A stretch of 64,000 nucleotides of DNA from Thiohalospira halophila DSM 15071 (GTDB taxonomy: Bacteria; Pseudomonadota; Gammaproteobacteria; Thiohalospirales; Thiohalospiraceae): contig NZ_FOMJ01000001.1 in NCBI RefSeq assembly GCF_900112605.1, positions 24,577 through 88,576 on the forward strand, read 5' to 3'. How positions within the stretch are numbered: position 1 is the stretch's first letter; the number at the start of each line of letters is the position of its first letter. Shown piece after piece: positions 1 to 64,000 of this stretch. Under the pieces are notes generated by a model. It was not told where the DNA came from and searched no databases. It worked only from the letters and a program-made list of their open reading frames with translations. The translations under genes were made by a program, and so were the position numbers.

Positions 1-186
1 GTTCCGCCGCCGGCTGTTCCATCGGCTCGGTGGGGTGTTCCATCTGTTCCGTCGCCGGCTGTTCCATCGGCTCGGCGGGGTGTTCCATCTGTTCCGCCGG
101 CGGCTGTTCCATCGGCGTGGCGGGGTGTTCCATCCGTTCCGTCGGCGACTGTTCCATGGAACGCGCCCGCTGTTCCATGACCCGAT
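1..186. repeat. Tandem repeat array rich in GTTCC / TGTTCCATC
   Basis: Thirteen GTTCC or GGAAC pentamers fall in about 180 bp, mostly in the form TGTTCCATC. They are arranged as roughly 45-bp units that encode the MEQP/MEHP tail on the reverse strand. The units vary (GCCGCC, GTCGCC, GCCGGC) while the pentamer stays fixed. The array continues off the left edge. Confidence 0.8.
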
Positions 187-763
187 CCCGGTGCCTGGAT
201 AGCCAGGTGATCCCGAGGATGGCCCCGATATGGAACAGGACCACCGCGACCACCTGGACGATGAGCAGCGCGGCCGTAAGCCAGAGGGTGTCGGCCTCAT
301 CCCGACGGCTCTGAAGATCGCGCAGCACCACCCGGTTTTCGGCGATCTCCTGCTGGGTGTCCCGGATGATGGGTAGCCAGCCGGTGCGCTCCTCGCTGTT
401 CTGGCGGAACGTGGTCAGATCGTCCTCCAGCCGCTCGATGTCTCCCTTCAGTGCCTCGATCTGGGCCTGCCGGCTGTCCTCGTCGGACTGTGCATACTCC
501 AGCGTCTCCAGGAGATCCGCGGAGATGGTGTAGACCGGCCCGGCCAGGAGAATCGTGGTTCCGATAACGCCGACCAGTTGATACCCCAGGCGGCGCTGGA
601 ACCAGAGCCAGAGGACGAGCATTTCAAGGCCGATGGCCCAGAGCCACCCGGTAATGTAGGCGGCGTGCTCGGACCAGAAGGTGATGGCGTGGAACTGCAC
701 GATGACCACGCAGATGAGCACGATGAGGGCCGTGTACAGCGCCCCCGGCGTCCAGAATCGCAT
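1..763 (-). CDS. Membrane protein with coiled coil and MEQP/MEHP repeat tail (3' end outside window)
   Basis: Read on the reverse strand from an ATG at 763, preceded by a strong AAGGAGG ribosome binding site. The product starts MRFWTPGALYTALIVLI. Three hydrophobic segments (about residues 9-26, 35-52 and 61-80) are followed by a charged helical stretch rich in E, D, Q and R (about 95-150, probable coiled coil) and a fourth membrane segment near 160-185. The rest is a tail of near-identical 15-residue units of the type MEQPATEQMEHPAEP that runs off the window. I do not recognise the family. It is divergent from the mobI-like gene across the oriT-like region, so a role in transfer or membrane tethering is possible but is inference. 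Cysteine-rich reading frames on the other strand here are shadows of the repeat. Confidence 0.75.
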   Translation of the reverse strand, partial: MRFWTPGALYTALIVLICVVIVQFHAITFWSEHAAYITGWLWAIGLEMLVLWLWFQRRLGYQLVGVIGTTILLAGPVYTISADLLETLEYAQSDEDSRQAQIEALKGDIERLEDDLTTFRQNSEERTGWLPIIRDTQQEIAENRVVLRDLQSRRDEADTLWLTAALLIVQVVAVVLFHIGAILGITWLSRHRDRVMEQRARSMEQSPTERMEHPATPMEQPPAEQMEHPAEPMEQPATEQMEHPTEPMEQPAAE

Positions 764-1340
764 CCCGAAGCCCTCCTTCGGCAACCTGCTTCATTGTCCG
801 CTATCCCGGATCCCCAATCAGCACGGAAAAGTGACGTTTAAAGGTCGTCTTTGCGTGTTTACCCGGGTAGTTGGGCTGCTCTGTAATGAGTCTCTGCCTT
901 CACCGAAGGGAAGCGTGATGTTTTTCCCTTCCCTAGGGGGTTGTCGCAATCGAACACCCACTTTCCTCACCGCGCTGAGGAAGCCGAGTCTCTGCGGATT
1001 GGGTCAGGGTATGACTACCAAGAATCAGTTGGTTACCCGTTCATGGAATCCGGTTTCCTCAGCGCGGTGGGGAAACCAGGTCCGCATGGTTTGGGTGGGT
1101 GTCGGGTTCAAAGAATCAGTAAGTTATGGCTTACGGCCATGCGGTTTCCTCACCGCGCTGGGGAGGGTTGCGGTAGTTTTATAACCGATTGATATATATG
1201 GGATGAGTTGGGTTTTAACCTGAGGCGGGAACCTGCCGATCCCGCCCGCTTCTGGTTAGGGGAAGGGGAGTCGTTTCCCTATTAGTTAGAAAGATAGGGA
1301 AAGCCCTGAATTACGGACATGCGTTGCTGAGTTCTTGGAG
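764..1340. other. Intergenic region, candidate origin of transfer
   Basis: About 575 bp without a convincing gene lie between the divergent membrane-protein gene and the mobI-like gene. The region contains three imperfect 91-bp repeats with a palindromic core (962-1165) and an inverted repeat near 1224-1247 (GGCGGGA / TCCCGCC). It also has AT-rich stretches near 1180-1220. In SXT-type elements oriT lies immediately upstream of mobI, so position and dyad content make this the best oriT candidate. No nic site can be assigned from sequence alone. Confidence 0.45.
958..1168. repeat. Three imperfect ~91-bp repeats with palindromic core
   Basis: The core TTTCCTCACCGCGCTGAGG-like palindrome occurs at 962, 1054 (as TTTCCTCAGCGCGGTGGGG) and 1145, with spacings of 92 and 91 bp. 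A second conserved word, AAGAATCAGT, precedes copies 2 and 3 at similar distance. The core forms a hairpin (TTTCCTC paired with GAGGAA or GGGGAAA). The arrangement resembles iterons or an oriT/centromere-like array, not a CRISPR. Confidence 0.65.
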
Positions 1341-1853
1341 ATGGAGATGGATGGAAGAGCGGAAGACTGGGTGGAGGCGGAGCTGGAGCGGGCGTACCGC
1401 GTGGCGCACCAGATCGCGCTGGATTACTACGAGGTGCTGGAGGGGGCGAACGACCGAGCGAAGGAGACGGGTGGGACCCTGAACAAGACCACCGTCCGCG
1501 TGCGACGGCGGCACAACTCCCTCTACATCGAGTGGGTGCGGATCTACTTCTACCGGAAGAGTGACGGGGGGCTGGGCCGGAGCTCGAAAACCATACGTAA
1601 GGGGCGGGGCACGCAGGAGTACGCCTTGGCGACGCTCTTGAAGTCCACGCCGGACCCCGAGGTGCAGCGGGCGATAGGCGAGGCGGAGGAGCAGTTCGCG
1701 GTGCTGCGGAGGCAGGCGCGCACGCTGGTGGAGACCCGGAAGTGGTTGCGGCGGGCGGAGGAGGCCCGGTCGGCCATCGCGGACCTGGCAGCGAGGCATG
1801 CCGTGGACCAGGAGGATAACGCGCTGGAGCTGGAGGACGAGGGCCATGGCTAA
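1341..1853 (+). CDS. mobI: MobI-like conjugative transfer protein
   Basis: About 170 residues. The middle holds the pattern VRRRHNSLYIEWVRIYFYR followed by SKTIRKG and a tyrosine-leucine stretch, then a helical, charged C-terminal half. This is the layout I associate with the MobI family of SXT/IncC elements, auxiliary proteins needed for oriT-dependent initiation together with the MobH relaxase. Several starts are possible (TTG 1335, ATG 1341, ATG 1347); GGAG at 1337-1340 is best spaced for 1347. The 3' end overlaps the next ATG by 8 nt, so it heads an operon with the PH-domain protein and the UvrD-like helicase. Assignment rests on motif resemblance plus position beside the oriT-like repeats. 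Confidence 0.6.
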   Translation: MEMDGRAEDWVEAELERAYRVAHQIALDYYEVLEGANDRAKETGGTLNKTTVRVRRRHNSLYIEWVRIYFYRKSDGGLGRSSKTIRKGRGTQEYALATLLKSTPDPEVQRAIGEAEEQFAVLRRQARTLVETRKWLRRAEEARSAIADLAARHAVDQEDNALELEDEGHG

Positions 1854-2715
1854 CGACCAGGATTACCGTGGGGCCGACAGCGACACCGGGCCGAGGACCG
1901 GCGCCTACGCCGGCTGGGGGTCCGAGAGCGACGTTGTGACCACCAACGAGCCCGTGGTCGGAGAGGATGACGATCCGGCTGTCCGGATGCCGGGGGAGTG
2001 GCGCCAGGCCGCCGCGGAGGCTGGGTTCTTGCCGGCGTCGGGGGCTGACGAAGATGCGCCCGCTCCCGGGCACAGGGATGCGCCCGCCCCTGCGGCGACT
2101 GCGTCTCGTGCTGACGATGCGCTGACGGCCCAGGAGCCAGACAGCCGAGCGGAGGAGAGGGAGCCTCGTGACGGGCACTGGCTCCCCCATAGCCGGTATG
2201 TAAACCGGGACGGGATCCCCGCGGAGCGGCTGCGGGTGGCCTACCGGGCCTTCCTGGCGCTTTGGGCCGGCTTCGTGGTGGGGGCGTTGTGTGCCTTCTG
2301 GCCGACCTGGCCGTTCACCATGGACGCTTTGCTCGGCTACGGGGTTCTGGCGTCGCTGAGCGACGAGCATGCCGCTCTGCTGACCATGGCCGTGTTCGGG
2401 CTCGGGGGTATCGCCATGGCCTACGCGCTGACGGTCATCGGGTACCGCCGGCTGGCGAGCCGGTTCTACCTCATGCCGCAGGCCATTTCCGAGGAGCGCG
2501 GCCTCATTGCCCGCCGGGTCTCCCGGGTGGAGCTCGCCCACATCCGCACGGTCGATGTTCGGCAGTCCGTCCTCGACCGTGTACTGGGGATCGGGTCGAT
2601 CCACTTCGCCTCCGCCGGCACCGGCGCGGACGACGTGACCTGGGATTCCGTGCTCGATCCGGTAGCGACTCAGCGTGCGGTCCTGCAGCGTCTTCGTCAG
2701 ACGGAGGGCGACTGA
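1846..2715 (+). CDS. Membrane protein with C-terminal bacterial PH (bPH_2-like) domain
   Basis: 289 residues. The first ~120 are acidic and low-complexity (many E, D, A and P). Two membrane segments follow (about 132-155 and 180-203), then a C-terminal block starting SRFYLMPQAISEERGLI with RVELAHIRTVDVRQSVLDRVLGIGSIHF. That pattern matches the bPH_2 domain, a membrane-linked PH-like fold often seen in small two-TM proteins. The ATG at 1846 lies inside the end of mobI and the stop overlaps the next ATG (ATGA), so translation is probably coupled. Its role in the element is unknown; a membrane anchor for a protein complex is a reasonable guess. Confidence 0.7.
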   Translation: MANDQDYRGADSDTGPRTGAYAGWGSESDVVTTNEPVVGEDDDPAVRMPGEWRQAAAEAGFLPASGADEDAPAPGHRDAPAPAATASRADDALTAQEPDSRAEEREPRDGHWLPHSRYVNRDGIPAERLRVAYRAFLALWAGFVVGALCAFWPTWPFTMDALLGYGVLASLSDEHAALLTMAVFGLGGIAMAYALTVIGYRRLASRFYLMPQAISEERGLIARRVSRVELAHIRTVDVRQSVLDRVLGIGSIHFASAGTGADDVTWDSVLDPVATQRAVLQRLRQTEGD

Positions 2716-4451
2716 TGTCCGACGACGACATTGGGGCCCTGATGGCCGATTACGGCCTGACCGAGGAGCAGGCCGGGGCCGTGGCGGAGCAGGAGGATAC
2801 CCTGCTGCTGGCCTGTCCTGGCTCGGGCAAGACCCGGACGCTGGTGGCGCGCGCGGTGGAGCGGGTCCGGGCTGAGCGCCGGGTGGTCCTGGTCACCTTC
2901 ACCCGGGCGGCGGCCGGGGAGATGCAGGAACGGATCTGGCCTCAGCTCGACCGCGAGCAGCGGCGCTCGATTGCCGTGGGCACCTTCGATGGTCTGGTCG
3001 CACGGCAGGCGCGGCGCCACCTCCAGCCGGCCCGGCCGCCGAGCGTCATGGAGCGCAACCACCTCATCAACCAGACGCTGGCGGCCGAGGTGGCGAACGG
3101 GCTGACCTTCCGGGATGCCGAGAGCCTCATCGAGGAGGCCAACCGGCGACGGTTCCCGGCTCAAGCCGGGGACCAGGCGTCGCAGCTGTGGCAGGTGTAC
3201 GCCGATCTCATGCGGGCCGAGGGCCTGATGGACTTCGCCGACACCGCCCGAGCCGTGCTCGATGCCATGTCCGAGGGGGCCATCCGGCCCTTCGGGGCTG
3301 ACGAGCTACTGGTGGACGAGTTCCAGGACGCCGACACCCTCCAGCTGGATTGGGTGCGGGCGCACGCCCTCAACGGCACGACCGTCATGGCGGTGGGGGA
3401 CGATGACCAGTCCATCTACGGCTGGCGCGCGGCGATGGGCGCCCCGGGCATGAAGGCCCTGGAGGACGACCTGGGGGCGCGGCGTCTGTGCCTGACCCAG
3501 TGCTATCGCTGTCCACCGGAGGTCCTGGAGCCGGCGGTGACCCTCGTGGACCGCAATCGGGACCGCTTGGACAAGGCCGTGGTGTCGCGCATGGACCCCG
3601 GCCGCGGGGAGGTGGCGGTGCGGTACGCCGGCAGCACCGAAGATGAGCTCTCGGTCCTCTCGGACGAGCTTCCACGACTGGTGGGTCCCGACGAGACGGT
3701 GGGGGTGCTTGCCCGCACCAACCGCATTGCCGACGACGCGGAGATGGCGCTGTCGGCCATGGGCTGGAAGCTCCGTCGGCTGGGTGGGCGGTCCATCTGG
3801 GAGACCGAGGGTGCGGGGCTGGTCACGGCCCTGGTGGAGGCCATCACCGGGGCGGAGGAGGTCGGGCTTCGCGGGCTCGGGACCGTGGGCCGCTGGCTCA
3901 ACCTGCCGGGCAGTTCCATTGAGGCAGCGCGCCGGCGCCTGGCCGCGCCGGAGCGGGCCGGGGATGATCCGGCCAATGACCTCGAAGACCTCGTGGATGC
4001 CATCCGGGGGCGATGGCGACTCCAGGCTGCCGAGGAGCCCGACCGGGTCCTGCATGGACTCCGGGAGTGGCTGCAGCTGCAGTCCACCGGCTCCAAGGGC
4101 CCTTCCTACACCGTGGTTACCGCCCAGGGGCTGTTAGATGCCCTGCTGGGCAAGGAGGGCACGCTGCGGGCTCGATTCGACCGGGCCCAGCGCGCCGGCG
4201 CTCGGTCCGATCCGGACACCGACGAGGAGGGCGAGACGCGGCTGACGGTGGCCACCCTCCACAGCGCGAAGGGGCTGGAGTTCGACGTGGTCTGGATCTT
4301 CGCCGTCGATGCCGAGCGGGTCCCCCACAAGGACGCCGCGGACATCGAGGAGGAGCGCCGGCTGCTCTATGTCGGCATGACCCGGGCCCAGAGGGTTCTG
4401 CGTCTGTCTACCTCCGCCCCGTCGCCCTTCCTGCGCGAGACCGGCCTATAA
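2715..4451 (+). CDS. UvrD/Rep-like superfamily 1 DNA helicase
   Basis: 578 residues, shorter than chromosomal UvrD (about 720). Motif I is ACPGSGKT (about 33-40), motif II is VDEFQD (about 199-204), motif III is VGDDDQSIYGWR, motif V is TLHSAKGLEFDVVWI and motif VI is LLYVGMTRAQ. These are the canonical motifs of a 3'-5' SF1A helicase, and all key residues are present, so it should be an active ATP-dependent DNA translocase. It starts in the stop codon of the PH-domain gene (ATGA) and is the third gene of the mobI operon. Location next to mobI suggests a part in DNA processing or replication of the transferred strand; that is inference. Confidence 0.9.
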   Translation: MSDDDIGALMADYGLTEEQAGAVAEQEDTLLLACPGSGKTRTLVARAVERVRAERRVVLVTFTRAAAGEMQERIWPQLDREQRRSIAVGTFDGLVARQARRHLQPARPPSVMERNHLINQTLAAEVANGLTFRDAESLIEEANRRRFPAQAGDQASQLWQVYADLMRAEGLMDFADTARAVLDAMSEGAIRPFGADELLVDEFQDADTLQLDWVRAHALNGTTVMAVGDDDQSIYGWRAAMGAPGMKALEDDLGARRLCLTQCYRCPPEVLEPAVTLVDRNRDRLDKAVVSRMDPGRGEVAVRYAGSTEDELSVLSDELPRLVGPDETVGVLARTNRIADDAEMALSAMGWKLRRLGGRSIWETEGAGLVTALVEAITGAEEVGLRGLGTVGRWLNLPGSSIEAARRRLAAPERAGDDPANDLEDLVDAIRGRWRLQAAEEPDRVLHGLREWLQLQSTGSKGPSYTVVTAQGLLDALLGKEGTLRARFDRAQRAGARSDPDTDEEGETRLTVATLHSAKGLEFDVVWIFAVDAERVPHKDAADIEEERRLLYVGMTRAQRVLRLSTSAPSPFLRETGL

Positions 4452-4495
4452 CGGCCGCCGGCGACCCTCTGCTCACCCGTAACCGGGAGTCGAAC

Positions 4496-5182
4496 ATGGA
4501 CACCGACGACCACCGACCCACCTTGATGACGCGCCCCGGACCCGCGGCGTGGACCCTGGGCACGGCCGCTGCAGTGCTGTCCCTCTCTGCGTCCGCGGCG
4601 GACCTGGAGGGCGCCTACGACTGGATGGCGCGTACCGGCGAAAGCCCGACGGGCTACTGGGCCCCCGAGCTCACTATCACGGCGTCCCAACGCGACGACG
4701 AGCGCGGCGGCCAGGTGCGCCTGGAGCAGCTCAGCTCGCGCGCCTCACTGGAGACCACCGTGAGTCTGGCCAACGTCCCCTTGGCTGGGGGCAGTTGGCG
4801 GCACGGGCGAATGGGTGCGGCCCTGGGATTCGCGCCGACCTTCCGGCTCCACTGGCGGCCGGTGGCCGCGGGTGTGGTGGTCGAAAGCCGGGACCGGCCG
4901 CAGGCCATCGAGGTCGAGGGCGAGGCGATGACGCTGGAGGAGACCGGCAACGGGCTCTGGCTCGGCACCGAGGTCCGTTTCCGGGTCAATCAGCGACTCC
5001 GGGTGGATGGAGCTGTCCACCAGGTGGAGCTGGGTGCGCGTAGCGGGCTGATGGCCGAGACCGGAGTGTCGTTCGCCCTGTACCGGAACCGGGTGGCGCT
5101 CTGGGGCAGCCAGGTCCTGGCGGATGACGAGCTGGGACCGCTGGATGACACTACGCGCTTCGGCGTTCGCCTGCGCTTCTGA
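4496..5182 (+). CDS. Exported beta-rich envelope protein, likely outer-membrane barrel
   Basis: 228 residues from the ATG at 4496 (GGGAG upstream); the open frame extends much further 5' inside the helicase gene but without a plausible start. A hydrophobic alanine-rich segment near residues 18-35 looks like a signal peptide. The remainder alternates hydrophobic and polar residues and ends RFGVRLRF, a terminal aromatic typical of Gram-negative outer-membrane strands. No family is recognised. A similar small exported barrel-like protein is encoded at 8287. Confidence 0.6.
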   Translation: MDTDDHRPTLMTRPGPAAWTLGTAAAVLSLSASAADLEGAYDWMARTGESPTGYWAPELTITASQRDDERGGQVRLEQLSSRASLETTVSLANVPLAGGSWRHGRMGAALGFAPTFRLHWRPVAAGVVVESRDRPQAIEVEGEAMTLEETGNGLWLGTEVRFRVNQRLRVDGAVHQVELGARSGLMAETGVSFALYRNRVALWGSQVLADDELGPLDDTTRFGVRLRF

Positions 5183-5281
5183 GCCCCACCACAGGGGAGC
5201 TGCCCCAGCACGAAAGCCGCCCGCCGCATTGCCAGGCATCAAGCGCGGCCCTGCCCGTGCCGATGCTGCCCGCTGGTGATC

Positions 5282-5348
5282 TTTGTCGGCAATACCCCGG
5301 AACGGACCCCTATTGCTGACAAACACGCGATAGGGGCGCTGGCACCGT
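5282..5348 (+). promoter_or_regulatory. Element-wide promoter box (site A) upstream of EAL gene
   Basis: Box TATTGCTGACAAA at 5311-5323 forms a dyad with TTTGTCGGCAATA at 5282-5294. A weak -10-like hexamer (CACCGT) starts 19 nt after the box, the same spacing as at the other seven sites. Confidence 0.55.
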
Positions 5349-5380
5349 AGGGGGCAGTTCACGACCCCCCGAGGTGCCAA

Positions 5381-6100
5381 GTGAGTGAGCACAGAGATGG
5401 TGGGCAGGGTCTCCTGTACCAGGTGGAGCCTATCCAGGGGCTCGGGGATCTGGAGGCGGCTACGTCCACTCCGGACCCCCAGGACCTGCGGCTCGGGCAG
5501 GAGCTCCTCTACCGCGGCCAGGGCCGCTACCCCGATGAGGCGCTCATCAAGGCGCTGGGCCAGGCCCATCTGCGTCTGGACGGGACGCTGCATATCAACC
5601 TGGATGCCGCCCGGGCCATGGCCATCAGCGACGAGCTCATCCAGCGCGCGGCCGAGCGCCATTCGCTGGTCGTCGAGTGGGTGGCGGCTGAGCAGTCCAC
5701 CTCCTCCCGCATGACCAGCCTCATCGGCAGCCGCATGGATGCGTGGCGGCGATTCGGGGTCCGGATCGCTATCGACGACTGGGATGATTCGGCCGAGGGG
5801 GATGCCCGCTACCACGCCGTGGATAACGCCCCGGACATCGTGAAGGTTGATGGTCCGCTCTTCCGGCAGGCGCTGGAGGGGGACCGAGAGAAGCGACGGC
5901 GGCTCATCACCTTCCTGGACCGGGTGCGGCAGGAAGGCGAAGAGATCCTGCGGGTGGCCGAGTGGGTCGAGCAGGCGACGGAGCTGGAGGTGGCGCTGGC
6001 GATGGGGGCCAATGCGGCCCAGGGGTATGCCTTTCGCAGCGCCCGGATCTGGATTCCGGAGAACCGTAACCAAGAGAGCCGCAACGGCTCTGAGGAGTAG
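5381..6100 (+). CDS. Compact EAL-domain protein, probable c-di-GMP phosphodiesterase
   Basis: 239 residues starting at GTG 5381 with GAGG upstream. It consists of a single EAL-like domain: ELLYRGQG for the EAL motif, INLDA with the conserved Asn, VVEWVAAE with a Glu, IAIDDWDDS for the DDFG motif, DIVKVDG with the Lys, AEWVE and QGYAF. Most metal and catalytic positions appear retained, although several motifs are variant, so activity is likely but not certain. It has no sensory or membrane domain. Together with the diguanylate cyclase at 29487, which carries the same promoter box, it gives the element both arms of c-di-GMP metabolism. dsbC follows 7 nt downstream. Confidence 0.75.
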   Translation: MSEHRDGGQGLLYQVEPIQGLGDLEAATSTPDPQDLRLGQELLYRGQGRYPDEALIKALGQAHLRLDGTLHINLDAARAMAISDELIQRAAERHSLVVEWVAAEQSTSSRMTSLIGSRMDAWRRFGVRIAIDDWDDSAEGDARYHAVDNAPDIVKVDGPLFRQALEGDREKRRRLITFLDRVRQEGEEILRVAEWVEQATELEVALAMGANAAQGYAFRSARIWIPENRNQESRNGSEE

Positions 6101-6107
6101 CTAGTCG

Positions 6108-7034
6108 ATGAACAAGAAGCTCGTGCAAGGCGTGAGTCTGGGGCTGGTCGCCGGGGCCGTTGCAGGCGTGCTGGTGGCCAAGAATGCCGGGCCCATGGGG
6201 CAGTGGGTGCCCGCCTCCGGGGCGGGGACCGCGGACAGTGCGGCCTCGTCCCCAGCTCCCCAGGACGGCGCGGCCCCGACCAACCCCGGTGCGCTGCCTG
6301 CGGTCTTTGAGGGCGTCGATATCGGCAAGGACCAGGTCATCGCCGAGTTCGAGACTGCGGTCCCCCAGCTTCGCGGCTATATCCTCCAACGCGCCGAGAA
6401 CCGGGTTCCCATGGCGGTCTACGTGACGCCGGATCGCAAGCACATGATCGCCGGCGCGATGATCGACGAAAACGGGGACTCGATGACCGCCCAGCATTAT
6501 CAGCGGCACTCCGGGTACACGAAGGACGAGCTGGCCGCCCTGGCGAACAACCAAGGGTCGTCGGACAAGGGCGGCAGCCCGGCCGGGAGTACCGAGGAGG
6601 TGCTGGCCGGCCTGAAGGACGCCACGCTCGTCACCCAGGGGTCCGGCGGGGCCGAGATGTACGTCCTCATGGATGTCGATTGCCCCTACTGCAAACGGCT
6701 CTACCACACCGTGTCGTCGCTCCGGGACGAGGTGACCGTGAACTGGGTCATGGTGGGCTACCGCGGCCCGCGCGCGCAGCAGACGGCCGCGAAGATCCTC
6801 GGCCATGACGACCCGGCATCTGCCCTGGACCAGGTCATGGCGGATCGCCAGGCGCTGGCCGACTACGAGGGCGCGACGGCAATGGAGGCGGTCGAGGAGA
6901 ACACGGAGGCCGCGCAAAAGCTGGGGCTTCGTGGGACGCCGCACGGTGTGGTGCTTCCTGCCGACGGTGGTGAGGCCCAGCGCCTGCGTGGCGCGGCGCC
7001 GGAATCCCGGCTGCGCCAGATGATGGGGCTGTAA
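6108..7034 (+). CDS. dsbC: Membrane-anchored DsbC/DsbG-like disulfide isomerase
   Basis: 308 residues. An N-terminal hydrophobic anchor or signal (about 7-25) leads into a proline/alanine linker, a DsbC-type dimerisation region (about 65-150) and a thioredoxin fold with the active site CPYC near residue 191. The cis-proline loop GTPHGVV is present. DsbC homologues are standard in SXT/R391 and IncC elements and help fold cysteine-rich transfer proteins in the periplasm. The obvious client is the exceptionally cysteine-rich TraN (41352) and the TraU part of the fusion at 38977. It lies directly after the EAL gene and probably shares its promoter. Confidence 0.9.
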   Translation: MNKKLVQGVSLGLVAGAVAGVLVAKNAGPMGQWVPASGAGTADSAASSPAPQDGAAPTNPGALPAVFEGVDIGKDQVIAEFETAVPQLRGYILQRAENRVPMAVYVTPDRKHMIAGAMIDENGDSMTAQHYQRHSGYTKDELAALANNQGSSDKGGSPAGSTEEVLAGLKDATLVTQGSGGAEMYVLMDVDCPYCKRLYHTVSSLRDEVTVNWVMVGYRGPRAQQTAAKILGHDDPASALDQVMADRQALADYEGATAMEAVEENTEAAQKLGLRGTPHGVVLPADGGEAQRLRGAAPESRLRQMMGL

Positions 7035-7085
7035 GCCACAACCAGAGGGAGGCCTGGGTGCCCGGCGCCCGGGCGGGAGAACATC

Positions 7086-7622
7086 ATGCTGTCGTCCCTT
7101 CCTGACACCCTCACCGCACCGGCGGCCGAGCTGCTTCGGTCGCCGGTTACTTATGCCGTGCTGGGTATGGCGTGGCTGACCCGGCGCCTGCGGCGAGGAA
7201 CATTGAGCGCCTGGTTCTTCGGGCTGCCCGGCGTGGTCGCCCACGAGAGTGCGCATTGGCTCATGGCCTGGGCCACCGGGGCACGGCCGGCGTCCTTTCG
7301 ACCCTGGCCGCACCGGCTGGATAAGGGGCGATGGGCCCTGGGTAGCGTGCAGGTCGCGCAGCTGTCCGCCTTCAACGCGGTACCGGTGGGACTGGCCCCG
7401 CTGCTCCTCCTGGTCGGGGGGGCGTGGGGCTGGTGGACCCTGGTCCAGCGCGACGTGGGCCCGCTGGAGCCGGTGTTCTGGTGGGGGAGTTACCTGGTGG
7501 CGCTGGCGGCGGCAGATGCCTGGCCATCGGGGGCCGACTGGCGGCTGGCGGCGAGCAGTGTGCCGGGCCTGCTGCTCTGGTCGGTCCTGGTGGTCGGGGC
7601 GGTTTACGGGGGATTGATGTGA
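7086..7622 (+). CDS. Polytopic membrane protein with HExxH motif
   Basis: 178 residues with about four hydrophobic segments. Near residue 55 the sequence GVVAHESAHWLMAW contains HESAH, the HExxH zinc-binding motif of membrane metallopeptidases such as M50. The protein is small and a second DG-type metal motif is not clear, so catalysis is unproven. GGGAG upstream and a short hairpin at about 7052-7074 precede the ATG. Its stop overlaps the start of the next gene (ATGTGATGA), indicating coupling. A role in processing envelope proteins of the element is possible, but no substrate can be named. Confidence 0.6.
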   Translation: MLSSLPDTLTAPAAELLRSPVTYAVLGMAWLTRRLRRGTLSAWFFGLPGVVAHESAHWLMAWATGARPASFRPWPHRLDKGRWALGSVQVAQLSAFNAVPVGLAPLLLLVGGAWGWWTLVQRDVGPLEPVFWWGSYLVALAAADAWPSGADWRLAASSVPGLLLWSVLVVGAVYGGLM

Positions 7623-8194
7623 TGACGAACGAGCTGGAGGCGGTCTGGTTCCTTGGCGGCGAGGACGCAGAAGCCCTGCGTCCGGACGCGACCGTGGGGT
7701 ATCTGGCACTCACCGATCCGGGGGATCGGCCGAGGGTACCCAGCCAGGGGTGGGGCGCCTTCGAGACGGTGAGCTTCGCCGACGGCGACTACGACGAGGA
7801 GGTCATCCGCCTTATGGGGGCGGAGGAGTTCGAGCGGTCCTTCCAGGACTACTTCGACGGGGCGCGGGCGCGGCAGATCCGGTCGTTCATTGAGGGCGTG
7901 GCGTCCCGGGCCGACGTGGAGGAGCTCTACATCCAGAGCCCGCATGGGCGCTCCCGGGCGCCGGCGGTGGCGCTATGGGCCGCGCGGACCTTCGCGGCGG
8001 CCCTGCGTCCCGATCTGACGGACATCCCGAACGAGCTCGTCCTGGCGCTTTTGGTGGATCCGGAGAAGTTCGAGGCCCGGCTGCGGGTCGCCAAGCGCCG
8101 GGCCCGGGAAAACTTCGTCCACCCCGAGGCGCCGGAGGCGACGCTCATGGGGTGGGCGCAGACCCGTGCCGAGGAATGGATCGTCGGTCGCTAG
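7622..8194 (+). CDS. Tyrosine/dual-specificity phosphatase-fold protein lacking the catalytic Cys
   Basis: 190 residues, translationally coupled to the HExxH protein. Residues about 100-115 read YIQSPHGRSRAPAVALWAA, which aligns with the phosphatase P-loop (HCxxGxxRS followed by a helix) except that the nucleophilic Cys position is Ser. This resembles small phage- and plasmid-borne predicted phosphatases (COG5350-like). The missing Cys suggests a pseudophosphatase that binds rather than hydrolyses, or a different chemistry. The N-terminal half is acidic. No other domain is seen. Confidence 0.5.
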   Translation: MTNELEAVWFLGGEDAEALRPDATVGYLALTDPGDRPRVPSQGWGAFETVSFADGDYDEEVIRLMGAEEFERSFQDYFDGARARQIRSFIEGVASRADVEELYIQSPHGRSRAPAVALWAARTFAAALRPDLTDIPNELVLALLVDPEKFEARLRVAKRRARENFVHPEAPEATLMGWAQTRAEEWIVGR

Positions 8195-8203
8195 TTACTC
8201 TAC

Positions 8204-8255
8204 AGGCGCCGCATGGAGCGGGCTTGCGCGATCAGAGAAATCCATACAATAGGGA
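8204..8255 (+). promoter_or_regulatory. Promoter cassette P2, copy 1
   Basis: TTGCGC (8224-8229), 15 nt, TACAAT (8245-8250), with the invariant word AGAAATCC between them and a GCATGGAGCGGGC-type palindrome just upstream. Near-identical cassettes occur at 12037 and, reversed, at 58005. It drives the exported protein gene at 8287. Confidence 0.65.
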
Positions 8256-8286
8256 CTCGAAACCCACACGGAGCAGGAGGGAGCAC

Positions 8287-8904
8287 ATGCAGTACCAGCT
8301 CAAGGCCACCATCGCCGGGATGATGATGGCGGGGTTCGCGGCGGGGCCGGCGATGGCCGACTCGCCGGCGACCGTGAAGCCCAACGAGATCCAGTTGGGC
8401 ATGGTCAGCCAGGACAGCGAGAGCGGCTATCGGGCCGAGGTATCCGTGGGCCGGAACGACACCTGGGAAGCGGGTAGTCCCACCAAGCACGGGCAGCTCC
8501 TGGAGCGGGACTGGGGTCCTAGTGGCGGCTCCTACAGCCGCATCCAGATCGGCGCGGGGTGGGGGTACGAGCCGGACGCGCAGACCCACTGGGAGCTGCT
8601 GGAGGTTGGCCTTCGGATTGATCGCTTCGCCCAGACCGTCGAGCACAACGGCTACGAGAGTCTGGATCAGGACGCCGACGCGAACTACTACGTCGCCAGT
8701 GACTACGAGACCTGGTGGGGCGATCTCGGCCTCCGTGGCCGGGTCCAGTATGCCGACGTGCACGATTCCGCCGGGATCGACCTGCGCGCGGAGGGGTTGT
8801 ACCGGATCACCAACGGCTGGCAGCTCACCGCTTCCTACGAGATGGCCGACGCGGGCCTGCCGGAGGAGGACATCCTCGCCGCCGGGGTGCGCTTCGGCTG
8901 GTGA
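8287..8904 (+). CDS. Exported small beta-barrel-like protein
   Basis: 205 residues, preceded by GGAGGGAG. A clean signal peptide (MQYQLKATIAGMMMAGFAAGPAMA) is followed by alternating strands with many aromatic and charged residues. The C-terminus GVRFGW ends in an aromatic residue, as outer-membrane proteins do. No family is recognised. It is the first gene after promoter cassette P2 copy 1 and is followed by two very small genes and the uracil-DNA glycosylase in the same direction. Confidence 0.7.
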   Translation: MQYQLKATIAGMMMAGFAAGPAMADSPATVKPNEIQLGMVSQDSESGYRAEVSVGRNDTWEAGSPTKHGQLLERDWGPSGGSYSRIQIGAGWGYEPDAQTHWELLEVGLRIDRFAQTVEHNGYESLDQDADANYYVASDYETWWGDLGLRGRVQYADVHDSAGIDLRAEGLYRITNGWQLTASYEMADAGLPEEDILAAGVRFGW

Positions 8905-8952
8905 CCACCCATCGGCGCGGCCTGCGGGCCGCGCCCCTACTGGAGAGTGCGG

Positions 8953-9093
8953 ATGCTCAAGTTCTTGCTGGGAGTCGCCGTCGGCGGGGTGCTGGCCGTC
9001 ACGGTCAGCCAGGCGGCGGACACGTTCGTGCAGCTCGCCGACTACCTCCCGGAGGAGGTCCGCTCGGCGCTGCTGGAGCTGGAGGAGGGGTGA
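8953..9093 (+). CDS. Small exported or membrane peptide, 46 aa
   Basis: MLKFLLGVAVGGVLAVTVSQAADTF followed by a short acidic amphipathic tail (LPEEVRSALLELEEG). GGAGAG lies 7-8 nt upstream, and a GC hairpin (GGCGCGGCC / GGCCGCGCC, 8911-8931) sits between it and the previous stop. Its TGA overlaps the next ATG. The N-terminus could be a signal peptide or a single membrane helix. Function unknown. Confidence 0.55.
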   Translation: MLKFLLGVAVGGVLAVTVSQAADTFVQLADYLPEEVRSALLELEEG

Positions 9094-9404
9094 TGGCGAG
9101 TGCGAATACTGCGTCCACCTGGGACGAATGGCTGCGCAAGCAGCTCCCCCCTGGCGTGGGGTATTCGTGGGCTAACGACAACCTGGTCCTGGAGCTGGAG
9201 GACGAGTTCGGGCTGCTCATGGTCACCCTCTACTGGCGCGCGCGGTATCTGGAAATGGGCGCCAGTGGGGGTTCGGGGCCGGGACGCCGAGCCTGGATGC
9301 CACCCGGTATGGTCGGCCGCGGTTGGCGGGAGCGCCTACTGCAGGCGGCTGTAGACCGCCTGCGGGAGGCGAAGGCCGAGCTGGAGGAGGGACTCGATGC
9401 CTGA
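9093..9404 (+). CDS. Hypothetical protein, 103 aa
   Basis: Begins MASANTASTWDEWLRKQLPPG in the stop codon of the preceding small gene and overlaps the start of the uracil-DNA glycosylase by 8 nt. It is tryptophan- and glutamate-rich, with a helical C-terminus (AVDRLREAKAELEEGL). No signal peptide, metal site or known domain is seen. The tight overlaps on both sides are the main support that it is real. Confidence 0.6.
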   Translation: MASANTASTWDEWLRKQLPPGVGYSWANDNLVLELEDEFGLLMVTLYWRARYLEMGASGGSGPGRRAWMPPGMVGRGWRERLLQAAVDRLREAKAELEEGLDA

Positions 9405-10053
9405 CGCCAGCGATCCTCAGACCTGCCGGCGCTGCCGCCTGGCTGAAGGTCGGAGCCGGGTGGTCCTTCCGGACGGGGCCCGTGGTGGCGTGATGGCCGT
9501 CGGTGAGGCCCCGGGCGCGGAGGAAGATCAGCACGGCGTGGGCTTCTTCGGCCTGGCTGGCCGCAACCTGGACGCGGCCTTCGCCGAGGCGGGGGTGGCC
9601 CGCACCGGCTACGCCCGCGCCAATGTCGTGCGCTGCCGGCCACCGGAGAATCGATCACCCCGGGCCGACGAGGTCGCCGCTTGTTCGGAGTGGCTGCTGG
9701 AGGCCATCGAAGCCTTTGAACCCCGAGTGCTGCTGGCCGTGGGGCGCACGGCCGCCGACCACCTCCTGGGAATCGGGCGAGGCAAGTACCTGTGGGCCGT
9801 GGAGGACTCGGTGAGCCGGGTCGAGCGCGAGATCATGGGGGAGGGGGTCGGTGAGGTGGACCTGCACGGCCCTACCGGCCTGCCCGTGGTGATGATGCCG
9901 CACACCTCGCCGCTGGCCTGGAACCGGGCCTATGCCGACCGGCAGGGGCGCTGCCCGCGTATCCGGTCCCTGGGAGAGCGGGCGGTGCGGGCGGCGGTAG
10001 AGTTGGCCCACGAGTGCCGCGGTTACGAACGGCGGGAGGTTGAAAACGACTGA
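9397..10053 (+). CDS. Family 4 uracil-DNA glycosylase (Fe-S type)
   Basis: 218 residues. The active-site motif GEAPGAEED lies near 36-44 and the second motif MPHTSPLAWNR near 167-177. Four cysteines in the expected places (C10, C13, C80, C96) would bind a 4Fe-4S cluster, as in family 4/5 UDGs. The enzyme excises uracil from DNA. On a mobile element it may protect single-stranded transfer intermediates from deamination, or serve in host repair. It overlaps the genes on both sides and sits two genes upstream of a Dam-type methylase. Confidence 0.85.
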   Translation: MPDASDPQTCRRCRLAEGRSRVVLPDGARGGVMAVGEAPGAEEDQHGVGFFGLAGRNLDAAFAEAGVARTGYARANVVRCRPPENRSPRADEVAACSEWLLEAIEAFEPRVLLAVGRTAADHLLGIGRGKYLWAVEDSVSRVEREIMGEGVGEVDLHGPTGLPVVMMPHTSPLAWNRAYADRQGRCPRIRSLGERAVRAAVELAHECRGYERREVEND

Positions 10054-10370
10054 TGGGAGCCGCGCGCGGTCAGGATGCCGATTCGGGTGAGCTGAGTGAG
10101 CCGCCGTCGAAATGCCTGCAGTGCGGCGCCCCGGCGACCGGGGTGACCAGGTTGCTGACCGGCGAATCGGTGTCCGTGTGCGACGACATTGTCTGTCGCC
10201 GGCAGCATGAGTACCTCGTCTTGGCGGACGAGCAACGGTTCGAGAAGATCGGCCTGACAGGGACCGTCGAGACCAATAAGGAGGAGGAACGACATGGAAC
10301 ATGTGACGCGAACCTGGACGGAGAGTGGGGAGGCGATCGACTGGTGGGTGGTCGAGGAAGCGGACGATGA
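10053..10370 (+). CDS. Small zinc-ribbon-like protein
   Basis: 105 residues starting in the UDG stop codon. A CLQCG...CDDIVC arrangement (about residues 21-48) could bind zinc. The last ~25 codons overlap the next gene, which has its own strong ribosome binding site, so the true C-terminus is unusual but open. Function unknown. Confidence 0.5.
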   Translation: MGAARGQDADSGELSEPPSKCLQCGAPATGVTRLLTGESVSVCDDIVCRRQHEYLVLADEQRFEKIGLTGTVETNKEEERHGTCDANLDGEWGGDRLVGGRGSGR

Positions 10371-10746
10371 GCCTTTGCTGAACCTGGGGCGTCGGGCCAA
10401 GGGATTCGGCTTTCAGCAAGCCGGTCAGGCGGGGGAGGGTTTTTGGATCGGGATCAACGGGGCACCGGTGATCAATCCCGATCTCATCGCCTTCTTGAAC
10501 CGGAACTGTCGTTCCGGAACTTTCAGTGAGGCCGCCATTCCCCAGCTCCCGCCGGATGCCCCCTGCCCCGATGGCGCGGTACAGGGCCGGGTGGTGGGGG
10601 AGCTTACCCGGGGGGTTGAACGCGGCTCCGAGGAGAATCGGCGGCGCAAGGCGTGGCTCATTGCCCGGGTGACCGGTGGTGGTGAGCCGTCGGAAGGCCA
10701 GATCGAAGGCATGCTTACTGCCTTCCGGGCGGCAGCGACGCGGTGA
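10294..10746 (+). CDS. Hypothetical protein, 150 aa
   Basis: A very strong AAGGAGGAGG lies upstream of the ATG at 10294. The protein is soluble, with tryptophans near the N-terminus (WTESGEAIDWWVVEE) and a basic helix ENRRRKAWLIAR near residue 117. No known domain is recognised. The gene overlaps the methylase start by 4 nt, so it may act with, or be regulated with, the methylase. Confidence 0.6.
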   Translation: MEHVTRTWTESGEAIDWWVVEEADDEPLLNLGRRAKGFGFQQAGQAGEGFWIGINGAPVINPDLIAFLNRNCRSGTFSEAAIPQLPPDAPCPDGAVQGRVVGELTRGVERGSEENRRRKAWLIARVTGGGEPSEGQIEGMLTAFRAAATR

Positions 10747-11585
10747 CCGGTTATCCGCGGCCCTTCTTGAAGTGGGCGGGCAACAAGCACCGCCTCCTGG
10801 ACCGCATCCTGCCGCGGCTGCCGGCCGGCCATCGGCTTATCGAGCCCTTCGCCGGGGCGGCGGCGGTGACCCTGGCCGCCGACTACCCCGCCTACCGGCT
10901 GGTGGACAGCAACCCCGACCTCATCGGCCTGTTCCGGGCGGTACGCGACGGCGGCGAGGCCTTCATCGAGCAGGTCCGGGCCCTGTTTGCCGACGGCAAC
11001 GACGCCGCCACCTACTACGCCCGGCGGGAGGCCTTCAACGCCGAGACCGACCCCGAGGCGCGGGCGGCGCTGTTCCTCTATCTCAACCGCCACGGCTACA
11101 ACGGCCTCTGCCGCTACAACCGCGGCGGCGGCTTCAACGTCCCCTTCGGACGGTATGCCCGCCCCTACTTCCCCGAGACCGAGCTCCGGGGCTTCCTGCG
11201 TCTCGCCTGGACCCGGGGCATCGAGCTCGCGGTGAGTGATTTCGAGGCCGAGCTCGACGGCGCCCAGCCAGGGGATGTCGTCTACTGCGACCCGCCCTAT
11301 GCACCCGCGGGCGAGGGGACGGGGTTCACCGACTACGGCCCCGACGGCTTCTGGCCGGCCGATCAGGTTCGCCTGGTCGCCGCGGCCCGGCGGGCGGCGG
11401 CGCGGGGTGTGCCGGTCCTGCTGTCCAACCACGACACCGAGCCTGTGCGGGCGAGCTGCGCCGGCGCGGCCATCGAGTCGTTCCCGGTGGCCCGGACCAT
11501 CAGCCGGCAGGGCACCGGGCGCCGGCCGGTGGACGAGGTCCTGGTGCGGTTCGAGCCCGCTTCCCTGGCCAGGGCCGGGGTGTAA
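10743..11585 (+). CDS. Dam-type (D12 class) adenine-N6 DNA methyltransferase
   Basis: 280 residues from GTG 10743, overlapping the previous stop. Motif X, FLKWAGNKHRLL, is near residue 8; the SAM-binding region is LIEPFAGAAAV near 38; catalytic motif IV DPPY is near residue 183. The CGLCRYN-like and FNVPFGRY segments are typical of Dam/DpnM enzymes. It should methylate adenine in a short palindrome such as GATC, but the specificity is inferred from family only. No cognate endonuclease gene is adjacent, so it is an orphan methylase that may protect the element or control its replication or expression. Confidence 0.88.
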   Translation: MTGYPRPFLKWAGNKHRLLDRILPRLPAGHRLIEPFAGAAAVTLAADYPAYRLVDSNPDLIGLFRAVRDGGEAFIEQVRALFADGNDAATYYARREAFNAETDPEARAALFLYLNRHGYNGLCRYNRGGGFNVPFGRYARPYFPETELRGFLRLAWTRGIELAVSDFEAELDGAQPGDVVYCDPPYAPAGEGTGFTDYGPDGFWPADQVRLVAAARRAAARGVPVLLSNHDTEPVRASCAGAAIESFPVARTISRQGTGRRPVDEVLVRFEPASLARAGV

Positions 11586-11594
11586 GGAGGCGGC

Positions 11595-12029
11595 ATGGGC
11601 GTGAAGTCCGAGAGCGCGTTCTGGCAGGCCGTTGAGAAGTCCTCTGCTGCTTGTGCCCGGTGGCGCCGGCGCGACGCCTGGCAGAGCCTGCCGGCGCTGG
11701 AGACGGTGCTGCCGCACCCGGGGATACCCCATCCGGAAGGCGGGCTGCTGGATGCCGGCTCCCTCCATATGCGCTGCACCCGCTGCGGCGTGGGTGTCGA
11801 GGGCGTGGAAGCACGCGGCCTCGTCCGGGAGCGACCCGAAGGCCCGATGCTCGTCGTCATCTGGGGCTGCGGGTGCGGGAGGCTGAACGCCAACGGCTTC
11901 ACGGAGGAGGGCGGCGACCTGGTCAGACACCTGATCCAGGCGAATCCCCCGGGTCTGGATCTCTCCCGCCGGGCGGCCGTTCGAGCAGTGAAAGGGGTGT
12001 TGTGGTTGCGCTATCTGCGGCCTGGATAG
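11595..12029 (+). CDS. Hypothetical zinc-finger-like protein, 144 aa
   Basis: Starts 9 nt after the methylase stop with GGAGG. The centre contains MRCTRCGVGV and WGCGCGRLNANGF, four cysteines that could bind zinc. The N-terminus is tryptophan- and basic-rich. No family is recognised. It is the last gene of the cluster before promoter cassette P2 copy 2. Confidence 0.55.
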   Translation: MGVKSESAFWQAVEKSSAACARWRRRDAWQSLPALETVLPHPGIPHPEGGLLDAGSLHMRCTRCGVGVEGVEARGLVRERPEGPMLVVIWGCGCGRLNANGFTEEGGDLVRHLIQANPPGLDLSRRAAVRAVKGVLWLRYLRPG

Positions 12030-12036
12030 GCTGCAG

Positions 12037-12086
12037 CCCCCGCATGGCGCGGGCTTGCCCCAACTCAGAAATCCGTACAATGGACT
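12037..12086 (+). promoter_or_regulatory. Promoter cassette P2, copy 2
   Basis: TTGCCC (12055-12060), 15 nt, TACAAT (12076-12081), with CAGAAATCC in the spacer and a CCGCATGGCGCGGGC palindrome upstream. Nearly identical to the cassette at 8204. No coding gene follows for more than 500 bp; a terminator follows at 12270, which suggests a short RNA. Confidence 0.65.
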
Positions 12087-12087
12087 C

Positions 12088-12300
12088 AGACGCGGCGGAA
12101 GGCCGCACCCGGATTCACCCGCCTCTGGGGGCATATACAGGGGGGCGTATAGCCAGGAGTGGCCGATAACCCTGGCAGCCAGTCACGGAGTTTTCCAGGG
12201 GCGACCCAACGCCCCGCACCTCCCTTCGGGGGCTGGCCGGTGGCACCGCCGAGAACGGGCAGAGGGAGAGCCCCGGGCCATTGGTCCGGGGCTTTTCTTT
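12088..12300 (+). ncRNA. Candidate structured small RNA between P2 promoter and terminator
   Basis: About 210 nt bounded by a promoter-like cassette and a Rho-independent terminator, with no credible ORF. Several local hairpins are visible: GCGGC/GCCGC near 12095, GCCAGG/CCTGGC near 12153-12177, GGGGCG/CGCCCC near 12199-12216, and CCCTTCGGGGG near 12224. I recognise no known RNA family. Confidence 0.45.
12270..12300 (+). terminator. Rho-independent terminator
   Basis: Stem GCCCCGG (12270-12276) / CCGGGGC (12286-12292) followed by TTTTCTTT. Confidence 0.85.
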
Positions 12301-12560
12301 GGGCAGCAGAGGTAAAGGGCAAGAACGAAGGGCGCAACCCTGAGACCCGGCTGTTCGAGAGACTGAAGGCCGACTGACTGTTGGGCATGATGCCGTTGGA
12401 GGTCTCGGGTGGGGCCTGTGGGATTGGCTGGAGGCTGCCTCTGGTGTCTTTGGCCGTACAGTAAGTGGTTGATCTCCCTTCTTAGTGGGTAGGCGAGAGG
12501 GGCAGGGAGTCGGGAGATCCCAAAAGTGGCCCTTCGTGGGCGTGGTTTGCCGCAACAAAT

Positions 12561-12594
12561 CATTGAGGGCTTGCGTACCGCTACGCCCTCAATG
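12561..12594. promoter_or_regulatory. 10-bp perfect inverted repeat upstream of DUF1643 gene
   Basis: CATTGAGGGC (12561-12570) and GCCCTCAATG (12585-12594) enclose a 14-nt loop that itself contains GTA/TAC. It lies 24 nt before the ATG at 12618 and could be an operator or a leader hairpin. Confidence 0.5.
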
Positions 12595-12617
12595 TCCCAC
12601 GAACCCAAGAGGTCACC

Positions 12618-13214
12618 ATGTCCAAGAAAACCGCATCCCCCTTCGCCCACGCCCGCAAGTTCGTGCTTCCAGCGTGCGTACATACGGCTGGCGCCGTGTG
12701 GAGTCCGGACGGAAGCCATCGCTACGCTCTCTGGCGGGTGTGGGGGAACCCGCACAGGGGCTCACTCCTTTGCGTCATCGCGATGAACCCAAGTAGCGCT
12801 GATGAGTGGTACGACGATGCCACGGTCCAGAGAGCGACCGGTATGGCGATGAGGAAAGGGTACGACGGCATACTCGTTCTCAACGTGTGGTCAATCCGGG
12901 GCAGCCGGCCGGCCGAGGCCTTGTACGGCCCTTGGGAGCCTAATGGCCCTGACAATGATGCGTGGCTCCGCTTCTTCGCCGAACGGGGTCTCCTCTTGCT
13001 GCCCGATGGACTGGAAGCCTTCATTGGCTGCTTTGTTCTGGCATGCGGAAACCGCGGTTCGAAGGATGGGCGGGCCGTTTACGTAGCCAACATGCTGGCC
13101 GAACACAGGGACGTTTACTGCTTCGGCACGACAAAGCGTGGTCTTCCGCGCCATCCAGGGCGGTTGGCGTATGCCACTCCCCTGATCCTCTACCAACCCG
13201 CCACGATCCTCTAA
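12618..13214 (+). CDS. DUF1643 family protein
   Basis: 198 residues. The segment VIAMNPSSADEWYDDATVQRATGMA near residues 53-77 is the DUF1643 signature, with the following GILVLNVWSIRGSRP and a C-terminal GRLAYATPLILY. Members of this family are common on mobile elements and phages; their biochemical role is not established. It stands alone behind an inverted repeat and downstream of the terminator at 12300, so it is an independent cargo unit. Confidence 0.8.
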   Translation: MSKKTASPFAHARKFVLPACVHTAGAVWSPDGSHRYALWRVWGNPHRGSLLCVIAMNPSSADEWYDDATVQRATGMAMRKGYDGILVLNVWSIRGSRPAEALYGPWEPNGPDNDAWLRFFAERGLLLLPDGLEAFIGCFVLACGNRGSKDGRAVYVANMLAEHRDVYCFGTTKRGLPRHPGRLAYATPLILYQPATIL

Positions 13215-13456
13215 GGGGCTGCCCATGGCCGCTTGGCCCTGCTGAAGCGGCCATGGGTACTACGGCCATCCCCGCGGGAAGCTCAGAGCTGCTGCAATGC
13301 TTCATGTTGGGGATGTCCCCGAGCCGTTTCTTGCAGGGCACGAAGGTTCCCTGCGTTGGTGCACGCACCCGAAACACTGACGGATACGGAGGGTTTTATG
13401 CCATACGTATTTCTGGTAGAAACTTACTGAGGCAGTAAAAAGCAATGGGGCAGTAA

Positions 13457-14050
13457 ATGAAAAGGACTAAAAAACAGCGTGTTGAGGCAAAATGCCTAAA
13501 TTTGGTCGATGACAAGCTATGGGAGTGGTATGCCTTAGACAAAGTTTCATGGGGGAAGGTTAAGGAACTGGTGCGTTCTGCTCATCCCTGGATTCCGTAT
13601 ATCGACTTGCACGGTCTTAGGGAAGTCTCAGTTGTAGAGTATGACCGCAATGAAGAGGGGCGCTGGGTGGTTCTTAAGTTTTCTGAGGGCGATACCGTTC
13701 CCTTGTACCTTGAAAATGGCGATGAGCAGGCTTCTCTCCAGGCCGTCGCGACTCGCATGTCAAATGCAGGTGTTAGCCTTTCTTCCGAAGAGCGCGAGTC
13801 TCGGGATATAGTGCCGAGAGAATTGCGTGACAGTGCGAGAAGGAAATACGACGAAGGGCGACGTTTGTTGGAGGGGTGGCTGAGAAAAGGTTTGCTAGGT
13901 GTGGCTTTAGGGTCTCTAGGAGCTGCTTTTTATTTCGGCGTCCCAGACCTTGTTCAGTTTTTCTTGTTCGCTGGAGCGGTGTTGCTGTGGCTTGGATGTG
14001 GGAAGAAAATTTTTGATCCCGTTGGACGGTTGGTGTACCCGGATCCATAG
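13457..14050 (+). CDS. Hypothetical membrane-associated protein, 197 aa
   Basis: The soluble N-terminal ~130 residues are charged (MKRTKKQRVEAKCLNLVDD). Two hydrophobic segments follow near 143-160 and 163-180, then a short tail. Base composition is clearly lower in GC than the flanking genes, suggesting recent acquisition. A bidirectional terminator follows at 14083. No domain is recognised. Confidence 0.65.
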   Translation: MKRTKKQRVEAKCLNLVDDKLWEWYALDKVSWGKVKELVRSAHPWIPYIDLHGLREVSVVEYDRNEEGRWVVLKFSEGDTVPLYLENGDEQASLQAVATRMSNAGVSLSSEERESRDIVPRELRDSARRKYDEGRRLLEGWLRKGLLGVALGSLGAAFYFGVPDLVQFFLFAGAVLLWLGCGKKIFDPVGRLVYPDP

Positions 14051-14082
14051 ACCGGTGATGCAACTTCTCCTTCTTGGTTGCT

Positions 14083-14113
14083 AAAAAATGGGGCTCTTCG
14101 TAGCCCCTTTTTT
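14083..14113. terminator. Bidirectional Rho-independent terminator
   Basis: A-run, GGGGCT (14090-14095) / AGCCCC (14102-14107), then T6. It separates the forward gene ending at 14050 from the reverse HNH nuclease gene ending at 14218. Confidence 0.85.
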
Positions 14114-14217
14114 CTGCCGGTCACAAGGCGATCTTTTTTGGACGGATCCGTTCAGCCGGAAAGCCGTAATAGGTCCATCCATCTGTAGACTTTTACAGTA
14201 TCGAACCCTAGGCCAGG

Positions 14218-14916
14218 TTACCGGCAGTCTGCGGCCTTGATGAACCGGCGCTCCTGGCGGTCCATATCCAGCTCCCATTCCTCCTTCACCTCGATCCACC
14301 GCGCCAGGTAGACGCATTCCCCGGTGTCCGGCATCCACTCGGCCGGCCCGCGGCTGCCCTTGGACATGTTCGCGCCGGCTTCCACGGCCAGGAGGTTGTC
14401 GGGGTCGTTGGCAAATTGGCGCTTCTTCTCTTCCGGCCAAGCGGCGGCGCCGGAGACATGGGCCTCTTTCAGTGGGACGACGTGGTCAATGTGCAGATTG
14501 CTGGGGTCCCGGAAGGTCCCGCCGGTGTAAGGCCCCTCCCAGCGTCCCGATACGACTTCACACCCTCGCGGACCTAGCTCCACGTCCTCGCCCTGGGCCA
14601 GCAGCACCTCGTCGCGAGTGTCTTGGCAGTCGCCGTCGAGGTCAGCCCAGTCGCCGTAGGCGTCGCGGTTGTACTCAGAGCGGGCGGAGCCGGGGGCGCT
14701 GGTCCCGCTGTTCTCGCCTTCAAGGGCAGCTGTGGCCGCCCCCTTGGAGGGGAAGATCTGTCCATCTAGCGGACCACGATGGCAGTGGTACTCGCCGGTT
14801 GCGGATTCGTTGTGGCAGCCACGGTCGTCTAGGCCGCCGCCGTGGGCGAGGGCGCCTGGGGATGCGGCCAAGGTCATTACAAGGAGGGATAGGGTGCGGA
14901 GAATGGGTCCTCGCAT
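14218..14916 (-). CDS. Secreted HNH nuclease with YHYH-like N-terminal motif
   Basis: 232 residues from the ATG at 14916, chosen because it has AGGAG upstream and opens directly into a signal peptide (MRGPILRTLSLLVMTLAASPGALA). The mature N-terminus HGGGLDDRGCHNESATGEYHCH is a small Cys/His metal-binding-like module. The C-terminal half has NLHIDHVVPLKEAHVSGA, a DNLLAVEAGANMSKG stretch and a following CVYLARW, which is the DUF1524/GmrSD-type HNH fold. It is likely an exported DNase. Exported nucleases on conjugative elements have been suggested to degrade DNA or aid nucleotide scavenging; the role here is unknown. Confidence 0.75.
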   Translation of the reverse strand: MRGPILRTLSLLVMTLAASPGALAHGGGLDDRGCHNESATGEYHCHRGPLDGQIFPSKGAATAALEGENSGTSAPGSARSEYNRDAYGDWADLDGDCQDTRDEVLLAQGEDVELGPRGCEVVSGRWEGPYTGGTFRDPSNLHIDHVVPLKEAHVSGAAAWPEEKKRQFANDPDNLLAVEAGANMSKGSRGPAEWMPDTGECVYLARWIEVKEEWELDMDRQERRFIKAADCR

Positions 14917-15192
14917 GCGGAACTCCTGTCGAGACTGGAAAGGTGGGCAGGATAGCGTGGGAGTGTCGTACATGGCTTGCTCCTTGAGTTGCGAGGATTT
15001 TGTATGGTCTTCAATGGAGAAGACCGGGCCGACGAAAGGTCCGAAGCAATTGGCCATGACAACAGCCGCAGGGAGGCAAAAAGTTTATGGCCCATAACAA
15101 AGGCTCCCCTGACCGCTGCCGCACTTCCAGAACGCTGGCGAACGGAGGTTCTGCGAGATGCCCACAAGGTATGAGTTGACGGGGTCCCCTGG

Positions 15193-15377
15193 CCTTGAAC
15201 GACTATATGGAGTATATCCGTGAGGCTCGGATCTACTACAAACGGCTCTGCAATCACCACATCCCGCAGCGGGCCCTCGATCACCTCCCCCCGGTCAGGA
15301 ACCTCAAGGACTGGCAGACCGAGCACCCAGAGTTGTTTCGGAAAAAGGTCTACGATCAGTCAGATCTGGACAGTTAA
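15193..15377 (+). pseudogene. Remnant of an IS3/IS481-type transposase (C-terminal end)
   Basis: About 60 codons encode YYKRLCNHHIPQRALDHL and KDWQTEHPELFRKKVYDQSDLDS. This matches the usual C-terminus of integrase-core transposases (YNHHIPQRALG...LKDWQ...PELFRKKVYNQxGLDS). The rest of the gene is absent, and the ~270 bp upstream (14917-15192) carry no other gene. It marks an old insertion in the cargo region. Confidence 0.7.
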
Positions 15378-15463
15378 GGTTTGTCGATATGGCTTGATAG
15401 TGAAGCGATACGGGGGAGGGCAATAGAAGTTTGAGAATGGTGGAGGGGCATTGGGGGTGAGAT

Positions 15464-16033
15464 ATGGGCCAAAGGAAGAGACAAAGTAAGCCGAAAGAAA
15501 TTCATACTTTCTTGGGGTTAAAGGTAAAAGATTACAAGCTCCAGGTCGTTTCATCCATAAACCATGCTCTTCGGGATCCCAAAGCCGGTTTTTATTCGAT
15601 GGAAGAATCGGTTTACCAATTTGGCACTGAGCTGGAGATCCGAGGGGAGGCTATATATCCTGAGGAGCGGGAAGGGGAGGAGTATTCCGCTTGGGTCCGG
15701 GGAAACGAAATTAACCCGGGGGAATTCTCTCTTACCCTAAAGGATGTCCAGGCCAAGAACGGATATGGCGCCCCCAAATACCGGACCTACCATGGTAGGG
15801 AGATTCCCGTTTTCGAACACGCCTTCTCTCTAGGGTTTATTGAAAAGCCGACCAAAAGGAGGCCAACGGGTAGCATAAACGCTTGGGTGGCGCCCCAAGT
15901 GGCTTCCGACTATCTGACCCTCCTCAGCAGCTTTTCGGGACCTTTGTACCTGGATGTTCATGAGCTCAAGGTTGAACGGAGGCGACGGATTCTCAGTATT
16001 GGTCTCCAGACCAGTGATCCAGCGGAGGAGTAG
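15464..16033 (+). CDS. Hypothetical protein, 189 aa
   Basis: GGGGTGAG lies upstream of the ATG. The protein is soluble and basic at the N-terminus (MGQRKRQSKPKEIHTF), with a repeated beta-rich pattern later (ELEIRGEAIYPEEREGEEYSAWVRG; GPLYLDVHELKVERRRR). Base composition is lower in GC than the transfer genes. No domain is recognised. It is surrounded by transposase remnants, so it is cargo. Confidence 0.55.
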   Translation: MGQRKRQSKPKEIHTFLGLKVKDYKLQVVSSINHALRDPKAGFYSMEESVYQFGTELEIRGEAIYPEEREGEEYSAWVRGNEINPGEFSLTLKDVQAKNGYGAPKYRTYHGREIPVFEHAFSLGFIEKPTKRRPTGSINAWVAPQVASDYLTLLSSFSGPLYLDVHELKVERRRRILSIGLQTSDPAEE

Positions 16034-16088
16034 GTAACCTTCCCGGTATCTGGAGCCGGAGGTTGGTGAACCTTTAGGGAACACTGAC

Positions 16089-16160
16089 TTATTCGTCTCC
16101 AAGGCCGGCTTCTGCTTCCAGCCGTACGCGGGCCATGCGTTCTTGGGCGACATCGTGAGG
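16089..16160. repeat. Dispersed repeat R, copy 1 (gene-end remnant)
   Basis: A 72-bp segment aligns without gaps to 51454-51525 at roughly 80% identity. On the reverse strand it reads PHDVAQERMARVRLEAEAGLGDE then stop; copy 2 reads PHDAFHDRMARIRLEA then stop. Both appear to be the 3' end of the same, otherwise missing, gene. Confidence 0.6.
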
Positions 16161-16180
16161 ATGCCTGCCTTAGAGCGCTG

Positions 16181-16261
16181 ATGCAGATCAGATTTGCGGA
16201 CCTGGAGTACGACCGAAAGAAGAAGGTGAACCGCCGGGACCGGTTGTTGACGGACACCTAG
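16181..16261 (+). pseudogene. IS5-type transposase N-terminal remnant
   Basis: 26 codons: MQIRFADLEYDRKKKVNRRD then RLLTDT and a stop. This matches the conserved start of IS5-family transposases (MxQxxFADxEYxxKxKxTRR). No further transposase sequence follows, so it is a decayed fragment. Confidence 0.6.
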
Positions 16262-16578
16262 ACTGTTCCACTACTGGCCACCAGAAGTGAACGACCTCCG
16301 ACTGCCCTTTTCGCCGGAATCCGCTTTGCCCGTCCGGGCGGGGGTCCGCAGGCGTCCGGGCGTTTCTTGGAAGTTCCACAGGGCTCGGACAGGACGGATC
16401 TTGGTTGATGGATACTGCGAAGACCTTTCAAGGTCTTCTCCCTCCTCCTGTTCGTCAATTCGGTCGTGAAATGGCAATTGCGACGGTTGGGCTACTCGGC
16501 CCCTGTTTGGGACAGGTAATGGCTCGTAAGGTCGGCGGAATGCTACAAGAAGGCGTTGCTAGCCTGGAGGCGACGATC
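16262..16578. other. Gene-free spacer with possible IS end remnants
   Basis: No credible gene. Near 16262-16296 the words TGTTCCACTACTGGCCACC and AGAAGTGAACGACC resemble terminal repeats of IS21-like elements. GGAGGCGACGATC just before 16579 is the ribosome binding site of the SRAP gene. The 13-mer GCAATTGCGACGG in this spacer recurs near 48904. Confidence 0.4.
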
Positions 16579-17259
16579 ATGTGCGGACGCTATAGCCGTT
16601 CTCGGCCCCTGAAGGTCATCGCCCAGCTCTGGCTGCCCGAGGCCCTGCGGACGGTGCCTGCCAAGGATCCGGGCCCGCATTACAACATCCCCCCAGGCGT
16701 GGACATCCCCGTGTTCCGGTCGGACGAAGAAGGCCGGGCCGAGCTGGCGATGCCTAGGTGGGGATTCCGGCCACGGTGGGCCGATGAGTCCGCCCCCAAG
16801 CCCATCAATGCCCGCTCCGAGAAGGTGGCCACGTCCCCCTGGTTTCAGGAGGCGTTCGCCCACCGCCGCTGCCTGGTGCCGGCGGACGGCTGGTTCGAGT
16901 GGCGGGAGGGGCCAAGCAGCAAACAGCCGTACTACATCACGCTGGCCGAGGAGGATCCGGATCCCGGGATGCTCTTTGCGGGGATCTGGGAGCCCACGCC
17001 GGACGGCGAGCGGGCGGTATGTGCCATCCTCACCCAGCCTGCGCGGGGACCACTGACCCAGATCCATCCTCGCCAGCCGGTGGTACTAGACCCGGAGTCC
17101 CGCCGGGACTGGCTGGACCCGGAGCGAGTGGATCGGGAGGCAGTGCGAGAAGCGGCCCGGCCGCTGGATGTGGAACGCTTGCGCTCCTGGCCGGTCTCGA
17201 CCCGGGTAAATCGGCCGGCACACGATGAGCCGGCCGTGAGGGAGGCGGTAGAGGTGTGA
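16579..17259 (+). CDS. SOS response-associated peptidase family protein (SRAP/YedK/HMCES)
   Basis: 226 residues starting MCGRYS, with the catalytic Cys2 exposed after Met removal. Other signatures are YNIPPGVDIPVF, MPRWGFRPRWA, KPINARSEKV, CLVPADGWFEW with the conserved Glu, and IHPRQPVVL with the active-site His near residue 162. SRAP proteins form a covalent thiazolidine link with abasic sites in single-stranded DNA and shield them. That would suit a plasmid or ICE that passes through single strands, and pairs well with the UDG at 9397. The ATG at 16579 is required for the N-terminal Cys. Confidence 0.9.
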   Translation: MCGRYSRSRPLKVIAQLWLPEALRTVPAKDPGPHYNIPPGVDIPVFRSDEEGRAELAMPRWGFRPRWADESAPKPINARSEKVATSPWFQEAFAHRRCLVPADGWFEWREGPSSKQPYYITLAEEDPDPGMLFAGIWEPTPDGERAVCAILTQPARGPLTQIHPRQPVVLDPESRRDWLDPERVDREAVREAARPLDVERLRSWPVSTRVNRPAHDEPAVREAVEV

Positions 17260-17266
17260 CCGGGCT

Positions 17267-17366
17267 TCACGCTGTCGGAGAAAAGGTCCCCCGCAGCGCA
17301 GCCAGCACGCCGTGGCCATCCAGCCCGGGCTGGCCGGCCTGGATCCGGCGCAGGAGCAGCAGCGCC
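17267..17366 (-). pseudogene. 3' fragment of the IS21-interrupted gene
   Basis: Reverse-strand codons read ALLLLRRIQAGQPGLDGHG then VLAALRGTFSPTA and a stop at 17267-17269. It is the severed C-terminus of the gene at 19790-20541. Removing the IS and one AGCGCC copy joins VAL to LLLRR in frame and gives 281 residues. Confidence 0.85.
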
Positions 17367-17464
17367 TATCCAGCGACAATTATTCTGGCCGGTCGACGAC
17401 AACTATTTTGGCCGGTTGCCCGTAGACTCGATCCCATCTACCAGGACCCTCGCAGGAGGGCGAG

Positions 17465-18967
17465 ATGGCGATCACTCGACAACAGGCCAGAATCTACATG
17501 GACGAGCGCAACAACGAGCAGAGCCAGAAGGTTGCCGCGGCGAAGGCCGGGATTTCCGAGCGCACCGCTCGCCGTCTTGAGCAGGAGGGCAAGAAGCAGC
17601 GTTCGCCCCGGCACTGGCGCACCCGTACGGACCCCTTCGAGGGGGTCTGGGACGAGGTTGTGGCCCGTCTGGGCAGTGAGCCCGACCTCCAGGCCCTGAC
17701 CCTGCTGGAGTGGCTTCAGGAGCGATATCCCGGTGAATACCCTGACAAACTGCTGCGCACCCTGCAGCGACGGGTGAAGGCGTGGCGCCTGGAGCATGGG
17801 CCGGACAAGGAGGTGATGTTCCCCCAGCGCCATGCCGCCGGGGAGCTCGCCCTGTCCGACTTCACGCTCCTCAAGCAGACCACCATCACCATCGCCGGCG
17901 AGCCGCTGGCGCATCGGCTCTACCATTTCCGGCTGGCCTACAGCGGCTGGTGTCATGCGCGGGTGGTCCTCGGCGGGGAGAGCTACACGGCGCTGGCCGA
18001 GGGGCTGACCGAGGCGCTGGAGCGCCTCGGGGGCGTCCCCGCCGAGCACCGCACGGACAGCCTGTCGGCGGCCTACCGCAATCTCGATACTGCCGCCCAG
18101 AGCGATATCACGGCCCGGTATCAGGCGCTGTGCGCCCACTACGGGCTGCAGGCCAGCCGCAACAATCCCGGCCGAGGGCATGAGAACGGGGCCATCGAGT
18201 CGCCCCATGGCCATCTCAAGCGCCGTCTGCGCGAGCGCCTGAAGCTGCGGGGTAGCCATGATTTTGCCGATCTGACCGCCTACCGCGATTTCATCGACGA
18301 GGTGGTCGCGGGGATCAATCGCCGCAACGCCAAGGCCATTGCTGCCGAGCATCCGAGTCTGCGCCCGCTGCCGTGCCGGCGCGGCCAGGACTACACCGAG
18401 GCGGTGGTCCGGGTGACCAGCTCCAGCACCTTTGCCTACGCCAAGGTCCTCTACTCGGTCCCGGCCCGGCTCATCGGGGAACGGCTGCGCCTGCGGGCCT
18501 ATGACGACCGACTGGTGCTGTTTCATGGCGGCCGGGAGCTTTTGACGCTCCAGCGACTGCACAGCGGCCCCGGCGACGCCCGCCGCCGGAACATCGATTA
18601 CCGCCATGTCATCGACTGGCTCGCTCGCAAGCCCCGGGCGCTGGCCCGCCTGGCTTTCCGGGATGACCTGCTGCCCGACGACCACTGGCGGGCCATTTAC
18701 CAGCGACTCAGCGGGACGGAGAGCCTGGAAGCGGCCTGCAAACGAGTGGTCGGGGCCCTGAAGCTGGCCGCGGCCGAAGACCGGGCCGCGGCCATCGGCC
18801 AGGACTGGCTCGCGGCGCTGGAGCGGGGCGAGAGCCCCTCGCTGACCGATTTGCAGGCCCGCTATGGACCCCCAGCAGGGCGGACGGCCGTGCCGCCCGT
18901 CCGTGGTCTCCAGCACACGCTGGCCGACTACGACCAACTGCTGCAGGCGGAGGTGTCCCATGGCTGA
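17465..18967 (+). CDS. istA: IS21 transposase IstA
   Basis: 500 residues. An N-terminal helix-turn-helix region (KVAAAKAGISERTARRLEQEG, about 22-42) precedes an integrase-core catalytic domain (about 120-260) with LALSDFTLLKQTTI carrying the first Asp, HRTDSLSAA carrying the second, and NNPGRGHENGAIESPHGHLK carrying the Glu. A beta-barrel C-terminal domain follows. IstA binds the terminal repeats and catalyses strand transfer with the ATPase IstB. The length is normal for the family and no frameshift is seen. Confidence 0.93.
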   Translation: MAITRQQARIYMDERNNEQSQKVAAAKAGISERTARRLEQEGKKQRSPRHWRTRTDPFEGVWDEVVARLGSEPDLQALTLLEWLQERYPGEYPDKLLRTLQRRVKAWRLEHGPDKEVMFPQRHAAGELALSDFTLLKQTTITIAGEPLAHRLYHFRLAYSGWCHARVVLGGESYTALAEGLTEALERLGGVPAEHRTDSLSAAYRNLDTAAQSDITARYQALCAHYGLQASRNNPGRGHENGAIESPHGHLKRRLRERLKLRGSHDFADLTAYRDFIDEVVAGINRRNAKAIAAEHPSLRPLPCRRGQDYTEAVVRVTSSSTFAYAKVLYSVPARLIGERLRLRAYDDRLVLFHGGRELLTLQRLHSGPGDARRRNIDYRHVIDWLARKPRALARLAFRDDLLPDDHWRAIYQRLSGTESLEAACKRVVGALKLAAAEDRAAAIGQDWLAALERGESPSLTDLQARYGPPAGRTAVPPVRGLQHTLADYDQLLQAEVSHG

Positions 18968-19718
18968 CGCGGCGACCCTCCCGCTGCTGCTGCGGCAACT
19001 GCGGCTGGCCTCCATGGCCCGGCACGTCGACGACGTGCGGGAGCAAGCTACCCAGCAGGGCTGGGGGCTGGAGCAGACGCTGGCGACCCTCTGCGAGCAT
19101 GAGCTCGCCGAACGCGAGCGTCGGCGGCTCGAGCGCCACCTCAAGGAGGCACGCCTGCCGCCGGGCAAGACCCTCGCGAGTTTCGATTGCGAGGTGCTGG
19201 ACAAAGCTGTCCGCTCCCGGCTGACGGCCCTGGCCACCGACACCACCTGGGTGACGCAGGCCCACAACCTGCTGCTCTTTGGCCCCTCCGGCGTCGGGAA
19301 GAGCCACATGGCCGCTGCCATCGGCCACGCCCTCATCGAGCAGGGCCTGCGGGTGCGCCTTTATGCCGCCTCGACCCTGGTCCAGGAGCTGCAGAGTGCC
19401 AAACAGGAGCTACGGCTGAGCGAGGCCCTCGGCAAGCTGGACAAGTACGACCTGCTCGTCATCGACGACATCGGCTACGTCAAACGCTCCGAGGCCGAGA
19501 CCTCCGTCCTCTTTGAACTCATCGCCCATCGGTACGAGGCGGGCAGCCTCCTCATCACGGCCAACCAGCCCTTTAGTGCCTGGGACACCATCTTCCCGGA
19601 CGACATGATGGCCGTGGCTGCCATCGACCGGCTGGTTCATCACGCCCAGGTCATCGAACTAGGCGGCGAGAGCTACCGGAAACGACACCACACCCAGACC
19701 TACCAGGAGGGCTCCTGA
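18960..19718 (+). CDS. istB: IS21 helper ATPase IstB
   Basis: 252 residues from the ATG at 18960, which overlaps the istA stop by 8 nt. Walker A is GPSGVGKSHMAAAIG (about residue 106) and Walker B is YDLLVIDDIGYVKRS, the DnaC-like AAA+ signature of IstB. It selects target DNA and stimulates IstA. An N-terminal helical region (LLLRQLRLASMARHVDDV) is typical. Intact. Confidence 0.93.
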   Translation: MADAATLPLLLRQLRLASMARHVDDVREQATQQGWGLEQTLATLCEHELAERERRRLERHLKEARLPPGKTLASFDCEVLDKAVRSRLTALATDTTWVTQAHNLLLFGPSGVGKSHMAAAIGHALIEQGLRVRLYAASTLVQELQSAKQELRLSEALGKLDKYDLLVIDDIGYVKRSEAETSVLFELIAHRYEAGSLLITANQPFSAWDTIFPDDMMAVAAIDRLVHHAQVIELGGESYRKRHHTQTYQEGS

Positions 19719-19789
19719 CCAATCGCTACCACCCCGCTGACCGGCCAAAGTAATTGACGCCGACCGGCCAGAGTAGTTGACGTCGGATA

Positions 19790-20541
19790 AGCGCCACCTG
19801 AAAGGCGTCCGTGGCGGACATGGGGACGGCCCGGATGGAGTTGCCGCCCTGGAAGACCCGCACGAAGAACCCCTGGTCCTGGCGCTCCACCGAGAAGCCC
19901 TTGTTGGCCTGCGGCCCGTGGCTGGCGAACTCCACCTTGTCGCTGTAGCCAAGCAGGACGGCGGCCACCGCCGGCAGCTCCCCGGTGGTCAGCTGCACGC
20001 GGATCTTGTTCCCCCAGTCGTACTGGCGCGGGGCCGTGGCCAGCGCGGCGTCCAGGGCGACCGTCGGCTCCTTGCGCCGGGTCACATCGGCCTCCCAGGT
20101 CAGGGCCGCCTTGCCGCCGAAGACCTTGTGCTGGTTCCGCGAGCGGTCCTCGCCGCTCTCCCGGCCAGGGGAAGCCGCCTGATCCAGCGGGAGGCTCTCC
20201 TGTGTCCCGGAAGGACGCTCGGGCTCGCGCGCCGACTGGGCCGCCGGCTCCTCCGTCGGCTCGGGGGCCGCGGAGGGAGAGGAGGCGGCGGCCCCGGTAT
20301 TCGGGTCCGGGGAGGACGATGGCGTCGCGGCCGACGGGATTTCGGTGGGGCGGACCCCGGCCTTCTGCAGGACACGCTCGACCCAGCCGCGGGCGGCCTG
20401 ATCGCTGTGCGCCCGGGCTGCGGCCCGCACGAAGGTGTCCTTGTCCACCAGTGCCCCGATCCGGCTGGCCGCCTCGGGGTCCAGGCGGACCCCGAAGCCG
20501 GCTCGCTGGAGGTGGAGCTGTACCTGGGCCAGTGATGCCAC
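19790..20541 (-). pseudogene. 5' part of a gene split by IS21; possible ssDNA-binding-like protein
   Basis: Reverse strand from GTG 20541 (GGAGG 7 nt upstream). The N-terminal ~60 residues are helical (ASLAQVQLHLQRAGFGVRL), then a ~75-residue P/S/E/A linker, then a conserved-looking domain: KVFGGKAALTWEADV, YDWGNKIRVQLTTGELPAVA, FASHG, KGFSVERQDQGFFVRVF, IRAVPM. After VAL the frame runs into the IS21 end. The C-terminal domain reminds me of PC4/Whirly-like single-strand DNA-binding folds found in conjugative elements, but this is a weak impression. Function of the truncated product is probably lost or altered. Confidence 0.7.
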
Positions 20542-20594
20542 GATGCTTCCTCCCCTGAGCACCCCCGGGCGGGGGTGATGGTCCGTTACGCGCC

Positions 20595-20939
20595 CTAGAT
20601 GCGCAGCTCCTCAATGTCCCGGCCGGAATCCATCCATTCCTGGACCCACTTCGGCTTGCGGCCACGGCCGGTCCAGGTCTTGCCGGTGTCGGGGTGGCGA
20701 TACTTCGGCGGGACCTTGCCGCTACTACGGCCCTGACCGGAGCGACTGCCGCCACCCGTCAGCTCTTCGAGGGACATGCCGTACTTGGCCGCGGTCGCCT
20801 TGAGCTCTTCCTGGGCCTGCTTCTTGGCCTCCTTTTCCTTAGAGCGCATCACCTTTTCCAGCTCGCCGATGGCCTGCCGAATTTCGGTATAGGACATGTC
20901 CTCGGCGAGTTTCACGATTTCGTCGGTATGGTCGGTCAT
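20595..20939 (-). CDS. H-NS family nucleoid protein
   Basis: 114 residues. The N-terminal coiled-coil oligomerisation region (EIRQAIGELEKVMRSKEKEAKKQAQEEL split across residues 20-48) leads to a linker and the C-terminal DNA-binding motif KYRHPDTGKTWTGRGRKPKW, the H-NS/StpA consensus. Plasmid-borne H-NS proteins silence AT-rich DNA and reduce the fitness cost of the element. It has its own sigma70-like promoter and lies beside csrA, so two global regulators are carried together. Confidence 0.92.
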   Translation of the reverse strand: MTDHTDEIVKLAEDMSYTEIRQAIGELEKVMRSKEKEAKKQAQEELKATAAKYGMSLEELTGGGSRSGQGRSSGKVPPKYRHPDTGKTWTGRGRKPKWVQEWMDSGRDIEELRI

Positions 20940-20972
20940 TATCGGTTTCTCCCTGCGTTGGATTCGGGAGTG

Positions 20973-21000
20973 ATTATAGGGGTTGATTTAATTCATGCAA
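20973..21000 (-). promoter_or_regulatory. Sigma70-type promoter of the hns-like gene
   Basis: On the reverse strand TTGCAT (20995-21000), 16 nt, TATAAT (20973-20978). The perfect -10 is in a locally AT-rich stretch about 35 nt before the start codon. Confidence 0.8.
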
Positions 21001-21037
21001 ACCGGGAATCTCTTTTTCTTTATCGGGAAGGGAAGTC

Positions 21038-21070
21038 AAAAAAAGACCGCCCCACGACTGTGAGGCGGTC
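21038..21070 (-). terminator. Rho-independent terminator of csrA
   Basis: Reverse strand: GACCGCC/GGCGGTC stem (21045-21051 and 21064-21070) followed by a T7 run. Confidence 0.85.
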
Positions 21071-21106
21071 AAGGGCGGGTACAGCCCGCGGGAGTAAGGG
21101 GTCTCG

Positions 21107-21271
21107 CTACTCGGTGTCGGCGCCTTCTACCAACTCCTCGCGCATGATGGTTACGTCATCCGGGGCATCAATTCCGATCTTCACGGCGTTGCCGGATACC
21201 TCGGTGACGGTGACGCGGATATCGTCTCCAATATAGAGCATTTCGCCTTCCCGGCGCGTCAGGATCAGCAT
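21107..21271 (-). CDS. csrA: CsrA/RsmA carbon storage regulator
   Basis: 54 residues: [20 protein letters not shown], then [18 protein letters not shown] and [17 protein letters not shown]. This is a full-length CsrA with the conserved LTRR at strand 1 and REE near the C-terminus that contact GGA motifs in RNA. AGGGAG precedes the ATG at 21271, and a terminator follows at 21070. Element-encoded CsrA could repress element or host mRNAs. Many GGA-bearing hairpins occur in the leaders of the ssb-recT-exo operon; a link is only a hypothesis. Confidence 0.93.
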
Positions 21272-21347
21272 GTCGACTCCCTGAGAGGTTGGTTTTCGTG
21301 TGGAATACGATGAAACCGTATCACGGAATGCGGGGGATGCAACGGGA

Positions 21348-22028
21348 TTATCGCCACGCTTTATCGGAGCAACCTCGCAGTTTCGACCGCAGCGGGTCCT
21401 CGATTCCGGGCCCGGGATCCTTGACCCAATCGGGGATCCCGTCGAAGCGACTGATGATGTCCCAGTCCTCGGCGGTCATGCCCTTGGGGTGGTCACAATA
21501 GGTCTCCCAGGCTCGGAGTTGGCGAGCGGTGATCTCGGCCGGAACGCCTTTGGCTGCTGGGGCCTCTCGGGTGGGTGATCCGCCGGCCCCCTCGTCGGAT
21601 TCCCGCGGCTCCTCGAACTCCGCGTCCACGTTGGATGCGGCTTTCTCGCTCCCGATGTCCCGCGCCGCTGGGACAGCTGCCCCGTCCTCCGAGCCCTTGG
21701 GTGCTACGTCCGGGGTGGGCGCGCTGCCCGGCGTGGCTGCATTGCGACCGGCCTTCTCCTCGGCGGCCTCCGGCAGGTTCGCTTCCGTGAGGTCCTGGAT
21801 GGGGTTTTCCTCGTCGGGCGCTGCGATCCCGTGGGCGCTGGTTCCATCGACGACCAGGAAGGTGCGTTGCGCCGGCACGGCCACGGTGTCGTTGGAGGCC
21901 AGGTGATACCCCTCGCGCACCGTGGCGTTGGCGTAGGGGGAGGGCTCCGGCGGCGGGGGCGGCGGATCACTGGCGCAGCCGGTGAGGGCGAGTAGATAGA
22001 CGGCGGCGCCGGTGTAGCGATGGTGCAT
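21348..22028 (-). CDS. Lipoprotein with low-complexity linker
   Basis: 226 residues. The lipobox LALTGC (Cys18) ends a short signal peptide, followed by a run of prolines, a beta-rich piece ([20 protein letters not shown]) and an A/P/E-rich linker. A conserved-looking C-terminus is [24 protein letters not shown]. It is transcribed away from the relaxase gene from a shared divergent promoter region, so it is probably part of the transfer regulon. No family is recognised. Confidence 0.75.
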
Positions 22029-22060
22029 TCTCTCAGCTCCCTCTTAATGACCTGCCTGGC

Positions 22061-22100
22061 AGGGTACGCAGGCCGGCGACGGCTGTTTGTCAGCAATGGG
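22061..22100 (-). promoter_or_regulatory. Element-wide promoter box (site D, leftward)
   Basis: Reverse strand CCCATTGCTGACAAA (22086-22100), 19 nt, TACCCT (22061-22066). It drives the lipoprotein gene. Confidence 0.7.
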
Positions 22101-22112
22101 CGGCAAATGACG

Positions 22113-22152
22113 CCCATTGCAAGCAAAGATTGCTCGCCCACACCGGCAGAAT
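22113..22152 (+). promoter_or_regulatory. Element-wide promoter box (site D, rightward)
   Basis: CCCATTGCAAGCAAA (22113-22127), 19 nt, CAGAAT (22147-22152). It drives the relaxase-traD operon, back to back with the leftward site. Confidence 0.65.
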
Positions 22153-22186
22153 GACTCCCACGATTTGGTGAAACAGGAGAGCCGGC

Positions 22187-24709
22187 ATGGGCGTGAGCGC
22201 CGCCATCCGACGGTTGTTCCAGGGAGGGAGGGGCAAGAGCGGCGACCCGATTCCGAACAAGCCCGGCGGGCTGTCACCGGAAGGCTCTGTCCCGCGTTAC
22301 CCGCCCCTTGTGGAGGGCACTCCCGCGGTGGGCGTAGACGAGATCCTCGAAAGCCAGCACCGGCTCATAATCCGGGTGAAGGAGGAGGTCGGCCTGCCCC
22401 CGGCCAAGGGGGAAGCGTATGTCGATCCGGTGATCCGCACCTATGCCAACTACGTCCACCTCCTGCCGGCATCGGCGACCCACCACCATCGCGGTCCGGG
22501 CGGGCTTTTCCGTCATGGCCTGGAGACGGCCATGTGGGGGACGCAGGCCCTGCAGGGCAGGCTGATCGTGATGGGCCGGGACCTTTCCCCGGAGCAGCGA
22601 TACCACGAGGAGCCGAAGTGGCGGTATGCCTGCCTCATCGCCTGCCTGTGCCACGACATCGGCAAGATCGTCACCGACATGCGGGTGGTGACCGAGGACC
22701 GCGAGATGACCTGGTCGCCGTACAAGGCACCTCTGGCGGAATGGCTGAAGCAGTCCCGGGTGAAACGCTACTGGGTGAACTGGGAGGAGGACCGGCACAA
22801 GGTCCACGAGGCCGTGGGGGTGGGGTTCATCGAGCGGCTGGTGCCCGAGTCCGCCTATGACTGGCTCCACGGGGAAAAGGGGCAATTCATCGCCCTGCTG
22901 CACCGGTATCTCTCCGGCTCCGAGCCGCGCGAGCGGGATCGCAACTTCTACGAGTGCATCCAGTGGGGGGATCGCACGAGCGTAAAGCGGGACCTGGAAG
23001 GACAGATGCTGGTCGCCGGCGACGAGCGTCAGGAGGTGCCGGTGGCGCAGTACGTCATGGACGCCATGCGTCGGCTGCTGGTGGACCGGCGCTGGACCAT
23101 CAACGAGCCCGGTGCCCGGGTGTGGGTGGGGGAAGGGGGAGAAGACGAGGCGTACCTGCTCTGGCCCGAGGCCATCAACGAGGCGGTGGCGTTGCTGCGC
23201 CAGGACGAGATCCCGGGGATACCGGGGGACCCGCAGGTTGTCGCCAAGCTCCTCTGGGATCGGTTTGCCCTGGGGGATCTGGGTGAGGAGGACGAGGAGC
23301 TGCAACGGGGAATGGAAGAAGAGGCCCCGAAGAAGGCCTCCATCGCCCCGGAGATCCTGCGCCGGGACGATGGGGAGCTGACCTGGCTCTCGGTGGTGCA
23401 GCTCAACCCCTACGCGATTGGTGTTCCGGAGGACACGCCGGGCGTGCAGCTCCATCACCCGGCCAAGCCAGCTGCGTCCGGAACGGACGATGCGGAAGGG
23501 GGCCGCGAGGGTGTTCCGGGCGATCCGGGGGGCCTGGAACAGGCCATGGAACAGCCGATGGAACGCCCCGCCGAGCCGATGGAACACGGGGGTGTTCCAT
23601 CCGGGGATCCCGGGGGCGGAACAGCCGAAAAAGCCGAGGGTAATCAGTCTGTTCCAATGGAACATCCGGATGGAACAGAGGCTGGGGGTGTTCCGGTTCC
23701 CGGTCGGGTGGAACACCAGGCCGACAACTCGGCGGATGCAGCATCCACGGCTGGCGATGGAACGGGTGGAACGCCGGCGGATGGAACGCCCGTCGGGTCT
23801 GGAACACCCCATGGAACAGCCGATGGAACAGGCCATGGAATAGCCCCCGATCTCTCTGACCTCGATGAGGTCAGCCGCACGCTGGTGGAGACCGCGGCCC
23901 GCACCGGATGGTCGGCCGGGCGCCGGGAGTGGGCCGTGCCCCTGGAGGCGTTGGCGTCCGAGCCGGACGAGAAGCCCCTGAAGATTGTCCAGCCCTACCA
24001 GGCGCTCCTGGAGCCCGATCCGGAGCGGCCGATGTCGGTGATCCGACGGGACGCCGAGTCCGGGAAGTACGTGGTGCTCCAGCGCCGGCTCGGCAAGCGC
24101 GCGGAGGAGCTGGCCGCGGCCTCGGTCTCCGGCGTGCCGGACGGGGTTTCCGCCCGGGAGGCCGGAGAGTCCACCGAGGAGCTCGGCCAACACGAGGCCC
24201 CTGCGTCTGCCGCGGACCCGGAGCTCGACCCGTCTGCCGAGGCCGTCTCAGAGGTCCATGAGACGGCGGCGCCAATGGACGCCGCCGAGGGTCCCGGGCC
24301 CGTGGAGGAAGGCCGTGGGTCCGGGCCCGATGAAGGCCGGGGGACTGAAGACCTCTCTTCCCCTGGCCGGGAGGTGGCGCGGGGTGATTCCGAGGAGGCG
24401 GCGCTCATTGAGGAGCTGGCAGAAGCCTTCCAGCAGTGGATCGAGGAACAGGCGTTTCTGGACTCGGATGAGAAGCCTTCGTGGGTCGTACCGGGGGCGC
24501 ATGCGCACTGGGTGGACATCAACGAGGCGGGAGTCGCCTTTCATAAGGCCGAGTGGGAGTGGGTCTCCAAGCGGATCCGGTCTGCGCGCAAGATGATCCT
24601 GTTGCTGGAGAGGGCGCCGGTCGTGGAGGCCCCGGCTGCGATTCCTCCCGAGGTGAAGGCGAAGTTCAGTCGGCGGGATCGGATCCGGATGGTGCAGCGG
24701 AGGCATTGA
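22187..24709 (+). CDS. traI: MobH-type relaxase (TraI_2 / HD-like domain)
   Basis: 840 residues, ACAGGAGAG upstream. The N-terminal ~330 residues form the TraI_2 relaxase domain: VHLLPASATHHHRGPGGLFRHGLE near 92-115 with the HHH triad, and ACLCHDIGK (about 152-160) as the HD motif. This is the metal-dependent relaxase class of SXT, R27 and IncC. Residues about 425-560 are a low-complexity linker built on GGAAC/GTTCC repeats. A C-terminal domain (about 750-840; FQQWIEEQAFLD, HWVDINEAG) matches the TraI_2 C-terminal region. It nicks oriT and pilots the strand; traD follows with a 1-nt overlap. Confidence 0.92.
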   Translation: MGVSAAIRRLFQGGRGKSGDPIPNKPGGLSPEGSVPRYPPLVEGTPAVGVDEILESQHRLIIRVKEEVGLPPAKGEAYVDPVIRTYANYVHLLPASATHHHRGPGGLFRHGLETAMWGTQALQGRLIVMGRDLSPEQRYHEEPKWRYACLIACLCHDIGKIVTDMRVVTEDREMTWSPYKAPLAEWLKQSRVKRYWVNWEEDRHKVHEAVGVGFIERLVPESAYDWLHGEKGQFIALLHRYLSGSEPRERDRNFYECIQWGDRTSVKRDLEGQMLVAGDERQEVPVAQYVMDAMRRLLVDRRWTINEPGARVWVGEGGEDEAYLLWPEAINEAVALLRQDEIPGIPGDPQVVAKLLWDRFALGDLGEEDEELQRGMEEEAPKKASIAPEILRRDDGELTWLSVVQLNPYAIGVPEDTPGVQLHHPAKPAASGTDDAEGGREGVPGDPGGLEQAMEQPMERPAEPMEHGGVPSGDPGGGTAEKAEGNQSVPMEHPDGTEAGGVPVPGRVEHQADNSADAASTAGDGTGGTPADGTPVGSGTPHGTADGTGHGIAPDLSDLDEVSRTLVETAARTGWSAGRREWAVPLEALASEPDEKPLKIVQPYQALLEPDPERPMSVIRRDAESGKYVVLQRRLGKRAEELAAASVSGVPDGVSAREAGESTEELGQHEAPASAADPELDPSAEAVSEVHETAAPMDAAEGPGPVEEGRGSGPDEGRGTEDLSSPGREVARGDSEEAALIEELAEAFQQWIEEQAFLDSDEKPSWVVPGAHAHWVDINEAGVAFHKAEWEWVSKRIRSARKMILLLERAPVVEAPAAIPPEVKAKFSRRDRIRMVQRRH
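23425..23845. repeat. GGAAC/GTTCC motif array inside relaxase gene
   Basis: About 20 GGAAC or GTTCC pentamers occur in ~420 bp, often as ATGGAACA. They are read in three ways (ME-, -GT-, -VP-), so the DNA word is conserved independent of the protein frame. The same word forms the array at 1-186. Confidence 0.75.
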
Positions 24710-26616
24710 TGGCGAAGGGCCAGGACCGAGATGCGCGTATGGGGGCCGCGCAAGAGATGTACGAGATGCCCTTCCGCCCGGCCATCGAGCTCAAGACGGC
24801 CGGGATCTGGGGGCTGGGGGCCGTCTCGGCGGGTGTGATGAGTGCGTGGTCGGCGATGCCGACGGCGCCGTTCTACTGGATGGGCGCGGCGGCGGTGGCC
24901 ATGGGCCTTCAGCAGGCCGCGCAGGGCTGGCAGCAGTACCGCAAGAATGCCGGCCTTTCGGGACGCAGCCTCTGGTTCTTCAAGCCGGAGGAGCTTCGCC
25001 AGCGCCTCCAGGAGGTGGACCGTCGGTACCAGCAGGAGCGGCTGTGGCTGGGCCGCGGCTTCGAGTGGGGCCAGAAGGAGGCGCAGCGGGTCTACGAGAT
25101 CCGCAAGCGCGGCATCGACCAGGTCCTGCCGGACACCGGAGAGCCGGGATCCCCCTGGCTGCACGGCGTCAGTGAGTCCGAGGCGGACATCTCCATCGCC
25201 AAGGGCGAGGAGGCCGGGCACACCATCATCTACGGGACCACGGGGGCGGGGAAGACGCGGACCTTCGATCTGCTCATCAAGCAGAAGGTCCGGCGTGGGG
25301 AGTGCGTGTTCATCGTGGACCCCAAGGGGGACCAGGACCTGCGTGCTTCGGCGCAGAGCGCGTGCATCGAGGCCGGGGTCCCGGAGCGGTTCAAATACTT
25401 CCACCCGGCGCATGCCGACCGCTCGGTGCGCCTGGATGTCATGGCGAACTTCTCCCGGGTGACGGAGCTGGCGAGCCGCGTGGCCTCCCTCATGCCCTCC
25501 GAGGGCGGTGGGGACAGCTTCCAGGCGTTCTGCTGGATGGCGCTGAATCACGTCTGCCAGGCCCAGGTGGAGGCCGGCATGCGGGTGAGCCTCAAGACCC
25601 TGCGCCGGTACATCGAGGGTGGCCCGGACGAGCTGGTGGAGCAGGCGGTGGAGGTCCACCTGGACCGCCTGTCGAAGAGCTGGCGTCAGCGTCATGCGCA
25701 CCGCCTGGAGAAGGCCAAGGACCGGGATAAGCGGATCAATGTACTTATCGGCCTCTACGAATCCCTGCCCGAGGGCCGGCGCTCAACGGCCGTGGACGGG
25801 ATCATCTCCATGCACCGTCACGAGCGGACCCACTTCCAGAAGATGGTGGTGGGGCTGCTCCCGGTGCTGAACATGCTCACCTCCGAGCCTCTGGGGTCGC
25901 TGCTTTCGCCGGGCTACCAGGATGCCGGGGACATCCATGGGCGGCCGATCCTCAACTCCGCGAAGGCCGTGGAGCAGGGATATGTCGTCTACATCGGACT
26001 CGACAGCCTCACCGACGGGACCGTGGGATCGGCGATTGGCTCGATGATCCTCTCCGATCTCACCGCGGTGGCAGGGACCATCTACAACTACCAGAAGGGG
26101 GAAAACCCGCGGGTCAGCGTCTTCGTGGACGAGGCCGCCGAGGTCATCAACCGGCCCATGATCCAGCTGCTCAACAAGGGCCGCGGGGCCGGCTTCAAGC
26201 TGTACGTGGCCACCCAGACCTTCCCGGATCTCATCGAGCGCATGGGCTCCAAGGAGGCCGCCGCCCAGGTGGCGGGCAACTGCAACAACGTCATCGCCCT
26301 GCGGCTGGTGGACCAGGAGACCCAGCAGCTCATCTCCGACAAGCTGGGCAAGACCGTGATCCGCCAGATCATGCACACCCAGGGCACGACGGCCATGGGG
26401 TCCGACCGGGACGTGACGAACTGGTCGGGGAACTACGGGGAGCGGCTCATTGAGGCCGAGGCGGAGCTCTTCCCGCCGGAGCTCTTCGGCAAGCTGCCGA
26501 ATCTCCAGTTCATTATGAACACCGCCGGCGGGCGAATGTACAAGGGCCGTGTGCCCATCATCACCAGCGATGTGCAACCGAAGATTGAGGACGTGACATG
26601 GCGAAGAATCCCCTGA
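24709..26616 (+). CDS. traD: Type IV coupling protein TraD
   Basis: 635 residues from ATG 24709. Two N-terminal membrane segments (about 26-45 and 52-72) anchor it in the inner membrane. Walker A IIYGTTGAGKTRT is near residue 172-184 and Walker B VSVFVDEAAE near 468, followed by ATQTFPDLIERMG. It is the hexameric ATPase that brings the relaxase-DNA complex to the mating channel. Overlap with traI, and an 18-nt overlap with the next gene, indicate one operon under promoter site D. Confidence 0.95.
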   Translation: MAKGQDRDARMGAAQEMYEMPFRPAIELKTAGIWGLGAVSAGVMSAWSAMPTAPFYWMGAAAVAMGLQQAAQGWQQYRKNAGLSGRSLWFFKPEELRQRLQEVDRRYQQERLWLGRGFEWGQKEAQRVYEIRKRGIDQVLPDTGEPGSPWLHGVSESEADISIAKGEEAGHTIIYGTTGAGKTRTFDLLIKQKVRRGECVFIVDPKGDQDLRASAQSACIEAGVPERFKYFHPAHADRSVRLDVMANFSRVTELASRVASLMPSEGGGDSFQAFCWMALNHVCQAQVEAGMRVSLKTLRRYIEGGPDELVEQAVEVHLDRLSKSWRQRHAHRLEKAKDRDKRINVLIGLYESLPEGRRSTAVDGIISMHRHERTHFQKMVVGLLPVLNMLTSEPLGSLLSPGYQDAGDIHGRPILNSAKAVEQGYVVYIGLDSLTDGTVGSAIGSMILSDLTAVAGTIYNYQKGENPRVSVFVDEAAEVINRPMIQLLNKGRGAGFKLYVATQTFPDLIERMGSKEAAAQVAGNCNNVIALRLVDQETQQLISDKLGKTVIRQIMHTQGTTAMGSDRDVTNWSGNYGERLIEAEAELFPPELFGKLPNLQFIMNTAGGRMYKGRVPIITSDVQPKIEDVTWRRIP

Positions 26617-27077
26617 CCTTGGTGACCGCGCGGCGCGTGCCGGCCGATCAGCTGGTCAAACAGGCCATCGGGAGTGCCCGGGCGGGGCAGACGGTCCATC
26701 GGGTCGAGCGCATGTACCCGCGGATCCAGGCGCCCCTGGAGGGGGTGGCGGACGCCCTGCTGGATCACCTGGAGGTGGAGGAGGCCCGGGCCGTGCTGGG
26801 GGAAGGGCTCACCGGCCTACGCAACTACTGGGATGCCGACATGGGCGCCTGGCGGTCGGGGGAGCTCGATGCCATGGGGCTTCTGCGTCAGATCCTGACT
26901 CGGCTGTTCCAGCCGGCGGTCCAGCAACTGGGGGAGGCGACCCCGGAGGTCCTGCGCTTTCAGGCCGCACCCTCCGGGGAGCGGCTGGAGGGCAATCGCG
27001 TCTGGGCCGATCTGCGACTACGCCAGCTCGGTTTGTCCGGTGTGGACGACCAGGACGGGGACTGCGTGGAGGAGTAG
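26598..27077 (+). CDS. TraD-linked hypothetical protein, 159 aa
   Basis: Starts inside the end of traD. The protein is soluble and mostly helical (VKQAIGSARAGQTVHRVERMYP; LLDHLEVEEARAVLGEGL). A protein of similar size lies between traD and traJ in SXT-like elements. No motif points to a function. Operon position suggests a part in coupling or DNA processing. Confidence 0.7.
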   Translation: MAKNPLTLVTARRVPADQLVKQAIGSARAGQTVHRVERMYPRIQAPLEGVADALLDHLEVEEARAVLGEGLTGLRNYWDADMGAWRSGELDAMGLLRQILTRLFQPAVQQLGEATPEVLRFQAAPSGERLEGNRVWADLRLRQLGLSGVDDQDGDCVEE

Positions 27078-27080
27078 GCC

Positions 27081-27737
27081 ATGGCGAGCGGCGAAGGGGC
27101 CGGGCTGCCGAAATCGCGGCTGGTCTGGTTCGTGGTGTTCCTGCTGGTGCAGATGCTGGTAGTGGGGGTCCTGGTGCCCTCGGACTTCCTGGTTCGGCAG
27201 GTGCAGCTCGAACGAGAGCAGACCGCGCAGTGGTTCGGCGAGACCATGGCCGAGGAGTTGGTCGAGGCCACCAATGACCGCTTCAATCGGTGGTTCGTGG
27301 AGACCGGTATCGTCGAGGCGGTACGCTATCACCTGGTCCCCACCCAGGAGGAGCGGGCGGCCGAGCCCGAGATGGACGGGATCGCCGAGACCATCTTCCC
27401 CTTCGTCGAGACGCGACTGGAGGTCTTCTGGACGGTGCTCTACCAGTCCCTGCAGCGAGCGCAGCTCATCGCGATCTGGGCGCCCTACATGCTGCCCATC
27501 TGGTTGCCGGCCATCTGGCACGGCTTCGCGGTGCGCCGGGTGAAGCAGCTCAGCTACGGCTATGCCGCACCCAATCGGTTCCATGCCGCGGCTCTGGTGC
27601 TGGCCTTCCTGCTCACTCTGGTACCGGCGTATCTCATGGCGCCGCTGGCGATTCCGCCGAGTGTGGTGCCGCTGTGGGGGTTTGCTGTGGCCTGGGCGGG
27701 GGTGGTGATCGTGGCTAATCTGCAGAAGCAGCTGTAG
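27081..27737 (+). CDS. traJ: DUF4400 inner-membrane transfer protein (TraJ of SXT type)
   Basis: 218 residues. An N-terminal membrane segment (LVWFVVFLLVQMLVVGVLV) is followed by a periplasmic region, then two or three further segments (about 126-145, 165-185, 193-210). The pattern, with QRAQLIAIWAPYMLPIWLPAIWHGF and RRVKQLSYGYAAPNRFHAA, fits the DUF4400 family encoded after traD in SXT, R391 and IncC elements. It is the last gene of the traI-traD operon; a strong terminator follows directly. Confidence 0.85.
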   Translation: MASGEGAGLPKSRLVWFVVFLLVQMLVVGVLVPSDFLVRQVQLEREQTAQWFGETMAEELVEATNDRFNRWFVETGIVEAVRYHLVPTQEERAAEPEMDGIAETIFPFVETRLEVFWTVLYQSLQRAQLIAIWAPYMLPIWLPAIWHGFAVRRVKQLSYGYAAPNRFHAAALVLAFLLTLVPAYLMAPLAIPPSVVPLWGFAVAWAGVVIVANLQKQL

Positions 27738-27748
27738 GTGGGGCGATC

Positions 27749-27779
27749 AAAAAGGGGCAGTCGTTAGACTGCCCCTTTT
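27749..27779. terminator. Strong terminator after the traI-traD operon
   Basis: A5, GGGGCAGTC (27754-27762) / GACTGCCCC (27767-27775), TTTT. Nine-bp perfect stem, GTTA loop. Confidence 0.92.
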
Positions 27780-28613
27780 GCTAAAACTGCAGACGGCTAA
27801 AAAAATCAGCCTTGATTACTGGCGAACAAAAAAGTTCGCAGACCCTATAAGTAGGCAAAGTTCAAAATCTATAGATGATAAAGGGAAAATATAAATAAAA
27901 AAGATAAGAAGAGATGGTATAAGTACACGCCTAAGACGTGGCTTATGGTTGTTCTCTTCTTGTTCCATGGTGCTTTCTTTTAAAGTCAACTCCCGGTAAG
28001 GGAGGGTGCTCAGCTATAAGAGAGCCATCTGCTTCGATGGCAAGACTGCTCGGTAGATACATAGGCATCTCCTAGTCACGGAATTGATATCCTTCCTTGG
28101 TGTAGAAGTCCTAGGACGAACAACTTCAAGGAGGTTGAACGCTTCCAAGAACGAGGTAAACATATCCCTCTGCCCCCTATAGTATAGCATCTCATGTTTT
28201 TGGGTCGAGGTCAATATGAGGAATCCTCTAGCGCCTCCAATGTGTATTCTAGGCTACTGAGTGATAGCTCTTGATATAGGGGTATTTATGAATACTTTAA
28301 GAAAAAGACGCTGGTAGGTAATCGCAGAGTTACAGGTGGAGTGACGATAAGTAGTTTCAAGAAAAAAAGCAGCGGTTATAGAAGCGGAGCAAGTTCCTTC
28401 AAAAGCCTCTTGGGGCCGGGACGCCAGCATCTTCCCGGTAGCCCTATTAGGGTTTTAGAGGAATGAGTTATGCCATTGAGCTTAGCCTGGGATTTTAGTC
28501 ATTCAACTATATTGGCACCTTGTGAAGTCGGCGCTAACTTTCTGGTTAAGTCTGTGTTGTAATTTGAGACGATATACCCAGATTGAGAAAGATAATTTTA
28601 CTTGTGTGAGATG
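27780..28613. other. AT-rich gene-free stretch
   Basis: About 830 bp much richer in A and T than the surroundings, with no credible coding gene; a 66-codon reverse ORF at 28014-28214 lacks a ribosome binding site. Many short A-tracts are present. It would be a natural H-NS target. It may be the decayed remains of an insertion. Confidence 0.6.
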
Positions 28614-28907
28614 CTATTTAGAAAGTGCTGACAGAATTATGGCTTCTCGGAATGGAGAAATTGTTTCTCCGGAGTGATTGGCTTCAAGATAAATTCTAAG
28701 TGTTTCTGTTGTGACGTTTTGGGCTACACAGGCAGGATTTTCCTGAATTTCCTCAACAATGTCGTTGATATACTGGATTGGAAAGCTTGCACCTTCTAGT
28801 TGGTCTTTGACCTCATTCAAGACGTTCTCCTGATAAGGTCCTTGCTCTGCAAGTTCTTTTGCGGCACCTATGATGGCTTCGGCTAGGTCCTCTTGTTGTC
28901 GAAGCAT
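28614..28907 (-). CDS. Hypothetical protein, 97 aa
   Basis: ATG 28907 with GGGAGC upstream. Sequence MLRQQEDLAEAIIGAAKELA leads a helical, acidic soluble protein (EVKDQLEGASFPIQYINDIVEE; TTETLRIYLEANHSGE). Lower GC than neighbours. The open frame extends upstream to 29588 on paper, but that part overlaps the genes on the other strand. No family is recognised. Confidence 0.6.
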   Translation of the reverse strand: MLRQQEDLAEAIIGAAKELAEQGPYQENVLNEVKDQLEGASFPIQYINDIVEEIQENPACVAQNVTTETLRIYLEANHSGETISPFREAIILSALSK

Positions 28908-29104
28908 GGGTTTTGCTCCCTTGGTTTTTTGTATTGGTGTATGGAGGGAAGTGTAAGAACGATGTCGGTATATGAAAGGGTTGAAGGCTGGAGTGTATTC
29001 GGCGCTTAATGGTGTTTTATTTGAATTGGAGATTGGGTGATGTGATTCTTGCGGCAGCGTGGCGCGTAGTTGTTTGCGTGTACGCAACCCCCCTGTTTCG
29101 ACCC

Positions 29105-29144
29105 CCCATTGCTGACAAAGAAGCGCCATCGGGGCCGGTACGCT
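29105..29144 (+). promoter_or_regulatory. Element-wide promoter box (site B)
   Basis: CCCATTGCTGACAAA (29105-29119), 19 nt, TACGCT (29139-29144). Upstream of the small exported protein and diguanylate cyclase. Confidence 0.7.
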
Positions 29145-29199
29145 GGGCCTGTGTCCTCCTGGAGGTCCCAGGTCTGACAACCCCAGCCGGAGAAACCCG

Positions 29200-29490
29200 A
29201 TGCGCCTCGACCTACCTCGAACGCTGTCCAGCCAGGGCCTCCCCCGCGTCCTGATTGCCATCTCGCTCCTGATAACCACCTCCACGGCCACCGCTGAGGC
29301 TTCAACGCCCAAGTCCAACCCGGACGATGACCGCGGCCTCGCCTCCGTTATAGAAACCATCGTGGGCGGGGCGGCTTCCGGCGTCGAGGCCGCCCGGGAG
29401 TATGCGGCGCTGTTACTCGTCGGGGCCGCGCGGGACGGGCGCTTCGGTGAAGGCCGAGTCGGGGATCCGGAGGGGCCGGCAGACCGATGA
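29200..29490 (+). CDS. Small exported protein, 96 aa
   Basis: Begins MRLDLPRTLSSQGLPRVLIAI with GGAGA upstream; a signal peptide of ~32 residues ending TATAEA is likely. The mature part has SVIETIVGGAASGVEAAREYAALLLVG, possibly a membrane-active helix. It overlaps the diguanylate cyclase start by 4 nt, so the two are co-translated. Function unknown; it could be a periplasmic partner of the cyclase. Confidence 0.55.
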   Translation: MRLDLPRTLSSQGLPRVLIAISLLITTSTATAEASTPKSNPDDDRGLASVIETIVGGAASGVEAAREYAALLLVGAARDGRFGEGRVGDPEGPADR

Positions 29491-30623
29491 AATACCTGCG
29501 TCGGACGTTCGTGGGGGCGGTCGGGCAAGCCTGGCGCGGACTGGCCGCCGAGCTGGCGCCGGCGGACCCGGTGTCGGGGTTCTCTCAATGGCGGGCCGGG
29601 CAGCTGTTGCGACGAGTGCGGCTACTGGCCGTGCTGCTGGCGGGTGTCGTCGCCGGTGGTGTGGTGCTGGATTGGCTGTTGCTGCCATCGGGCATCGCCG
29701 GCTGGACCGCCGTCCTTCGAGTCGGGACCGCCGGCCTGCTGCTGGCAATTGCCCGAGCGGCCTACCGCCACGAGGGGCTGCATACCGCACACGGCTTACT
29801 GGGCGCTGCCATCGGGGTGCCGCTGGTCGTGCACGTGATCGGGGTGGCCCTGGCTCTCGGGGTGGCGCCGACGGCCACCGTGCAACTCATCTACCTGCTC
29901 CCGCCCCTGGCGGTGCTCGCGGTCATCAGTCCGTTCCCGGTAACGCTCCGGGAGGGCCTGGCGCTCCAGGCCCCGATCCATCTCGCGCTCTGGATCGGGG
30001 CCGGCCTGGCCGCACCTGCGCTCGTGGTGCCGGTGTCGCTGGCGGGTCTGCTGGTCGGGGCTGCGGCGCTGTGGTCCCAGCACGTGCAGCTGCGCACCCT
30101 CCTTCACTACACGCGGGCCTTGTCCGTGGATCCGCTGACCCAGCTGGCGAATCGACGCCAGATCGACCGGCAGCTCCAGCAGACCCAACGGCCGCTGTCG
30201 GTACTTCTTATCGACATCGACTACTTCAAGTCCATCAACGACACCCACGGGCACGCGGTGGGGGACGAGGTTCTCCAGCACGTCGCGGACGTGCTGCGCA
30301 CCGTGGTCCGGCATACCGATGCCGTGCACCCCTACTCGGCAGGAGGGTGCCCGCATGAGGTCGGGCGCTGGGGCGGGGAGGAGTTCATCGTCATTGCCGC
30401 CGATACCTCCCTGCCGGGGGCTTGCGCCATGGCCGAGCGTCTCCGCGAGACCGTGGAGCGGACCCTGGTCGCCAGCGAGGCCATCACGGTGTCCGTGACG
30501 GTCTCCATCGGGGTCGCCGAATGTGCTCCGGACGAGGAGGCACAGGCGACGATCTGCCGGGCGGATGCGGCCCTGTATCAGGCCAAGGACAGCGGGCGGA
30601 ACCGAGTCGAGGCCGCGGCCTGA
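29487..30623 (+). CDS. Membrane-bound diguanylate cyclase (GGDEF)
   Basis: 378 residues. About six membrane segments fill residues 45-210. The GGDEF domain starts at DPLTQLANRRQID and has LLIDIDYFKSINDTHGHAVGDEVL, GRWGGEEFIV (active-site GGEEF) and a normal C-terminus (RADAALYQAKDSGRNRV). All catalytic residues are present, so it should make c-di-GMP. An inhibitory-site-like RHTD occurs, but 17 residues instead of 5 separate it from GGEEF because of an insert (HPYSAGGCPHEV). Diguanylate cyclases are known on SXT-type ICEs. It lies just before the traL operon and shares its promoter box type. Confidence 0.92.
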   Translation: MKYLRRTFVGAVGQAWRGLAAELAPADPVSGFSQWRAGQLLRRVRLLAVLLAGVVAGGVVLDWLLLPSGIAGWTAVLRVGTAGLLLAIARAAYRHEGLHTAHGLLGAAIGVPLVVHVIGVALALGVAPTATVQLIYLLPPLAVLAVISPFPVTLREGLALQAPIHLALWIGAGLAAPALVVPVSLAGLLVGAAALWSQHVQLRTLLHYTRALSVDPLTQLANRRQIDRQLQQTQRPLSVLLIDIDYFKSINDTHGHAVGDEVLQHVADVLRTVVRHTDAVHPYSAGGCPHEVGRWGGEEFIVIAADTSLPGACAMAERLRETVERTLVASEAITVSVTVSIGVAECAPDEEAQATICRADAALYQAKDSGRNRVEAAA

Positions 30624-30626
30624 ATC

Positions 30627-30694
30627 TTTGTCCGGAAACCCCCGGTTTCGACCCCCTATTACGGACAAACAGGCGTCAGGCCGCTGCGTAGCAT
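30627..30694 (+). promoter_or_regulatory. Element-wide promoter box (site C) of the traL operon
   Basis: CCCCTATTACGGACAAA (30653-30669), 19 nt, TAGCAT (30689-30694). An upstream half-site TTTGTCCG (30627-30634) is the inverted match of CGGACAAA. Confidence 0.7.
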
Positions 30695-30727
30695 GGCCTC
30701 CAGACCTGGTAATAGGGAGGCAGCACC

Positions 30728-31015
30728 GTGTCGCAAGACGCATTGCGGGTCCCGCGGGAAGTGGATGATCCCCCGGTGATGATGATGTGGAGCGGAGAGG
30801 AGCTGGGCCTGTTCAGCGTCTTCTTCGTGATCGGGTTCATGCTGGAGCAGCTGCTCATCCTCTGCCTCATCGGCGCGCTCGCGGTGAAGTACCTCCGCCG
30901 CTACCGGAACACCCGGCAGGAGGGCGCCATGATCCATCAGCTCTGGTGGCTCGGCTTCTGGCCCACCAAGGCGCGCTCGGTGGGCAACCCCTTCGAGCGG
31001 GACCACGTGGGCTGA
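30728..31015 (+). CDS. traL: TraL, pilus assembly protein
   Basis: 95 residues from GTG 30728 (GGGAGG upstream). A short cytoplasmic start (VPREVDDPPVMMMWSGEE), one long hydrophobic segment (GLFSVFFVIGFMLEQLLILC then LIGALAV) and a C-terminal YHLWWLGFWP-like motif (HQLWWLGFWPTK) are the features of the F-type TraL family. TraL sits in the inner membrane and is needed for pilus assembly. It is the first gene of the traL-E-K-B-V-A operon. Confidence 0.88.
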   Translation: MSQDALRVPREVDDPPVMMMWSGEELGLFSVFFVIGFMLEQLLILCLIGALAVKYLRRYRNTRQEGAMIHQLWWLGFWPTKARSVGNPFERDHVG

Positions 31016-31025
31016 GGGCGGCGGC

Positions 31026-31613
31026 ATGGATCTGAAGGCACTCCTCAAGACCTGGGCCGGCACGCGGGCCGAGAACCAACTGGCCCGCTGGACGCTACCG
31101 GGGCTGTCGGTGGCGACGGCGCTGCTGGCCGGTCACGCCCTGACCCACGAGCCGACCGTGGTACTGGAGCCCCCGACGCCGCTGGAAGAGCGCACGGCCG
31201 TGTCCCGGACCGACGCGGGCGAGCCGTACATGCTGTCCTGGGGGCTCTACTTCGCGCAGCTGCTCGGCAATATCCACCGCGGCAACGCCGACACCCTGAT
31301 GTCCTTCCTGGACCTCTACATCACCGCCCAGAGCGCGCCCGTCGTGCGCGACTCCATCGCCGATCAGATCGCCCGGATCCGGGATGAGGAGGCCACCGTC
31401 TCCTTCAGCCCGGAGAACCTGACCTATTTCGAGGACGAGGGCGTGGTGGCGGTGACCGGCACCCAGACGCTCACGCCCAAGCGCGGTGAGGTGAAGCGCA
31501 TGGACTGGACCTACGAGTTCGAGATCGGGATCGAGCGGTACAAGCCGCAGCTGCTCGACCTGGATTCCTACCAGGGGCCGATCAAGGAGCGGAATCAGGA
31601 GCGAGATCAATGA
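31026..31613 (+). CDS. traE: TraE, inner-membrane T4SS protein (VirB5/TraE-like)
   Basis: 195 residues. An N-terminal uncleaved membrane segment (LARWTLPGLSVATALLAGHAL) anchors a periplasmic domain with ENLTYFEDEGVVAVTGTQTL and a C-terminal RMDWTYEFEIGIERYKPQL. This matches TraE of F-type systems, required for pilus assembly. Its stop overlaps the traK start (ATGA). Confidence 0.88.
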   Translation: MDLKALLKTWAGTRAENQLARWTLPGLSVATALLAGHALTHEPTVVLEPPTPLEERTAVSRTDAGEPYMLSWGLYFAQLLGNIHRGNADTLMSFLDLYITAQSAPVVRDSIADQIARIRDEEATVSFSPENLTYFEDEGVVAVTGTQTLTPKRGEVKRMDWTYEFEIGIERYKPQLLDLDSYQGPIKERNQERDQ

Positions 31614-32656
31614 TGCGATGGCGACACTGCGCCGCGGCGGTGGCCGCGGTCATGGCCGCCCCCGGGGCACTGGCACAGGCCACCGGGGACCAGGGCGCGA
31701 GCAACGGGATCCCCGGCGTGCCGGTGTCCGTGACCGACCCTCGCAGCGGCTCGGCGGTTGCAGCCGACGCCGAGGGCGATACCGGTTCCGCGGCTCCCGC
31801 CGCCGAATCCGGTGGCCCGGAGGCCGATGGGGCTCCACCGCCGGCCGAGCAGGACCAGGCGGTGCAGGCAGCCCGGGCGTCCGGCCCGGACACGGAGGCC
31901 AGCGCCGCCAAGGACCGCCGGGAGCTCACGGTGGAGCCCGGGGCGAACCAGCTCATGGTGATCTCCCAGGGCCACCCCAACCGGATCATCGCCCCCTGGC
32001 CGGACCCCGAGGTCCGCAGCGCCCACGAGGCCGAGATCGAAGTGGTGGGGCGCGTCATCTACGTGACCACCGCGCAGTCGGCGCCCATCACCCTCTACGT
32101 GACCGATGGCCACAACGAGCAGCGGGCGCTGTCGCTCACGCTCGTTCCCCGTCGGGTCCCGCCGCGCGAGTACAGCGTCAGCATTGCGGGGATGGAGTCC
32201 ATGGCGTCCATGGTGCAGCCGGACAAGGCCGGCACCTGGGAGCGGAGCAACCCGCTGCGCGCGAGCGTGACGAAGGCCCTCTCGCAGGCGGCCAAGGGCG
32301 AGCTGCCGGCCGGCTACGGGATGCAGGACGGGGTGTCCCCGGATGCCATGCCCATCCATTGCGACTGGGACGGCAGCGAGGACATCCAGATGGGGACGGG
32401 ACAGCGCCTGGAGGGCCGCAACCTCATCGTCTGGGTGGCGCCGCTGCACAACGGATCCGACGAACCCATCGAGGTGCGGGGGCCGGAGTGCTACCACCGC
32501 GGGATCCTGGCCGTCTCCTCCTACCCCCGGGCGGCGCTGAAGCCTGGCGAGGAGACCGAGCTCTACCTCGTTGAGCGTCGAGCCGGGACTCCGAGCGGCA
32601 ACGAGCGTCCGAGCGTGCTGGGCCGCGGCGCCCCGGAGGAGGGCGAGGATGATTGA
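31610..32656 (+). CDS. traK: TraK, secretin-like outer-membrane component
   Basis: 348 residues. A signal peptide (MMRWRHCAAAVAAVMAAPGALA) is followed by a variable A/G/E/D-rich region (about 25-110). A VirB9/TraK-type domain then has NQLMVISQGHPNRIIAPW, GRVIYVTTAQSAPITLYVTDG and LTLVPRRVPPREYSV. With TraB and TraV it forms the envelope-spanning core. The N-terminal linker is longer than in F TraK (242 aa). Overlap with traB is 8 nt. Confidence 0.9.
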   Translation: MMRWRHCAAAVAAVMAAPGALAQATGDQGASNGIPGVPVSVTDPRSGSAVAADAEGDTGSAAPAAESGGPEADGAPPPAEQDQAVQAARASGPDTEASAAKDRRELTVEPGANQLMVISQGHPNRIIAPWPDPEVRSAHEAEIEVVGRVIYVTTAQSAPITLYVTDGHNEQRALSLTLVPRRVPPREYSVSIAGMESMASMVQPDKAGTWERSNPLRASVTKALSQAAKGELPAGYGMQDGVSPDAMPIHCDWDGSEDIQMGTGQRLEGRNLIVWVAPLHNGSDEPIEVRGPECYHRGILAVSSYPRAALKPGEETELYLVERRAGTPSGNERPSVLGRGAPEEGEDD

Positions 32657-33977
32657 GGCGGCCAAGCAGCGATTCCGCGCCCTCGATCCGAAGCTGCAGT
32701 GGCGGCTGGCCCTGGGCAGCCTGGCCGTGGTGGGGCTGGGGATCCTCTGGATCTTCGTCGCCAACGAGCCGACCGACCGCGGGCAGGAGGTCCGGGAGGA
32801 GCGCGAATCCGTCCAGCTGACCAGCGATGACTTCAGCGGCCTGGAGCTGGATGCCCTCGACAGCCGCGTGGATGGCCTGGAGGAAAACTCCCAGTCCATT
32901 GAGCAGCGCCTGGAAGAGTTGAGCCAGCAGCTGGAGCAGCAGCGCCGGGAGGAATCCCAGGCCGAAGATCCGCAGCCGGATCCGGAGGTCATGGAGCGGC
33001 TGAACAACCTGGAGGAGGCCACGCGCGCCATCGGCGAAATGGCGGCGGAAGGCCGGGATCCGGGCGGCAACCAGGCGGCCCCGGCGCCCCGGGAATCGCA
33101 TGCGGGCGAGACGCAGGGCTCGGCTTCGGGGGGTTCCGAGCGGCCCGAGCCCGGCCAGGAAGTGGAGGTGGACGAGGGCCGGGTGTGGCAGGACCTGCCC
33201 GAGCCGGTGCGCCAGACGACGGGGGAGGGCGACGGGACGGCCGATGGCGAGGACGGCCAGTCGGTCCAGGTCGGTGCGCTGCAGACCTACGGCGGGACCT
33301 CCGCGTCCGAGCAGGACGAAGAAGAGGCGGCGTTCGCCCATCTGCCGGCGGGCTCCATCCTCTCCGGCGAGCTACTGGCCGGCCTGGATGCACCGACCAG
33401 CCAGGCGGCCCAGAGCGAACCCTTCCCGGCACTCATCCGGGTCAACAAGGACGCCATCCTGCCGAACCGGTACCGGGCGGACGTGCGTGAGTGCTTCATC
33501 ATCGCCGAAGCCTACGGCGATCTCTCCTCCGAGCGGGCCTACATGCGCGGTAACACCATCAGCTGCGTGCGCCACGACAAGTCCGTGGTGGAGAAGCGGA
33601 TGCCCCTGTACGTCGTCGGCGAGGACGGCAAGGCGGGCATGCGGGGTCGGCTGGTCTCCAAGCAGGGCCAGGTCCTGACCCGCGCCATGATGGCCGGCTT
33701 CCTGGAGGGCGTGGCCGGGGCCTTCAACGTCGAGCGCGTCCCCAGTCTCAACCTCGAAGGCGGCCAGGACAGCGCCGAGTGGGAGGACATGATGGGCAAG
33801 GAGGCCGCGCAGAGTGGCGTGGCCACCGGTGCCAGCCGGGCCATGGACCGCCTCGCCCAGTTCTACATCGACATGGCGCAGAGCATGTTCCCGGTCATCG
33901 AGATTGCCGCCGGCCGTCAGGTGGACCTGATCGTCACACGGGGCCAGACCCTGGAGCCGAGCGGCCAGGGCGAGTAG
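32649..33977 (+). CDS. traB: TraB, VirB10-like core channel protein
   Basis: 442 residues from ATG 32649. An N-terminal cytoplasmic stub and one membrane helix (RLALGSLAVVGLGILWIFVA, about 18-37) are followed by a long coiled coil (about 60-115) with E and Q repeats, and a linker. The VirB10/TrbI-type beta-barrel domain carries HLPAGSILSGELLAGLDAP, PFPALIRVNKDAILPN and ERAYMRGNTISCVRHDK. It spans the inner membrane to the outer-membrane TraK-TraV ring. Confidence 0.93.
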   Translation: MIEAAKQRFRALDPKLQWRLALGSLAVVGLGILWIFVANEPTDRGQEVREERESVQLTSDDFSGLELDALDSRVDGLEENSQSIEQRLEELSQQLEQQRREESQAEDPQPDPEVMERLNNLEEATRAIGEMAAEGRDPGGNQAAPAPRESHAGETQGSASGGSERPEPGQEVEVDEGRVWQDLPEPVRQTTGEGDGTADGEDGQSVQVGALQTYGGTSASEQDEEEAAFAHLPAGSILSGELLAGLDAPTSQAAQSEPFPALIRVNKDAILPNRYRADVRECFIIAEAYGDLSSERAYMRGNTISCVRHDKSVVEKRMPLYVVGEDGKAGMRGRLVSKQGQVLTRAMMAGFLEGVAGAFNVERVPSLNLEGGQDSAEWEDMMGKEAAQSGVATGASRAMDRLAQFYIDMAQSMFPVIEIAAGRQVDLIVTRGQTLEPSGQGE

Positions 33978-33989
33978 AGGAGACCACGA

Positions 33990-34574
33990 ATGCAAGCACG
34001 ACACGGAATCCGAGCCGGCCTCCCGGCGCTGGCGCTGCTGACCAGTGCGGCCGGGCTGAGTGGTTGCGGAACGATGGGCGCTTCCGAGTACAGCTGCGAC
34101 GGCTTCCCCGAGGGCCAGACCTGCCAGTCGGTCCGCGAGGTGTACGAAGGCGACAACCAGGTGACCGAGGAGCATACCGAGGCCGTCGAGCAGGCCCAGG
34201 CCGCCCGGGATGAAGCCTGGAGCGGCCAGGTGCCGGCGGAGGTGCCGCGCCCCATCCGGACGCCGGCCCAGGTCATGCGGATCTGGCACGCCCCGATGGA
34301 GGACAGCCGCGGCGTTCTCAACATGGCGACCTACAGCTTCGTGGAGGTCGAGACCCGACGCTGGAGCGTCGGGGAGGCGTACCAGGAGGGCAGCGAAGGC
34401 CGTCGAATGATGCGCATGAGCCCGGGCCAGGCCCCGCAGACCGACGATCCGGTCGGTGTCTCCGGTGCTCAGGGCAGTGGGGAACAAGGGGAGGCAGCCA
34501 GCCGAGGAAGCGGGGGAAGCGGCGAAGTGGCCGAGACTCGCGAACGGCTGACGGACGATTTGCAGGGCCGCTAG
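33990..34574 (+). CDS. traV: TraV, outer-membrane lipoprotein of the transfer core
   Basis: 194 residues. The signal ends in lipobox LSGC (about Cys26), and the mature start CGTMGASEYSCDGFPEGQTC with SVREVYEGD is the conserved TraV signature with two further cysteines. A central RIWHAPMEDSRGVLNMATYSFVEVE follows and the C-terminus is G/S/E-rich. TraV holds the TraK ring in the outer membrane. The gene lies 12 nt after traB with GAGGAGA as ribosome binding site. Confidence 0.9.
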   Translation: MQARHGIRAGLPALALLTSAAGLSGCGTMGASEYSCDGFPEGQTCQSVREVYEGDNQVTEEHTEAVEQAQAARDEAWSGQVPAEVPRPIRTPAQVMRIWHAPMEDSRGVLNMATYSFVEVETRRWSVGEAYQEGSEGRRMMRMSPGQAPQTDDPVGVSGAQGSGEQGEAASRGSGGSGEVAETRERLTDDLQGR

Positions 34575-34647
34575 GGCCCCGGACCGATTTCGCGGGCCGT
34601 TCCGGCGGCTCCGAAGGCACCAACCAAGCAACCAAGAGGGAAGCAGC

Positions 34648-35022
34648 ATGCAGCTGAGCAAGTATCTTCGTGCATCGACTCCGGTTCTGGCCGTGACCGC
34701 GGTGGTCGGTCTGGCCCTGGCGCCGGATGCCGCATTCGCCGGCTCGGCCGGGTCCGGGGACTTCGACTCCATCTGGGAGACCCTGGTGGACTGGTCGCAG
34801 GGCACGCTGGGCCGGGTCATCGCCCTGGCCTTCATCCTGGTCGGGCTCATCCGCGGGATCGCCTCTCAGTCCATCATGGCCTTCGCCATCGGCGTCGGTG
34901 CCGGTCTTGGCCTCTACAACGCCGAGACCATCGTGGACAGCCTCTTCGGCGCGAGCGTGGAAGTGATGCACGGCATGGCGTCCCACCTGCCCGCCGGGGC
35001 CGGTATCGGTATCGGCCTGTAA
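34648..35022 (+). CDS. traA: TraA, F-type pilin precursor
   Basis: 124 residues. A long leader (about 32 residues, ending DAAFA) precedes a mature pilin of ~92 residues beginning GSAGSGDFDSIWETLVDW. Two hydrophobic helices (GRVIALAFILVGLIRG and SIMAFAIGVGAGLGLYNAETIV) are separated by a short loop, as in F pilin. The S26 peptidase at 37832 may process it. A strong AGAGGGAAG site precedes the ATG, and 73 nt separate it from traV. Confidence 0.88.
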   Translation: MQLSKYLRASTPVLAVTAVVGLALAPDAAFAGSAGSGDFDSIWETLVDWSQGTLGRVIALAFILVGLIRGIASQSIMAFAIGVGAGLGLYNAETIVDSLFGASVEVMHGMASHLPAGAGIGIGL

Positions 35023-35040
35023 GCCGGGAGGGGACGGGCG

Positions 35041-37509
35041 ATGCTGGAGAAGTTGCTGAAGCCGTCGTCGAGCCGTTACCGGGAGGAAGCCCCTGCCGGT
35101 AGCCGGCCGGCTGCGGAGCTATTCCCGGAGCTGGCCTACAGCCCCCGGGACCGGCTCTTCTTCCTGGAGGATGGCCACCTGGCGTTCTCGTATCTCTGTG
35201 CGCCGCGCACCGGGGTGTCCGAGTCGGACGCGGAGAGCCTGCAGGGCCTGCTCAACCAGGACTGGCCGGCCGGCGGGATGATGCAGATCGTCCACTGGGC
35301 GTCGCCGGACATCGAGCCGCACCTTCAGGCCGCCCTGTCCCTGCGGGACGAAGCCACCGGCGTGCTTCGCGAGGTCATCGAACGCCGGGCCGATTTCCTG
35401 CGCGGCGGGTTGCACGAGGCCCTCGGGGACCCTTCGGCATCCAAGCTGCGCAACCACTACATCCTCGTCACGGGCAAGGTGCCCTGCGAGGCCGAGCCCT
35501 CGGATCCGGAGATCGACAACGTCGTCCGGCTGCGCCGGTCCGTGGGGCAGGCCCTGGCCAGTATCGACATGCACCCGATCCCCATGGACGCCGGCATGCA
35601 CATCCGGCTGATGGGCTCGATCCTCAACTGGCAGGACGGGGCGCGCTGGAAGGAGAGCACCCCGTCCCAGCTCTATGACCGGAACGAGTGGATCCGGGAT
35701 CAGCTGGTGGACATCGGCAACCGGATCACCGCCGACAAGGAGGGGCTGCGCCTGGGGGACCCGGAGAAGCCGGACGCGCACGTGCGCATGCTCAGCCCCA
35801 AGCAGTACCCCGAGCGCGTCGTGATGGGTCTGGCCGGCCTCTTCGTGGGCAAGACGGCCTACGGCACCCGGGGGCTGCACGAGCACTTCATGCTGACCAT
35901 GAACCTCTACTTCCCCGACGCCGAGAACCACCGGGGGCAGATGGAGAAGCTGCGCAACTGGAACCTCCGGCAGGCCCAGGGGAAGATGATCAACTTCCTG
36001 CCGACCCTGGCCCGGCGCAAGTACGACTTCGACGCCCTGTTCGAGGCCCTGGATGACGGCGACCGGCCGGTGCGCATGACGATGTCGCTGGCGCTGTTCG
36101 ACGAATCCGAAGAGCGCGTGGAGGCCGCGGTCTCCAACGCCCGCACCTACTACCGCGAGCTGGGCTTTCAGCTGATGGAGGACCGCTGGTTCCTGCGGCC
36201 CCTCTTTCTCAACGCCCTGCCGCTCGGGATGGATGGCGACGCCATCCAGATGCTGGGTCGCTACAAGACGATGGGCACCCGCCACGTCGTGCGGATGCTG
36301 CCCATCATCTCCGACTGGCGGGGCAGCGGCACCCAGACCATGCAGTTCGTCTCCCGGGGCGGGCAGCTGATGAATCTCTGCCTGTACGACTCGGACACCA
36401 ACTACAACGCCTGCGTGGCTGCCCAGTCCGGCGCCGGCAAGAGCTTCTTCACCAACGAAGTGCTCTGCTCTTACCTCTCGCAGGGCGACCGGGCGTGGGT
36501 TATCGACGTGGGGCGCTCCTACGAGAAGACCGCGGACGTGCTCGGCGGGCAGTTCATGGTCTTCTCCGACGAGGCCGACATCCAGCTCAACCCCTTCCCG
36601 CTGGTCCAGGACTACAAGGACGAGGAGGACGCGCTGGTGGGCCTGCTCACGGCCATGGCCTCGGACCAGGAGATGCTCAGCGACATCCAGACCTCGGGGC
36701 TCAAGCGGGTCCTCGGGGGCGCCTGGAAGCAGCACGGTCAGGACCTGACGGTGGACCGGCTGGTGGAGCTGTTGCTGGCCGACGACGACACCCGGGTCCA
36801 GGACGTGGGCAAGCGGATGTTCGCGTTCACCTCGGACGGTGGCTACGGCCACTACTTCAACCGGGGCAACAACATCGACCTCTCCAACCCCTTCATGGTC
36901 CTGGAGCTGGAAGAGCTCAAGGGGCGCAAGCACCTCCAGCGGGTGGTGCTGCTCCAGCTCATCTACCAGATCCAGCAGGAGATGTACCTCTCCGAGAACC
37001 CGCAGCAGAAGAAGATCCTCATCATCGACGAGGCGTGGGACCTGCTCGCCGAGCCCTCGGTGGCCCGGTTCATCGAGGGCGGTTACCGGCGGTTCCGCAA
37101 GTACAACGGCGCCGCCATGGTCATCACGCAGTCCATCAACGACCTCTACAACTCGCCGACCGGCGTGGCCATCGCCGAGAACAGCGCCAACATGTTCCTG
37201 CTCAACCAGAAGGGGTCGAGCATCGACGCCATCAAGCGCGAGGGGCGGCTGCCGCTGTCGGACGCCGGCTACGACATCCTGAAGACCGTGCACACCCAGA
37301 AGGGGAAGTATTCGGAAATCTTCTTCCTCACCGAGACCAAGGGGGCCGGCATCGGGCGGCTCATCGGTAGCCGGTTCATCCAGCTCATGTACTCCACCGC
37401 GCCCGACGACAAGGCCGCCATCAGGAAGTACCAGAGCCGGGGCTACCGCTTCGAGGAGGCCATCAACTGCGTCATCGCGGAGGAAGAGCGGCAGAAGGAG
37501 GCGATATGA
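35041..37509 (+). CDS. traC: TraC, VirB4-like T4SS ATPase
   Basis: 822 residues. The N-terminal TraC_F domain (FLEDGHLAFSYLCAPRTGVS; YFPDAENHRGQMEKLRNWNLR) leads to a AAA+ domain with Walker A CVAAQSGAGKSFF near residue 460-472 and Walker B KILIIDEAWDLLAEP near 657-671. A typical VIAENSANMFLLNQKGSS follows. The length is close to other TraC proteins. It powers pilus extension and retraction and overlaps the next start by 4 nt. Confidence 0.95.
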   Translation: MLEKLLKPSSSRYREEAPAGSRPAAELFPELAYSPRDRLFFLEDGHLAFSYLCAPRTGVSESDAESLQGLLNQDWPAGGMMQIVHWASPDIEPHLQAALSLRDEATGVLREVIERRADFLRGGLHEALGDPSASKLRNHYILVTGKVPCEAEPSDPEIDNVVRLRRSVGQALASIDMHPIPMDAGMHIRLMGSILNWQDGARWKESTPSQLYDRNEWIRDQLVDIGNRITADKEGLRLGDPEKPDAHVRMLSPKQYPERVVMGLAGLFVGKTAYGTRGLHEHFMLTMNLYFPDAENHRGQMEKLRNWNLRQAQGKMINFLPTLARRKYDFDALFEALDDGDRPVRMTMSLALFDESEERVEAAVSNARTYYRELGFQLMEDRWFLRPLFLNALPLGMDGDAIQMLGRYKTMGTRHVVRMLPIISDWRGSGTQTMQFVSRGGQLMNLCLYDSDTNYNACVAAQSGAGKSFFTNEVLCSYLSQGDRAWVIDVGRSYEKTADVLGGQFMVFSDEADIQLNPFPLVQDYKDEEDALVGLLTAMASDQEMLSDIQTSGLKRVLGGAWKQHGQDLTVDRLVELLLADDDTRVQDVGKRMFAFTSDGGYGHYFNRGNNIDLSNPFMVLELEELKGRKHLQRVVLLQLIYQIQQEMYLSENPQQKKILIIDEAWDLLAEPSVARFIEGGYRRFRKYNGAAMVITQSINDLYNSPTGVAIAENSANMFLLNQKGSSIDAIKREGRLPLSDAGYDILKTVHTQKGKYSEIFFLTETKGAGIGRLIGSRFIQLMYSTAPDDKAAIRKYQSRGYRFEEAINCVIAEEERQKEAI

Positions 37510-37832
37510 AGGCGCTGCTGAAGGATCCCTTTACCTGGGTAATGGCGGCGATGGTCGCCGGTGCCGTGGCCTGGATGGTCGCCGGTATGCCCGGCTGGCC
37601 CGGCCAGGAGGAGGCGAAGGGCGAGGCCCACGGGGAGATCGTCATCCTGGACCCCTCCCGGGTGATGGAGAAGATGCGCGAGGAGGCCGACGACCCCGAC
37701 GCAGTGACCGCTGAGGCCGTGGCTCGGCGGCTGAAGGCCATCTCCGGGCAGCTCACCGAGAAGGGCTACATCGTCCTTGATGCCGGTGTCGTCTTCGATG
37801 CCCCGGAGGATGCCTTCGTGGAGATCGAGTAG
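37506..37832 (+). CDS. trbI: TrbI-like inner-membrane protein of F-type transfer systems
   Basis: 108 residues. One N-terminal membrane segment (PFTWVMAAMVAGAVAWMVAG) and a periplasmic domain with EIVILDPSRVMEKM, VARRLKAISGQLTEKGYIVLDAGVVFDAP. The D at the start of the domain and the ending LDAGVVF.AP...EI parallel the TrbI pattern (TFDM...VILVSPAVVQGAPDIT). TrbI influences pilus retraction in F. The gene is wedged between traC and the S26 peptidase with overlaps on both sides, as in SXT. Confidence 0.75.
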   Translation: MKALLKDPFTWVMAAMVAGAVAWMVAGMPGWPGQEEAKGEAHGEIVILDPSRVMEKMREEADDPDAVTAEAVARRLKAISGQLTEKGYIVLDAGVVFDAPEDAFVEIE

Positions 37833-38377
37833 TGGCCACGTCGGTGTCGATGCCGGACGCAGTCCCTCGTGAGGAGAGGAGGCGCCGGCGAGAGCCCTGG
37901 GGGCGGTTCGCCCTCAAGGCCGGCCTCACCCTGGCCGGGATCGTCGGCTTCTGGGCGTGGTTCATGGCGCACTTCACCGTCCACATCGACCCGCAGGAGA
38001 CCCCCTCCATGGGGCACCGGCTCTGGCTGGTGGTCCACGAGGCCGACTACCGGCCGCAGCGAGGGGAGGTGGCGGCGTTCCGGTCCCGCGGGGCCAGCCC
38101 CTACTTCGAGGACGGGGTGGTGATGGGCAAGCGTGTGGTGGCCACCCCGGGCGACTGGGTCGGCCGGCTCGGTGACGTGGTGGTCCATGCCCGGCCCGGT
38201 GAGTCGGGCGACATCCTCGGGGTGCTCCACCACGCCAGCCGGGTAGAGCCCGGCGTCCGCCGACTACCGGACGGACACTGGTGGGTCATGGGGGAGTCCC
38301 CGTCCAGCTGGGACTCCCGGTACTGGGGCGCGGTCCAGGCCGATCAGTGGATCGGGCCGGCCCATCCGATTTTTTGA
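37832..38377 (+). CDS. trhF: S26-type signal peptidase of the transfer system (TrhF-like)
   Basis: 181 residues from GTG 37832. One membrane segment (about 28-48) is followed by ETPSMGHRLW with the nucleophile Ser59 and VVMGKRVVATPGD with the general base Lys100, then WWVMGESPSSWDSRYWG. This is the catalytic dyad of leader peptidases (TraF of RP4, TrhF of R27). It may mature the TraA pilin or other exported transfer proteins. Confidence 0.9.
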   Translation: MATSVSMPDAVPREERRRRREPWGRFALKAGLTLAGIVGFWAWFMAHFTVHIDPQETPSMGHRLWLVVHEADYRPQRGEVAAFRSRGASPYFEDGVVMGKRVVATPGDWVGRLGDVVVHARPGESGDILGVLHHASRVEPGVRRLPDGHWWVMGESPSSWDSRYWGAVQADQWIGPAHPIF

Positions 38378-38397
38378 AGCGACGAGAGGAGTGACGC

Positions 38398-38829
38398 ATG
38401 AGCGAAGTGACGATGAGCGACCACGAGCGGCTGACTCGGCTGGGCTGGGCTCAGCAGGCCATCAACAAGTACGACTGGCACTGCCTGGTGGTGAACGCCC
38501 TGGCGCTGCTGGTCACCGGCGGGGCCTTCCTGCTGCCGATGCTGGGGCACACGCCGGACAGCCTGGCCGGTGAGAGTGCGGAGACGGCCTCCACGCTGGG
38601 GGCGGTGGTGATCCTCTTCATCCTCTGGATCATCTCCGGCTACTACCAGCACCTCAAGAACCTCTACGTGGAGCGGTACAACGCCCTGGAGTCCGGCCAC
38701 GCCAATGACGTGACGATGAAGGTGAAGCCGTCGGTGGCCACCGCCATCGGCTCGGCCATCTGGCAGCCGCCGGTGAGCTGGCTGTTCTACGGCATGATCC
38801 TCGGGGTGGCGCTGCGCACCTTCTTCTAG
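38398..38829 (+). CDS. Hypothetical membrane protein, 143 aa
   Basis: GACGAGAGGAG precedes the ATG. Three hydrophobic segments: LVVNALALLVTGGAFLLPML, LGAVVILFILWIISGYY, and a C-terminal ISWLFYGMILGVAL-like stretch. No recognised family. It closes the traL-trhF operon; a CCCCGG/CCGGGG hairpin without a good T-run lies near 38855-38876. Confidence 0.65.
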   Translation: MSEVTMSDHERLTRLGWAQQAINKYDWHCLVVNALALLVTGGAFLLPMLGHTPDSLAGESAETASTLGAVVILFILWIISGYYQHLKNLYVERYNALESGHANDVTMKVKPSVATAIGSAIWQPPVSWLFYGMILGVALRTFF

Positions 38830-38905
38830 GCCCTGACCAGCCCCTCCCGCCTCATCGCCCCGGCCCAGACCGGGGCAATTTGCTTCTAATCCCCCTCATA
38901 CGACC

Positions 38906-38945
38906 TTAGTTAGCGGCAAAAGCGCGCTCATGGCTTTCGTATCCT
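38906..38945 (+). promoter_or_regulatory. Element-wide promoter box (site E) of the traWU-traN operon
   Basis: AGTTAGCGGCAAA (38908-38920), 19 nt, TATCCT (38940-38945), 31 nt before the ATG. It shares the GTTAGCGGCA form with site G at 58879. Confidence 0.7.
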
Positions 38946-38976
38946 CGGGGAAGGCTATGGGCAGGGGAGTGCAACA

Positions 38977-41349
38977 ATGCCGGTTGTCCGCGTAGGACTG
39001 CGAGTGCTGACCGCGGCGATGCTCGGGGGGCTGGCCGGGGGCGCATTTGCTGCCCCTGGCGGGGCCCAGGGTGGCACCTGTGGTGGAGAGGCGCTGGCAA
39101 CGGGGGAATGCGAAGCGGCCAACCTGATTTCTCAGGAGGATTTCGACCGTGTCCACGCGATCCTGGAGCAGACCGATGCCGAGGGCGGCAATGTGCAGGA
39201 GCGTATTCGAGCCGAGCGGGAGGAAGCAGGGTCGCTCGCTGAATCGGCGCGAGGGGGCCTGGAAGAGCTCCGCATCAAGGACCTGCCTGGACGTATCGCC
39301 GAGTTCGCGGATCAGGGCGATCTAGAAGGGGGGAATTTGCCGTTTTCGCCGGTTGCGGAGGACGGAAAAGCCGGTGTGACGCACACGCTCCTGCTATCGG
39401 AGAGCATCCCTGCCAGTCAGCGCAAGACGCTGCTGAAAGAAGCGGCAAAGGCGCAGGAAGCGCGCCCCGACAGCGAGGTGGCGGTCTATTTCCAGGGCCC
39501 GCTGGTCGATAAGGACATCGACGAGACCGTTCGGCAGTTCTCGCGCTGGCTGAAGGAGGCCGACCTGGAGCACTCGGAAGTCGCGCTCGGGATCAACAAC
39601 AAGGTATTCGACCGGCACGGCGTGGAGGCTGTCCCGACTTGGGTGTCCGAGCGCGGCGGCGAGCTGGTGGCGAAGGCGTCCGGTCTCGGGGATCTCGATT
39701 ACGTTCTGGAGCAGGCCGAGGAGGCCGATGAGCCCGACATAGGCCGGAGAGGCAATGTTTGGTCGGTCGCCGAGCCCCATTTCGTTGAGGAGTACGTGAA
39801 GACCCGGATCCAGGACTGGATTGAGGAGCAGGGCGGAAAGGAAGCGATCATTGAACGGGGCCGCCAGGCTTTCTGGGAGCATCAGGAGTTCCACGAGTTC
39901 GAGTTGGAGCCGGCCGAGGCTCGCAACAGCTACGTCGTGGACCCGTCCGTCACGGTCACCGAGGACATCACGGTCCCCGGGAAGGACCGGTTAATCGCTC
40001 GCAAGGGGCAGCGCGTAAACCCCCTTTCTGCCGTCCCCTGGACAAGGCCCCTACTGATCTTCGATGGAAGCCGCCCCCAGGAAGTCGAATGGGCATCCGA
40101 CTGGCTTGAAGAAAATCGCTCACAAAACCCGATACTGGTCACATCCCGGATCGATACAGTAGGCGATGGATGGGCCAATTACCGAGACCTAACGAACACC
40201 CTTGGCCACCACGTTTATCTTTTACCGAAAAACCTACGGACCCGCCTTGGCATTCAGAAAACGCCGAGCGTGATTCGCGGCACGGGTGATCGAAAACTTC
40301 GTGTTACTGAGTTTCCCGTAGAAAAGTCTCTCGGTGGATTTTTATTACCTGATTCTGTAACCGGATGGATGGGGCGCCTGTACGCCTCCTTTCCTTCTTT
40401 TATTTCCCCGGCAAATGCGCAAGTTTCGGATGCAGCTTGTCCGAATGGGAGCGTATTTTCGCGGATGTTTTCCGATGTTTGCTGGGACTGTCATATTCCC
40501 TTTTCGGTGGCGGGGCAGGATTTAGGTGGAGATGCGCCGAATGGGTTTAATCGGTCGCCGGTTTGTATGTGCGAACCGCCTTTCCCGGGCGTAACCATGG
40601 GCGCGTGGTTGCCATCAAGGTTGGTCGAGTTGGTCCGCACTCCGGGATGCTCGCCGACGATGTTTGGAAGCAGCCTGACTTTCGGGGGGCCGGGGATGGG
40701 AATGCAAGGGGGCAGCAGAGAGCGAGCATCCGACGGTAATTCGGGTGCCAAGACATTTTACCACTACCACTATTGGGCATTCCCGGCCGGAGAGATCCTG
40801 GGAACATTAACCGGATGCGTTTCTAAGACGAGTTTGGACATGATGTACGTATCCGAGATGGATCCTACCTGGAATGAAGATCAGATTTCTGTTCTTACGA
40901 CCCCAGAAGCCGCCCTTTTTGCGAACCCGATTGCACAGTCCGCATGCGTGGGTGAGGCCATGGCAGTCGGAGCTGGCGTTGAGCCTATTGAAACATTGTA
41001 TTGGTGTGCAGGCGCTTGGGGTTCCATGTATCCATTTACGGGTAACCTGGCTTACCAATCCAGCCCTATTTCCGACACCTCCCTGCTGGCAGTCCGGAGC
41101 CTGGCTGCGCTTCATAGGCGTGGATTGGCGCGGGACTTCAAGGGAAATCCCTGTGACGGGGTTTTTGAGCCCATGATCCCGAAAAACTCCTACCGGTGGT
41201 CTCAATACTACCCGGTTCCGGAAAGCAACAATACGCATTGGACCGGCCAGGCACCTGTGTATTGGGGGCCGCACCGAACAATTCCCGGTCGGGGTGAGGA
41301 TTATATTCACATGCTCTGGCGATGGACGGACTGCTGCCTGGAGAGTTAA
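38977..41349 (+). CDS. traWU: TrbC-TraW-TraU fusion, pilus assembly and DNA transfer protein
   Basis: 790 residues in one uninterrupted frame. A signal peptide (about 1-27) is followed by a TrbC-like thioredoxin-fold domain (about 105-245; VYFQGPLVDKDIDETVRQF, NNKVFDRHGVEAVPTWV). A TraW domain (about 310-450) has VVDPSVTVTEDITVPGKDR, GQRVNPLSAVPWTRPLLIFDG and ILVTSRIDT. A full TraU domain (about 475-790) has CPNGSVFSRMFSDVCWDC, RSPVCMCEPPFPGVTMGAWL and many cysteines. TrbC-TraW fusions are known in R27/SXT; TraU is normally separate. A degenerate export-like segment (LYASFPSFISPANAQ) remains at the W-U junction, as if the traU signal peptide had been read through. GC falls in the TraU part. 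Confidence 0.9.
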   Translation: MPVVRVGLRVLTAAMLGGLAGGAFAAPGGAQGGTCGGEALATGECEAANLISQEDFDRVHAILEQTDAEGGNVQERIRAEREEAGSLAESARGGLEELRIKDLPGRIAEFADQGDLEGGNLPFSPVAEDGKAGVTHTLLLSESIPASQRKTLLKEAAKAQEARPDSEVAVYFQGPLVDKDIDETVRQFSRWLKEADLEHSEVALGINNKVFDRHGVEAVPTWVSERGGELVAKASGLGDLDYVLEQAEEADEPDIGRRGNVWSVAEPHFVEEYVKTRIQDWIEEQGGKEAIIERGRQAFWEHQEFHEFELEPAEARNSYVVDPSVTVTEDITVPGKDRLIARKGQRVNPLSAVPWTRPLLIFDGSRPQEVEWASDWLEENRSQNPILVTSRIDTVGDGWANYRDLTNTLGHHVYLLPKNLRTRLGIQKTPSVIRGTGDRKLRVTEFPVEKSLGGFLLPDSVTGWMGRLYASFPSFISPANAQVSDAACPNGSVFSRMFSDVCWDCHIPFSVAGQDLGGDAPNGFNRSPVCMCEPPFPGVTMGAWLPSRLVELVRTPGCSPTMFGSSLTFGGPGMGMQGGSRERASDGNSGAKTFYHYHYWAFPAGEILGTLTGCVSKTSLDMMYVSEMDPTWNEDQISVLTTPEAALFANPIAQSACVGEAMAVGAGVEPIETLYWCAGAWGSMYPFTGNLAYQSSPISDTSLLAVRSLAALHRRGLARDFKGNPCDGVFEPMIPKNSYRWSQYYPVPESNNTHWTGQAPVYWGPHRTIPGRGEDYIHMLWRWTDCCLES

Positions 41350-41351
41350 AT

Positions 41352-44300
41352 ATGAAGCGGTGGGGTGCTTTGGTTTTTCTCGTGGGGATGGTTGGCAGCG
41401 TGCTTGCGGCCGATTATCAGCAATTCAAGGATGAAGGCGAAGCCCTTAATGAGGACCTTCCGTTCAGTGTTTCAGAGGATGGGGTCTCGGTCGATAACAT
41501 GGAGGGCTCCCTTGAAAGTGATTCCTTCGAGGACGCCGGGGGTGAGAACGACCAAGAGGCAAAAGAGCAGTTTGAGGAGGCCCATTCGGCGTTCGGCGAC
41601 GATGATGCGCTTTTGAATTATGGTGACAATCAGGCTCAGATGATGCTCGAAGCCGAGGAAGGCGAGTCAGCGCAGTCGGATGCGTTTAAGACGATTTATA
41701 ACACGACGGCCAAGCCCGGCGGGCAAATGGAGGTGGAGACGCTGGGGTGCGAGGTGGAGCGGAAACCCGAAGACCTGGAGCTGGAAACGTATTGCTTCAC
41801 AAATGATACGATTGGTCACGTTCGATGGATCAATTCGCACTGGTGGTTCTATTGCACCGGTGGTGCAGATGGAACCGAAGTCCGCATTGAAGGCGGAGAC
41901 GCGAACGGTCCCGGAACCGGCCCCAATGCTACTGGAAGAAAGGACTATCCCCAGGCACTCAATCGTGACCGTACCTTCCACTATAGCGAAGGGATGAAGC
42001 AGGCAGATAATCCGATTTTCGAGCAGGACTGCAACGGGGACAAGTGCACCGTAACCTGGACGAACCCTCCAAGCTCAGCTAAGAAGACCTCGTTTTCCTA
42101 TTCGCCGCGTTATCGGATCGACCCGGATTCGGATGTCATCTATCGGGATGAGGAGTGCGAGGATGGGTTTGAGGGACCTCTGGGGTCTACATGCGAGGTG
42201 GATGACTCGACGTGGGAATGCGTGGATGCGGGCGCGAAGGAGATCAGCAGCGCCGGCGTGAGCGGCACCATCAATGCCGACCCGAGCATCGTGCAACGGG
42301 ACCTCGACCCGCTCTATCCCGGCGATCCCCAGAACCCGGTGTGCTGGAAGGCGAATGCCGTAGCCGTTTGCCAGTTGGACGTGAATAACTGTGTCGAGGT
42401 CGAACAGAGTGCGGAGATGACCTATCAGTGCCCGGATGGCATGGAGGCTGATCCGGCGACAGAGAGCTGTAGGGAGCCGGCGAATGCAGATCGCTCGTGC
42501 CGGATGGGGTACGAGCTACATCAAGGGAGCTGCCGGAAGCAGGCGTACTACAAGCCGCAGTGCCCCGAGACCGCAGGGTATTCCGAGGACCTTGGGAATG
42601 CGGCCTTTGTCGCTGAGCGAGATGGGTACTGCCTCGCCGATACCGAGCAGTGGCCGGACCATGACGCCCTCTGCCCGGCGGGTGGCACCTACCAGGGGGA
42701 GTACGACGGCGCCGGTCAGTGCCATATCGAGCCGGACTGGCCCTCTGCGTGTCCCGACGGGACGAGCGAGAATGGCGCGGGGGAGTGCACCGGTGGTCTC
42801 CTGGAGGGGCAGGGCGATGTAAACGGCTTCGAGGCCCACTGCCCGGTGGGCGAGTACGACGGGAATGGCACCTGCCGGACGACGCCCGGCGCCAGCGCGC
42901 GCCTGACCCCCGAGGACGGCCTGGTGCACCTGGCCAGCCGGACCATCCCGGCGGCCGGGATCCAGCTCGCCCAGGCCAATGTGGACTACGAGTGTCCCGA
43001 GGGGACGCTGGAGGGGGACCAGTGTGTGCAGCCGGCGGGATCATCGACAGAGCAGGAGGAGATGCAAGGGGGCGTCCCAAGCCGCGTCGATTTTTGTGGA
43101 CATGACCCGGATGGCGCGTGTGAGGGTGCTGGCTACGATAAAAGTATTGCCTGTGATGATTGGTATAACCCCTATACTGGCATTACCCAAATCGAACTGA
43201 CTTGCGAGAAAACGACGTATTCCTGCCCCTCCGGCTGGAGCCTTTCCGGCACGCAGTGTGTGACCGATGCCGAGGAGGTTCAGCTCTGTCCCGATGGCAC
43301 CTCGCCGGACGGGGATGGGGGCTGCGTCACGGATGTCGATGGCTACTCCCCCCTGTGTCCTGATGGGACGGAGTATGAGGGTGGCGGCGATCCCTATGCC
43401 GCTGATCCGGGCCACTGCGTTGCCACTCTGGATACCTCGAAGCTGTGCGAAGCGCCTGCGGCCTGGGATGCCGAGCAGCGAGCCTGCGTGTACGACGCCG
43501 ACGAGGAGGCGCTGTGCCCGGACCAGACGAGCTATGACCCGGAGCGCGACGAGTGCACCGCTGAAGCGGACTTCGAGCCGCAGTGCCCGGAGGATGCCTC
43601 CTTCTTGAACGGCCACTGCCATATCGATCCGGCGGTCGAGTATAGCTGCGATCAGGGCAGCCTTGAGGGTGAGGACTGCACTGTGCCGGCCGAGGAGGAC
43701 GCCTCGTGCCCGGCCGGCATGACCTACGACGGCCAGGGTGGATGCGGTTATCCGACCGGCGATTGCTCTCCCTCGGTCGATACCAGCATGACTGAGGAGG
43801 AGCTGCAGGAGCAGTTTGGGAATTGCAGTACGGTTCAGAAGGAAGAGGAGATTCGGCAAGAAGAGGTTGAGCCCTCAACCCAAGCCTGTATCAAGGACCA
43901 GCATCCCACCTGGCCGGGCTGCAGCATGCAGCGCAACGTCGAGATCGTAAGCGCGGTGGAAGACGGAAAGATCCTCGATGTCAGCCCCCACGATAACCAC
44001 GGCACGATCATCGGGGATGTCCGTATCGACCAGGAGAGCGGGGTGAACTTCGGCGGGCCGGAGAGTTTCGTGGAGGCACCCGCCAATCCAGGGGGGGTCG
44101 AGGACTTCAGCGAGACGGGGATCACCGTGTCCACTTGGGTGAAGTGGGGCGGCCTGTCCGGCAACGTCTCGGGGATATGGGGTGGAACCGGGCCTAACAG
44201 TGCCAACAACCACTTCGAGTTTAACCGGCTTCAGCCTGGCGACCTGCGGGTTCGCTTCAACAAGTTCGGGGGCAAGAGCAGCGACAACTACTTCCTGGAG

Positions 44301-45857
44301 CCGGGCATCATGGAGGAGGGTGAGTGGGTACACGTAGCGGCGACCTACGACCCGGAAACCTGCACGGGAACACTCTACAAGAACGGCAAGGAGGTGAAAT
44401 CTCGCCAGGAGTGCTCGGGTCCAATCGAGACGAGTAGCTGGCACCGGATTGGAAACTCGTCGGGGTCGGTTTCGGCGGACCGCGGATGGGATGGTCACCT
44501 GCATGATTTTACGCTGTGGAAGGATGATTTGAGCGAATCGGAGATTCAGGATGTCATGGACGGCGACATTGACAATTCGGATGATCGGTTAGTGGGTTTC
44601 TGGCTCTTTAATGACAAAAAGGTCATCGAAGATTCCTGGGATAATCCCGAGTGCATGCGCTACTTTGAGGAGCTGGAAGCCTACCCGCAGGGATGCAATA
44701 TGGACTACGAGACGGATTACAGTGGTTCCGGGTGCGCCGTCATTGATGGCACTGAGGTTTGTCCTGGAGATGGCCTGTATTACCAGCTTCAACCGTTGCC
44801 AGGTGTCGGCCAGAGGCTGGCGACCAGCGCCTCTTTTGATGAAATGGTTTGCGATTATCAGGGGGAGTGCTCCACGGTTGAAGGGGAAGCGGTTTGCATG
44901 GGGGGGACAAACAACGATTGCGAGAAGTTTGAGGAAGACCCTTCGTGTGAGATCGTAAAAGAGCAGTGTAATTCTGAGGAGAGCCACGACCGGCTCCCGT
45001 CTTGGTGCTCATCCAAGGAAGTTGAATACGCCTGCGATAGCAACGAGGACTCGGAACCGGAGACCCGGACAACGGAAGTTCTGGAGTGTGAGGGGCAGGA
45101 GTATCAGTGCGCTGATGGGACCTGCTTCTCTCACGACGAGGAGAAGAACGAGGGCTTCGGTGAATGGGTGGCACACTCATCCGCGATGAAGGCTATGGAA
45201 GGCGATATGCAGTGCGAAGATGAGAATGACCCGTCCTCCTGCACGGTCTTTGAGGGCGAGGAGCGGACTTGCCGTCGAGCGGCCGGCGAAGCCTCTTCGC
45301 TTTGGGATTGCTGTGAGACCCCCAAGAAGGACAAGATTGATGCCGATAGTTTCTACGAAGGTCTGGTACAGGGAACTAAAGAGACAGTGCGCTCGATCAT
45401 GGAGCAGGGTATCTTAGGGTATATCTCCTCAATAGAGAATATCATCAAGCTCGTTGCGCGCTGCAATGAAGACGAGAACATGCTTGCCATTGAGCGCCCG
45501 ATGGATCAAACCCACAAGATCGGGCGCGAATGCGGTAAGCGCATTTCTGTGGTTTTTGGGAAAATGTGTGTCCGTCGGGATCATACCTACTGCTCGTTCA
45601 ATAGCCCTGTATCTCGCATCATGCAGGAAGAGGCACGAAAGCAATTAGGGATTGGCTGGGGAAGTACCAGCAATCCGAATTGTCGCGGACTGACTATGGA
45701 AGAAATCCAAGAGGTTGATTGGTCGGAGATTGATACCTCGGAGTGGGAGAAGCTCATTAAGGAAAACAACGCGATGCCTACTGCGGATTCGGTGGATGTG
45801 CCTTCGGAGGAGTCGCTTAATCCGTCCGCGCCCAGTAGAACCGAAAACCGGGAGTAA
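41352..45857 (+). CDS. traN: Very large TraN with Cys-rich modules and a LamG-like domain
   Basis: 1501 residues from ATG 41352, 2 nt after the traWU stop. The signal peptide is MKRWGALVFLVGMVGSVLAA. Residues about 330-860 hold a long series of short CPDGT...C modules. Residues about 860-1085 form a LamG/concanavalin-like jelly-roll (NHGTIIGDVRIDQESGVNFGG, ITVSTWVKWGG, GEWVHVAATYDPETCTGTLY, DGHLHDFTLWKDDLSESEI). The C-terminal TraN core has CMRYFEELEAYPQGC and CVRRDHTYCSFNSPVSRIM then QLGIGW and NPNCRGLTMEEIQ. TraN is the outer-membrane adhesin that stabilises mating pairs; F and IncC versions are about 600-1000 residues. The LamG domain probably governs recipient recognition (inference). It needs DsbC-type folding. 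Confidence 0.9.
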   Translation: MKRWGALVFLVGMVGSVLAADYQQFKDEGEALNEDLPFSVSEDGVSVDNMEGSLESDSFEDAGGENDQEAKEQFEEAHSAFGDDDALLNYGDNQAQMMLEAEEGESAQSDAFKTIYNTTAKPGGQMEVETLGCEVERKPEDLELETYCFTNDTIGHVRWINSHWWFYCTGGADGTEVRIEGGDANGPGTGPNATGRKDYPQALNRDRTFHYSEGMKQADNPIFEQDCNGDKCTVTWTNPPSSAKKTSFSYSPRYRIDPDSDVIYRDEECEDGFEGPLGSTCEVDDSTWECVDAGAKEISSAGVSGTINADPSIVQRDLDPLYPGDPQNPVCWKANAVAVCQLDVNNCVEVEQSAEMTYQCPDGMEADPATESCREPANADRSCRMGYELHQGSCRKQAYYKPQCPETAGYSEDLGNAAFVAERDGYCLADTEQWPDHDALCPAGGTYQGEYDGAGQCHIEPDWPSACPDGTSENGAGECTGGLLEGQGDVNGFEAHCPVGEYDGNGTCRTTPGASARLTPEDGLVHLASRTIPAAGIQLAQANVDYECPEGTLEGDQCVQPAGSSTEQEEMQGGVPSRVDFCGHDPDGACEGAGYDKSIACDDWYNPYTGITQIELTCEKTTYSCPSGWSLSGTQCVTDAEEVQLCPDGTSPDGDGGCVTDVDGYSPLCPDGTEYEGGGDPYAADPGHCVATLDTSKLCEAPAAWDAEQRACVYDADEEALCPDQTSYDPERDECTAEADFEPQCPEDASFLNGHCHIDPAVEYSCDQGSLEGEDCTVPAEEDASCPAGMTYDGQGGCGYPTGDCSPSVDTSMTEEELQEQFGNCSTVQKEEEIRQEEVEPSTQACIKDQHPTWPGCSMQRNVEIVSAVEDGKILDVSPHDNHGTIIGDVRIDQESGVNFGGPESFVEAPANPGGVEDFSETGITVSTWVKWGGLSGNVSGIWGGTGPNSANNHFEFNRLQPGDLRVRFNKFGGKSSDNYFLEPGIMEEGEWVHVAATYDPETCTGTLYKNGKEVKSRQECSGPIETSSWHRIGNSSGSVSADRGWDGHLHDFTLWKDDLSESEIQDVMDGDIDNSDDRLVGFWLFNDKKVIEDSWDNPECMRYFEELEAYPQGCNMDYETDYSGSGCAVIDGTEVCPGDGLYYQLQPLPGVGQRLATSASFDEMVCDYQGECSTVEGEAVCMGGTNNDCEKFEEDPSCEIVKEQCNSEESHDRLPSWCSSKEVEYACDSNEDSEPETRTTEVLECEGQEYQCADGTCFSHDEEKNEGFGEWVAHSSAMKAMEGDMQCEDENDPSSCTVFEGEERTCRRAAGEASSLWDCCETPKKDKIDADSFYEGLVQGTKETVRSIMEQGILGYISSIENIIKLVARCNEDENMLAIERPMDQTHKIGRECGKRISVVFGKMCVRRDHTYCSFNSPVSRIMQEEARKQLGIGWGSTSNPNCRGLTMEEIQEVDWSEIDTSEWEKLIKENNAMPTADSVDVPSEESLNPSAPSRTENRE

Positions 45858-45865
45858 CGAGAGCA

Positions 45866-46302
45866 TGGGGTTCCGGGTTTTATTGGTTCTGGTGGCGAGC
45901 CTTTTTTGGGCGGAGCTGAGTCATTCGAGCGCGCTGGAAGATGCGACTTACCTTGAACCGGAAGAAGACGCCAATGGTGAACTGACGTTGTACACCTTCT
46001 GGTCGGTCACCTGCCCCATCTGCCACCAGATGAAGAAGGACATGGCCGAGGTGGAGGGAATCGACTGGCGGATGATCCCGGTGGGGTTCTCGGACGAGGG
46101 GTGGCAGTGGGCGGTAGAGGCCGTCGGCCTTGATGCGGCGGGGGACAACCTGCGTCTGGCCCGGGAGCTTGAGATCCGCGGGACGCCCACATCGTTCATC
46201 CAGGACGGTGACACCCTCTACCGGATCCGGGGCGGCCGGCCGGCGTCCTTCTGGGAGGAGCTGCCGGATCGCTTCGAGCAGATGCAGTCGGGGGCCCAGT
46301 AG
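45866..46302 (+). CDS. Periplasmic thioredoxin-like protein (TrbB/TraF type)
   Basis: 145 residues starting MGFRVLLVLVASLFWAELSH (signal peptide). The fold has LTLYTFWSVTCPICHQMKKD with the CPIC redox site near residue 50, and RGTPTSFIQDGDTLYRIRGG with the cis-proline. It matches thioredoxin-fold proteins of F-type transfer systems. It follows traN by 8 nt, so a chaperone or disulfide role for the TraN cysteines is likely. Confidence 0.82.
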
Positions 46303-46308
46303 CCCCGT

Positions 46309-47325
46309 CTATCGAGCGCCCGGGTAGGGGGTGTGCCGCATCCCCGAGGCCCGCTTCTTTGCCCGCTCGCCCCGCCGGTCGTAGCCGGAGGTCGTGTCCG
46401 GCTTCGCGTGGCCCATGAGCTTCTGGACGGTGGCCAGGTCCGCGCCGGCGTCGAGGAGGTCCCCGCCGTAGGTGCGCCGCAGATCGTGCGGAGTGAAGGG
46501 TGGCGTGCCGGCTTCCTGCTGGCGCCGGCGGAGGATCTGGTAGATAGCCTGGTCCGTCAGGTGGCGACCGTGGACCAGGTTGCCGCTCTTGCGCACGGCC
46601 ACCAGAAGCGGGCCCGAATCCCCACCGCGGATCGCGAGCCAGTCCTCGATGGCGGCGGCGGTGCCGTCGTCGGCGTACACCGTGCGCTCCTTGTTCCCCT
46701 TCCCGCGGACGATGATCCGCATCTCTTCCTGTTCCCAGTCCTCCACGGATAACCCGGCGATCTCCGCCCGGCGCAGCCCCAGCCCGTAGGCCAGGCCGAA
46801 GCAGGCGGCATCCCGGGCGCCGGCCGGCGAGGCGTCTTGGGCGCAGACCTCGAAGATCGCCCGGGCCTCGCCCACCGAGAGGGCCCGCCCCTTGGTGGCC
46901 CGGCTGCCGCGCACGGGCTCCAGGTCCACGGCGCGGTGGTAGGTCTCGCTGTCCACCAGGCCCAGCCGCCACGCCTCCTGCAGTACACCGCGGACGGCAG
47001 AGAGGTAGCGGTTGGCGGTCGCCGGACTGTAAAGCTCGGCGAAGTGCGTGCGTAGCGCCTGGGTATGCTCGTAGCGCAGTCGCTCCCAGGGCAGTGTCGC
47101 AGCGTCCACCTCGGACCCGGCCAGGAAGACGGCGGCGCGCTCCAGGGCCTGCTTCATCGAGCGCCGACTTCCGGGGGCGAGCCGGGCCAGGTAGACGGCG
47201 GCGGGATTCGACCCGGAGGCGGAGCCCGAATGGTGACTGATTCCCTTGTGGTTCGCGCGGGAATGGTGGGCCGGGGTCAAAGACCCTCCTCTCTGGGTGG
47301 GATTAGGTTCCGACTCCTCGATCAT
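46309..47325 (-). CDS. int: Tyrosine site-specific recombinase (integrase)
   Basis: About 338 residues if started at ATG 47325 (GAGG upstream); the frame is open to 47385. A core-binding domain (GSRRSMKQALERAAVFLAG; ATANRYLSAVRGVLQEAW) precedes the catalytic domain with LGLRRAEIAGL (Arg near 182), RGKGNKERTVYADDG (Lys near 207), FTPHDLRRTYGGDLLDAG (His, Arg near 277-281), LMGHAKPDTTSGYDRRG (His near 305, Tyr near 317). All six catalytic residues are present. It is more like XerC/D-type chromosomal or plasmid recombinases than the SXT integrase. It lies between traN and cargo and converges with the transfer operon, so it could serve integration, dimer resolution, or a nested element. Confidence 0.9.
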   Translation of the reverse strand: MIEESEPNPTQRGGSLTPAHHSRANHKGISHHSGSASGSNPAAVYLARLAPGSRRSMKQALERAAVFLAGSEVDAATLPWERLRYEHTQALRTHFAELYSPATANRYLSAVRGVLQEAWRLGLVDSETYHRAVDLEPVRGSRATKGRALSVGEARAIFEVCAQDASPAGARDAACFGLAYGLGLRRAEIAGLSVEDWEQEEMRIIVRGKGNKERTVYADDGTAAAIEDWLAIRGGDSGPLLVAVRKSGNLVHGRHLTDQAIYQILRRRQQEAGTPPFTPHDLRRTYGGDLLDAGADLATVQKLMGHAKPDTTSGYDRRGERAKKRASGMRHTPYPGAR

Positions 47326-47362
47326 GGTGATGCCTCGATATTGCTTTTGGGAACGGCCATTC

Positions 47363-47662
47363 TCATAAGTAATTAAATAACACACCTATGGAGTGGTTAT
47401 TCGTCCTTCTGCTTAGGGATTTGAAGTGGTGGCGCCCAATGCCTCCTGGAGATCGGAGGAGCTGGGAAGGTTGGTAGAAGCGGTGGACCTGGTACGAGTA
47501 AGTGCCCCACCGATGATGGCGGCAATCAGCAACGGCCTGCCACTCCAAGTCCGTCTTGCAGCACGAGAGGGCCCGGCGCAGCAGGTCCAGGTCTTCTGAC
47601 CAGCCCTCTACCTCCTCCTGCTTGTCCAGCTCCGCATCAATCTTCTCTTTCCGACTGGCCAT
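47363..47662 (-). CDS. Hypothetical small protein, 99 aa
   Basis: ATG 47662: MASRKEKIDAELDKQEEVEG, with a coiled-coil-like start, an LSCCKTDLEW motif and a basic C-terminus. A weak GGAG lies upstream. The 3' half falls in a lower-GC spacer before the integrase. Weakly supported. Confidence 0.35.
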   Translation of the reverse strand: MASRKEKIDAELDKQEEVEGWSEDLDLLRRALSCCKTDLEWQAVADCRHHRWGTYSYQVHRFYQPSQLLRSPGGIGRHHFKSLSRRTNNHSIGVLFNYL

Positions 47663-47723
47663 GCTTATCGACTCCGTGATCGGGGAGGGGCGCAGTCGGC
47701 CCCTCAATGGTTGAGTGGTCGTC

Positions 47724-48419
47724 TTAGCGTGCCGGCCGCGAGCCGATGTTCTCGTCATCATCGGCCGGCAGGGCTTCCTCGTAGTCCCCCATTTCCTTCG
47801 GCATCGGGGGCTCCTCCTGGCCGGATGACGGTTCCTGGTCGCCCTGGGACTGCCGGCGCTCTTCGAGCATCTGCATGGCCTCCTCGTGGGCCTGCTCGTC
47901 GAGGGCTGCCTCGACGTTGTCGTCCTCGATGGCGCTCTGGAGCATTTCGTCGAAGATCGCCTCATCGGCGCGCATGCGGTAGTAGGCGACGTACTGGCCG
48001 TCGCCGTCCTTGTAGAGCGCGGAGCGGTCGGGGCGAACGCCGTAGACTCGTTCGTCTACGAAGGTCTCGAAGGCGGCCCGGGCGGTCTCGGTGGCATCAG
48101 ACCCCATGTCCGTGACACTCTCCTCCAGAAGACCGGCGGCCTCGGTAGCGATATAGCCAGCGATGGCACGGCGACCCTCGGCCTGGGCCGATTCGACGGC
48201 CAGCCGGCGGCTGTCGCTCTCGGCCATGCCGTAGCCGTAGAGGGCGCCCTCGCTGGCGTCCGCCGTCTTGGTGGCGTTGTACCAATCGGGCATCTTCACG
48301 GCGAACATGCCCTCCGGCGGCTCCTCAGCCTGGCCCTGCGCTGTCGGCTCCGACGAGGTGCCGCAGCCGGTGAGGAGGAGGGCGGTGACGGTAAGGGAGA
48401 ATGCGATCTTGGAGTGCAT
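47724..48419 (-). CDS. LPP20-like lipoprotein
   Basis: 231 residues from ATG 48419 (CAGGAGAGG upstream). The signal peptide ends in the lipobox LLTGC (Cys19). The central domain PDWYNATKTADASEGALYGYG with AESDSRRLAVESAQAEGRRAIAGY resembles the LPP20/TPR-like lipoprotein family. The C-terminus is E/Q/P-rich and acidic. It is likely an outer-membrane-anchored periplasmic protein. Its place in the transfer system is unknown. Confidence 0.7.
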   Translation of the reverse strand: MHSKIAFSLTVTALLLTGCGTSSEPTAQGQAEEPPEGMFAVKMPDWYNATKTADASEGALYGYGMAESDSRRLAVESAQAEGRRAIAGYIATEAAGLLEESVTDMGSDATETARAAFETFVDERVYGVRPDRSALYKDGDGQYVAYYRMRADEAIFDEMLQSAIEDDNVEAALDEQAHEEAMQMLEERRQSQGDQEPSSGQEEPPMPKEMGDYEEALPADDDENIGSRPAR

Positions 48420-48539
48420 TGGTCCTCTCCTGTTGGATGACTTCAATCAAAGCCTCTCACGGATCCGAGATGGCGCAAGCGACCAGGCTGCGGAGTCACC
48501 GAGAGGTCTGAGGGACAAAGAATTTGGAAAGAGCCGTCT

Positions 48540-48827
48540 GTGAAAGCACTTTTTAATAACCTCGGTGTGATCGCGGTAATGTTTTTGCCGTTAGTCAATA
48601 TAGCTCTGTGCTCAATCATGTTGGCAGCAACGTTTTGGATAATACCCATATATTCGGTCCTTGTGGGCGATGAGGATGACGGGAGCCGGTCTAATTCACT
48701 GTTGCTGATGCCCGTTCATTTTTTGGCGATGTTGTCTGGACCTTTTTATGGCCTCGCAATCATGTCTAGGGATTGCATCGGAAAAATGACCAAGGAGCTT
48801 CAAATACTATCGCGGGACTTCCAGTAA
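48540..48827 (+). CDS. Small membrane protein, 95 aa
   Basis: GTG 48540. The sequence MKALFNNLGVIAVMFLPLVN opens a first membrane segment; a second and third follow (LAATFWIIPIYSVLVG; LLLMPVHFLAMLSGPFYGL). Lower GC than the transfer genes. The ribosome binding site is weak (GGAAAGAG). No family is recognised. Confidence 0.45.
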   Translation: MKALFNNLGVIAVMFLPLVNIALCSIMLAATFWIIPIYSVLVGDEDDGSRSNSLLLMPVHFLAMLSGPFYGLAIMSRDCIGKMTKELQILSRDFQ

Positions 48828-49149
48828 GGTGTTCACGGTACCTGCGTGGGACACTGGCCTAACATGCATGGGGGTAACACACGCTAGCCGGCGTGCAACC
48901 TACGCAATTGCGACGGCGGGCCGGGTGTGTTCACTTTAGACCATGCCGTAGCAACAAATGGCGTACTCATTAGCCGTCGGACACCCTGACGACTGAGAGC
49001 GTAAGTAACTTACTAGGTGTCGATCTGGAGGCACCGAGGGGGCGGTTAGCCTGAATCAAATCGCAAAAAGGCGCAATTGATGGTATATCGAGAATGACCG
49101 ACCTCTTTATTGCTGACCGCTTTATTGTCGGACCATACCCGGAACTGAA
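48828..49149. other. Gene-free spacer at the left edge of the low-GC island
   Basis: No credible gene. Contains GCAATTGCGACGG near 48904 (also near 16475) and, at 49101-49136, TATTGCTGACC with GTCGG half-sites that recall the element-wide promoter box but lack the CAAA end and the correct -10 spacing. Confidence 0.45.
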
Positions 49150-50901
49150 ATGAACGAGTTTTTTGAATTTTCTAAATCGGATCTTACCCATCCGCGTTTT
49201 GCCTTGATAGGATGGCCCCCGATAATCGGATCTCTGACCGTCTGGTTAGAGCCGTACAGTAGTGCCCTTTTTTTTGTATCTTTTTACGGTTGGTGGCGTT
49301 TGTCTCAAGAGTATCCGCATGAAAAGAAATGGATAGAAAAAGCTCGCTCCCGTTATCATGCAATGGATTATTATTCAGCTGTAGGTGTCCTAAGAGCAAA
49401 GCCGAGATTAATGGGGTATAAGGCCCAATTTGATTCACAATCTTTGAATGTAAGGGCGCTTCTTCGTGCCGGCGAACATTTGAACGCACGCGAGGAAATT
49501 AATGCCATCAAGGAAGATGGCTTATTGAGAGACGAGAAAGATCATCTGACGGTTTTGCGAGCTGAATATTATCTGACAGTTGGCGATTTTGTATTGTTTA
49601 ATAAAGAGGTTGAGCAGTGGCCGGAAAGGGAAATCACGCAAAGCACTGAAAAGACTATTTTGAAAGGAGTCTCTTTGCGAGAAAGTGAAAAACTTTCTGA
49701 AGCCCGGGAGATACTTGAGCAACGAATAAGCCGGGAAAGTTCTCCTGCTTTCCTGTCCAAGCTCTACAATGATCTGTCAAATACAGAGGGGTTGGCTGGC
49801 CGCCCGGGGAACCAGAAGTATCATTTGCAAGCAGCTTGGATATTTTGGTGCAGAGACCCTGACCTGGCACTGATTCCTGTCTTGCCGCATAACTATGCAA
49901 TTTCTCTTGTTAAAAACGGCGATCTAGAAAAAGCAGAGACTTTGGTAAATGAAGTCTGGAAAGTGATAAATAAGGGAGAGAAGGCGCAAGTGCTTGCATG
50001 GCACAACTTCGCAGTCGAAGTAGGACGTGAGGCTGGCCGTAAAACATGGATTCAAAGTGCGTACAACGAGTTTGAGGAAGCATCTAAGGAGCTAACATTC
50101 AGCAAGTCGGAGAAAGTAACGCTTCGCGTAACGACCTTGCGGATGGAGTTTAATGATGACATTTTGGAAGATTTTAATGAGTACCCAGAAAGGGTTCGGG
50201 CGATTGCGCATGAAATAAAGGTATTGAGTGGTCCTGAGCAAGTCTCGGCACTGATTGAAGTCACGCAAGTTCTTCAGCAAATTCTTGGGCAACGGTGTGC
50301 CAACACGCGTGTCGAGCGTGAGTTAATCGAGCTTCTTGCTTGCTGCGAGAAATTGCTTCTGGAGCGAGAGAGTATAGTGGACTCTCAACTAACCAATCTA
50401 CCGCCAGAATTAGTAAACAAGAAGCAAAAATGGCTTAGCTATCGCCATGAAATCGAGAAAATCCGCATAGACAAGAGCACGGAGTTTCCGGAGCTTTCAT
50501 TTAAAAGGTTATTTCAAGGGCAGCGCGAGCGAGCCGAGCTTTACTATGAGAAAGGAAGTCATCGAGAAGCGTTGGACGCCTGGGTCATTATATGTGATGA
50601 ATATGTCTCATACAAAATGCAAGTTCCGGAGCAATGGGGAAAGCGGCTCACGGAGCAGCACGAAGAACTGGCGCTGTACGCATTAGAACGTGCGGAGGAA
50701 ATTCTGCATAAAAAGACTGTTATGGCGGGGGTCGAAGAAAAAATAATCGGCCTTGCCGAGTTTCAAATTAAACTGCGGGGTGATTATCAAGCCGCAGAAG
50801 AATGGCTTGGCCGATTCGATGCCACCGAGCACTCCCTTAATCACTCAGCTAAATGGTTGCGCGAAAAGTATAAAAAAATAAGCGCGCAGGTCACTGGGTG
50901 A
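49150..50901 (+). CDS. Large TPR-like helical-repeat membrane protein in low-GC island
   Basis: 583 residues with one N-terminal membrane segment (LIGWPPIIGSLTVWLEPYSS, then ALFFVSFYGWW). The rest is helical repeats of TPR type: HLNAREEINAIKEDGLL, RESEKLSEAREILEQRI, NYAISLVKNGDLEKAETLVN, AELYYEKGSHREALDAWVII. GC and codon use differ clearly from the transfer genes, so it was acquired separately. It lies alone upstream of a restriction-modification cluster. I do not recognise a family with known function; scaffold, chaperone or anti-phage roles are all possible. Confidence 0.75.
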   Translation: MNEFFEFSKSDLTHPRFALIGWPPIIGSLTVWLEPYSSALFFVSFYGWWRLSQEYPHEKKWIEKARSRYHAMDYYSAVGVLRAKPRLMGYKAQFDSQSLNVRALLRAGEHLNAREEINAIKEDGLLRDEKDHLTVLRAEYYLTVGDFVLFNKEVEQWPEREITQSTEKTILKGVSLRESEKLSEAREILEQRISRESSPAFLSKLYNDLSNTEGLAGRPGNQKYHLQAAWIFWCRDPDLALIPVLPHNYAISLVKNGDLEKAETLVNEVWKVINKGEKAQVLAWHNFAVEVGREAGRKTWIQSAYNEFEEASKELTFSKSEKVTLRVTTLRMEFNDDILEDFNEYPERVRAIAHEIKVLSGPEQVSALIEVTQVLQQILGQRCANTRVERELIELLACCEKLLLERESIVDSQLTNLPPELVNKKQKWLSYRHEIEKIRIDKSTEFPELSFKRLFQGQRERAELYYEKGSHREALDAWVIICDEYVSYKMQVPEQWGKRLTEQHEELALYALERAEEILHKKTVMAGVEEKIIGLAEFQIKLRGDYQAAEEWLGRFDATEHSLNHSAKWLREKYKKISAQVTG

Positions 50902-51150
50902 GCCTGGCCAGCAAGTGGAAGGTTGTTATCGACGCTGAGTGATCATAACGGTCCTACGGAAATATTAATTTGTTTGGCCGCCACCCCGGTTTCTGCCTTC
51001 AAAAGGATCCGGCCTTGGAATGATGGCTCTCAATCGACCACCGGCCGGCCATCCGAGATGGAATCGGCCTTTTGTGAATTCGGAACTGGTTTGTTCAGCG
51101 GTTCCCTAAGTGATATAAAATGAAGACAGGTGACCGATAGGAGCCCACAG

Positions 51151-51429
51151 ATGGAAATAGAAACTAGCGGTATGACTGCAAATGCTAATTCGGAGATGTA
51201 CAGCTCTCTCGCAGTAGGGACCCCATTTATAGAGTGGACGGCAGAGCCGACTCAGGATGATTTAAAAGAAGTGATGATAAAGACTGACATCTACAGCGAG
51301 GAGGATAAGGCGTACTACGCCGTGCGGCTGAGGGACGGAAGCATATTTGTCCCTGATTTAGAAAGAGACAAGGTAGACCTATCTGTACGTCGAATTGTTT
51401 GCCATCTAGTGGTTACAGGAGTCGAGTAG
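51151..51429 (+). CDS. Hypothetical protein, 92 aa
   Basis: ATG 51151 chosen for AGGAG 7 nt upstream. The protein is acidic and soluble (MEIETSGMTANANSEMYSSL; DDLKEVMIKTDIYSEEDKAYY) with a beta-rich end (YAVRLRDGSIFVPDLERDK). Low GC. It is followed by repeat R copy 2. No domain is recognised. Confidence 0.55.
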   Translation: MEIETSGMTANANSEMYSSLAVGTPFIEWTAEPTQDDLKEVMIKTDIYSEEDKAYYAVRLRDGSIFVPDLERDKVDLSVRRIVCHLVVTGVE

Positions 51430-51453
51430 CATTAAAGGTAAGGAAAGACAGAT

Positions 51454-51525
51454 TTATTCGCCCCGGAGGCCGGCTTATGCTTCCAGCCGGATTCGGGCCA
51501 TGCGATCATGGAAGGCATCGTGTGG
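51454..51525. repeat. Dispersed repeat R, copy 2 (gene-end remnant)
   Basis: Aligns without gaps with 16089-16160. On the reverse strand it encodes PHDAFHDRMARIRLEA and a stop, the same C-terminal motif as copy 1. Both copies lie at cargo boundaries. Confidence 0.6.
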
Positions 51526-51685
51526 CAGTCGACTTCTGCCGTAAGTTTCTGCCGCAAAGAAAGGAGACGCGCACGCGGTGTTCCCTATTCCTGGTGCCTC
51601 TCGGGAATTATTCGGAATTATGACCGCAGGTTTATGTTATATTGGGGAATCGTTCTTGGACTCATACTGCTAGAGAGAGCAAACC

Positions 51686-53398
51686 GTGAAACTCACGAAT
51701 TCACCGGACAACTTTCCAGCCGACGCAGACCACGAGTCTGCGAGCGACGTGGATGTCTCCACACCGGGGAAGTCAATCCGCGAGTTACCAAGCTCCAATG
51801 GTCAGTCATCTGAGGAGCCGATGGGCGGATTCTTTACCCGCCGTTGGATTGTTGAATGGATGCTTGACCTCATCGGTTACACGCAAGATCAACCTCTCAA
51901 TGACCGCGTTCTCCTTGAACCATGTTGCGGTGGCGGGGCTTTCTTGCTCCCCGCCCTGGAGCGGTTACTTGCGGCCTGCCGAAGATCACATTATCCGGTT
52001 GTCGACTGCGAGCATGCCTTCTGTGCCATGGATCTCCACGAGCCATCGGTGGAACTCACTCGTTTGTCCGTGATTAATAGGCTCCAAGAAGAGGGTCTCG
52101 ACGAGAGGGAGGCTCAGCGCCTTGCAGCCAGCTGGATCGAGGTCGGCGACTTCTTGCTCGACGAGAGGTCCGCGTTTGCTGACTATGTCATCGGGAATCC
52201 ACCGTATGTCCGGTTGGAAAATGTTCCCGAAGATTTGCAGAAGACGTATCGCGCGAAATTGAGAACAATGCGCGGACGTGCTGACCTTTACGTAGGATTT
52301 TACGAGCGCGCTTTAGAAGCGCTCAAACCCGAGGCTGACCTCGGATTTATTTGCGCGGACCGTTGGATGCGAAATAGTTATGGAGCGCAACTGAGGCGCA
52401 TGATAACGGAAGGTCCGTACGCCGTTGATACAATCGTGAAGTTGCACGGCGTGGACTGTTTTGAGGTGGACGTATCGGCATATCCAGCGATTACCGTGAT
52501 GCGGCACGGGGTGCAAGAGGGTGTTGCGGTTCTTGATGCGGAAGAAGGCTTCGGCGAACGTGATGTACCTAAAGCCATGCAGAGTCTCAAAACAGGAGTC
52601 GCATCGGGAAATTTCCGCTACGGTCATGTGGAACGATGGTTTGGGGATGATGTATGGCCGGAAGGGACTCCGGAGGAACTAGAGAGGATTCAGTTATACG
52701 AACAAAAGCACGAGCCTTTACAGGATGAAAGGGGCCGCACACGCGTCGGAATTGGTGTGGCAACAGGGGCTGACGGCATATTAGTGACCGACGATCCGAA
52801 GCTAGTTGAAGAGGAACGACTACTTCCATTGGTAATGCCGAGCCATATCGCCGATGGGACACTGCGCTGGGAGCCCAAAAAATATCTTGTGAATCCTTGG
52901 AATGACGACGGGTTGGTCGATCTGGATGAGTTCCCACGGTTCCGCCAATACGTGGAGGAGCACAAAAGACAGCTGGCGTCTCGACATATAGCAAAAAAAG
53001 CGCCGGACCGCTGGTATAAAACAATTGATCGAGTCCATCCATGGTTAGCGGCTACGCCTAAAATTCTTCTTGCCGACATGAAGGCGAAAGTGACGCCTGT
53101 CGTTGACCCTGGTGGGCTTTACCCTCATCACAACCTTTATTGGATAATTTCACAACAATGGGATCTCGACGCATTAGCCGGTTTGCTCCTCTCTGAGCAG
53201 GCAGAGTTATTCATTAGGTCCTATTGCGTCAAGATGAGAGGCGGAACTCTTCGGATGCAGGCGCAGTATCTAAGGCGTATTCGTGTACCGTCGAAAGAAA
53301 AACTTGGTCAGGAGGAAATAGAAGCCCTCCGAATGGCCTACCACACGTACGACAGAGAAGAAGCAACCAAAATTGCGAGGGAGCTTTATGAACAGTGA
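51686..53398 (+). CDS. Adenine-N6 DNA methyltransferase of a type II R-M system
   Basis: 570 residues from GTG 51686 (weak ribosome binding site; a later start such as the MGGFF methionine is possible). The SAM motif LLEPCCGGGAFLLPALE and catalytic motif IGNPPYVRLENV (about residue 168-179) mark the gamma-type N6-adenine methylases of the M.PaeR7I/Eco57I group. A C-terminal target-recognition region has RGGTLRMQAQYLRRI. It overlaps the endonuclease gene by 11 nt. It protects the element against the partner enzyme, whose likely site is CTCGAG. Confidence 0.85.
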   Translation: MKLTNSPDNFPADADHESASDVDVSTPGKSIRELPSSNGQSSEEPMGGFFTRRWIVEWMLDLIGYTQDQPLNDRVLLEPCCGGGAFLLPALERLLAACRRSHYPVVDCEHAFCAMDLHEPSVELTRLSVINRLQEEGLDEREAQRLAASWIEVGDFLLDERSAFADYVIGNPPYVRLENVPEDLQKTYRAKLRTMRGRADLYVGFYERALEALKPEADLGFICADRWMRNSYGAQLRRMITEGPYAVDTIVKLHGVDCFEVDVSAYPAITVMRHGVQEGVAVLDAEEGFGERDVPKAMQSLKTGVASGNFRYGHVERWFGDDVWPEGTPEELERIQLYEQKHEPLQDERGRTRVGIGVATGADGILVTDDPKLVEEERLLPLVMPSHIADGTLRWEPKKYLVNPWNDDGLVDLDEFPRFRQYVEEHKRQLASRHIAKKAPDRWYKTIDRVHPWLAATPKILLADMKAKVTPVVDPGGLYPHHNLYWIISQQWDLDALAGLLLSEQAELFIRSYCVKMRGGTLRMQAQYLRRIRVPSKEKLGQEEIEALRMAYHTYDREEATKIARELYEQ

Positions 53399-54113
53399 AA
53401 TACCCAATTACGAGCCGCTAATGCAAGAGGCAGTGGAGGCTACTTGGGGGCTAAGGGACGAGCAAGCCGCGGCACAAGAGATTCGAGGTGTGAGCGATGC
53501 GGGTACCCGCGGGGCAGTGACTGGGGGAAAGCATCTTGGGCCCCTTGAAGCACTGGTTACGCGCGTTCTCATAGATGCCGGCCTTGACGAGTCTTGTATC
53601 TACACCAACAACAACAAAACGAAGCTCCCGGGATATTTCCGTGAGCTCAAGAACTGGGATGTGGTTGCCCTGAAAGGAGATACACTTGTTGCGGTTATCG
53701 AGCTAAAGTCGCAAAGTGGTTCGTTTGGGAATAATCTTAATAACCGGATCGAGGAAGCAGTCGGTCAGACCGTCGATTTCTGGCAGTCATTCGAGAAAGA
53801 AATAATATCGGGTCTTCGTCCTTGGTTCGGGTATCTGATGGTAGTTGAGGCAAGTAATGAGTCAACAAAACCAATCGGTACACCAAATTCAGTACTGAAG
53901 GCACCGGATAAATCGTTTCTAGGGAAGTCTTATATTGAGAGATACGCAATGGCGTTCGATCGTATGCATCGCGAAAGGCTGCTGGACTCCGTTTGTTTTA
54001 CGGCGTCCGCGAAGGGGGGTGGTTCAATAGAGTATCCGATTCCTGCATTCTCATTTCAGCTATTTGCGGTAGCGCTCTTTAATAGGGTGCGACAAATTGA
54101 AGCGCTTTCCTAA
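53388..54113 (+). CDS. PaeR7I-like type II restriction endonuclease
   Basis: 241 residues, close to R.PaeR7I (246). Conserved features are VSDAGTRGAVTGGKHLGPLE, CIYTNNNKTKLPGYFRELK and the PD-(D/E)xK nuclease core D91...VIELKSQSG (Glu105, Lys107). PaeR7I and XhoI cut CTCGAG; the same specificity is likely but inferred. The window itself contains CTCGAG (for example 19128-19133), consistent with protection by the linked methylase. Lower GC than the transfer genes. Confidence 0.88.
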   Translation: MNSEIPNYEPLMQEAVEATWGLRDEQAAAQEIRGVSDAGTRGAVTGGKHLGPLEALVTRVLIDAGLDESCIYTNNNKTKLPGYFRELKNWDVVALKGDTLVAVIELKSQSGSFGNNLNNRIEEAVGQTVDFWQSFEKEIISGLRPWFGYLMVVEASNESTKPIGTPNSVLKAPDKSFLGKSYIERYAMAFDRMHRERLLDSVCFTASAKGGGSIEYPIPAFSFQLFAVALFNRVRQIEALS

Positions 54114-54192
54114 ATGTTAGGTCGTGGGCCATTTCATGGATTCCTGTGGATGGCGGGCTCGTTGCGGTGGCCAAGGAAAGAATAGGAGAACG

Positions 54193-55191
54193 ATGAGTAC
54201 CCGGAGAATGTGGATGGTGCGCGCGGGACAGGGCGGACGGCAGGCTGATGAGTTCGTAGAGAAAGGTCATGTCGGTATTGGCTGGGAAGAGGTCGGTGAG
54301 CTTGGGGCTTTCCCGGACAAGGCGGCTTTGGTGGAGCGTTATCGCCGGGCTTATCCTGACTGGTCGGAAGGTCGATTGAACACCGCCGCTAGTCAGTTGA
54401 TTCGGTTCCGTGACGAGATGGGACCGGGGGATCGGGTGCTGACGTACGATTCGAGCCGTCGCATCTATCATATCGGCACCATTTCTGGCGAGTACCGTCA
54501 CGACGCCGATTTGCTACCTCCTTCCGAGCATGTGCGTGCGGTGGATTGGCAGGATGAGCTGGATCGTGATCGTCTATCGCTGGATGCCCGAAACACCCTG
54601 GGTTCAGTCCTGACGTTGTTTCGGCTTTCCGAGCCAGTCAGAGCCGAAATCGAGGCCCTGTTGAGTGGCGAGAGTACGTCGCCCGCAGCTCCAGATGAAG
54701 CTGAAGAAGATGAAGAGGCTTTGCTGAAACGCTACCGCGAGGAGGCGGTAGAGATCATCAAGGACCGGGTAAGTCGTCTGGATGCCTGGGAAATGCAAAG
54801 TTTGGTTGCGGGCTTGCTTCGGGCCATGGGTTACAAGACGCGGGAGTCTTCCCCCGGACCGGACCGCGGGATAGATGTTATTGCATCACCCGATGGCTTC
54901 GGCTTCGAGTCACCACGCATCGTAGTGGAGGTGAAACATCGCCCGCATACCGCGATGGGCGCGCAGGAAGTGCGTAGTTTCCTCGGTGGTCGCCATGGCG
55001 AAGATAAGGGACTGTATGTGAGCACTGGGGGTTTTACTAAGGAGGCGCGCTACGAGGCTGATCGCGCCAAGATCCCGGTAATGCTTATGGATCTCAATGG
55101 GCTAGTGGCCGCGTTGACGGAGCATTACGACAACGCGGACTCGGAGACCCGGGCGCTGGTGCCGCTGACCCGGCTCTACTGGCCGGCCTGA
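54193..55191 (+). CDS. Mrr-like restriction endonuclease with EVE-like N-terminal domain
   Basis: 332 residues from ATG 54193 (AGGAG upstream). The N-terminal ~110 residues (MWMVRAGQGGRQADEFVEKG; GDRVLTYDSSRRIYHIGTI) look like an EVE/PUA-type modified-base reader. The C-terminal Mrr domain has EMQSLVAGLLRAMGYKTRES, PDRGIDVIASPDG and RIVVEVKHRP, giving the D228...E246-x-K248 nuclease site, and GGFTKEARYEADRA. This is a type IV restriction design that would cut DNA with foreign modification. It lies 79 nt after the PaeR7I-like gene and completes a small defence island. Confidence 0.88.
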   Translation: MSTRRMWMVRAGQGGRQADEFVEKGHVGIGWEEVGELGAFPDKAALVERYRRAYPDWSEGRLNTAASQLIRFRDEMGPGDRVLTYDSSRRIYHIGTISGEYRHDADLLPPSEHVRAVDWQDELDRDRLSLDARNTLGSVLTLFRLSEPVRAEIEALLSGESTSPAAPDEAEEDEEALLKRYREEAVEIIKDRVSRLDAWEMQSLVAGLLRAMGYKTRESSPGPDRGIDVIASPDGFGFESPRIVVEVKHRPHTAMGAQEVRSFLGGRHGEDKGLYVSTGGFTKEARYEADRAKIPVMLMDLNGLVAALTEHYDNADSETRALVPLTRLYWPA

Positions 55192-55225
55192 AATTGGGCT
55201 TTATGCAGCGCTGTATGGGTCGGTA

Positions 55226-57187
55226 TCAGCTTTCCGACGAGAGGGCTGGCGTTCGATAAGAGGTGAGTTCTGGCATGAACAACCACTCTGCCGCCGCCTC
55301 CGCACCCTCGGGTTCCACGGAGCGCCCCGGGAATGGCGACTCGATGGCCCCGGACTGGGCCTCCCCGGCCAGCGCGCCGAAGCCCCGCAGCCGGGTGTCC
55401 TCCCAGGCCACACGGGCGCCGTCCTGGTGCTCGACCAGGACGTTGAGTCGGGCCATGACATCCTCGTTGTCCGTCTTGGACGTGATGAGGCTCATGCGGC
55501 CCTCGCCGCCGCGGCGGGCGGCCCGGCCGCGGAGCTGATGTAGCTGGGCCAGGCCCAGGCGCTCGGCCTCCACCACCACGATGTGCTGCAGGGCGGGGAG
55601 GTCCACGCCGACCTCGATGACCGTGGTGGCTACCAGGACCTGGCTCTTGCCGTCCCGCATGGACGCCAGGGCGGCGGCCTTCTCGTCGGCCGGGGTCTTG
55701 CCGTGGACGAGCTCCACCTGGCCGGGCAGACGCTTCTGCCATGCCTCGGCCATCTCCACCGCGGAGGACCGCCCGCCGCTATCGGCATCCTCCTCCCGGC
55801 GGGGGTAGATGATGGCCGTCTGCCGGCCGGCCTGCGCGTCCGCGAGGATGCTCTCGAACAGGCTTCGGCGGGCCTCGGCGTCGTCCCGGGGCACGACGGT
55901 CGTGGCGATGTGCTTCTCCGTCCACGGCTTGAGGTGGGAGACCTCCATCCCGCCCAGGGCGAGCAGGGCCGCCGAGCGGGGCAGGGGCGTGGCGGAGACC
56001 TCCAGGAGGTTCGTTTCGTCGCCGATGAGCTGCTCGCGCTGCGCGCGGCTGAATCGCTGCTGCTCGTCCACCACGAACAGGGTGAAGGGCGTCTCCCACG
56101 CCCGGTGGAGCAGGGCGCTGGTCCCGAGCACGATGGGCGCCTCGATGTCGCCCTCCACGCCGTCCGCGGTGACGGTGGCCACCGACAACTCCGGCCACCA
56201 GGACCGGAACTCCTCGGCCACCTGGCGCACCAGGACCTCGCCGGGGAGCAGGACCGCCGACCGGCCGCCGGCCATGGCCACGCCGGCGGCGGCCATGCCG
56301 TAGACGAGGGTCTTGCCCGAGCCCACGTCGCCGGCGAGGAGCCGGCGCATGGGGTGGGGCGCGCAGAGGTCCTCATGGATGGCCCGCAGGGCGGCGCGCT
56401 GGCTCTCGGTGGGCTCCATGTTCGTACCGGACAACAGGGTGCGCCAGCACCCGCCGGAGACCTGCAGGCGGGCGGCCTCCGACGCCGGCGGCAGCAGGGC
56501 CCGCATCTGCGCGATGCGCAGGCGGGCGGCCACCCGGTCCAGCGCCCGGCAGGCGGCTTCGCCCTCGGCCACCGACCGCGGCTGGTGGGCGCGGAAGAAC
56601 AGGGCGTCGATGTTGGACCCCAGCTCGCTGTGGCCCTCGGCCGCCAGGGTGACCAGGGCGGCCTCGTCCCAGTCCTCTCCGGCCTCCCGGAACCACGACC
56701 GTAGCCACTCGCCGGCGTTGGTGGCCAGCGCCGCGAGGCGCTCGCTGATGAGGTCCCGAACCCGCTCGCCGCCGAGCACGCCCTTCTTGGAGGGGTAGAC
56801 CGGCATGATGCAGTTCACCCAGTCCGCCGGCGCCAGGGTGGCGTTGCCGAGCTGGTACTGCTCGCGCCAGACCTTCAGCGTGCCCTGGGCGACGTAGGTG
56901 GCCCCGGATTCGCGCCACGCCTCCTGGAGGGGGCGGACGTTGCCGAAGGCGACCAGGGTGACGGGGGTGCCCTCGGCATCGAGGCCGGGGGCGGTGATCC
57001 GTTTCGGCGGCCCGTCGTGGATGGTGGCCGGGCCGGCCACGGTCACCGAGAGCACCGCGTTGGTGTTGCCTTCCTCCCACGCCGACGCCGGCTGGGCGGT
57101 GAGATCGAGATACTTGCGCGGCAGCAGTAGGGCGGCCAGGTCGGCATGGGGCACGCCCATGTGGGTGATCCGCTGTTCGGTCTTCAT
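55226..57187 (-). CDS. RecG-like superfamily 2 DNA helicase
   Basis: 653 residues. An N-terminal OB/wedge-like region (TNAVLSVTVAGPATIHDGPP) precedes motif I LLAGDVGSGKTLVYG (about 288-302), motif II VVDEQQRFS (about 371), motif III VSATPLPRSA, motif V VLVATTVIEVGVDLP and motif VI QLHQLRGRAARRG. It is shorter than chromosomal RecG (about 690) and divergent, with DEQQ for the usual DEQH. RecG-type enzymes remodel forks and Holliday junctions. It is the last gene of a three-gene reverse operon driven by promoter cassette P2 copy 3. Confidence 0.88.
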   Translation of the reverse strand: MKTEQRITHMGVPHADLAALLLPRKYLDLTAQPASAWEEGNTNAVLSVTVAGPATIHDGPPKRITAPGLDAEGTPVTLVAFGNVRPLQEAWRESGATYVAQGTLKVWREQYQLGNATLAPADWVNCIMPVYPSKKGVLGGERVRDLISERLAALATNAGEWLRSWFREAGEDWDEAALVTLAAEGHSELGSNIDALFFRAHQPRSVAEGEAACRALDRVAARLRIAQMRALLPPASEAARLQVSGGCWRTLLSGTNMEPTESQRAALRAIHEDLCAPHPMRRLLAGDVGSGKTLVYGMAAAGVAMAGGRSAVLLPGEVLVRQVAEEFRSWWPELSVATVTADGVEGDIEAPIVLGTSALLHRAWETPFTLFVVDEQQRFSRAQREQLIGDETNLLEVSATPLPRSAALLALGGMEVSHLKPWTEKHIATTVVPRDDAEARRSLFESILADAQAGRQTAIIYPRREEDADSGGRSSAVEMAEAWQKRLPGQVELVHGKTPADEKAAALASMRDGKSQVLVATTVIEVGVDLPALQHIVVVEAERLGLAQLHQLRGRAARRGGEGRMSLITSKTDNEDVMARLNVLVEHQDGARVAWEDTRLRGFGALAGEAQSGAIESPFPGRSVEPEGAEAAAEWLFMPELTSYRTPALSSES

Positions 57188-57696
57188 AGAGAGCCCTCCT
57201 GCAGGAAGGTGGCGACCTCCCCGAAACCCCAGAAGCCGGAGATGGGTGCGGTCACCGCCAAGAACCCCAGCAGCAGCACGACCTCCCCGAGCCCGCCGAC
57301 GGATACCGCCGGCGGCAGCCGGACCCGGTTACCTAGCGGCCAGAACAACGGGATCCCCGACTCGGTCACCGCATCGCCGAGCAGGTGGGCGAGGTAGCCC
57401 ACGGCGAAGGCCATGACGAGCCCGGCGCCGAGCTGGGGCCACCAGACGATGGCGCTCACCGCCGCCGCCACGGCCAGCAGGGAGTGGGTGATCCCCCGGT
57501 GGCCGACGAGCCCGGCCAGGGGCCAGCTGATGAACGGCAGCCGCCGGCCGAGCCAGGAGCGGGGGTGGTCGATGTCCGGGGCGAGGCTGCCGAGAAAGGC
57601 CGCCCCCATGGTGGCCGGATCCATGGGCTGGCCGGTGGCGGTGGCCACGGTGCCCCACGAGGCGATGCCCATGAGCATGTGGGAGAAGGCCATCAT
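57184..57696 (-). CDS. YdjM-like membrane-bound metal-dependent hydrolase family protein
   Basis: 170 residues beginning MMAFSHMLMGIASWGTVATA. Conserved His/Asp positions in FSHMLMG, LGSLAPDIDHPRSWLG, GLVGHRGITHSLLA and YLAHLLGDAVTESGIPLFWP are the DUF457/YdjM signature. Three to four membrane segments are present. In E. coli ydjM belongs to the LexA regulon; the substrate is unknown. It overlaps the next gene in the operon by 4 nt. Confidence 0.85.
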   Translation of the reverse strand: MMAFSHMLMGIASWGTVATATGQPMDPATMGAAFLGSLAPDIDHPRSWLGRRLPFISWPLAGLVGHRGITHSLLAVAAAVSAIVWWPQLGAGLVMAFAVGYLAHLLGDAVTESGIPLFWPLGNRVRLPPAVSVGGLGEVVLLLGFLAVTAPISGFWGFGEVATFLQEGSL

Positions 57697-57974
57697 GCCG
57701 GCGGTCCCTCCGGCTCAACCTGGCACTCCCTTAGCCCGGCCTCAATGGCCAGCGTCTGATGGGCCAGGCGCTGGGTACTGGGCAGGTTGGCCGGGTCCGG
57801 GAACTCCCGGAGCAGGGCGCGCAGGGCGTCCCGGGAGACGCTGACTTCCTCCACCGACCAGCGGGGCCCGAGCGGGTCCACTTGGTCGTCATCGTGGAGG
57901 ATGGCGTAACTATCGAGGCCCTCGTCCAGGGCCCGCTGTTTCTGCTCGATGGCGTGGAGCTGACGGAATCGCAT
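57693..57974 (-). CDS. Hypothetical protein, 93 aa
   Basis: ATG 57974 chosen because GGAGA lies upstream and the promoter cassette lies at 58005-58031; the longer open frame would start inside the terminator. Sequence MRFRQLHAIEQKQRALDEGL, then EEVSVSRDALRALLREFPDP, is helical and acidic. First gene of the operon with the YdjM-like and RecG-like proteins. No family is recognised. Confidence 0.6.
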   Translation of the reverse strand: MRFRQLHAIEQKQRALDEGLDSYAILHDDDQVDPLGPRWSVEEVSVSRDALRALLREFPDPANLPSTQRLAHQTLAIEAGLRECQVEPEGPPA

Positions 57975-58004
57975 CTCGGTCTCCGCGTAATGGGCCTGGC
58001 TCTC

Positions 58005-58040
58005 AGGGTACGGATTTCTGAGCTGGCGCAACCCGGCCGG
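58005..58040 (-). promoter_or_regulatory. Promoter cassette P2, copy 3
   Basis: Reverse strand TTGCGC (58026-58031), 15 nt containing CAGAAATCC, TACCCT (58005-58010). Same architecture as the copies at 8204 and 12037. Confidence 0.6.
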
Positions 58041-58050
58041 GATGGCCGGA

Positions 58051-58083
58051 CAAAAAGAGGCCCGGCGCGAGGGAGACCGGGCC
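58051..58083 (-). terminator. Rho-independent terminator
   Basis: Reverse strand GGCCCGG/CCGGGCC stem (58059-58065 and 58077-58083) then CTCTTTTTG. It ends the acaB-like transcript just before the next promoter. Confidence 0.85.
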
Positions 58084-58127
58084 AAAAGGGCGCAGGGGAG
58101 AACACCAGAAAGTGTCTCGCGGGAGGG

Positions 58128-58790
58128 TTATGCCTGGGCGGCGGCCGGGGCCGACTCCTGATCGCTATCGTCGGTCTCGGACTCCTCCGCCTCGTCGTCG
58201 CTGGTGTCCGCCTCGGACTCGGCGAACCCGGACTGGGCCTCGGCCTCCTGGGTCGCTGTCCGGGACTCTTCGCTGTTCATGCGCTTGCGGGAGGCGTTCG
58301 CCGTGTGGCGGAACCGCTCGGCCACCTTGCGGATGCTCCGGCGCCAGTGCTGCATGAGCTGGACGCGGGCATCGTTGCCCACCTCGCCGTGAAGCCAGAG
58401 CGCGTCGATGATCTGGAGGACCTCGTCGAGCTCCTGGATGAGCCCGAAGAACTGCCCGGCCTGGGGTGACGTGATCCGCACCTCGAACTCCCGCGGGGCC
58501 GAGTAGGAGACGGCCGCAGTGTCGATGCCGGCGTCCTCCAGGGCGGTGATCAGCCGCTCCTTCTCGCCCTTGAGCTTCTCGCCGGCGTCCTTGAGCCAGC
58601 CGGCGAACTCCTCCTCCACCGTGGAAGCGATCTCGTGCTCGCCGCGCAGGCGGGCGACGATCCCGATGAAGATGAGGTTGTAGGCGGTGGTCGGGTAGTA
58701 CCGGGTGAAGATGTCCTGGGCGCCCCGGGAGTAGAGGGTCACCGTCCGATGCAGCGCCGGGACACTGTTCGAGTGCTGCTGCTTGGCCAT
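58128..58790 (-). CDS. AcaB/DUF1845-like ICE regulatory protein
   Basis: 220 residues. The helical N-terminal part has LHRTVTLYSRGAQDIFTRYY and FIGIVARLRGE. The conserved-looking core is YSAPREFEVRITSPQAGQFFGLIQELDEVL then IIDALWLHGEVGN and QHWRRSIRKVAERFRHTA. This resembles DUF1845/TIGR03761-type proteins of integrative elements, a group that includes AcaB of IncC plasmids. The last ~55 residues are an acidic low-complexity tail. It is divergent from the ssb operon from a shared pair of promoter boxes. Family assignment is from memory of the motif pattern and is moderate. Confidence 0.55.
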   Translation of the reverse strand: MAKQQHSNSVPALHRTVTLYSRGAQDIFTRYYPTTAYNLIFIGIVARLRGEHEIASTVEEEFAGWLKDAGEKLKGEKERLITALEDAGIDTAAVSYSAPREFEVRITSPQAGQFFGLIQELDEVLQIIDALWLHGEVGNDARVQLMQHWRRSIRKVAERFRHTANASRKRMNSEESRTATQEAEAQSGFAESEADTSDDEAEESETDDSDQESAPAAAQA

Positions 58791-58822
58791 GATCGGGTCT
58801 CCTTGCTGAAGAGTCGTGCTCG

Positions 58823-58860
58823 ATTCTACGGATCTTCAGTGACCCGATTTGCAGCTAACG
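58823..58860 (-). promoter_or_regulatory. Element-wide promoter box (site F)
   Basis: Reverse strand CGTTAGCTGCAAA (58848-58860), 19 nt, TAGAAT (58823-58828). It drives the acaB-like gene. Confidence 0.7.
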
Positions 58861-58876
58861 GGCGCTAAAAATGGGT

Positions 58877-58914
58877 AGTTAGCGGCATTTCGAGGGGGCG
58901 AGGCCGGCCATCTT
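58877..58914 (+). promoter_or_regulatory. Element-wide promoter box (site G)
   Basis: AGTTAGCGGCATT (58877-58889), 19 nt, CATCTT (58909-58914). It drives the ssb-recT-exo operon and is back to back with site F. Confidence 0.6.
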
Positions 58915-59024
58915 GCAATATCCGATAAGGGTCGCTAGCCTCGTAGGCAATACAAGGAACGAGCAGCGCATTCTCGGCTCGTCGCCTCCCTGGTGGGGGT
59001 CATGCGCACACCTACCTCATCAAT

Positions 59025-59146
59025 CCCCAGCGCGGGAATCGCCATTCCCCGCTGGGGGTGCCCTGTGTCCAGGGTGCGATTCGTTCCTGCCCGTGCTGGG
59101 TTTTCCCCTTGTATCGACACCTCAGCAGGAGAGGTGTATCTGGAGG
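59025..59146 (+). promoter_or_regulatory. Leader RNA element E1 (ssb)
   Basis: Hairpin CCCCAGCG...CGCTGGGG (59025-59057, inner stem GGGAAT/ATTCCC) and a second hairpin ACACCTC/GAGGTGT (59117-59137) just before the GGAGG. The ribosome binding site is outside the second stem, unlike in E2, E4, E5 and E7. Confidence 0.6.
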
Positions 59147-59151
59147 CAATC

Positions 59152-59655
59152 ATGGCAGCACGTGGCGTGAACAAGGTCATCCTCGTCGGCAATCTGGGCG
59201 CTGACCCGGAGATCCGCTACACCCAGAACGGCTCTGCCGTCGCCAACCTGCGGCTGGCGACTTCCGAGCAGTGGCGGGACAAGCAGACCGGCGAGAACCA
59301 GGAGCGTACCGAGTGGCACCGAGTGGCCATGTTCGGGCGGCTTGGTGAGATCGCCGGGGAGTACCTGAAGAAGGGCTCCAAGGTCTACATCGAGGGCAAG
59401 CTGCAGACCCGCAAGTGGCAGGCCCAGGACGGCTCCGACCGCTACAGCACTGAGGTCATCGCCAACGAGATGCAGATGCTCGACGGCCGCAATAGCGGTG
59501 GTGAGCAGGGCGGCTTTGGCGGCGGCCAGCGGCAGGGTGGCTTCCAGAGCGGCCAGGGCCAGCAGCAGGGGGGCGGCGCCCCCCAGGGGCAGCCGGCTGC
59601 CGCTGCAGCGGGTGGTAGCACCTTCGACGACATGGACGACGATATTCCGTTCTAA
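59152..59655 (+). CDS. ssb: Single-stranded DNA-binding protein
   Basis: 167 residues. The OB fold covers about 1-110: [63 protein letters not shown]-rich linker is followed by the protein-binding tail DDMDDDIPF. The long frame 5' of 59152 is leader. Element-encoded SSB coats the transferred strand and works with the RecT and exonuclease genes downstream. First gene of the operon. Confidence 0.96.
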
Positions 59656-59703
59656 CTCGAACCGTCGTACAGCGCCTCTCTGACCGAGGGGCGTTCCAAT
59701 CCA

Positions 59704-59847
59704 CCCCATCGGGGCGTACTCCGCCCCGATGGGGCGTGGTGTGCCTCGATGGATCCCCCAATGCCCTCTCCGGGGCCTCCCACAGCGTCCCGGCCGGGCG
59801 TTGCGGGAGGCCCCGGTGCGGGGCGTTTTTCCATCTGGAGGTACACC
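59704..59847 (+). promoter_or_regulatory. Leader RNA element E2 with ribosome-site-sequestering stem
   Basis: A perfect 13-bp hairpin CCCCATCGGGGCG / CGCCCCGATGGGG (59704-59734), then GGTGTGCC (59738-59745) complementary to GGTACACC (59840-59847), which ends at the AUG and contains the last bases of the GGAGG site. Between them is a strong GGGGCCTCCC/GGGAGGCCCC hairpin (59772-59814) with T5 at 59826, like an attenuator. Confidence 0.65.
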
Positions 59848-60036
59848 ATGAAGAGCAGCTTCGCTCCCGCACTCGCGGGGATTATCTCGACCCTTATCAT
59901 CGCGGCGACCGGTGTAGCCGTCGCCAGCGCCTTCCCGGAGCCGGAGCAGATGGGCGCCCACCAGGTCATCCTCGACAACGAGGAGACCTGCGCCTTCGTC
60001 AAAGGTTTCCGCGGAGACGAGGGCATGAGCTGCTAG
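59848..60036 (+). CDS. Small exported protein, 62 aa
   Basis: MKSSFAPALAGIISTLIIAA opens a signal peptide ending near ASAFPEP. The mature peptide is about 35 residues with two cysteines (ETCAFVKGF, GMSC), possibly one disulfide. GGAGG lies upstream inside the leader stem. Function unknown; tight control by element E2 suggests that its dose matters. Confidence 0.65.
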   Translation: MKSSFAPALAGIISTLIIAATGVAVASAFPEPEQMGAHQVILDNEETCAFVKGFRGDEGMSC

Positions 60037-60053
60037 CTCGTGCCCGCACGACA

Positions 60054-60302
60054 CCTCCTGTCGCACCGGTGTGCGACAGGGGGAGGCAAGGAGTCCGTCA
60101 CGGACTCCTGTCTCCTGGTGGCGGACGGTCATCAGCAGACAGGGGTTCGCCCGTCCGGGCGCCACCGCTGGGCAACGATGAGACCTTCCTGCGCTTGCGA
60201 GGAAGGCCGGCCCCAGGCCGTAGCGCACACCATAAACCCGCCCGGGGTGTACCGCACCCCGCCGGGGCCGTGGTGCACCCCCGCAACCCGTGGAGGTTCA
60301 CC
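60054..60302 (+). promoter_or_regulatory. Highly structured intergenic RNA, elements E3 and E4
   Basis: Five hairpins in ~250 nt: CCTCCTGTCGCAC/GTGTGCGACAGG (60054-60080), GGAGTCCGT/ACGGACTCC (60090-60108), GGTGGCG/CGCCACC (about 60117-60168), CCTTCCT/AGGAAGG (60184-60206) and CGGGGTG/CACCCCG (60243-60261). It ends with GGTGCACC (60272-60279) facing GGTTCACC (60295-60302) directly before the AUG. Confidence 0.6.
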
Positions 60303-60524
60303 ATGGATCGAAAGCATCCCGCGATTTCCCTGCTTGCCGGGGAGATTGACCGGAAAAAGCAGCAGATCGGGCGCATGCGCGAGAGCTGGAAGTATTCGCC
60401 GTCCGCGGGCGGCGATGAGGGTCCCCCGGACCTGACCCGCTTCGAGGAGGAGTTGGAGGAGCTGAGACGCTCCCTGGCCTTCTTCCGCGAGCACTATCCG
60501 CTGGAGGAGGGCTGGATCGACTGA
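60303..60524 (+). CDS. Small helical protein, 73 aa
   Basis: MDRKHPAISLLAGEIDRKKQ leads a soluble, charged helical protein, with DLTRFEEELEELRRSLAFFR in the C-terminal half (coiled-coil-like). ATG 60303 lies at the end of element E4. No family recognised. Position between ssb and recT suggests an accessory role in recombination. Confidence 0.65.
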   Translation: MDRKHPAISLLAGEIDRKKQQIGRMRESWKYSPSAGGDEGPPDLTRFEEELEELRRSLAFFREHYPLEEGWID

Positions 60525-60567
60525 TCCGGCCTTCCTCCTGCCCGCCGTCCATCCTGGACGGTATTTA

Positions 60568-60634
60568 CCCACCTTGGGGTACATCGTGCCCCGGGTGGGG
60601 ACTGGTGTGCCCCTGGAAAACCCGGAGGTACACC
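60568..60634 (+). promoter_or_regulatory. Leader RNA element E5 with ribosome-site-sequestering stem
   Basis: Hairpin CCCACC/GGTGGG with inner GGGG/CCCC (60568-60600), then GGTGTGCC (60604-60611) opposite GGTACACC (60627-60634) ending at the AUG. Confidence 0.65.
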
Positions 60635-60946
60635 ATGGCTGAGAACATCTCGGTCGAAACCGACGACTACGGCAACACCGTGGTCGATATGACCATTCAG
60701 TACGACGGCCACCGCCGCGAGGTGGTGGGGCTGTTCATGGCGGGCACGGACCTCTGCGAGGTTCGTGTCTACATTCGCTTCCCCAGTCGCCTCAACGGCC
60801 GGGAAGGGGTTTCCCATGGGAAACTCCTCCCCATGCCCGAGTCGGACGAGGATCTGGTGGCGTTCACCGAATCCCGGGCTACCTCGGTAGCCCGGGAGAT
60901 GGATCGCACCCCGATCCTGGAAGCCGTGCCTCCGCTGGAGGCGTAA
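60635..60946 (+). CDS. Hypothetical protein, 103 aa
   Basis: Begins MAENISVETDDYGNTVVDMT and is soluble and beta-rich in the first half (EVVGLFMAGTDLCEVRVYIR), helical and acidic in the second. ATG 60635 ends element E5. No family recognised. It belongs to the ssb-recT-exo operon by position. Confidence 0.65.
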   Translation: MAENISVETDDYGNTVVDMTIQYDGHRREVVGLFMAGTDLCEVRVYIRFPSRLNGREGVSHGKLLPMPESDEDLVAFTESRATSVAREMDRTPILEAVPPLEA

Positions 60947-60952
60947 CCACAA

Positions 60953-61004
60953 CCCCAACGGGGGCGCATTGCCCCCTGGCGGGGGAGGTGCGCCCAAGGA
61001 GGAA
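60953..61004 (+). promoter_or_regulatory. Leader RNA element E6 (recT)
   Basis: Hairpin CCCC-n-GGGGGC / GCCCCC-n-GGGG (60953-60984), then GAGGTGCGCC and AAGGAGG. The GGTGCGCC strand has no partner before the AUG, so the recT ribosome site is open. Confidence 0.6.
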
Positions 61005-61006
61005 TC

Positions 61007-61981
61007 ATGGCTCAACAGCAACAACAGCAGCTGGCGCCCTACGAGGGTGCCATCGAGGCCGCCCGCGAGCGGTTCCAGGAGCTGGCCAAATCTTCGGGTC
61101 TCGATGTCGAGGCCGAAGTAATGTTCGCCTACCAGGCGTTCAGCCAAAACGGGTTCCTGGCCAAGGTGGCCAACCAGAACCCGGCTTCGGCCCAAATGGC
61201 CGTCATCAACGTGGCGGCCGTGGGGCTGACGTTGAATCCCGCCCAGGGGTTGGCGTTCCTGGTCCCCCGGGATGGACAGGTCCTCCTGGACATCTCCTAT
61301 CGAGGGCTCATCAAGCTCGCGATGGATGAGGGGGCCATCACGGCCGCCAAGGCGGAGCTGGTCTACGAGAAGGACCATTTCGCCTACAACGGGCCGTTCC
61401 AGGTCCCCGACCACCAGTGCAACCCCTTCTCGGATCAGCGAGGGGCGATGGTCGGGGCCTACTGCTCGGCCAAGCTCCCTGATGGGACGTGGCTCACCGA
61501 GACGATGTCCATGGCGGACATTGAGGCGGTGAAGGCCACCTCCCAGTCCGCCCAGAAGGGCAAGGGCCCCTGGGTGGAGTTCTTCGGGGAGATGGTGAAG
61601 AAGGCCATCACCAAGCGGGCCAGCAAGTGGTGGCAGAGCGCCAGCCACGAGCGGCTGGCCGAGGCCATCCGGCTCCTGAACGAGGGCAACGGTGAGGGGT
61701 TTGCGGCTTCGGCCGGGAGCGCCACCGGTGCCTCGTCCAGGCCGGACGCGGGTAGCGGCCAGACCTTCGAGCAACCGCCCGAAGAGACGGCCTATCCCGA
61801 GCAGGCCAGCGACTTCGCCCGGGCCAAAACGGCTCGGGTGATCGAACGGGCGCAGAAAACGGGCCAGTGGGCCGCCGCCGAGGAGTACGTCGGCGATCGG
61901 TTCCAGGGCCACGACCTGGTCTATGCCAAGCAGCAGCTGGCCCAGGCCAAGCCCGCCGAGTCCACCGCAGACTCGGAGTAA
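61007..61981 (+). CDS. recT: RecT-family single-strand annealing protein
   Basis: 324 residues. A Q-rich start is followed by the RecT core (about 60-215): EVMFAYQAFSQNGFLAKVAN, AVINVAAVGLTLNPAQGLAF, ISYRGLIKLAMDEGAITAAK, FGEMVKKAITKRASKWWQS. The C-terminal ~90 residues are acidic and variable. RecT/Bet proteins anneal complementary single strands. With the YqaJ exonuclease and SSB this is a complete phage-type recombination system, as on SXT (bet-exo), which drives element mosaicism. Confidence 0.95.
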   Translation: MAQQQQQQLAPYEGAIEAARERFQELAKSSGLDVEAEVMFAYQAFSQNGFLAKVANQNPASAQMAVINVAAVGLTLNPAQGLAFLVPRDGQVLLDISYRGLIKLAMDEGAITAAKAELVYEKDHFAYNGPFQVPDHQCNPFSDQRGAMVGAYCSAKLPDGTWLTETMSMADIEAVKATSQSAQKGKGPWVEFFGEMVKKAITKRASKWWQSASHERLAEAIRLLNEGNGEGFAASAGSATGASSRPDAGSGQTFEQPPEETAYPEQASDFARAKTARVIERAQKTGQWAAAEEYVGDRFQGHDLVYAKQQLAQAKPAESTADSE

Positions 61982-62013
61982 CGTCACCGCCGGCTTCGGC
62001 CGGCATTCATCAA

Positions 62014-62079
62014 CCCCACTGGGGGCATATCGCCCCCGGTGGGGGTGGTGTGCCCCCAGTTTTCGTAAGGAGGCACACC
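62014..62079 (+). promoter_or_regulatory. Leader RNA element E7 with ribosome-site-sequestering stem
   Basis: Hairpin CCCCAC/GTGGGG with inner GGGGGC/GCCCCC (62014-62044), then GGTGTGCC (62047-62054) perfectly complementary to GGCACACC (62072-62079) ending at the AUG. A GCCGGC-TTCG-GCCGGC hairpin lies just upstream. Confidence 0.7.
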
Positions 62080-62673
62080 ATGTCTGTTCTTTCCTACGTC
62101 ACCACCGCCGCCGGGCGGTGCTACGAGTACCTTCTGCTCTCGGCCCTGGTCCTCACGGTCGCCCTCTTCGGGGCGGCCACCGAGGCCGAGGCCCGGGAAG
62201 TCACCGGCGAGTACGTCACCGAGGACTTCCACCTGGAGTGGCACGGGGACGACGGGGTCCGCGAGACCTTCGTCCGCGTGACCATGATCGGGGCTCGGCC
62301 CTTCAACCTCCTCCTGGAGGGGAAGCCGACCACCGATCCGGTGGAGGTCCGGGAGCGCGTCGAGGCGAAAATCGGCGGTGCTCTGGATGAACGGCCGCGG
62401 CAGGTCCGACTGGACGGCAAGAACGGTGTGGAGGTCACGCTTACCCAGATCGTGGGCTCGGACATCGTCCAGATCGCCGTCCAGCAGGGCCGGCGGAAGG
62501 TCTCCGCGGATCTCGATCCGTGGCAGCCCATCCCCTATGCGGTGCAGTCCCGCGTCCGTCGCATGGGCGTGGAGCTGGCCACCCAGGACGGCCAGGTTCT
62601 CGTGAAGGGTCGGGCCATGGGCCTGCCCGTGAACGCGAACCATCGGCTGCGTCTGGCGGGGATGCCGCAATGA
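62080..62673 (+). CDS. Exported hypothetical protein, 197 aa
   Basis: Starts MSVLSYVTTAAGRCYEYLLL and has a signal peptide or membrane segment through about residue 37 (ALFGAATEAEA). The rest is soluble with beta strands (GEYVTEDFHLEWHGDDGVRE; RVTMIGARPFNLLLEGKPTT). No family recognised. An exported protein inside a recombination operon is unexpected. It overlaps the exonuclease start by 4 nt. Confidence 0.65.
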   Translation: MSVLSYVTTAAGRCYEYLLLSALVLTVALFGAATEAEAREVTGEYVTEDFHLEWHGDDGVRETFVRVTMIGARPFNLLLEGKPTTDPVEVRERVEAKIGGALDERPRQVRLDGKNGVEVTLTQIVGSDIVQIAVQQGRRKVSADLDPWQPIPYAVQSRVRRMGVELATQDGQVLVKGRAMGLPVNANHRLRLAGMPQ

Positions 62674-63794
62674 CGGCCGCAACCCAAGCCATGCGTGTCG
62701 CCAACGTCCAGCAACGGACACCGGATTGGCACGTCTGGCGGAGGCAAGGGGTGTCGGCCTCGATGGCCCCGGTGCTCACCGGGCGGTCGAAGCAGCGGTC
62801 CCCGTGGGACTACAACACCCCCTGGGGGTTGTGGGCCGCGGCCATCGGGCTGCTCCCCGAACCCGATCTCTCCGGGAACCCGAATATCCAGCGCGGCATC
62901 AAGCTGGAGCCCCAGGCCCGGGAGACGGTGGAGTGGGAGCTGAAGAACCCCGACAGCTCGATGTTCAGCGATGGGCTCCTCCTGGAGCCGGGGGAGCACG
63001 ACCTACTCCCGGTCTGCGGGGAGTCCGTCGAGGAGCCCTTCATGCGGGCCAGCCTGGACGGCCTGGTCGGGGACATTCCCTTCGAGCTCAAGTGCCCGTC
63101 CCAGAACGTCTGGGACGATGTCGTCTTGAACCGCGAGCGGTCCGAGACGGTGAAGATGTACTGGGCTCAGCTCCAGCACCAGCTCTTCGTCACCGGTGGA
63201 CTGCAGGGTGTCCTGTGCTTCTACCGGGACGCGATGCAGTACCGGCTGTTCGTGTTCGATCGGGATGACTCGTTCATCCAGAACGAGTTGCTCCCGGCGG
63301 CCCGCGACCTGTGGAAGAACATCCAGGACTGCACGGAGCCGGACAAGGATCCGGATCTGGATGTCTGGCACCCCGAGGGGGAGGACCTGTTTCGGTGGGC
63401 CGAGGTGTCCAACCGCTACAAGGTTCGCCGCCAACGGGTGAAGGAGCTGGAGCAGGAGCTCAAGGCCCTCAAGTCGTCCATGAAGGACGATGAGCAGGCG
63501 CTGGAAGAGCTCATGGGCTCGTGGGCCGCGGCGGAAGCCGATGGTCTGCGTGTCCGCCGCGGATACCGCCGAGGGTCCGTGGACTGGAAGGGGGTCGTCG
63601 AGGAGCTCCACCCCGACGGGGTGGAAGAAGAGCTCCAGGAGCGCCACCGCCGGCCTGGATCTCCCCAGGTCACGGTGACCGTTCAGGGCGACAAGACGAG
63701 TTCGGCAGCCGCCGGCCCCGCCGCCCCCCAGGTGTCCGGTCAGGACGCCAATGAAGAGCCCGAGGAGTCGTTCGACTTCGAGTGGTTCTTCTGA
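62670..63794 (+). CDS. exo: YqaJ/lambda-exo-type recombination exonuclease
   Basis: 374 residues. The N-terminal GVSASMAPVLTGRSKQRSPW has the YqaJ signature serine region; the nuclease core has FMRASLDGLVGDIPFELKCP (Asp near 131, Glu-x-Lys near 138-140) and YWAQLQHQLFVTG. A C-terminal coiled coil (about 265-300) and acidic tail follow. It resects double-stranded DNA 5'-3' and loads RecT. Together with ssb and recT it forms a Red-like system. Confidence 0.93.
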   Translation: MTAATQAMRVANVQQRTPDWHVWRRQGVSASMAPVLTGRSKQRSPWDYNTPWGLWAAAIGLLPEPDLSGNPNIQRGIKLEPQARETVEWELKNPDSSMFSDGLLLEPGEHDLLPVCGESVEEPFMRASLDGLVGDIPFELKCPSQNVWDDVVLNRERSETVKMYWAQLQHQLFVTGGLQGVLCFYRDAMQYRLFVFDRDDSFIQNELLPAARDLWKNIQDCTEPDKDPDLDVWHPEGEDLFRWAEVSNRYKVRRQRVKELEQELKALKSSMKDDEQALEELMGSWAAAEADGLRVRRGYRRGSVDWKGVVEELHPDGVEEELQERHRRPGSPQVTVTVQGDKTSSAAAGPAAPQVSGQDANEEPEESFDFEWFF

Positions 63795-63801
63795 CGGTGA
63801 A

Positions 63802-63868
63802 CCCCCGCTGCCCCGGGGAGGTTGAACAGCACCTCCCGGGCAGGGGAGGTGCGTCTAGGAGGAAAAGC
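63802..63868 (+). promoter_or_regulatory. Leader RNA element E8
   Basis: Long hairpin CTGCCC..GGGAGGT / ACCTCCC.GGGCAG (about 63808-63843), then GAGGTGCGTC and AGGAGG. As in E6 the ribosome site is not paired. Confidence 0.55.
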
Positions 63869-64000
63869 ATGTTGAACGGTACTTTCTTGCTGGAAGGACT
63901 CCGTGACATGGGTAAACTGACCATAGTAGCCAGCTTTATTGGTTACTTCATCGAGGGAGCGAGGTTGGCTGGCTGCATGTTTGCCCTGATCTCTGGGGGT
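63869..64000 (+). CDS. Start of a gene running off the window
   Basis: ATG 63869 with AGGAGG upstream. The visible 44 residues (MLNGTFLLEGLRDMGKLTIV, then ASFIGYFIEGARLAGCMFAL) suggest a membrane-associated or exported protein. It continues the ssb-recT-exo operon. Too short to assign. Confidence 0.5.
   Translation, partial: MLNGTFLLEGLRDMGKLTIVASFIGYFIEGARLAGCMFALISGG

Follow-up and report, generated by a model that had tools for sequence, protein, structure and literature searches.

A LamG jelly-roll in the tip slot of a TraN conjugation protein from Thiohalospira halophila

The window analysed here is a 64,000-nt stretch of the forward strand of contig NZ_FOMJ01000001.1 from Thiohalospira halophila DSM 15071, and all coordinates are given in its own numbering. 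The genome, 2.69 Mb over 23 contigs, has a completeness of 99.99% and a contamination of 0.09%. The window carries an F-type (MOBH) conjugation system with the main transfer genes present, and traN lies directly downstream of traU as a member of the transfer operon. The features are:

22187-24709, + strand: relaxase, TraI_2 (MOBH type); PF07514, E 1.2e-65
24553-26616, + strand: TraD-like coupling protein ORF; PF12696, E 7e-18, and PF10412
31026-31613, + strand: TraE; PF05309, E 9.5e-19
31610-32656, + strand: TraK; PF23536, E 7.7e-9
32571-33977, + strand: TraB/TrbI-like protein; PF03743, E 9.3e-34
35041-37509, + strand: TraC ATPase; PF11130, E 9e-69
38977-41349, + strand: TrbC-TraU, both domains in a single ORF; PF06834, E 5.6e-84, and PF09673, E 2e-6
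41352-45857, + strand: traN, 1501 aa, ATG at 41352; PF06986, NCBIfam TraN models and position after traU
45865-46302, + strand: exported thioredoxin-like protein (CPICH), read from the ORF
46309-47385, - strand: tyrosine recombinase; PF00589, E 1.2e-30

TraH and TraG are found on the same contig upstream of the window. The TraD-like ORF overlaps that of the relaxase by its first codons, and its real start is probably later. The thioredoxin-like protein is plausibly an oxidative-folding partner of TraN. As a tyrosine recombinase follows the transfer locus, the latter is likely to be part of an integrative element; no tRNA was found within the 64-kb window. Also within the transfer locus is a diguanylate cyclase (GGDEF, E 6.6e-40) at 29487-30623, while an ORF at 51686-53398 with an NPPY motif, read by eye, is probably an N6-adenine DNA methyltransferase. 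No TraN relatives were found among 11 other genomes of the same order.

The 1501-residue protein is a TraN, as had been predicted from the sequence. Residues 1180-1448 match PF06986 (F_T4SS_TraN) with 114.4 bits against a cut-off of 23 (E 8.6e-33), and the only NCBIfam models to match the protein are TraN models, each under its cut-off. The cysteine columns that are invariant across 50 TraNs are all cysteine in this protein too, giving it the pattern of the TraN base. It would be expected to be displayed at the outer membrane with a role in mating-pair stabilisation. Its segments, where residue n begins at nucleotide 41352+3(n-1), are:

41352-41408, + strand: probable signal peptide, residues 1-19 (MKRWGALVFLVGMVGSVLA), read by eye
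41409-42407, + strand: N-terminal segment, residues 20-352, no known domain
42408-43787, + strand: string of CP-x-G cysteine modules, residues 353-812, 35 Cys, read from the sequence
43788-43937, + strand: pre-tip block, residues 813-862 (EQFGNCS...C), weak profile match and alignment
43959-44603, + strand: LamG jelly-roll occupying the tip slot, residues 870-1084; PF13385, AlphaFold/Foldseek/VIA-align and LamG profile
44361-44414, + strand: Cys1004 and Cys1021 of the LamG domain, from the sequence
44622-45218, + strand: post-tip block, residues 1091-1289, profile from 38 TraNs
44889-45695, + strand: F_T4SS_TraN domain, residues 1180-1448; PF06986

For the N-terminal segment of some 330 residues Pfam gave nothing at E <= 10; it is possibly a second surface domain.

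The LamG domain is recognised by PF13385 (Laminin_G_3) at residues 917-1066, where the match scores 80.9 bits (cut-off 27.6) with an E-value of 1.4e-22. A LamG profile built in this analysis sets its extent at residues 870-1084; the first row of this profile is the LamG of the window itself, so the E-value of its own match is not independent. These bounds lie close to the residues, about 860-1085, at which a LamG/concanavalin jelly-roll had been proposed, and the motifs on which that proposal drew, VSTWVKW, WVHVAATYD, GTLYKNGKEV and FTLWKDDLSESEI, are all present in the sequence. The only two cysteines of the domain, Cys1004 and Cys1021, bracket the TLYKNGKEV hairpin, and it is possible that they form a disulfide across it.

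The AlphaFold2 model of residues 858-1100, made from a 22-row alignment, is of moderate confidence, with a mean pLDDT of 64.6 and a pTM of 0.67; the core blocks lie between 60 and 90 and the ends below 50. Foldseek gave 429 matches to the PDB for this model at E <= 1e-3, and those listed are lectin-like jelly-roll proteins. On alignment with VIA-align the top row has a Z-score of 18.3, with the pentraxin PTX3 at 17.6 (rmsd 2.4 A over 170 residues) and a GH43 arabinanase domain at 17.5. The check by AlphaFold and Foldseek suggested with the original prediction has, therefore, found a jelly-roll. The top structural rows are mostly the lectin-like halves of clostridial neurotoxin receptor-binding domains, which reflects the many PDB entries for these proteins and the shared fold, and indicates neither kinship nor toxicity. 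Searching the PDB by sequence gave an S-layer-domain protein (E 0.0025) and pappalysin LamG domains. By profile and model, residues 870-1084 or thereabouts form a LamG domain with the two-sheet, concanavalin-like jelly-roll fold.

The tip of the IncA/C TraN has been placed at residues 230-360 of the RA1 protein (PMC13104618), and by alignment it is the stretch corresponding to these bounds that the LamG replaces. In an alignment with five long TraNs the domain is preceded by a pre-tip block (C...HVPEY..C) and followed by a post-tip block (W.PQSC...C..I.G..VCPGD), for both of which profiles were built from the tip flanks in 38 TraNs. Positions 2-200 of the post-tip profile align to residues 1091-1289 of TraN with an i-E of 1.1e-18, so that common TraN sequence resumes within about 7 residues of the end of the LamG; for a position taken at random in the 1501-aa protein, the chance of lying 25 residues or less from the post-tip start is about 3%. 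The pre-tip profile matches residues 816-848 weakly, with 2.4 bits and an E-value of 0.008 for a one-sequence search (Z=1). The C-terminal boundary of the LamG with the post-tip block is, thus, firm and the N-terminal boundary consistent but weak. As common TraN sequence resumes directly after it, the LamG takes the place of the IncA/C-type tip, which determines recipient specificity in the TraNs that have been studied. The original prediction had described it as an insertion; with the post-tip profile resuming at residue 1091, it instead replaces the tip.

The LamG is unrelated to the usual TraN tip, and the replacement is of a whole domain. When the 27 sequences of the common tip family were set against the LamG alignment, hhalign gave a probability of 1% and no meaningful alignment. 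A control model of the common tip is a confident beta-sandwich (pLDDT 86.2) of a different kind, and its top structural matches in the PDB are to other folds, with Z-scores of at most 7.3. The profiles of the two tip types (tip1 and tip2) and of the VWA domain did not match the LamG region of the window.

Across 84,980 species genomes (GTDB), scanning yielded 70 TraN loci, and those of their TraNs that were of usable length, together with four plasmid TraNs, were classified by the contents of the slot using profiles built in this analysis. The common tip is present in 31, the common tip with an RA1-type tip in 2, the RA1-type tip alone in 7, a VWA domain in 4 and VWA with an RA1-type tip in 1; the LamG is seen in the window protein only, and 21 have none of the profiled domains, some of these being short or truncated. 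In five Chromatiaceae TraNs (L049, L050, L056, L059 and L089) the slot is apparently empty or very short. VWA domains in the tip slot are found at loci L038 (3005-5797), L042 (2517-5216), L071, L086, L091 and L097 and in PLSDB sequences H131-H138. The VWA tip of a Halomonas TraN has 8 matches in PLSDB, all 8 annotated as traN, from Halomonas, Pseudomonas, Vibrio and Photobacterium; the literature searched gave no description of such TraNs. A Desulfobacterales TraN (L106, 2116-3756) has a polysaccharide-lyase jelly-roll (PF14099, E 4e-37) set between a probable signal peptide and a short TraN base. A Poseidonibacter TraN (L088, 3589-6387), also with a short base, has an N-terminal C-type lectin domain that includes the EPN motif, detected when the N-terminal stretch was scanned alone (PF00059, 26.4 bits against 22.6) and absent in the scan of the whole protein. 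The lyase-type and C-type lectin domains sit N-terminally in these short-base proteins, which does not imply equivalence to the slot. Judged from sequence, the tip slot itself is subject to domain exchange, among LamG, VWA, two beta-sandwich types and an apparently empty state. Pseudomonas TraNs of about 1120-1130 aa (L051, L066 and L086) have two different tip-like domains in tandem.

The cysteine-rich CPDGT modules had been expected to flank the LamG. This is so on the N-terminal side, where all the CP-x-G...C units of the protein are found (residues 353-812), but the C-terminal side is made up of the ordinary post-tip block and base. In PLSDB the cysteine string matches solely the TraNs of two Vibrio plasmids, of 1919 aa (L292, 314-6070) and 1625 aa (L293, 1130-6004), in which similar strings lie within the base, after the tip, whereas that of the window protein comes before it. 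A 1430-aa TraN of the same class (L286) also has a long CP-x-G cysteine string within its base. From these positions the string looks like a movable spacer of TraN, separate from the tip.

The window protein is the one LamG-bearing TraN found. No second example was found in PLSDB by tblastn, though more than 5000 plasmids there match the TraN base, nor in the 70 GTDB loci, nor in about 1060 further genomes, and none appeared in 398 genomes of the phylum or among the 49 other TraNs scanned with Pfam. Where LamG matches do occur elsewhere in genomes they are in other ORFs, and the stretches retrieved have no TraN motif. As tblastn is insensitive to a LamG at 25% identity, the rarity is less certain than the presence. 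No close donor of the LamG was found, and the viral contigs, scanned with a single protein, gave nothing; at least 80 phage loci with distant LamG domains were picked out by a DNA pattern coding for W-x-H-V-A-[AV]-T-Y-D and were used for alignment only. The open-access journal papers searched contain no report of a LamG, lectin or VWA tip in TraN, and a LamG at the tip position is new with respect to this literature.

The ligands of LamG and concanavalin-like domains are glycans or proteins, LamG domains having many kinds of partner, and the receptors known for TraN are outer-membrane proteins of the recipient, OmpA, OmpW, OmpK36 and OmpF. Consistent with the premise of the original prediction that the tip decides recipient specificity, tip swaps reverse specificity in the IncA/C and IncH TraNs, and in the TraN of pKpQIL a tip hairpin enters the OmpK36 pore (PMC13104618, PMC9246713). 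It would seem probable, then, that the window protein is a mating-pair-stabilisation adhesin of an F-type (MOBH) system in which the distal tip has been exchanged as a whole for a LamG jelly-roll. The LamG would most likely bind a molecule on the recipient surface, holding the mating pair together and setting which cells serve as recipients. The geometry of the tip, adhesion and recipient choice are taken here by analogy with the TraNs that have been studied. Because the LamG lies in the slot that decides specificity in those proteins, a receptor-binding role is the best reading, with a ligand, glycan or protein, that would differ from that of the usual tip.

An unlikely alternative is that the LamG binds the envelope or conjugation machine of the donor itself, serving in self-anchoring or assembly. 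The many kinds of partner that such domains have would allow this, and the exposed part of the protein could be the cysteine-rich N-terminal string itself. Against this, the LamG lies in the slot of the recipient-binding tip (PMC13104618) and, as the slot seems to be empty in the natural TraNs L049, L050, L056 and L059, it is probably dispensable for assembly. The existence of a single example, with no LamG TraN relative found in PLSDB, would suit a passive spacer or a relic of a decaying element with no binding function. However, the ORF is intact for 1501 codons, the core motifs of the LamG are retained, its acidity is like that of the rest of the protein (pI 4.5, the larger segments beside it having 4.05-4.42) and every transfer gene that was sought is there, and we consider this improbable too.

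Two further explanations carry very little weight. The ordinary tip and the LamG are both all-beta and occupy the same place, which might suggest that the latter is a diverged beta-sandwich tip resembling LamG by chance, but this was rejected on the hhalign probability and the control fold of the usual tip; the Z-scores of 17-18 for the LamG model are to concanavalin-like folds, unlike those of the ordinary tip. Occurrence in only one genome might also be expected of an assembly chimera of two genes, which is highly improbable given a single open frame in which a TraN-like cysteine string precedes the LamG and TraN sequence follows it, in a nearly complete and scarcely contaminated genome that has just one TraN and one Laminin_G_3, both in this ORF.

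With recipient binding by the LamG as the preferred reading, a broader and more doubtful proposal is that the tip slot is a general socket for adhesive domains, and that surface glycans, and not only porins, act as recipient receptors for F-type systems. The slot, or the N-terminus in short-base TraNs, would on this proposal have been filled repeatedly, by LamG, a polysaccharide-lyase jelly-roll, a C-type lectin and VWA. Taken together with its VWA, lyase-like and C-type lectin counterparts, the LamG tip points to other classes of receptor, and suggests that specificity can change by exchange of a whole domain and not by loop variation alone. The identity of the tip domain could then let the recipient range be guessed for elements of unstudied hosts.

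The fold and core motifs of the TraN LamG recur in LamG proteins of bacteria and phages (PF13385), with about 16-30% identity, but the ones found are large proteins of cell surfaces or phages, and a TraN base was seen in none of them. Among conjugation proteins the IncA/C TraN-medium of RA1 is laid out alike, with pre-tip block, tip slot, post-tip block and C-terminal base in succession, and belongs likewise to a MOBH/MPF_F system in which the tip sets recipient specificity (PMC13104618). It differs in having about 900 aa compared with 1501, an unrelated beta-sandwich tip and no CPxG string before it; Xanthomonas TraNs of 1882 aa exist (PMC13104618). TraN-short, as in F, R100 and pKpQIL, is also a mating-pair-stabilisation adhesin with a variable tip and a cysteine-rich base, but is about 600 aa long with no LamG reported, and the tip of pKpQIL puts a hairpin into a porin (PMC9246713). 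The VWA-tip TraNs of Halomonas KO116 and of Pseudomonas, Vibrio and Photobacterium plasmids show whole-domain replacement in the same slot, with VWA in place of LamG. PilV, which varies through DNA shuffling, is a component of a type IV pilus and is unrelated to TraN as a protein. In common with the TraN tip, however, the PilV adhesins of IncI plasmids (TP114; PMC9045228) are plasmid-coded and provide an exchangeable module for recognition of the recipient.

Follow-up and report, generated by a model that had tools for sequence, protein, structure and literature searches.

Reiterated leader RNAs with three alternatively pairing strands at gene starts of the ssb-recT-exo operon in a putative SXT/IncC-like element

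Described leaders at comparable positions

Among the major carriers of resistance genes are the SXT/R391 integrative conjugative elements and the IncC plasmids, whose Red-like recombination genes contribute to the formation of hybrid elements. Upstream of one of these genes, bet, a translational attenuator that hinders expression has been described in SXT, and it also occurs in IncA/C plasmids, according to the passages of a review that treat it (PMC4542580, citing Garriss et al. 2013). The leaders presented here share with this attenuator, as the review describes it, the operon (ssb-bet-exo), the place upstream of bet and translational repression (PMC4542580), the reduction of translation by the leaders of the DNA analysed here being a folding prediction. 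In those same passages the attenuator is reported for bet only, whereas here such leaders are found ahead of most genes that do not overlap a neighbour, in the operon and at other loci, in many MOBH families; moreover, a third, competing helix is present here, the comparison being with the review's description and not with a structural model. The passages searched in other papers on SXT and IncC elements do not mention such structures. In short, the leaders repeat and extend an attenuator type that is already known, here with a three-strand anatomy.

Two further systems come to mind. In the expression platforms of riboswitches and attenuators, one strand pairs alternatively with an upstream partner or with a downstream partner that holds the Shine-Dalgarno (SD) sequence. 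Mutually exclusive helices around the SD are found here as well, but no conserved aptamer core was seen and the loops vary even within one replicon. At the Rfam gathering score there was no riboswitch match in the window or in L005-L007, L010, L012, L013, L015 and L019, the sole match being a tRNA, and a search of L005 3000-11700 at E up to 5 gave chance-level matches only. The mRNA of T4 gene 32, which encodes a single-strand-binding protein, has a leader pseudoknot upstream of its SD. The present leaders are likewise structured, and helix A:B together with the outer stem of hairpin H1 (both defined below) could form an H-type pseudoknot, a short version of which is geometrically possible in some leaders by inspection. 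Unlike the T4 leader, they precede most genes, hold the SD in a separate helix and give no indication of an autogenous protein.

The start-associated sequences (SAS) of cluster K mycobacteriophages, and the ESAS, are also short repeats over the SD at the starts of many non-structural genes, about half of the SAS having an upstream inverted repeat (PMC3203893). They differ in that the SAS is a fixed 13-mer, and in that departures within the ESAS do not support RNA pairing according to the authors (PMC3203893), while here they do. Identity with the SAS was rejected: its 13-bp sequence GGGATAGGAGCCC has one match with 2 mismatches in the 64 kb, against 3.65 expected, and not at these starts.

The leaders of the window operon

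The window, that is, the whole 64-kb stretch of DNA analysed, corresponds to C1:24577-88576 of a 2.69 Mb genome, and its gene content indicates that it belongs to an SXT/IncC-like MOBH integrative conjugative element. The window holds ssb-recT-exo, and the flank carries a MoxR-type AAA protein, a DUF3150 relative, CobT/VWA and a primase. The following markers lie in or near the window.

Window 22343-23260: TraI_2 relaxase
Window 40465-41340: TraU
C1:12100-12558 (L008), minus strand: FlhC-like protein, 12 kb left of the window

Each leader was divided into hairpin H1, strand A (the inner 5' arm and loop of H1), strand B (just 3' of H1) and strand C (from the SD to the start codon). These boundaries come from a simple stacking-energy helper, and the gene starts of the window were picked by SD and frame.

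59025-59057, plus strand: E1, atypical H1-like hairpin upstream of ssb, read by eye
59152-59655, plus strand: ssb (Pfam SSB PF00436, E 1.6e-41)
59704-59734, plus strand: E2 hairpin H1, whose inner 5' arm and loop are strand A
59738-59745, plus strand: E2 strand B GGTGTGCC, paired to C in the minimum-energy fold
59840-59847, plus strand: E2 strand C (SD/start) GGTACACC, abutting ATG 59848
60237-60267, plus strand: E4 hairpin H1 with strand A
60272-60279, plus strand: E4 strand B GGTGCACC; A:B 12 pairs, B:C 9 pairs
60295-60302, plus strand: E4 strand C GGTTCACC, abutting ATG 60303; one mismatch to B
60568-60600, plus strand: E5 hairpin H1 with strand A
60604-60611, plus strand: E5 strand B GGTGTGCC; A:B 13 pairs, B:C 13 pairs
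60627-60634, plus strand: E5 strand C GGTACACC, abutting ATG 60635
60953-60985, plus strand: E6 (recT) hairpin region; in the free fold the loop side pairs with B and the SD lies outside the main stem
60987-60994, plus strand: E6 strand B GGTGCGCC, without a partner at the recT SD
61007-61981, plus strand: recT (Pfam RecT PF03837, E 7.3e-28)
62014-62044, plus strand: E7 hairpin H1 with strand A
62047-62054, plus strand: E7 strand B GGTGTGCC; E7 ranks first in the annotation-blind scan
62072-62079, plus strand: E7 strand C GGCACACC, abutting ATG 62080
62670-63794, plus strand: exo (YqaJ; Pfam PF09588, E 5.8e-14)
63805-63846, plus strand: E8, atypical hairpin before the gene at 63870; its downstream strand pairs with the 3' arm, not with the SD

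A sequence-only reading had proposed that four starts (59848, 60303, 60635 and 62080) are each preceded by a hairpin and by an 8-nt strand complementary to the start region, with the 3' strand always abutting the AUG. The four hairpins and their strand pairs were all confirmed at these coordinates and fold as described, and C directly adjoins the ATG in E2, E4, E5 and E7. One of the four B:C pairs, GGTGCACC:GGTTCACC of E4, contains a single C.U mismatch. The inventory of four proved incomplete: right of the window more copies precede the genes at window-equivalent 64665, 65331, 66322, 74999, 76030, 77150, 79106 and 79591, which brings the element to about 14 leader copies, and recT has a hairpin and a B strand without B:C. 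Copies precede most of the operon genes that do not overlap their upstream neighbour. The sequence GGNNCACCATG occurs four times in the window, each time in one of these leaders, against 0.94 expected.

Some members depart from the common plan, as E8 and E14 do. At recT, the equivalent of bet, sequestration of the bet type was not found: there is no B:C, the SD lies outside the main stem, and it is the neighbours that carry the full version. In E1 an additional hairpin follows the H1-like one and the B:C pairing is weak; its three-strand score was not significant with the first switch finder, which was too loose and gave poor significance per leader. The product of the ORF at 62080 is an unknown protein, not exo; exo starts within the stop codon of the preceding ORF (an ATGA overlap) and has no leader of its own.

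Other features were noted nearby. Just upstream of E4, E10 and E12 (window 60172-60236, L005 9198-9262 and L005 18845-18905) lies a conserved ~70-nt block, GGGCAAcGaTGAGA...GCGCcTGCGAG...GGCGC, and in IncC replicons an analogous repeat, GTGCGATAGCTGGTCGCCAAAAACAAACAGC, precedes several leaders; both are possibly activator-dependent promoters. Between B and the SD, E2, E11 and E16 have a further, long GC hairpin that ends in CGGGGCGTTTT or a similar sequence (window 59746-59839, L005 10217-10310 and L006 3515-3575), of which one is terminator-like at 59810-59824. A ribonucleotide reductase-like gene (start L005 10322) is apparently interrupted by an intron-like insert of ~270-290 nt (L005 ~11155-11440), for which Rfam gave no match even at E up to 5, and an IS30-like transposase ORF, read from sequence, lies between this gene and E12 (L005 15236-16255, minus strand).

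Pairing and covariation in relatives

When RecT and the DUF3150 protein were used as protein queries, the searches turned up MOBH plasmids and the record of an R391-type ICE; genes in all of these are taken from the deposited annotation. The same plan, in different sequence, is found in intergenic gaps of Vibrio p123, Marinobacter pMAQU02 and pHL2708Z5, Microbulbifer and pR997 (a member of the R391 family), of IncC pYR1, Edwardsiella, pCP7-41 (an IncP-7 plasmid) and Shewanella, and of V. parahaemolyticus pVPS43, Aeromonas pAsmA and Stutzerimonas. Those of pR997, of the IncC and IncP-7 plasmids and of the Vibrio, Marinobacter, Aeromonas and Shewanella MOBH plasmids stand upstream of orthologous genes. 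The bet leaders of L012, L013, L016 and L021 have H1, A:B and B:C like those of the window, with 6 A:B and 8 B:C pairs in the R391-type leader of L012. The IncC bet leader was found in 87 of 5426 E. coli genomes, nearly always on plasmids. The Xanthomonas replicon has one clear copy without an overall signal, and the plan was not evident in the leaders inspected and scored of Proteus pHFK418-NDM and Providencia p18001477_NDM. Eleven other genomes of the same family, searched with the DUF3150 protein, gave no match, nor did a RecT search of genome contigs.

Are the strands of a leader made for each other? The permutation test extracted A, B and C by one fixed rule and set the best helix of each leader against the helices that arise when partners are re-dealt among leaders of the same replicon. 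In the main set the cognate pairs gave z 10.1 for A:B (n=113) and 10.6 for B:C (n=106), with 0/10,000 permutations each. Among the leaders of the window element alone the pairing likewise exceeds chance: z 5.1 for A:B (14 leaders) and 4.1 for B:C (13 leaders), again with 0/10,000 each. These figures come from a hairpin choice limited by loop size, which replaced an earlier run (z 5-9) whose automatic choice often took A:B for H1. By the time of the first test the plan had been recognised by eye on the window and on most of L010-L019, which makes these partly a discovery set. L016, unread before testing, gave z 5.1 for A:B and 5.0 for B:C, and five replicons fetched later (L020-L024) gave, under the same rule, 6.9 and 8.2 with 0/10,000, the signal coming from L020, L021 and L022. 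By this permutation test no overall signal was seen in L023 and L024, the signal is absent or weak in the AT-rich or distant relatives L018, L023 and L024, and A:B alone is not significant in L017 and L019.

When the partner was reversed as a control, z fell to 1.1 for A:B and 3.2 for B:C; the test controls base composition approximately, so composition contributes a little to B:C. Could the whole pattern then come from chance or composition in spacers rich in GC, or from a single repeat copied recently? The copies of the window are indeed alike and the region has 66% GC, but partners were permuted within replicons and low-GC Vibrio and Proteus replicons are included. Two IncP-7-type plasmids illustrate a triple change between orthologs: the DUF3150 leader has A/B/C = GGGGGAATC / CGATTCCCCC / GAATCG in one, and GGGGGAACTT / CGAAGTTCCCCC / GAACTTCG in the other. 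Furthermore, in an annotation-blind scan of 136 kb the top six of 561 candidate starts all lie within the window operon, and four window copies exceed the top value of three shuffles. Chance or copying is already contradicted by the permutations, the replication on later replicons and the double changes among orthologs, and we give it next to no credence.

These double changes were counted in 18 ortholog sets as cells rather than independent events, each sequence serving in turn as the reference. Pairing was kept in 68% for A:B (27-39% with slid partners), in 60% for B:C (27-47%) and in 55% for H1 (35-51%), the support for H1 being weaker; A:B is the helix with the best covariation support.

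The pairings and their covariation are direct observations. Allowing G.U in the mRNA sense gave z 10.0 for A:B and 10.8 for B:C, against 7.5 and 7.6 when A.C was allowed instead, a better fit that points to pairing in RNA. The inverted-repeat character and the repetition at many starts might also suit protein-binding sites in DNA, be they operators or inverted repeats of the ESAS kind, in which case RNA pairing would be incidental, and the authors who described the ESAS judged DNA sites likelier in cluster K mycobacteriophages (PMC3203893). For the present leaders such an origin is highly improbable: copies within a replicon differ in sequence yet keep their complementarity, the G.U preference is that of the mRNA, the distance from B to C is widely variable, and the 3' strand lies on the SD. 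Selected sequestration of the ribosome-binding site at the RNA level, as first proposed, is strongly supported by the permutation tests, the ortholog double changes, the G.U preference and the published bet attenuator of SXT.

Alternative folds and a possible switch

The fold first proposed, with B:C over the SD and start codon, stands, but one helix was overlooked, in competition with H1 as well as with B:C. Besides C, the SD region, strand B has a second complement in A, the H1 loop and inner 5' arm, and RNAalifold, given eleven copies, picked the A:B helix unprompted. Since the H1 loop alone gives z 7.3 against B, A:B is not merely a copied stem arm. A:B and H1 cannot fully coexist, and A:B and B:C both use B, at least 4 bases of which are common to the two in 85% of the 92 leaders having both helices.

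Against dinucleotide shuffles, the fold of the leader has z -10.2, -3.8, -4.4 and -6.7 in E2, E4, E5 and E7, respectively, E2 being folded as 150 nt up to the AU of AUG. The free folds of E4, E5 and E7, and likewise the 150-nt fold of E2, place the SD and start codon in B:C beside an intact H1, and H1 with B:C is the free fold across leaders. The recT leader keeps A:B without B:C, and its free fold is open, with the SD outside the main stem. When A:B is forced in the 92 leaders, at a median cost of 8 kcal/mol, predicted SD openness rises from 0.30 to 0.54 (68 leaders up, 5 down). Each leader is probably a cis-acting three-strand translational attenuator, with a default-closed state and an A:B alternative. 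Two choices would be open: for strand B, pairing with A or with C; for strand A, pairing within its own hairpin or with B. By default (OFF), H1 would be formed and B would lie on C, hiding the ribosome-binding site. If H1 were opened or blocked, A could capture B and free C, and we infer that A:B is the ON state. The genes with copies would share one type of control, of which the recT of the window would retain the open version only.

It is also conceivable, if unlikely, that the attenuator is constitutive: B:C would fix a low level of translation, and A:B, having no part in an ON state, might only be a folding guide or a transient intermediate. The 8 kcal/mol median advantage of H1 with B:C fits such a role, and the passages of the review that describe the bet attenuator state no inducer (PMC4542580). 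On the other hand, no helix has better support from ortholog double changes than A:B, which also includes H1 loop bases, and recT retains A:B without B:C.

A more remote alternative is a transcription attenuator, in which A:B and a run of U would form an intrinsic terminator and H1 the antiterminator. A:B is followed by 7-8 U in L010 hp2, L014 hp2, the R391-type hpA and the DUF3150 leader of L019; overall, U after A:B averages 3.17 against 3.07 in the leader background, with at least 5 U in only 20 of 103, and the window stretch shows no excess of terminator-like sites over shuffles. As a general explanation, an intrinsic terminator was rejected on these two counts, and it would leave the conserved B:C unexplained; we consider it very unlikely. 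About 8 U stand straight after A:B in L010 hp2, L014 hp2, L012 hpA and radC, where a termination role may be added locally.

What, then, would open the three-strand attenuator? In most leaders the OFF state is far more stable than A:B, and reaching the ON state therefore requires a helper. SSB, RecT or CsrA had been suggested as ligand in the sequence-only reading, but these find no support: both loops and strands vary among the leaders of a single replicon, which makes a sequence-specific binder of this kind unlikely. The candidate triggers would be ribosomes terminating just upstream, for intergenic copies, or a general RNA-remodelling factor. Intergenic copies begin 0-48 nt (median 15) from the upstream stop codon, and about one-third begin at most 10 nt past it; there the outer arm of H1 could lie under a ribosome that is terminating translation. 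Because only this third is so close and certain copies have no close upstream gene, coupling to upstream ribosomes cannot account for all of them.

A wider, tentative possibility, to which we assign less than even weight, is that the leaders form one riboregulon with different sequences and a common fold. A single signal of a general kind, such as translation upstream or the remodelling of RNA in transfer or stress, would open H1; A would capture B, and in SXT/R391, IncC, IncP-7 and related elements the genes for recombination and replication would be switched on jointly.

Collectively, the data suggest that the reported bet attenuator belongs to a set of copies of one module, found ahead of most operon genes that do not overlap their neighbour, and that the competing helix of this module has been kept across distant replicons. 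The three-strand model is precise and testable, and nature provides the variants, with recT open and its neighbours closed. An isolated observation on bet thereby becomes a question of a shared control signal.
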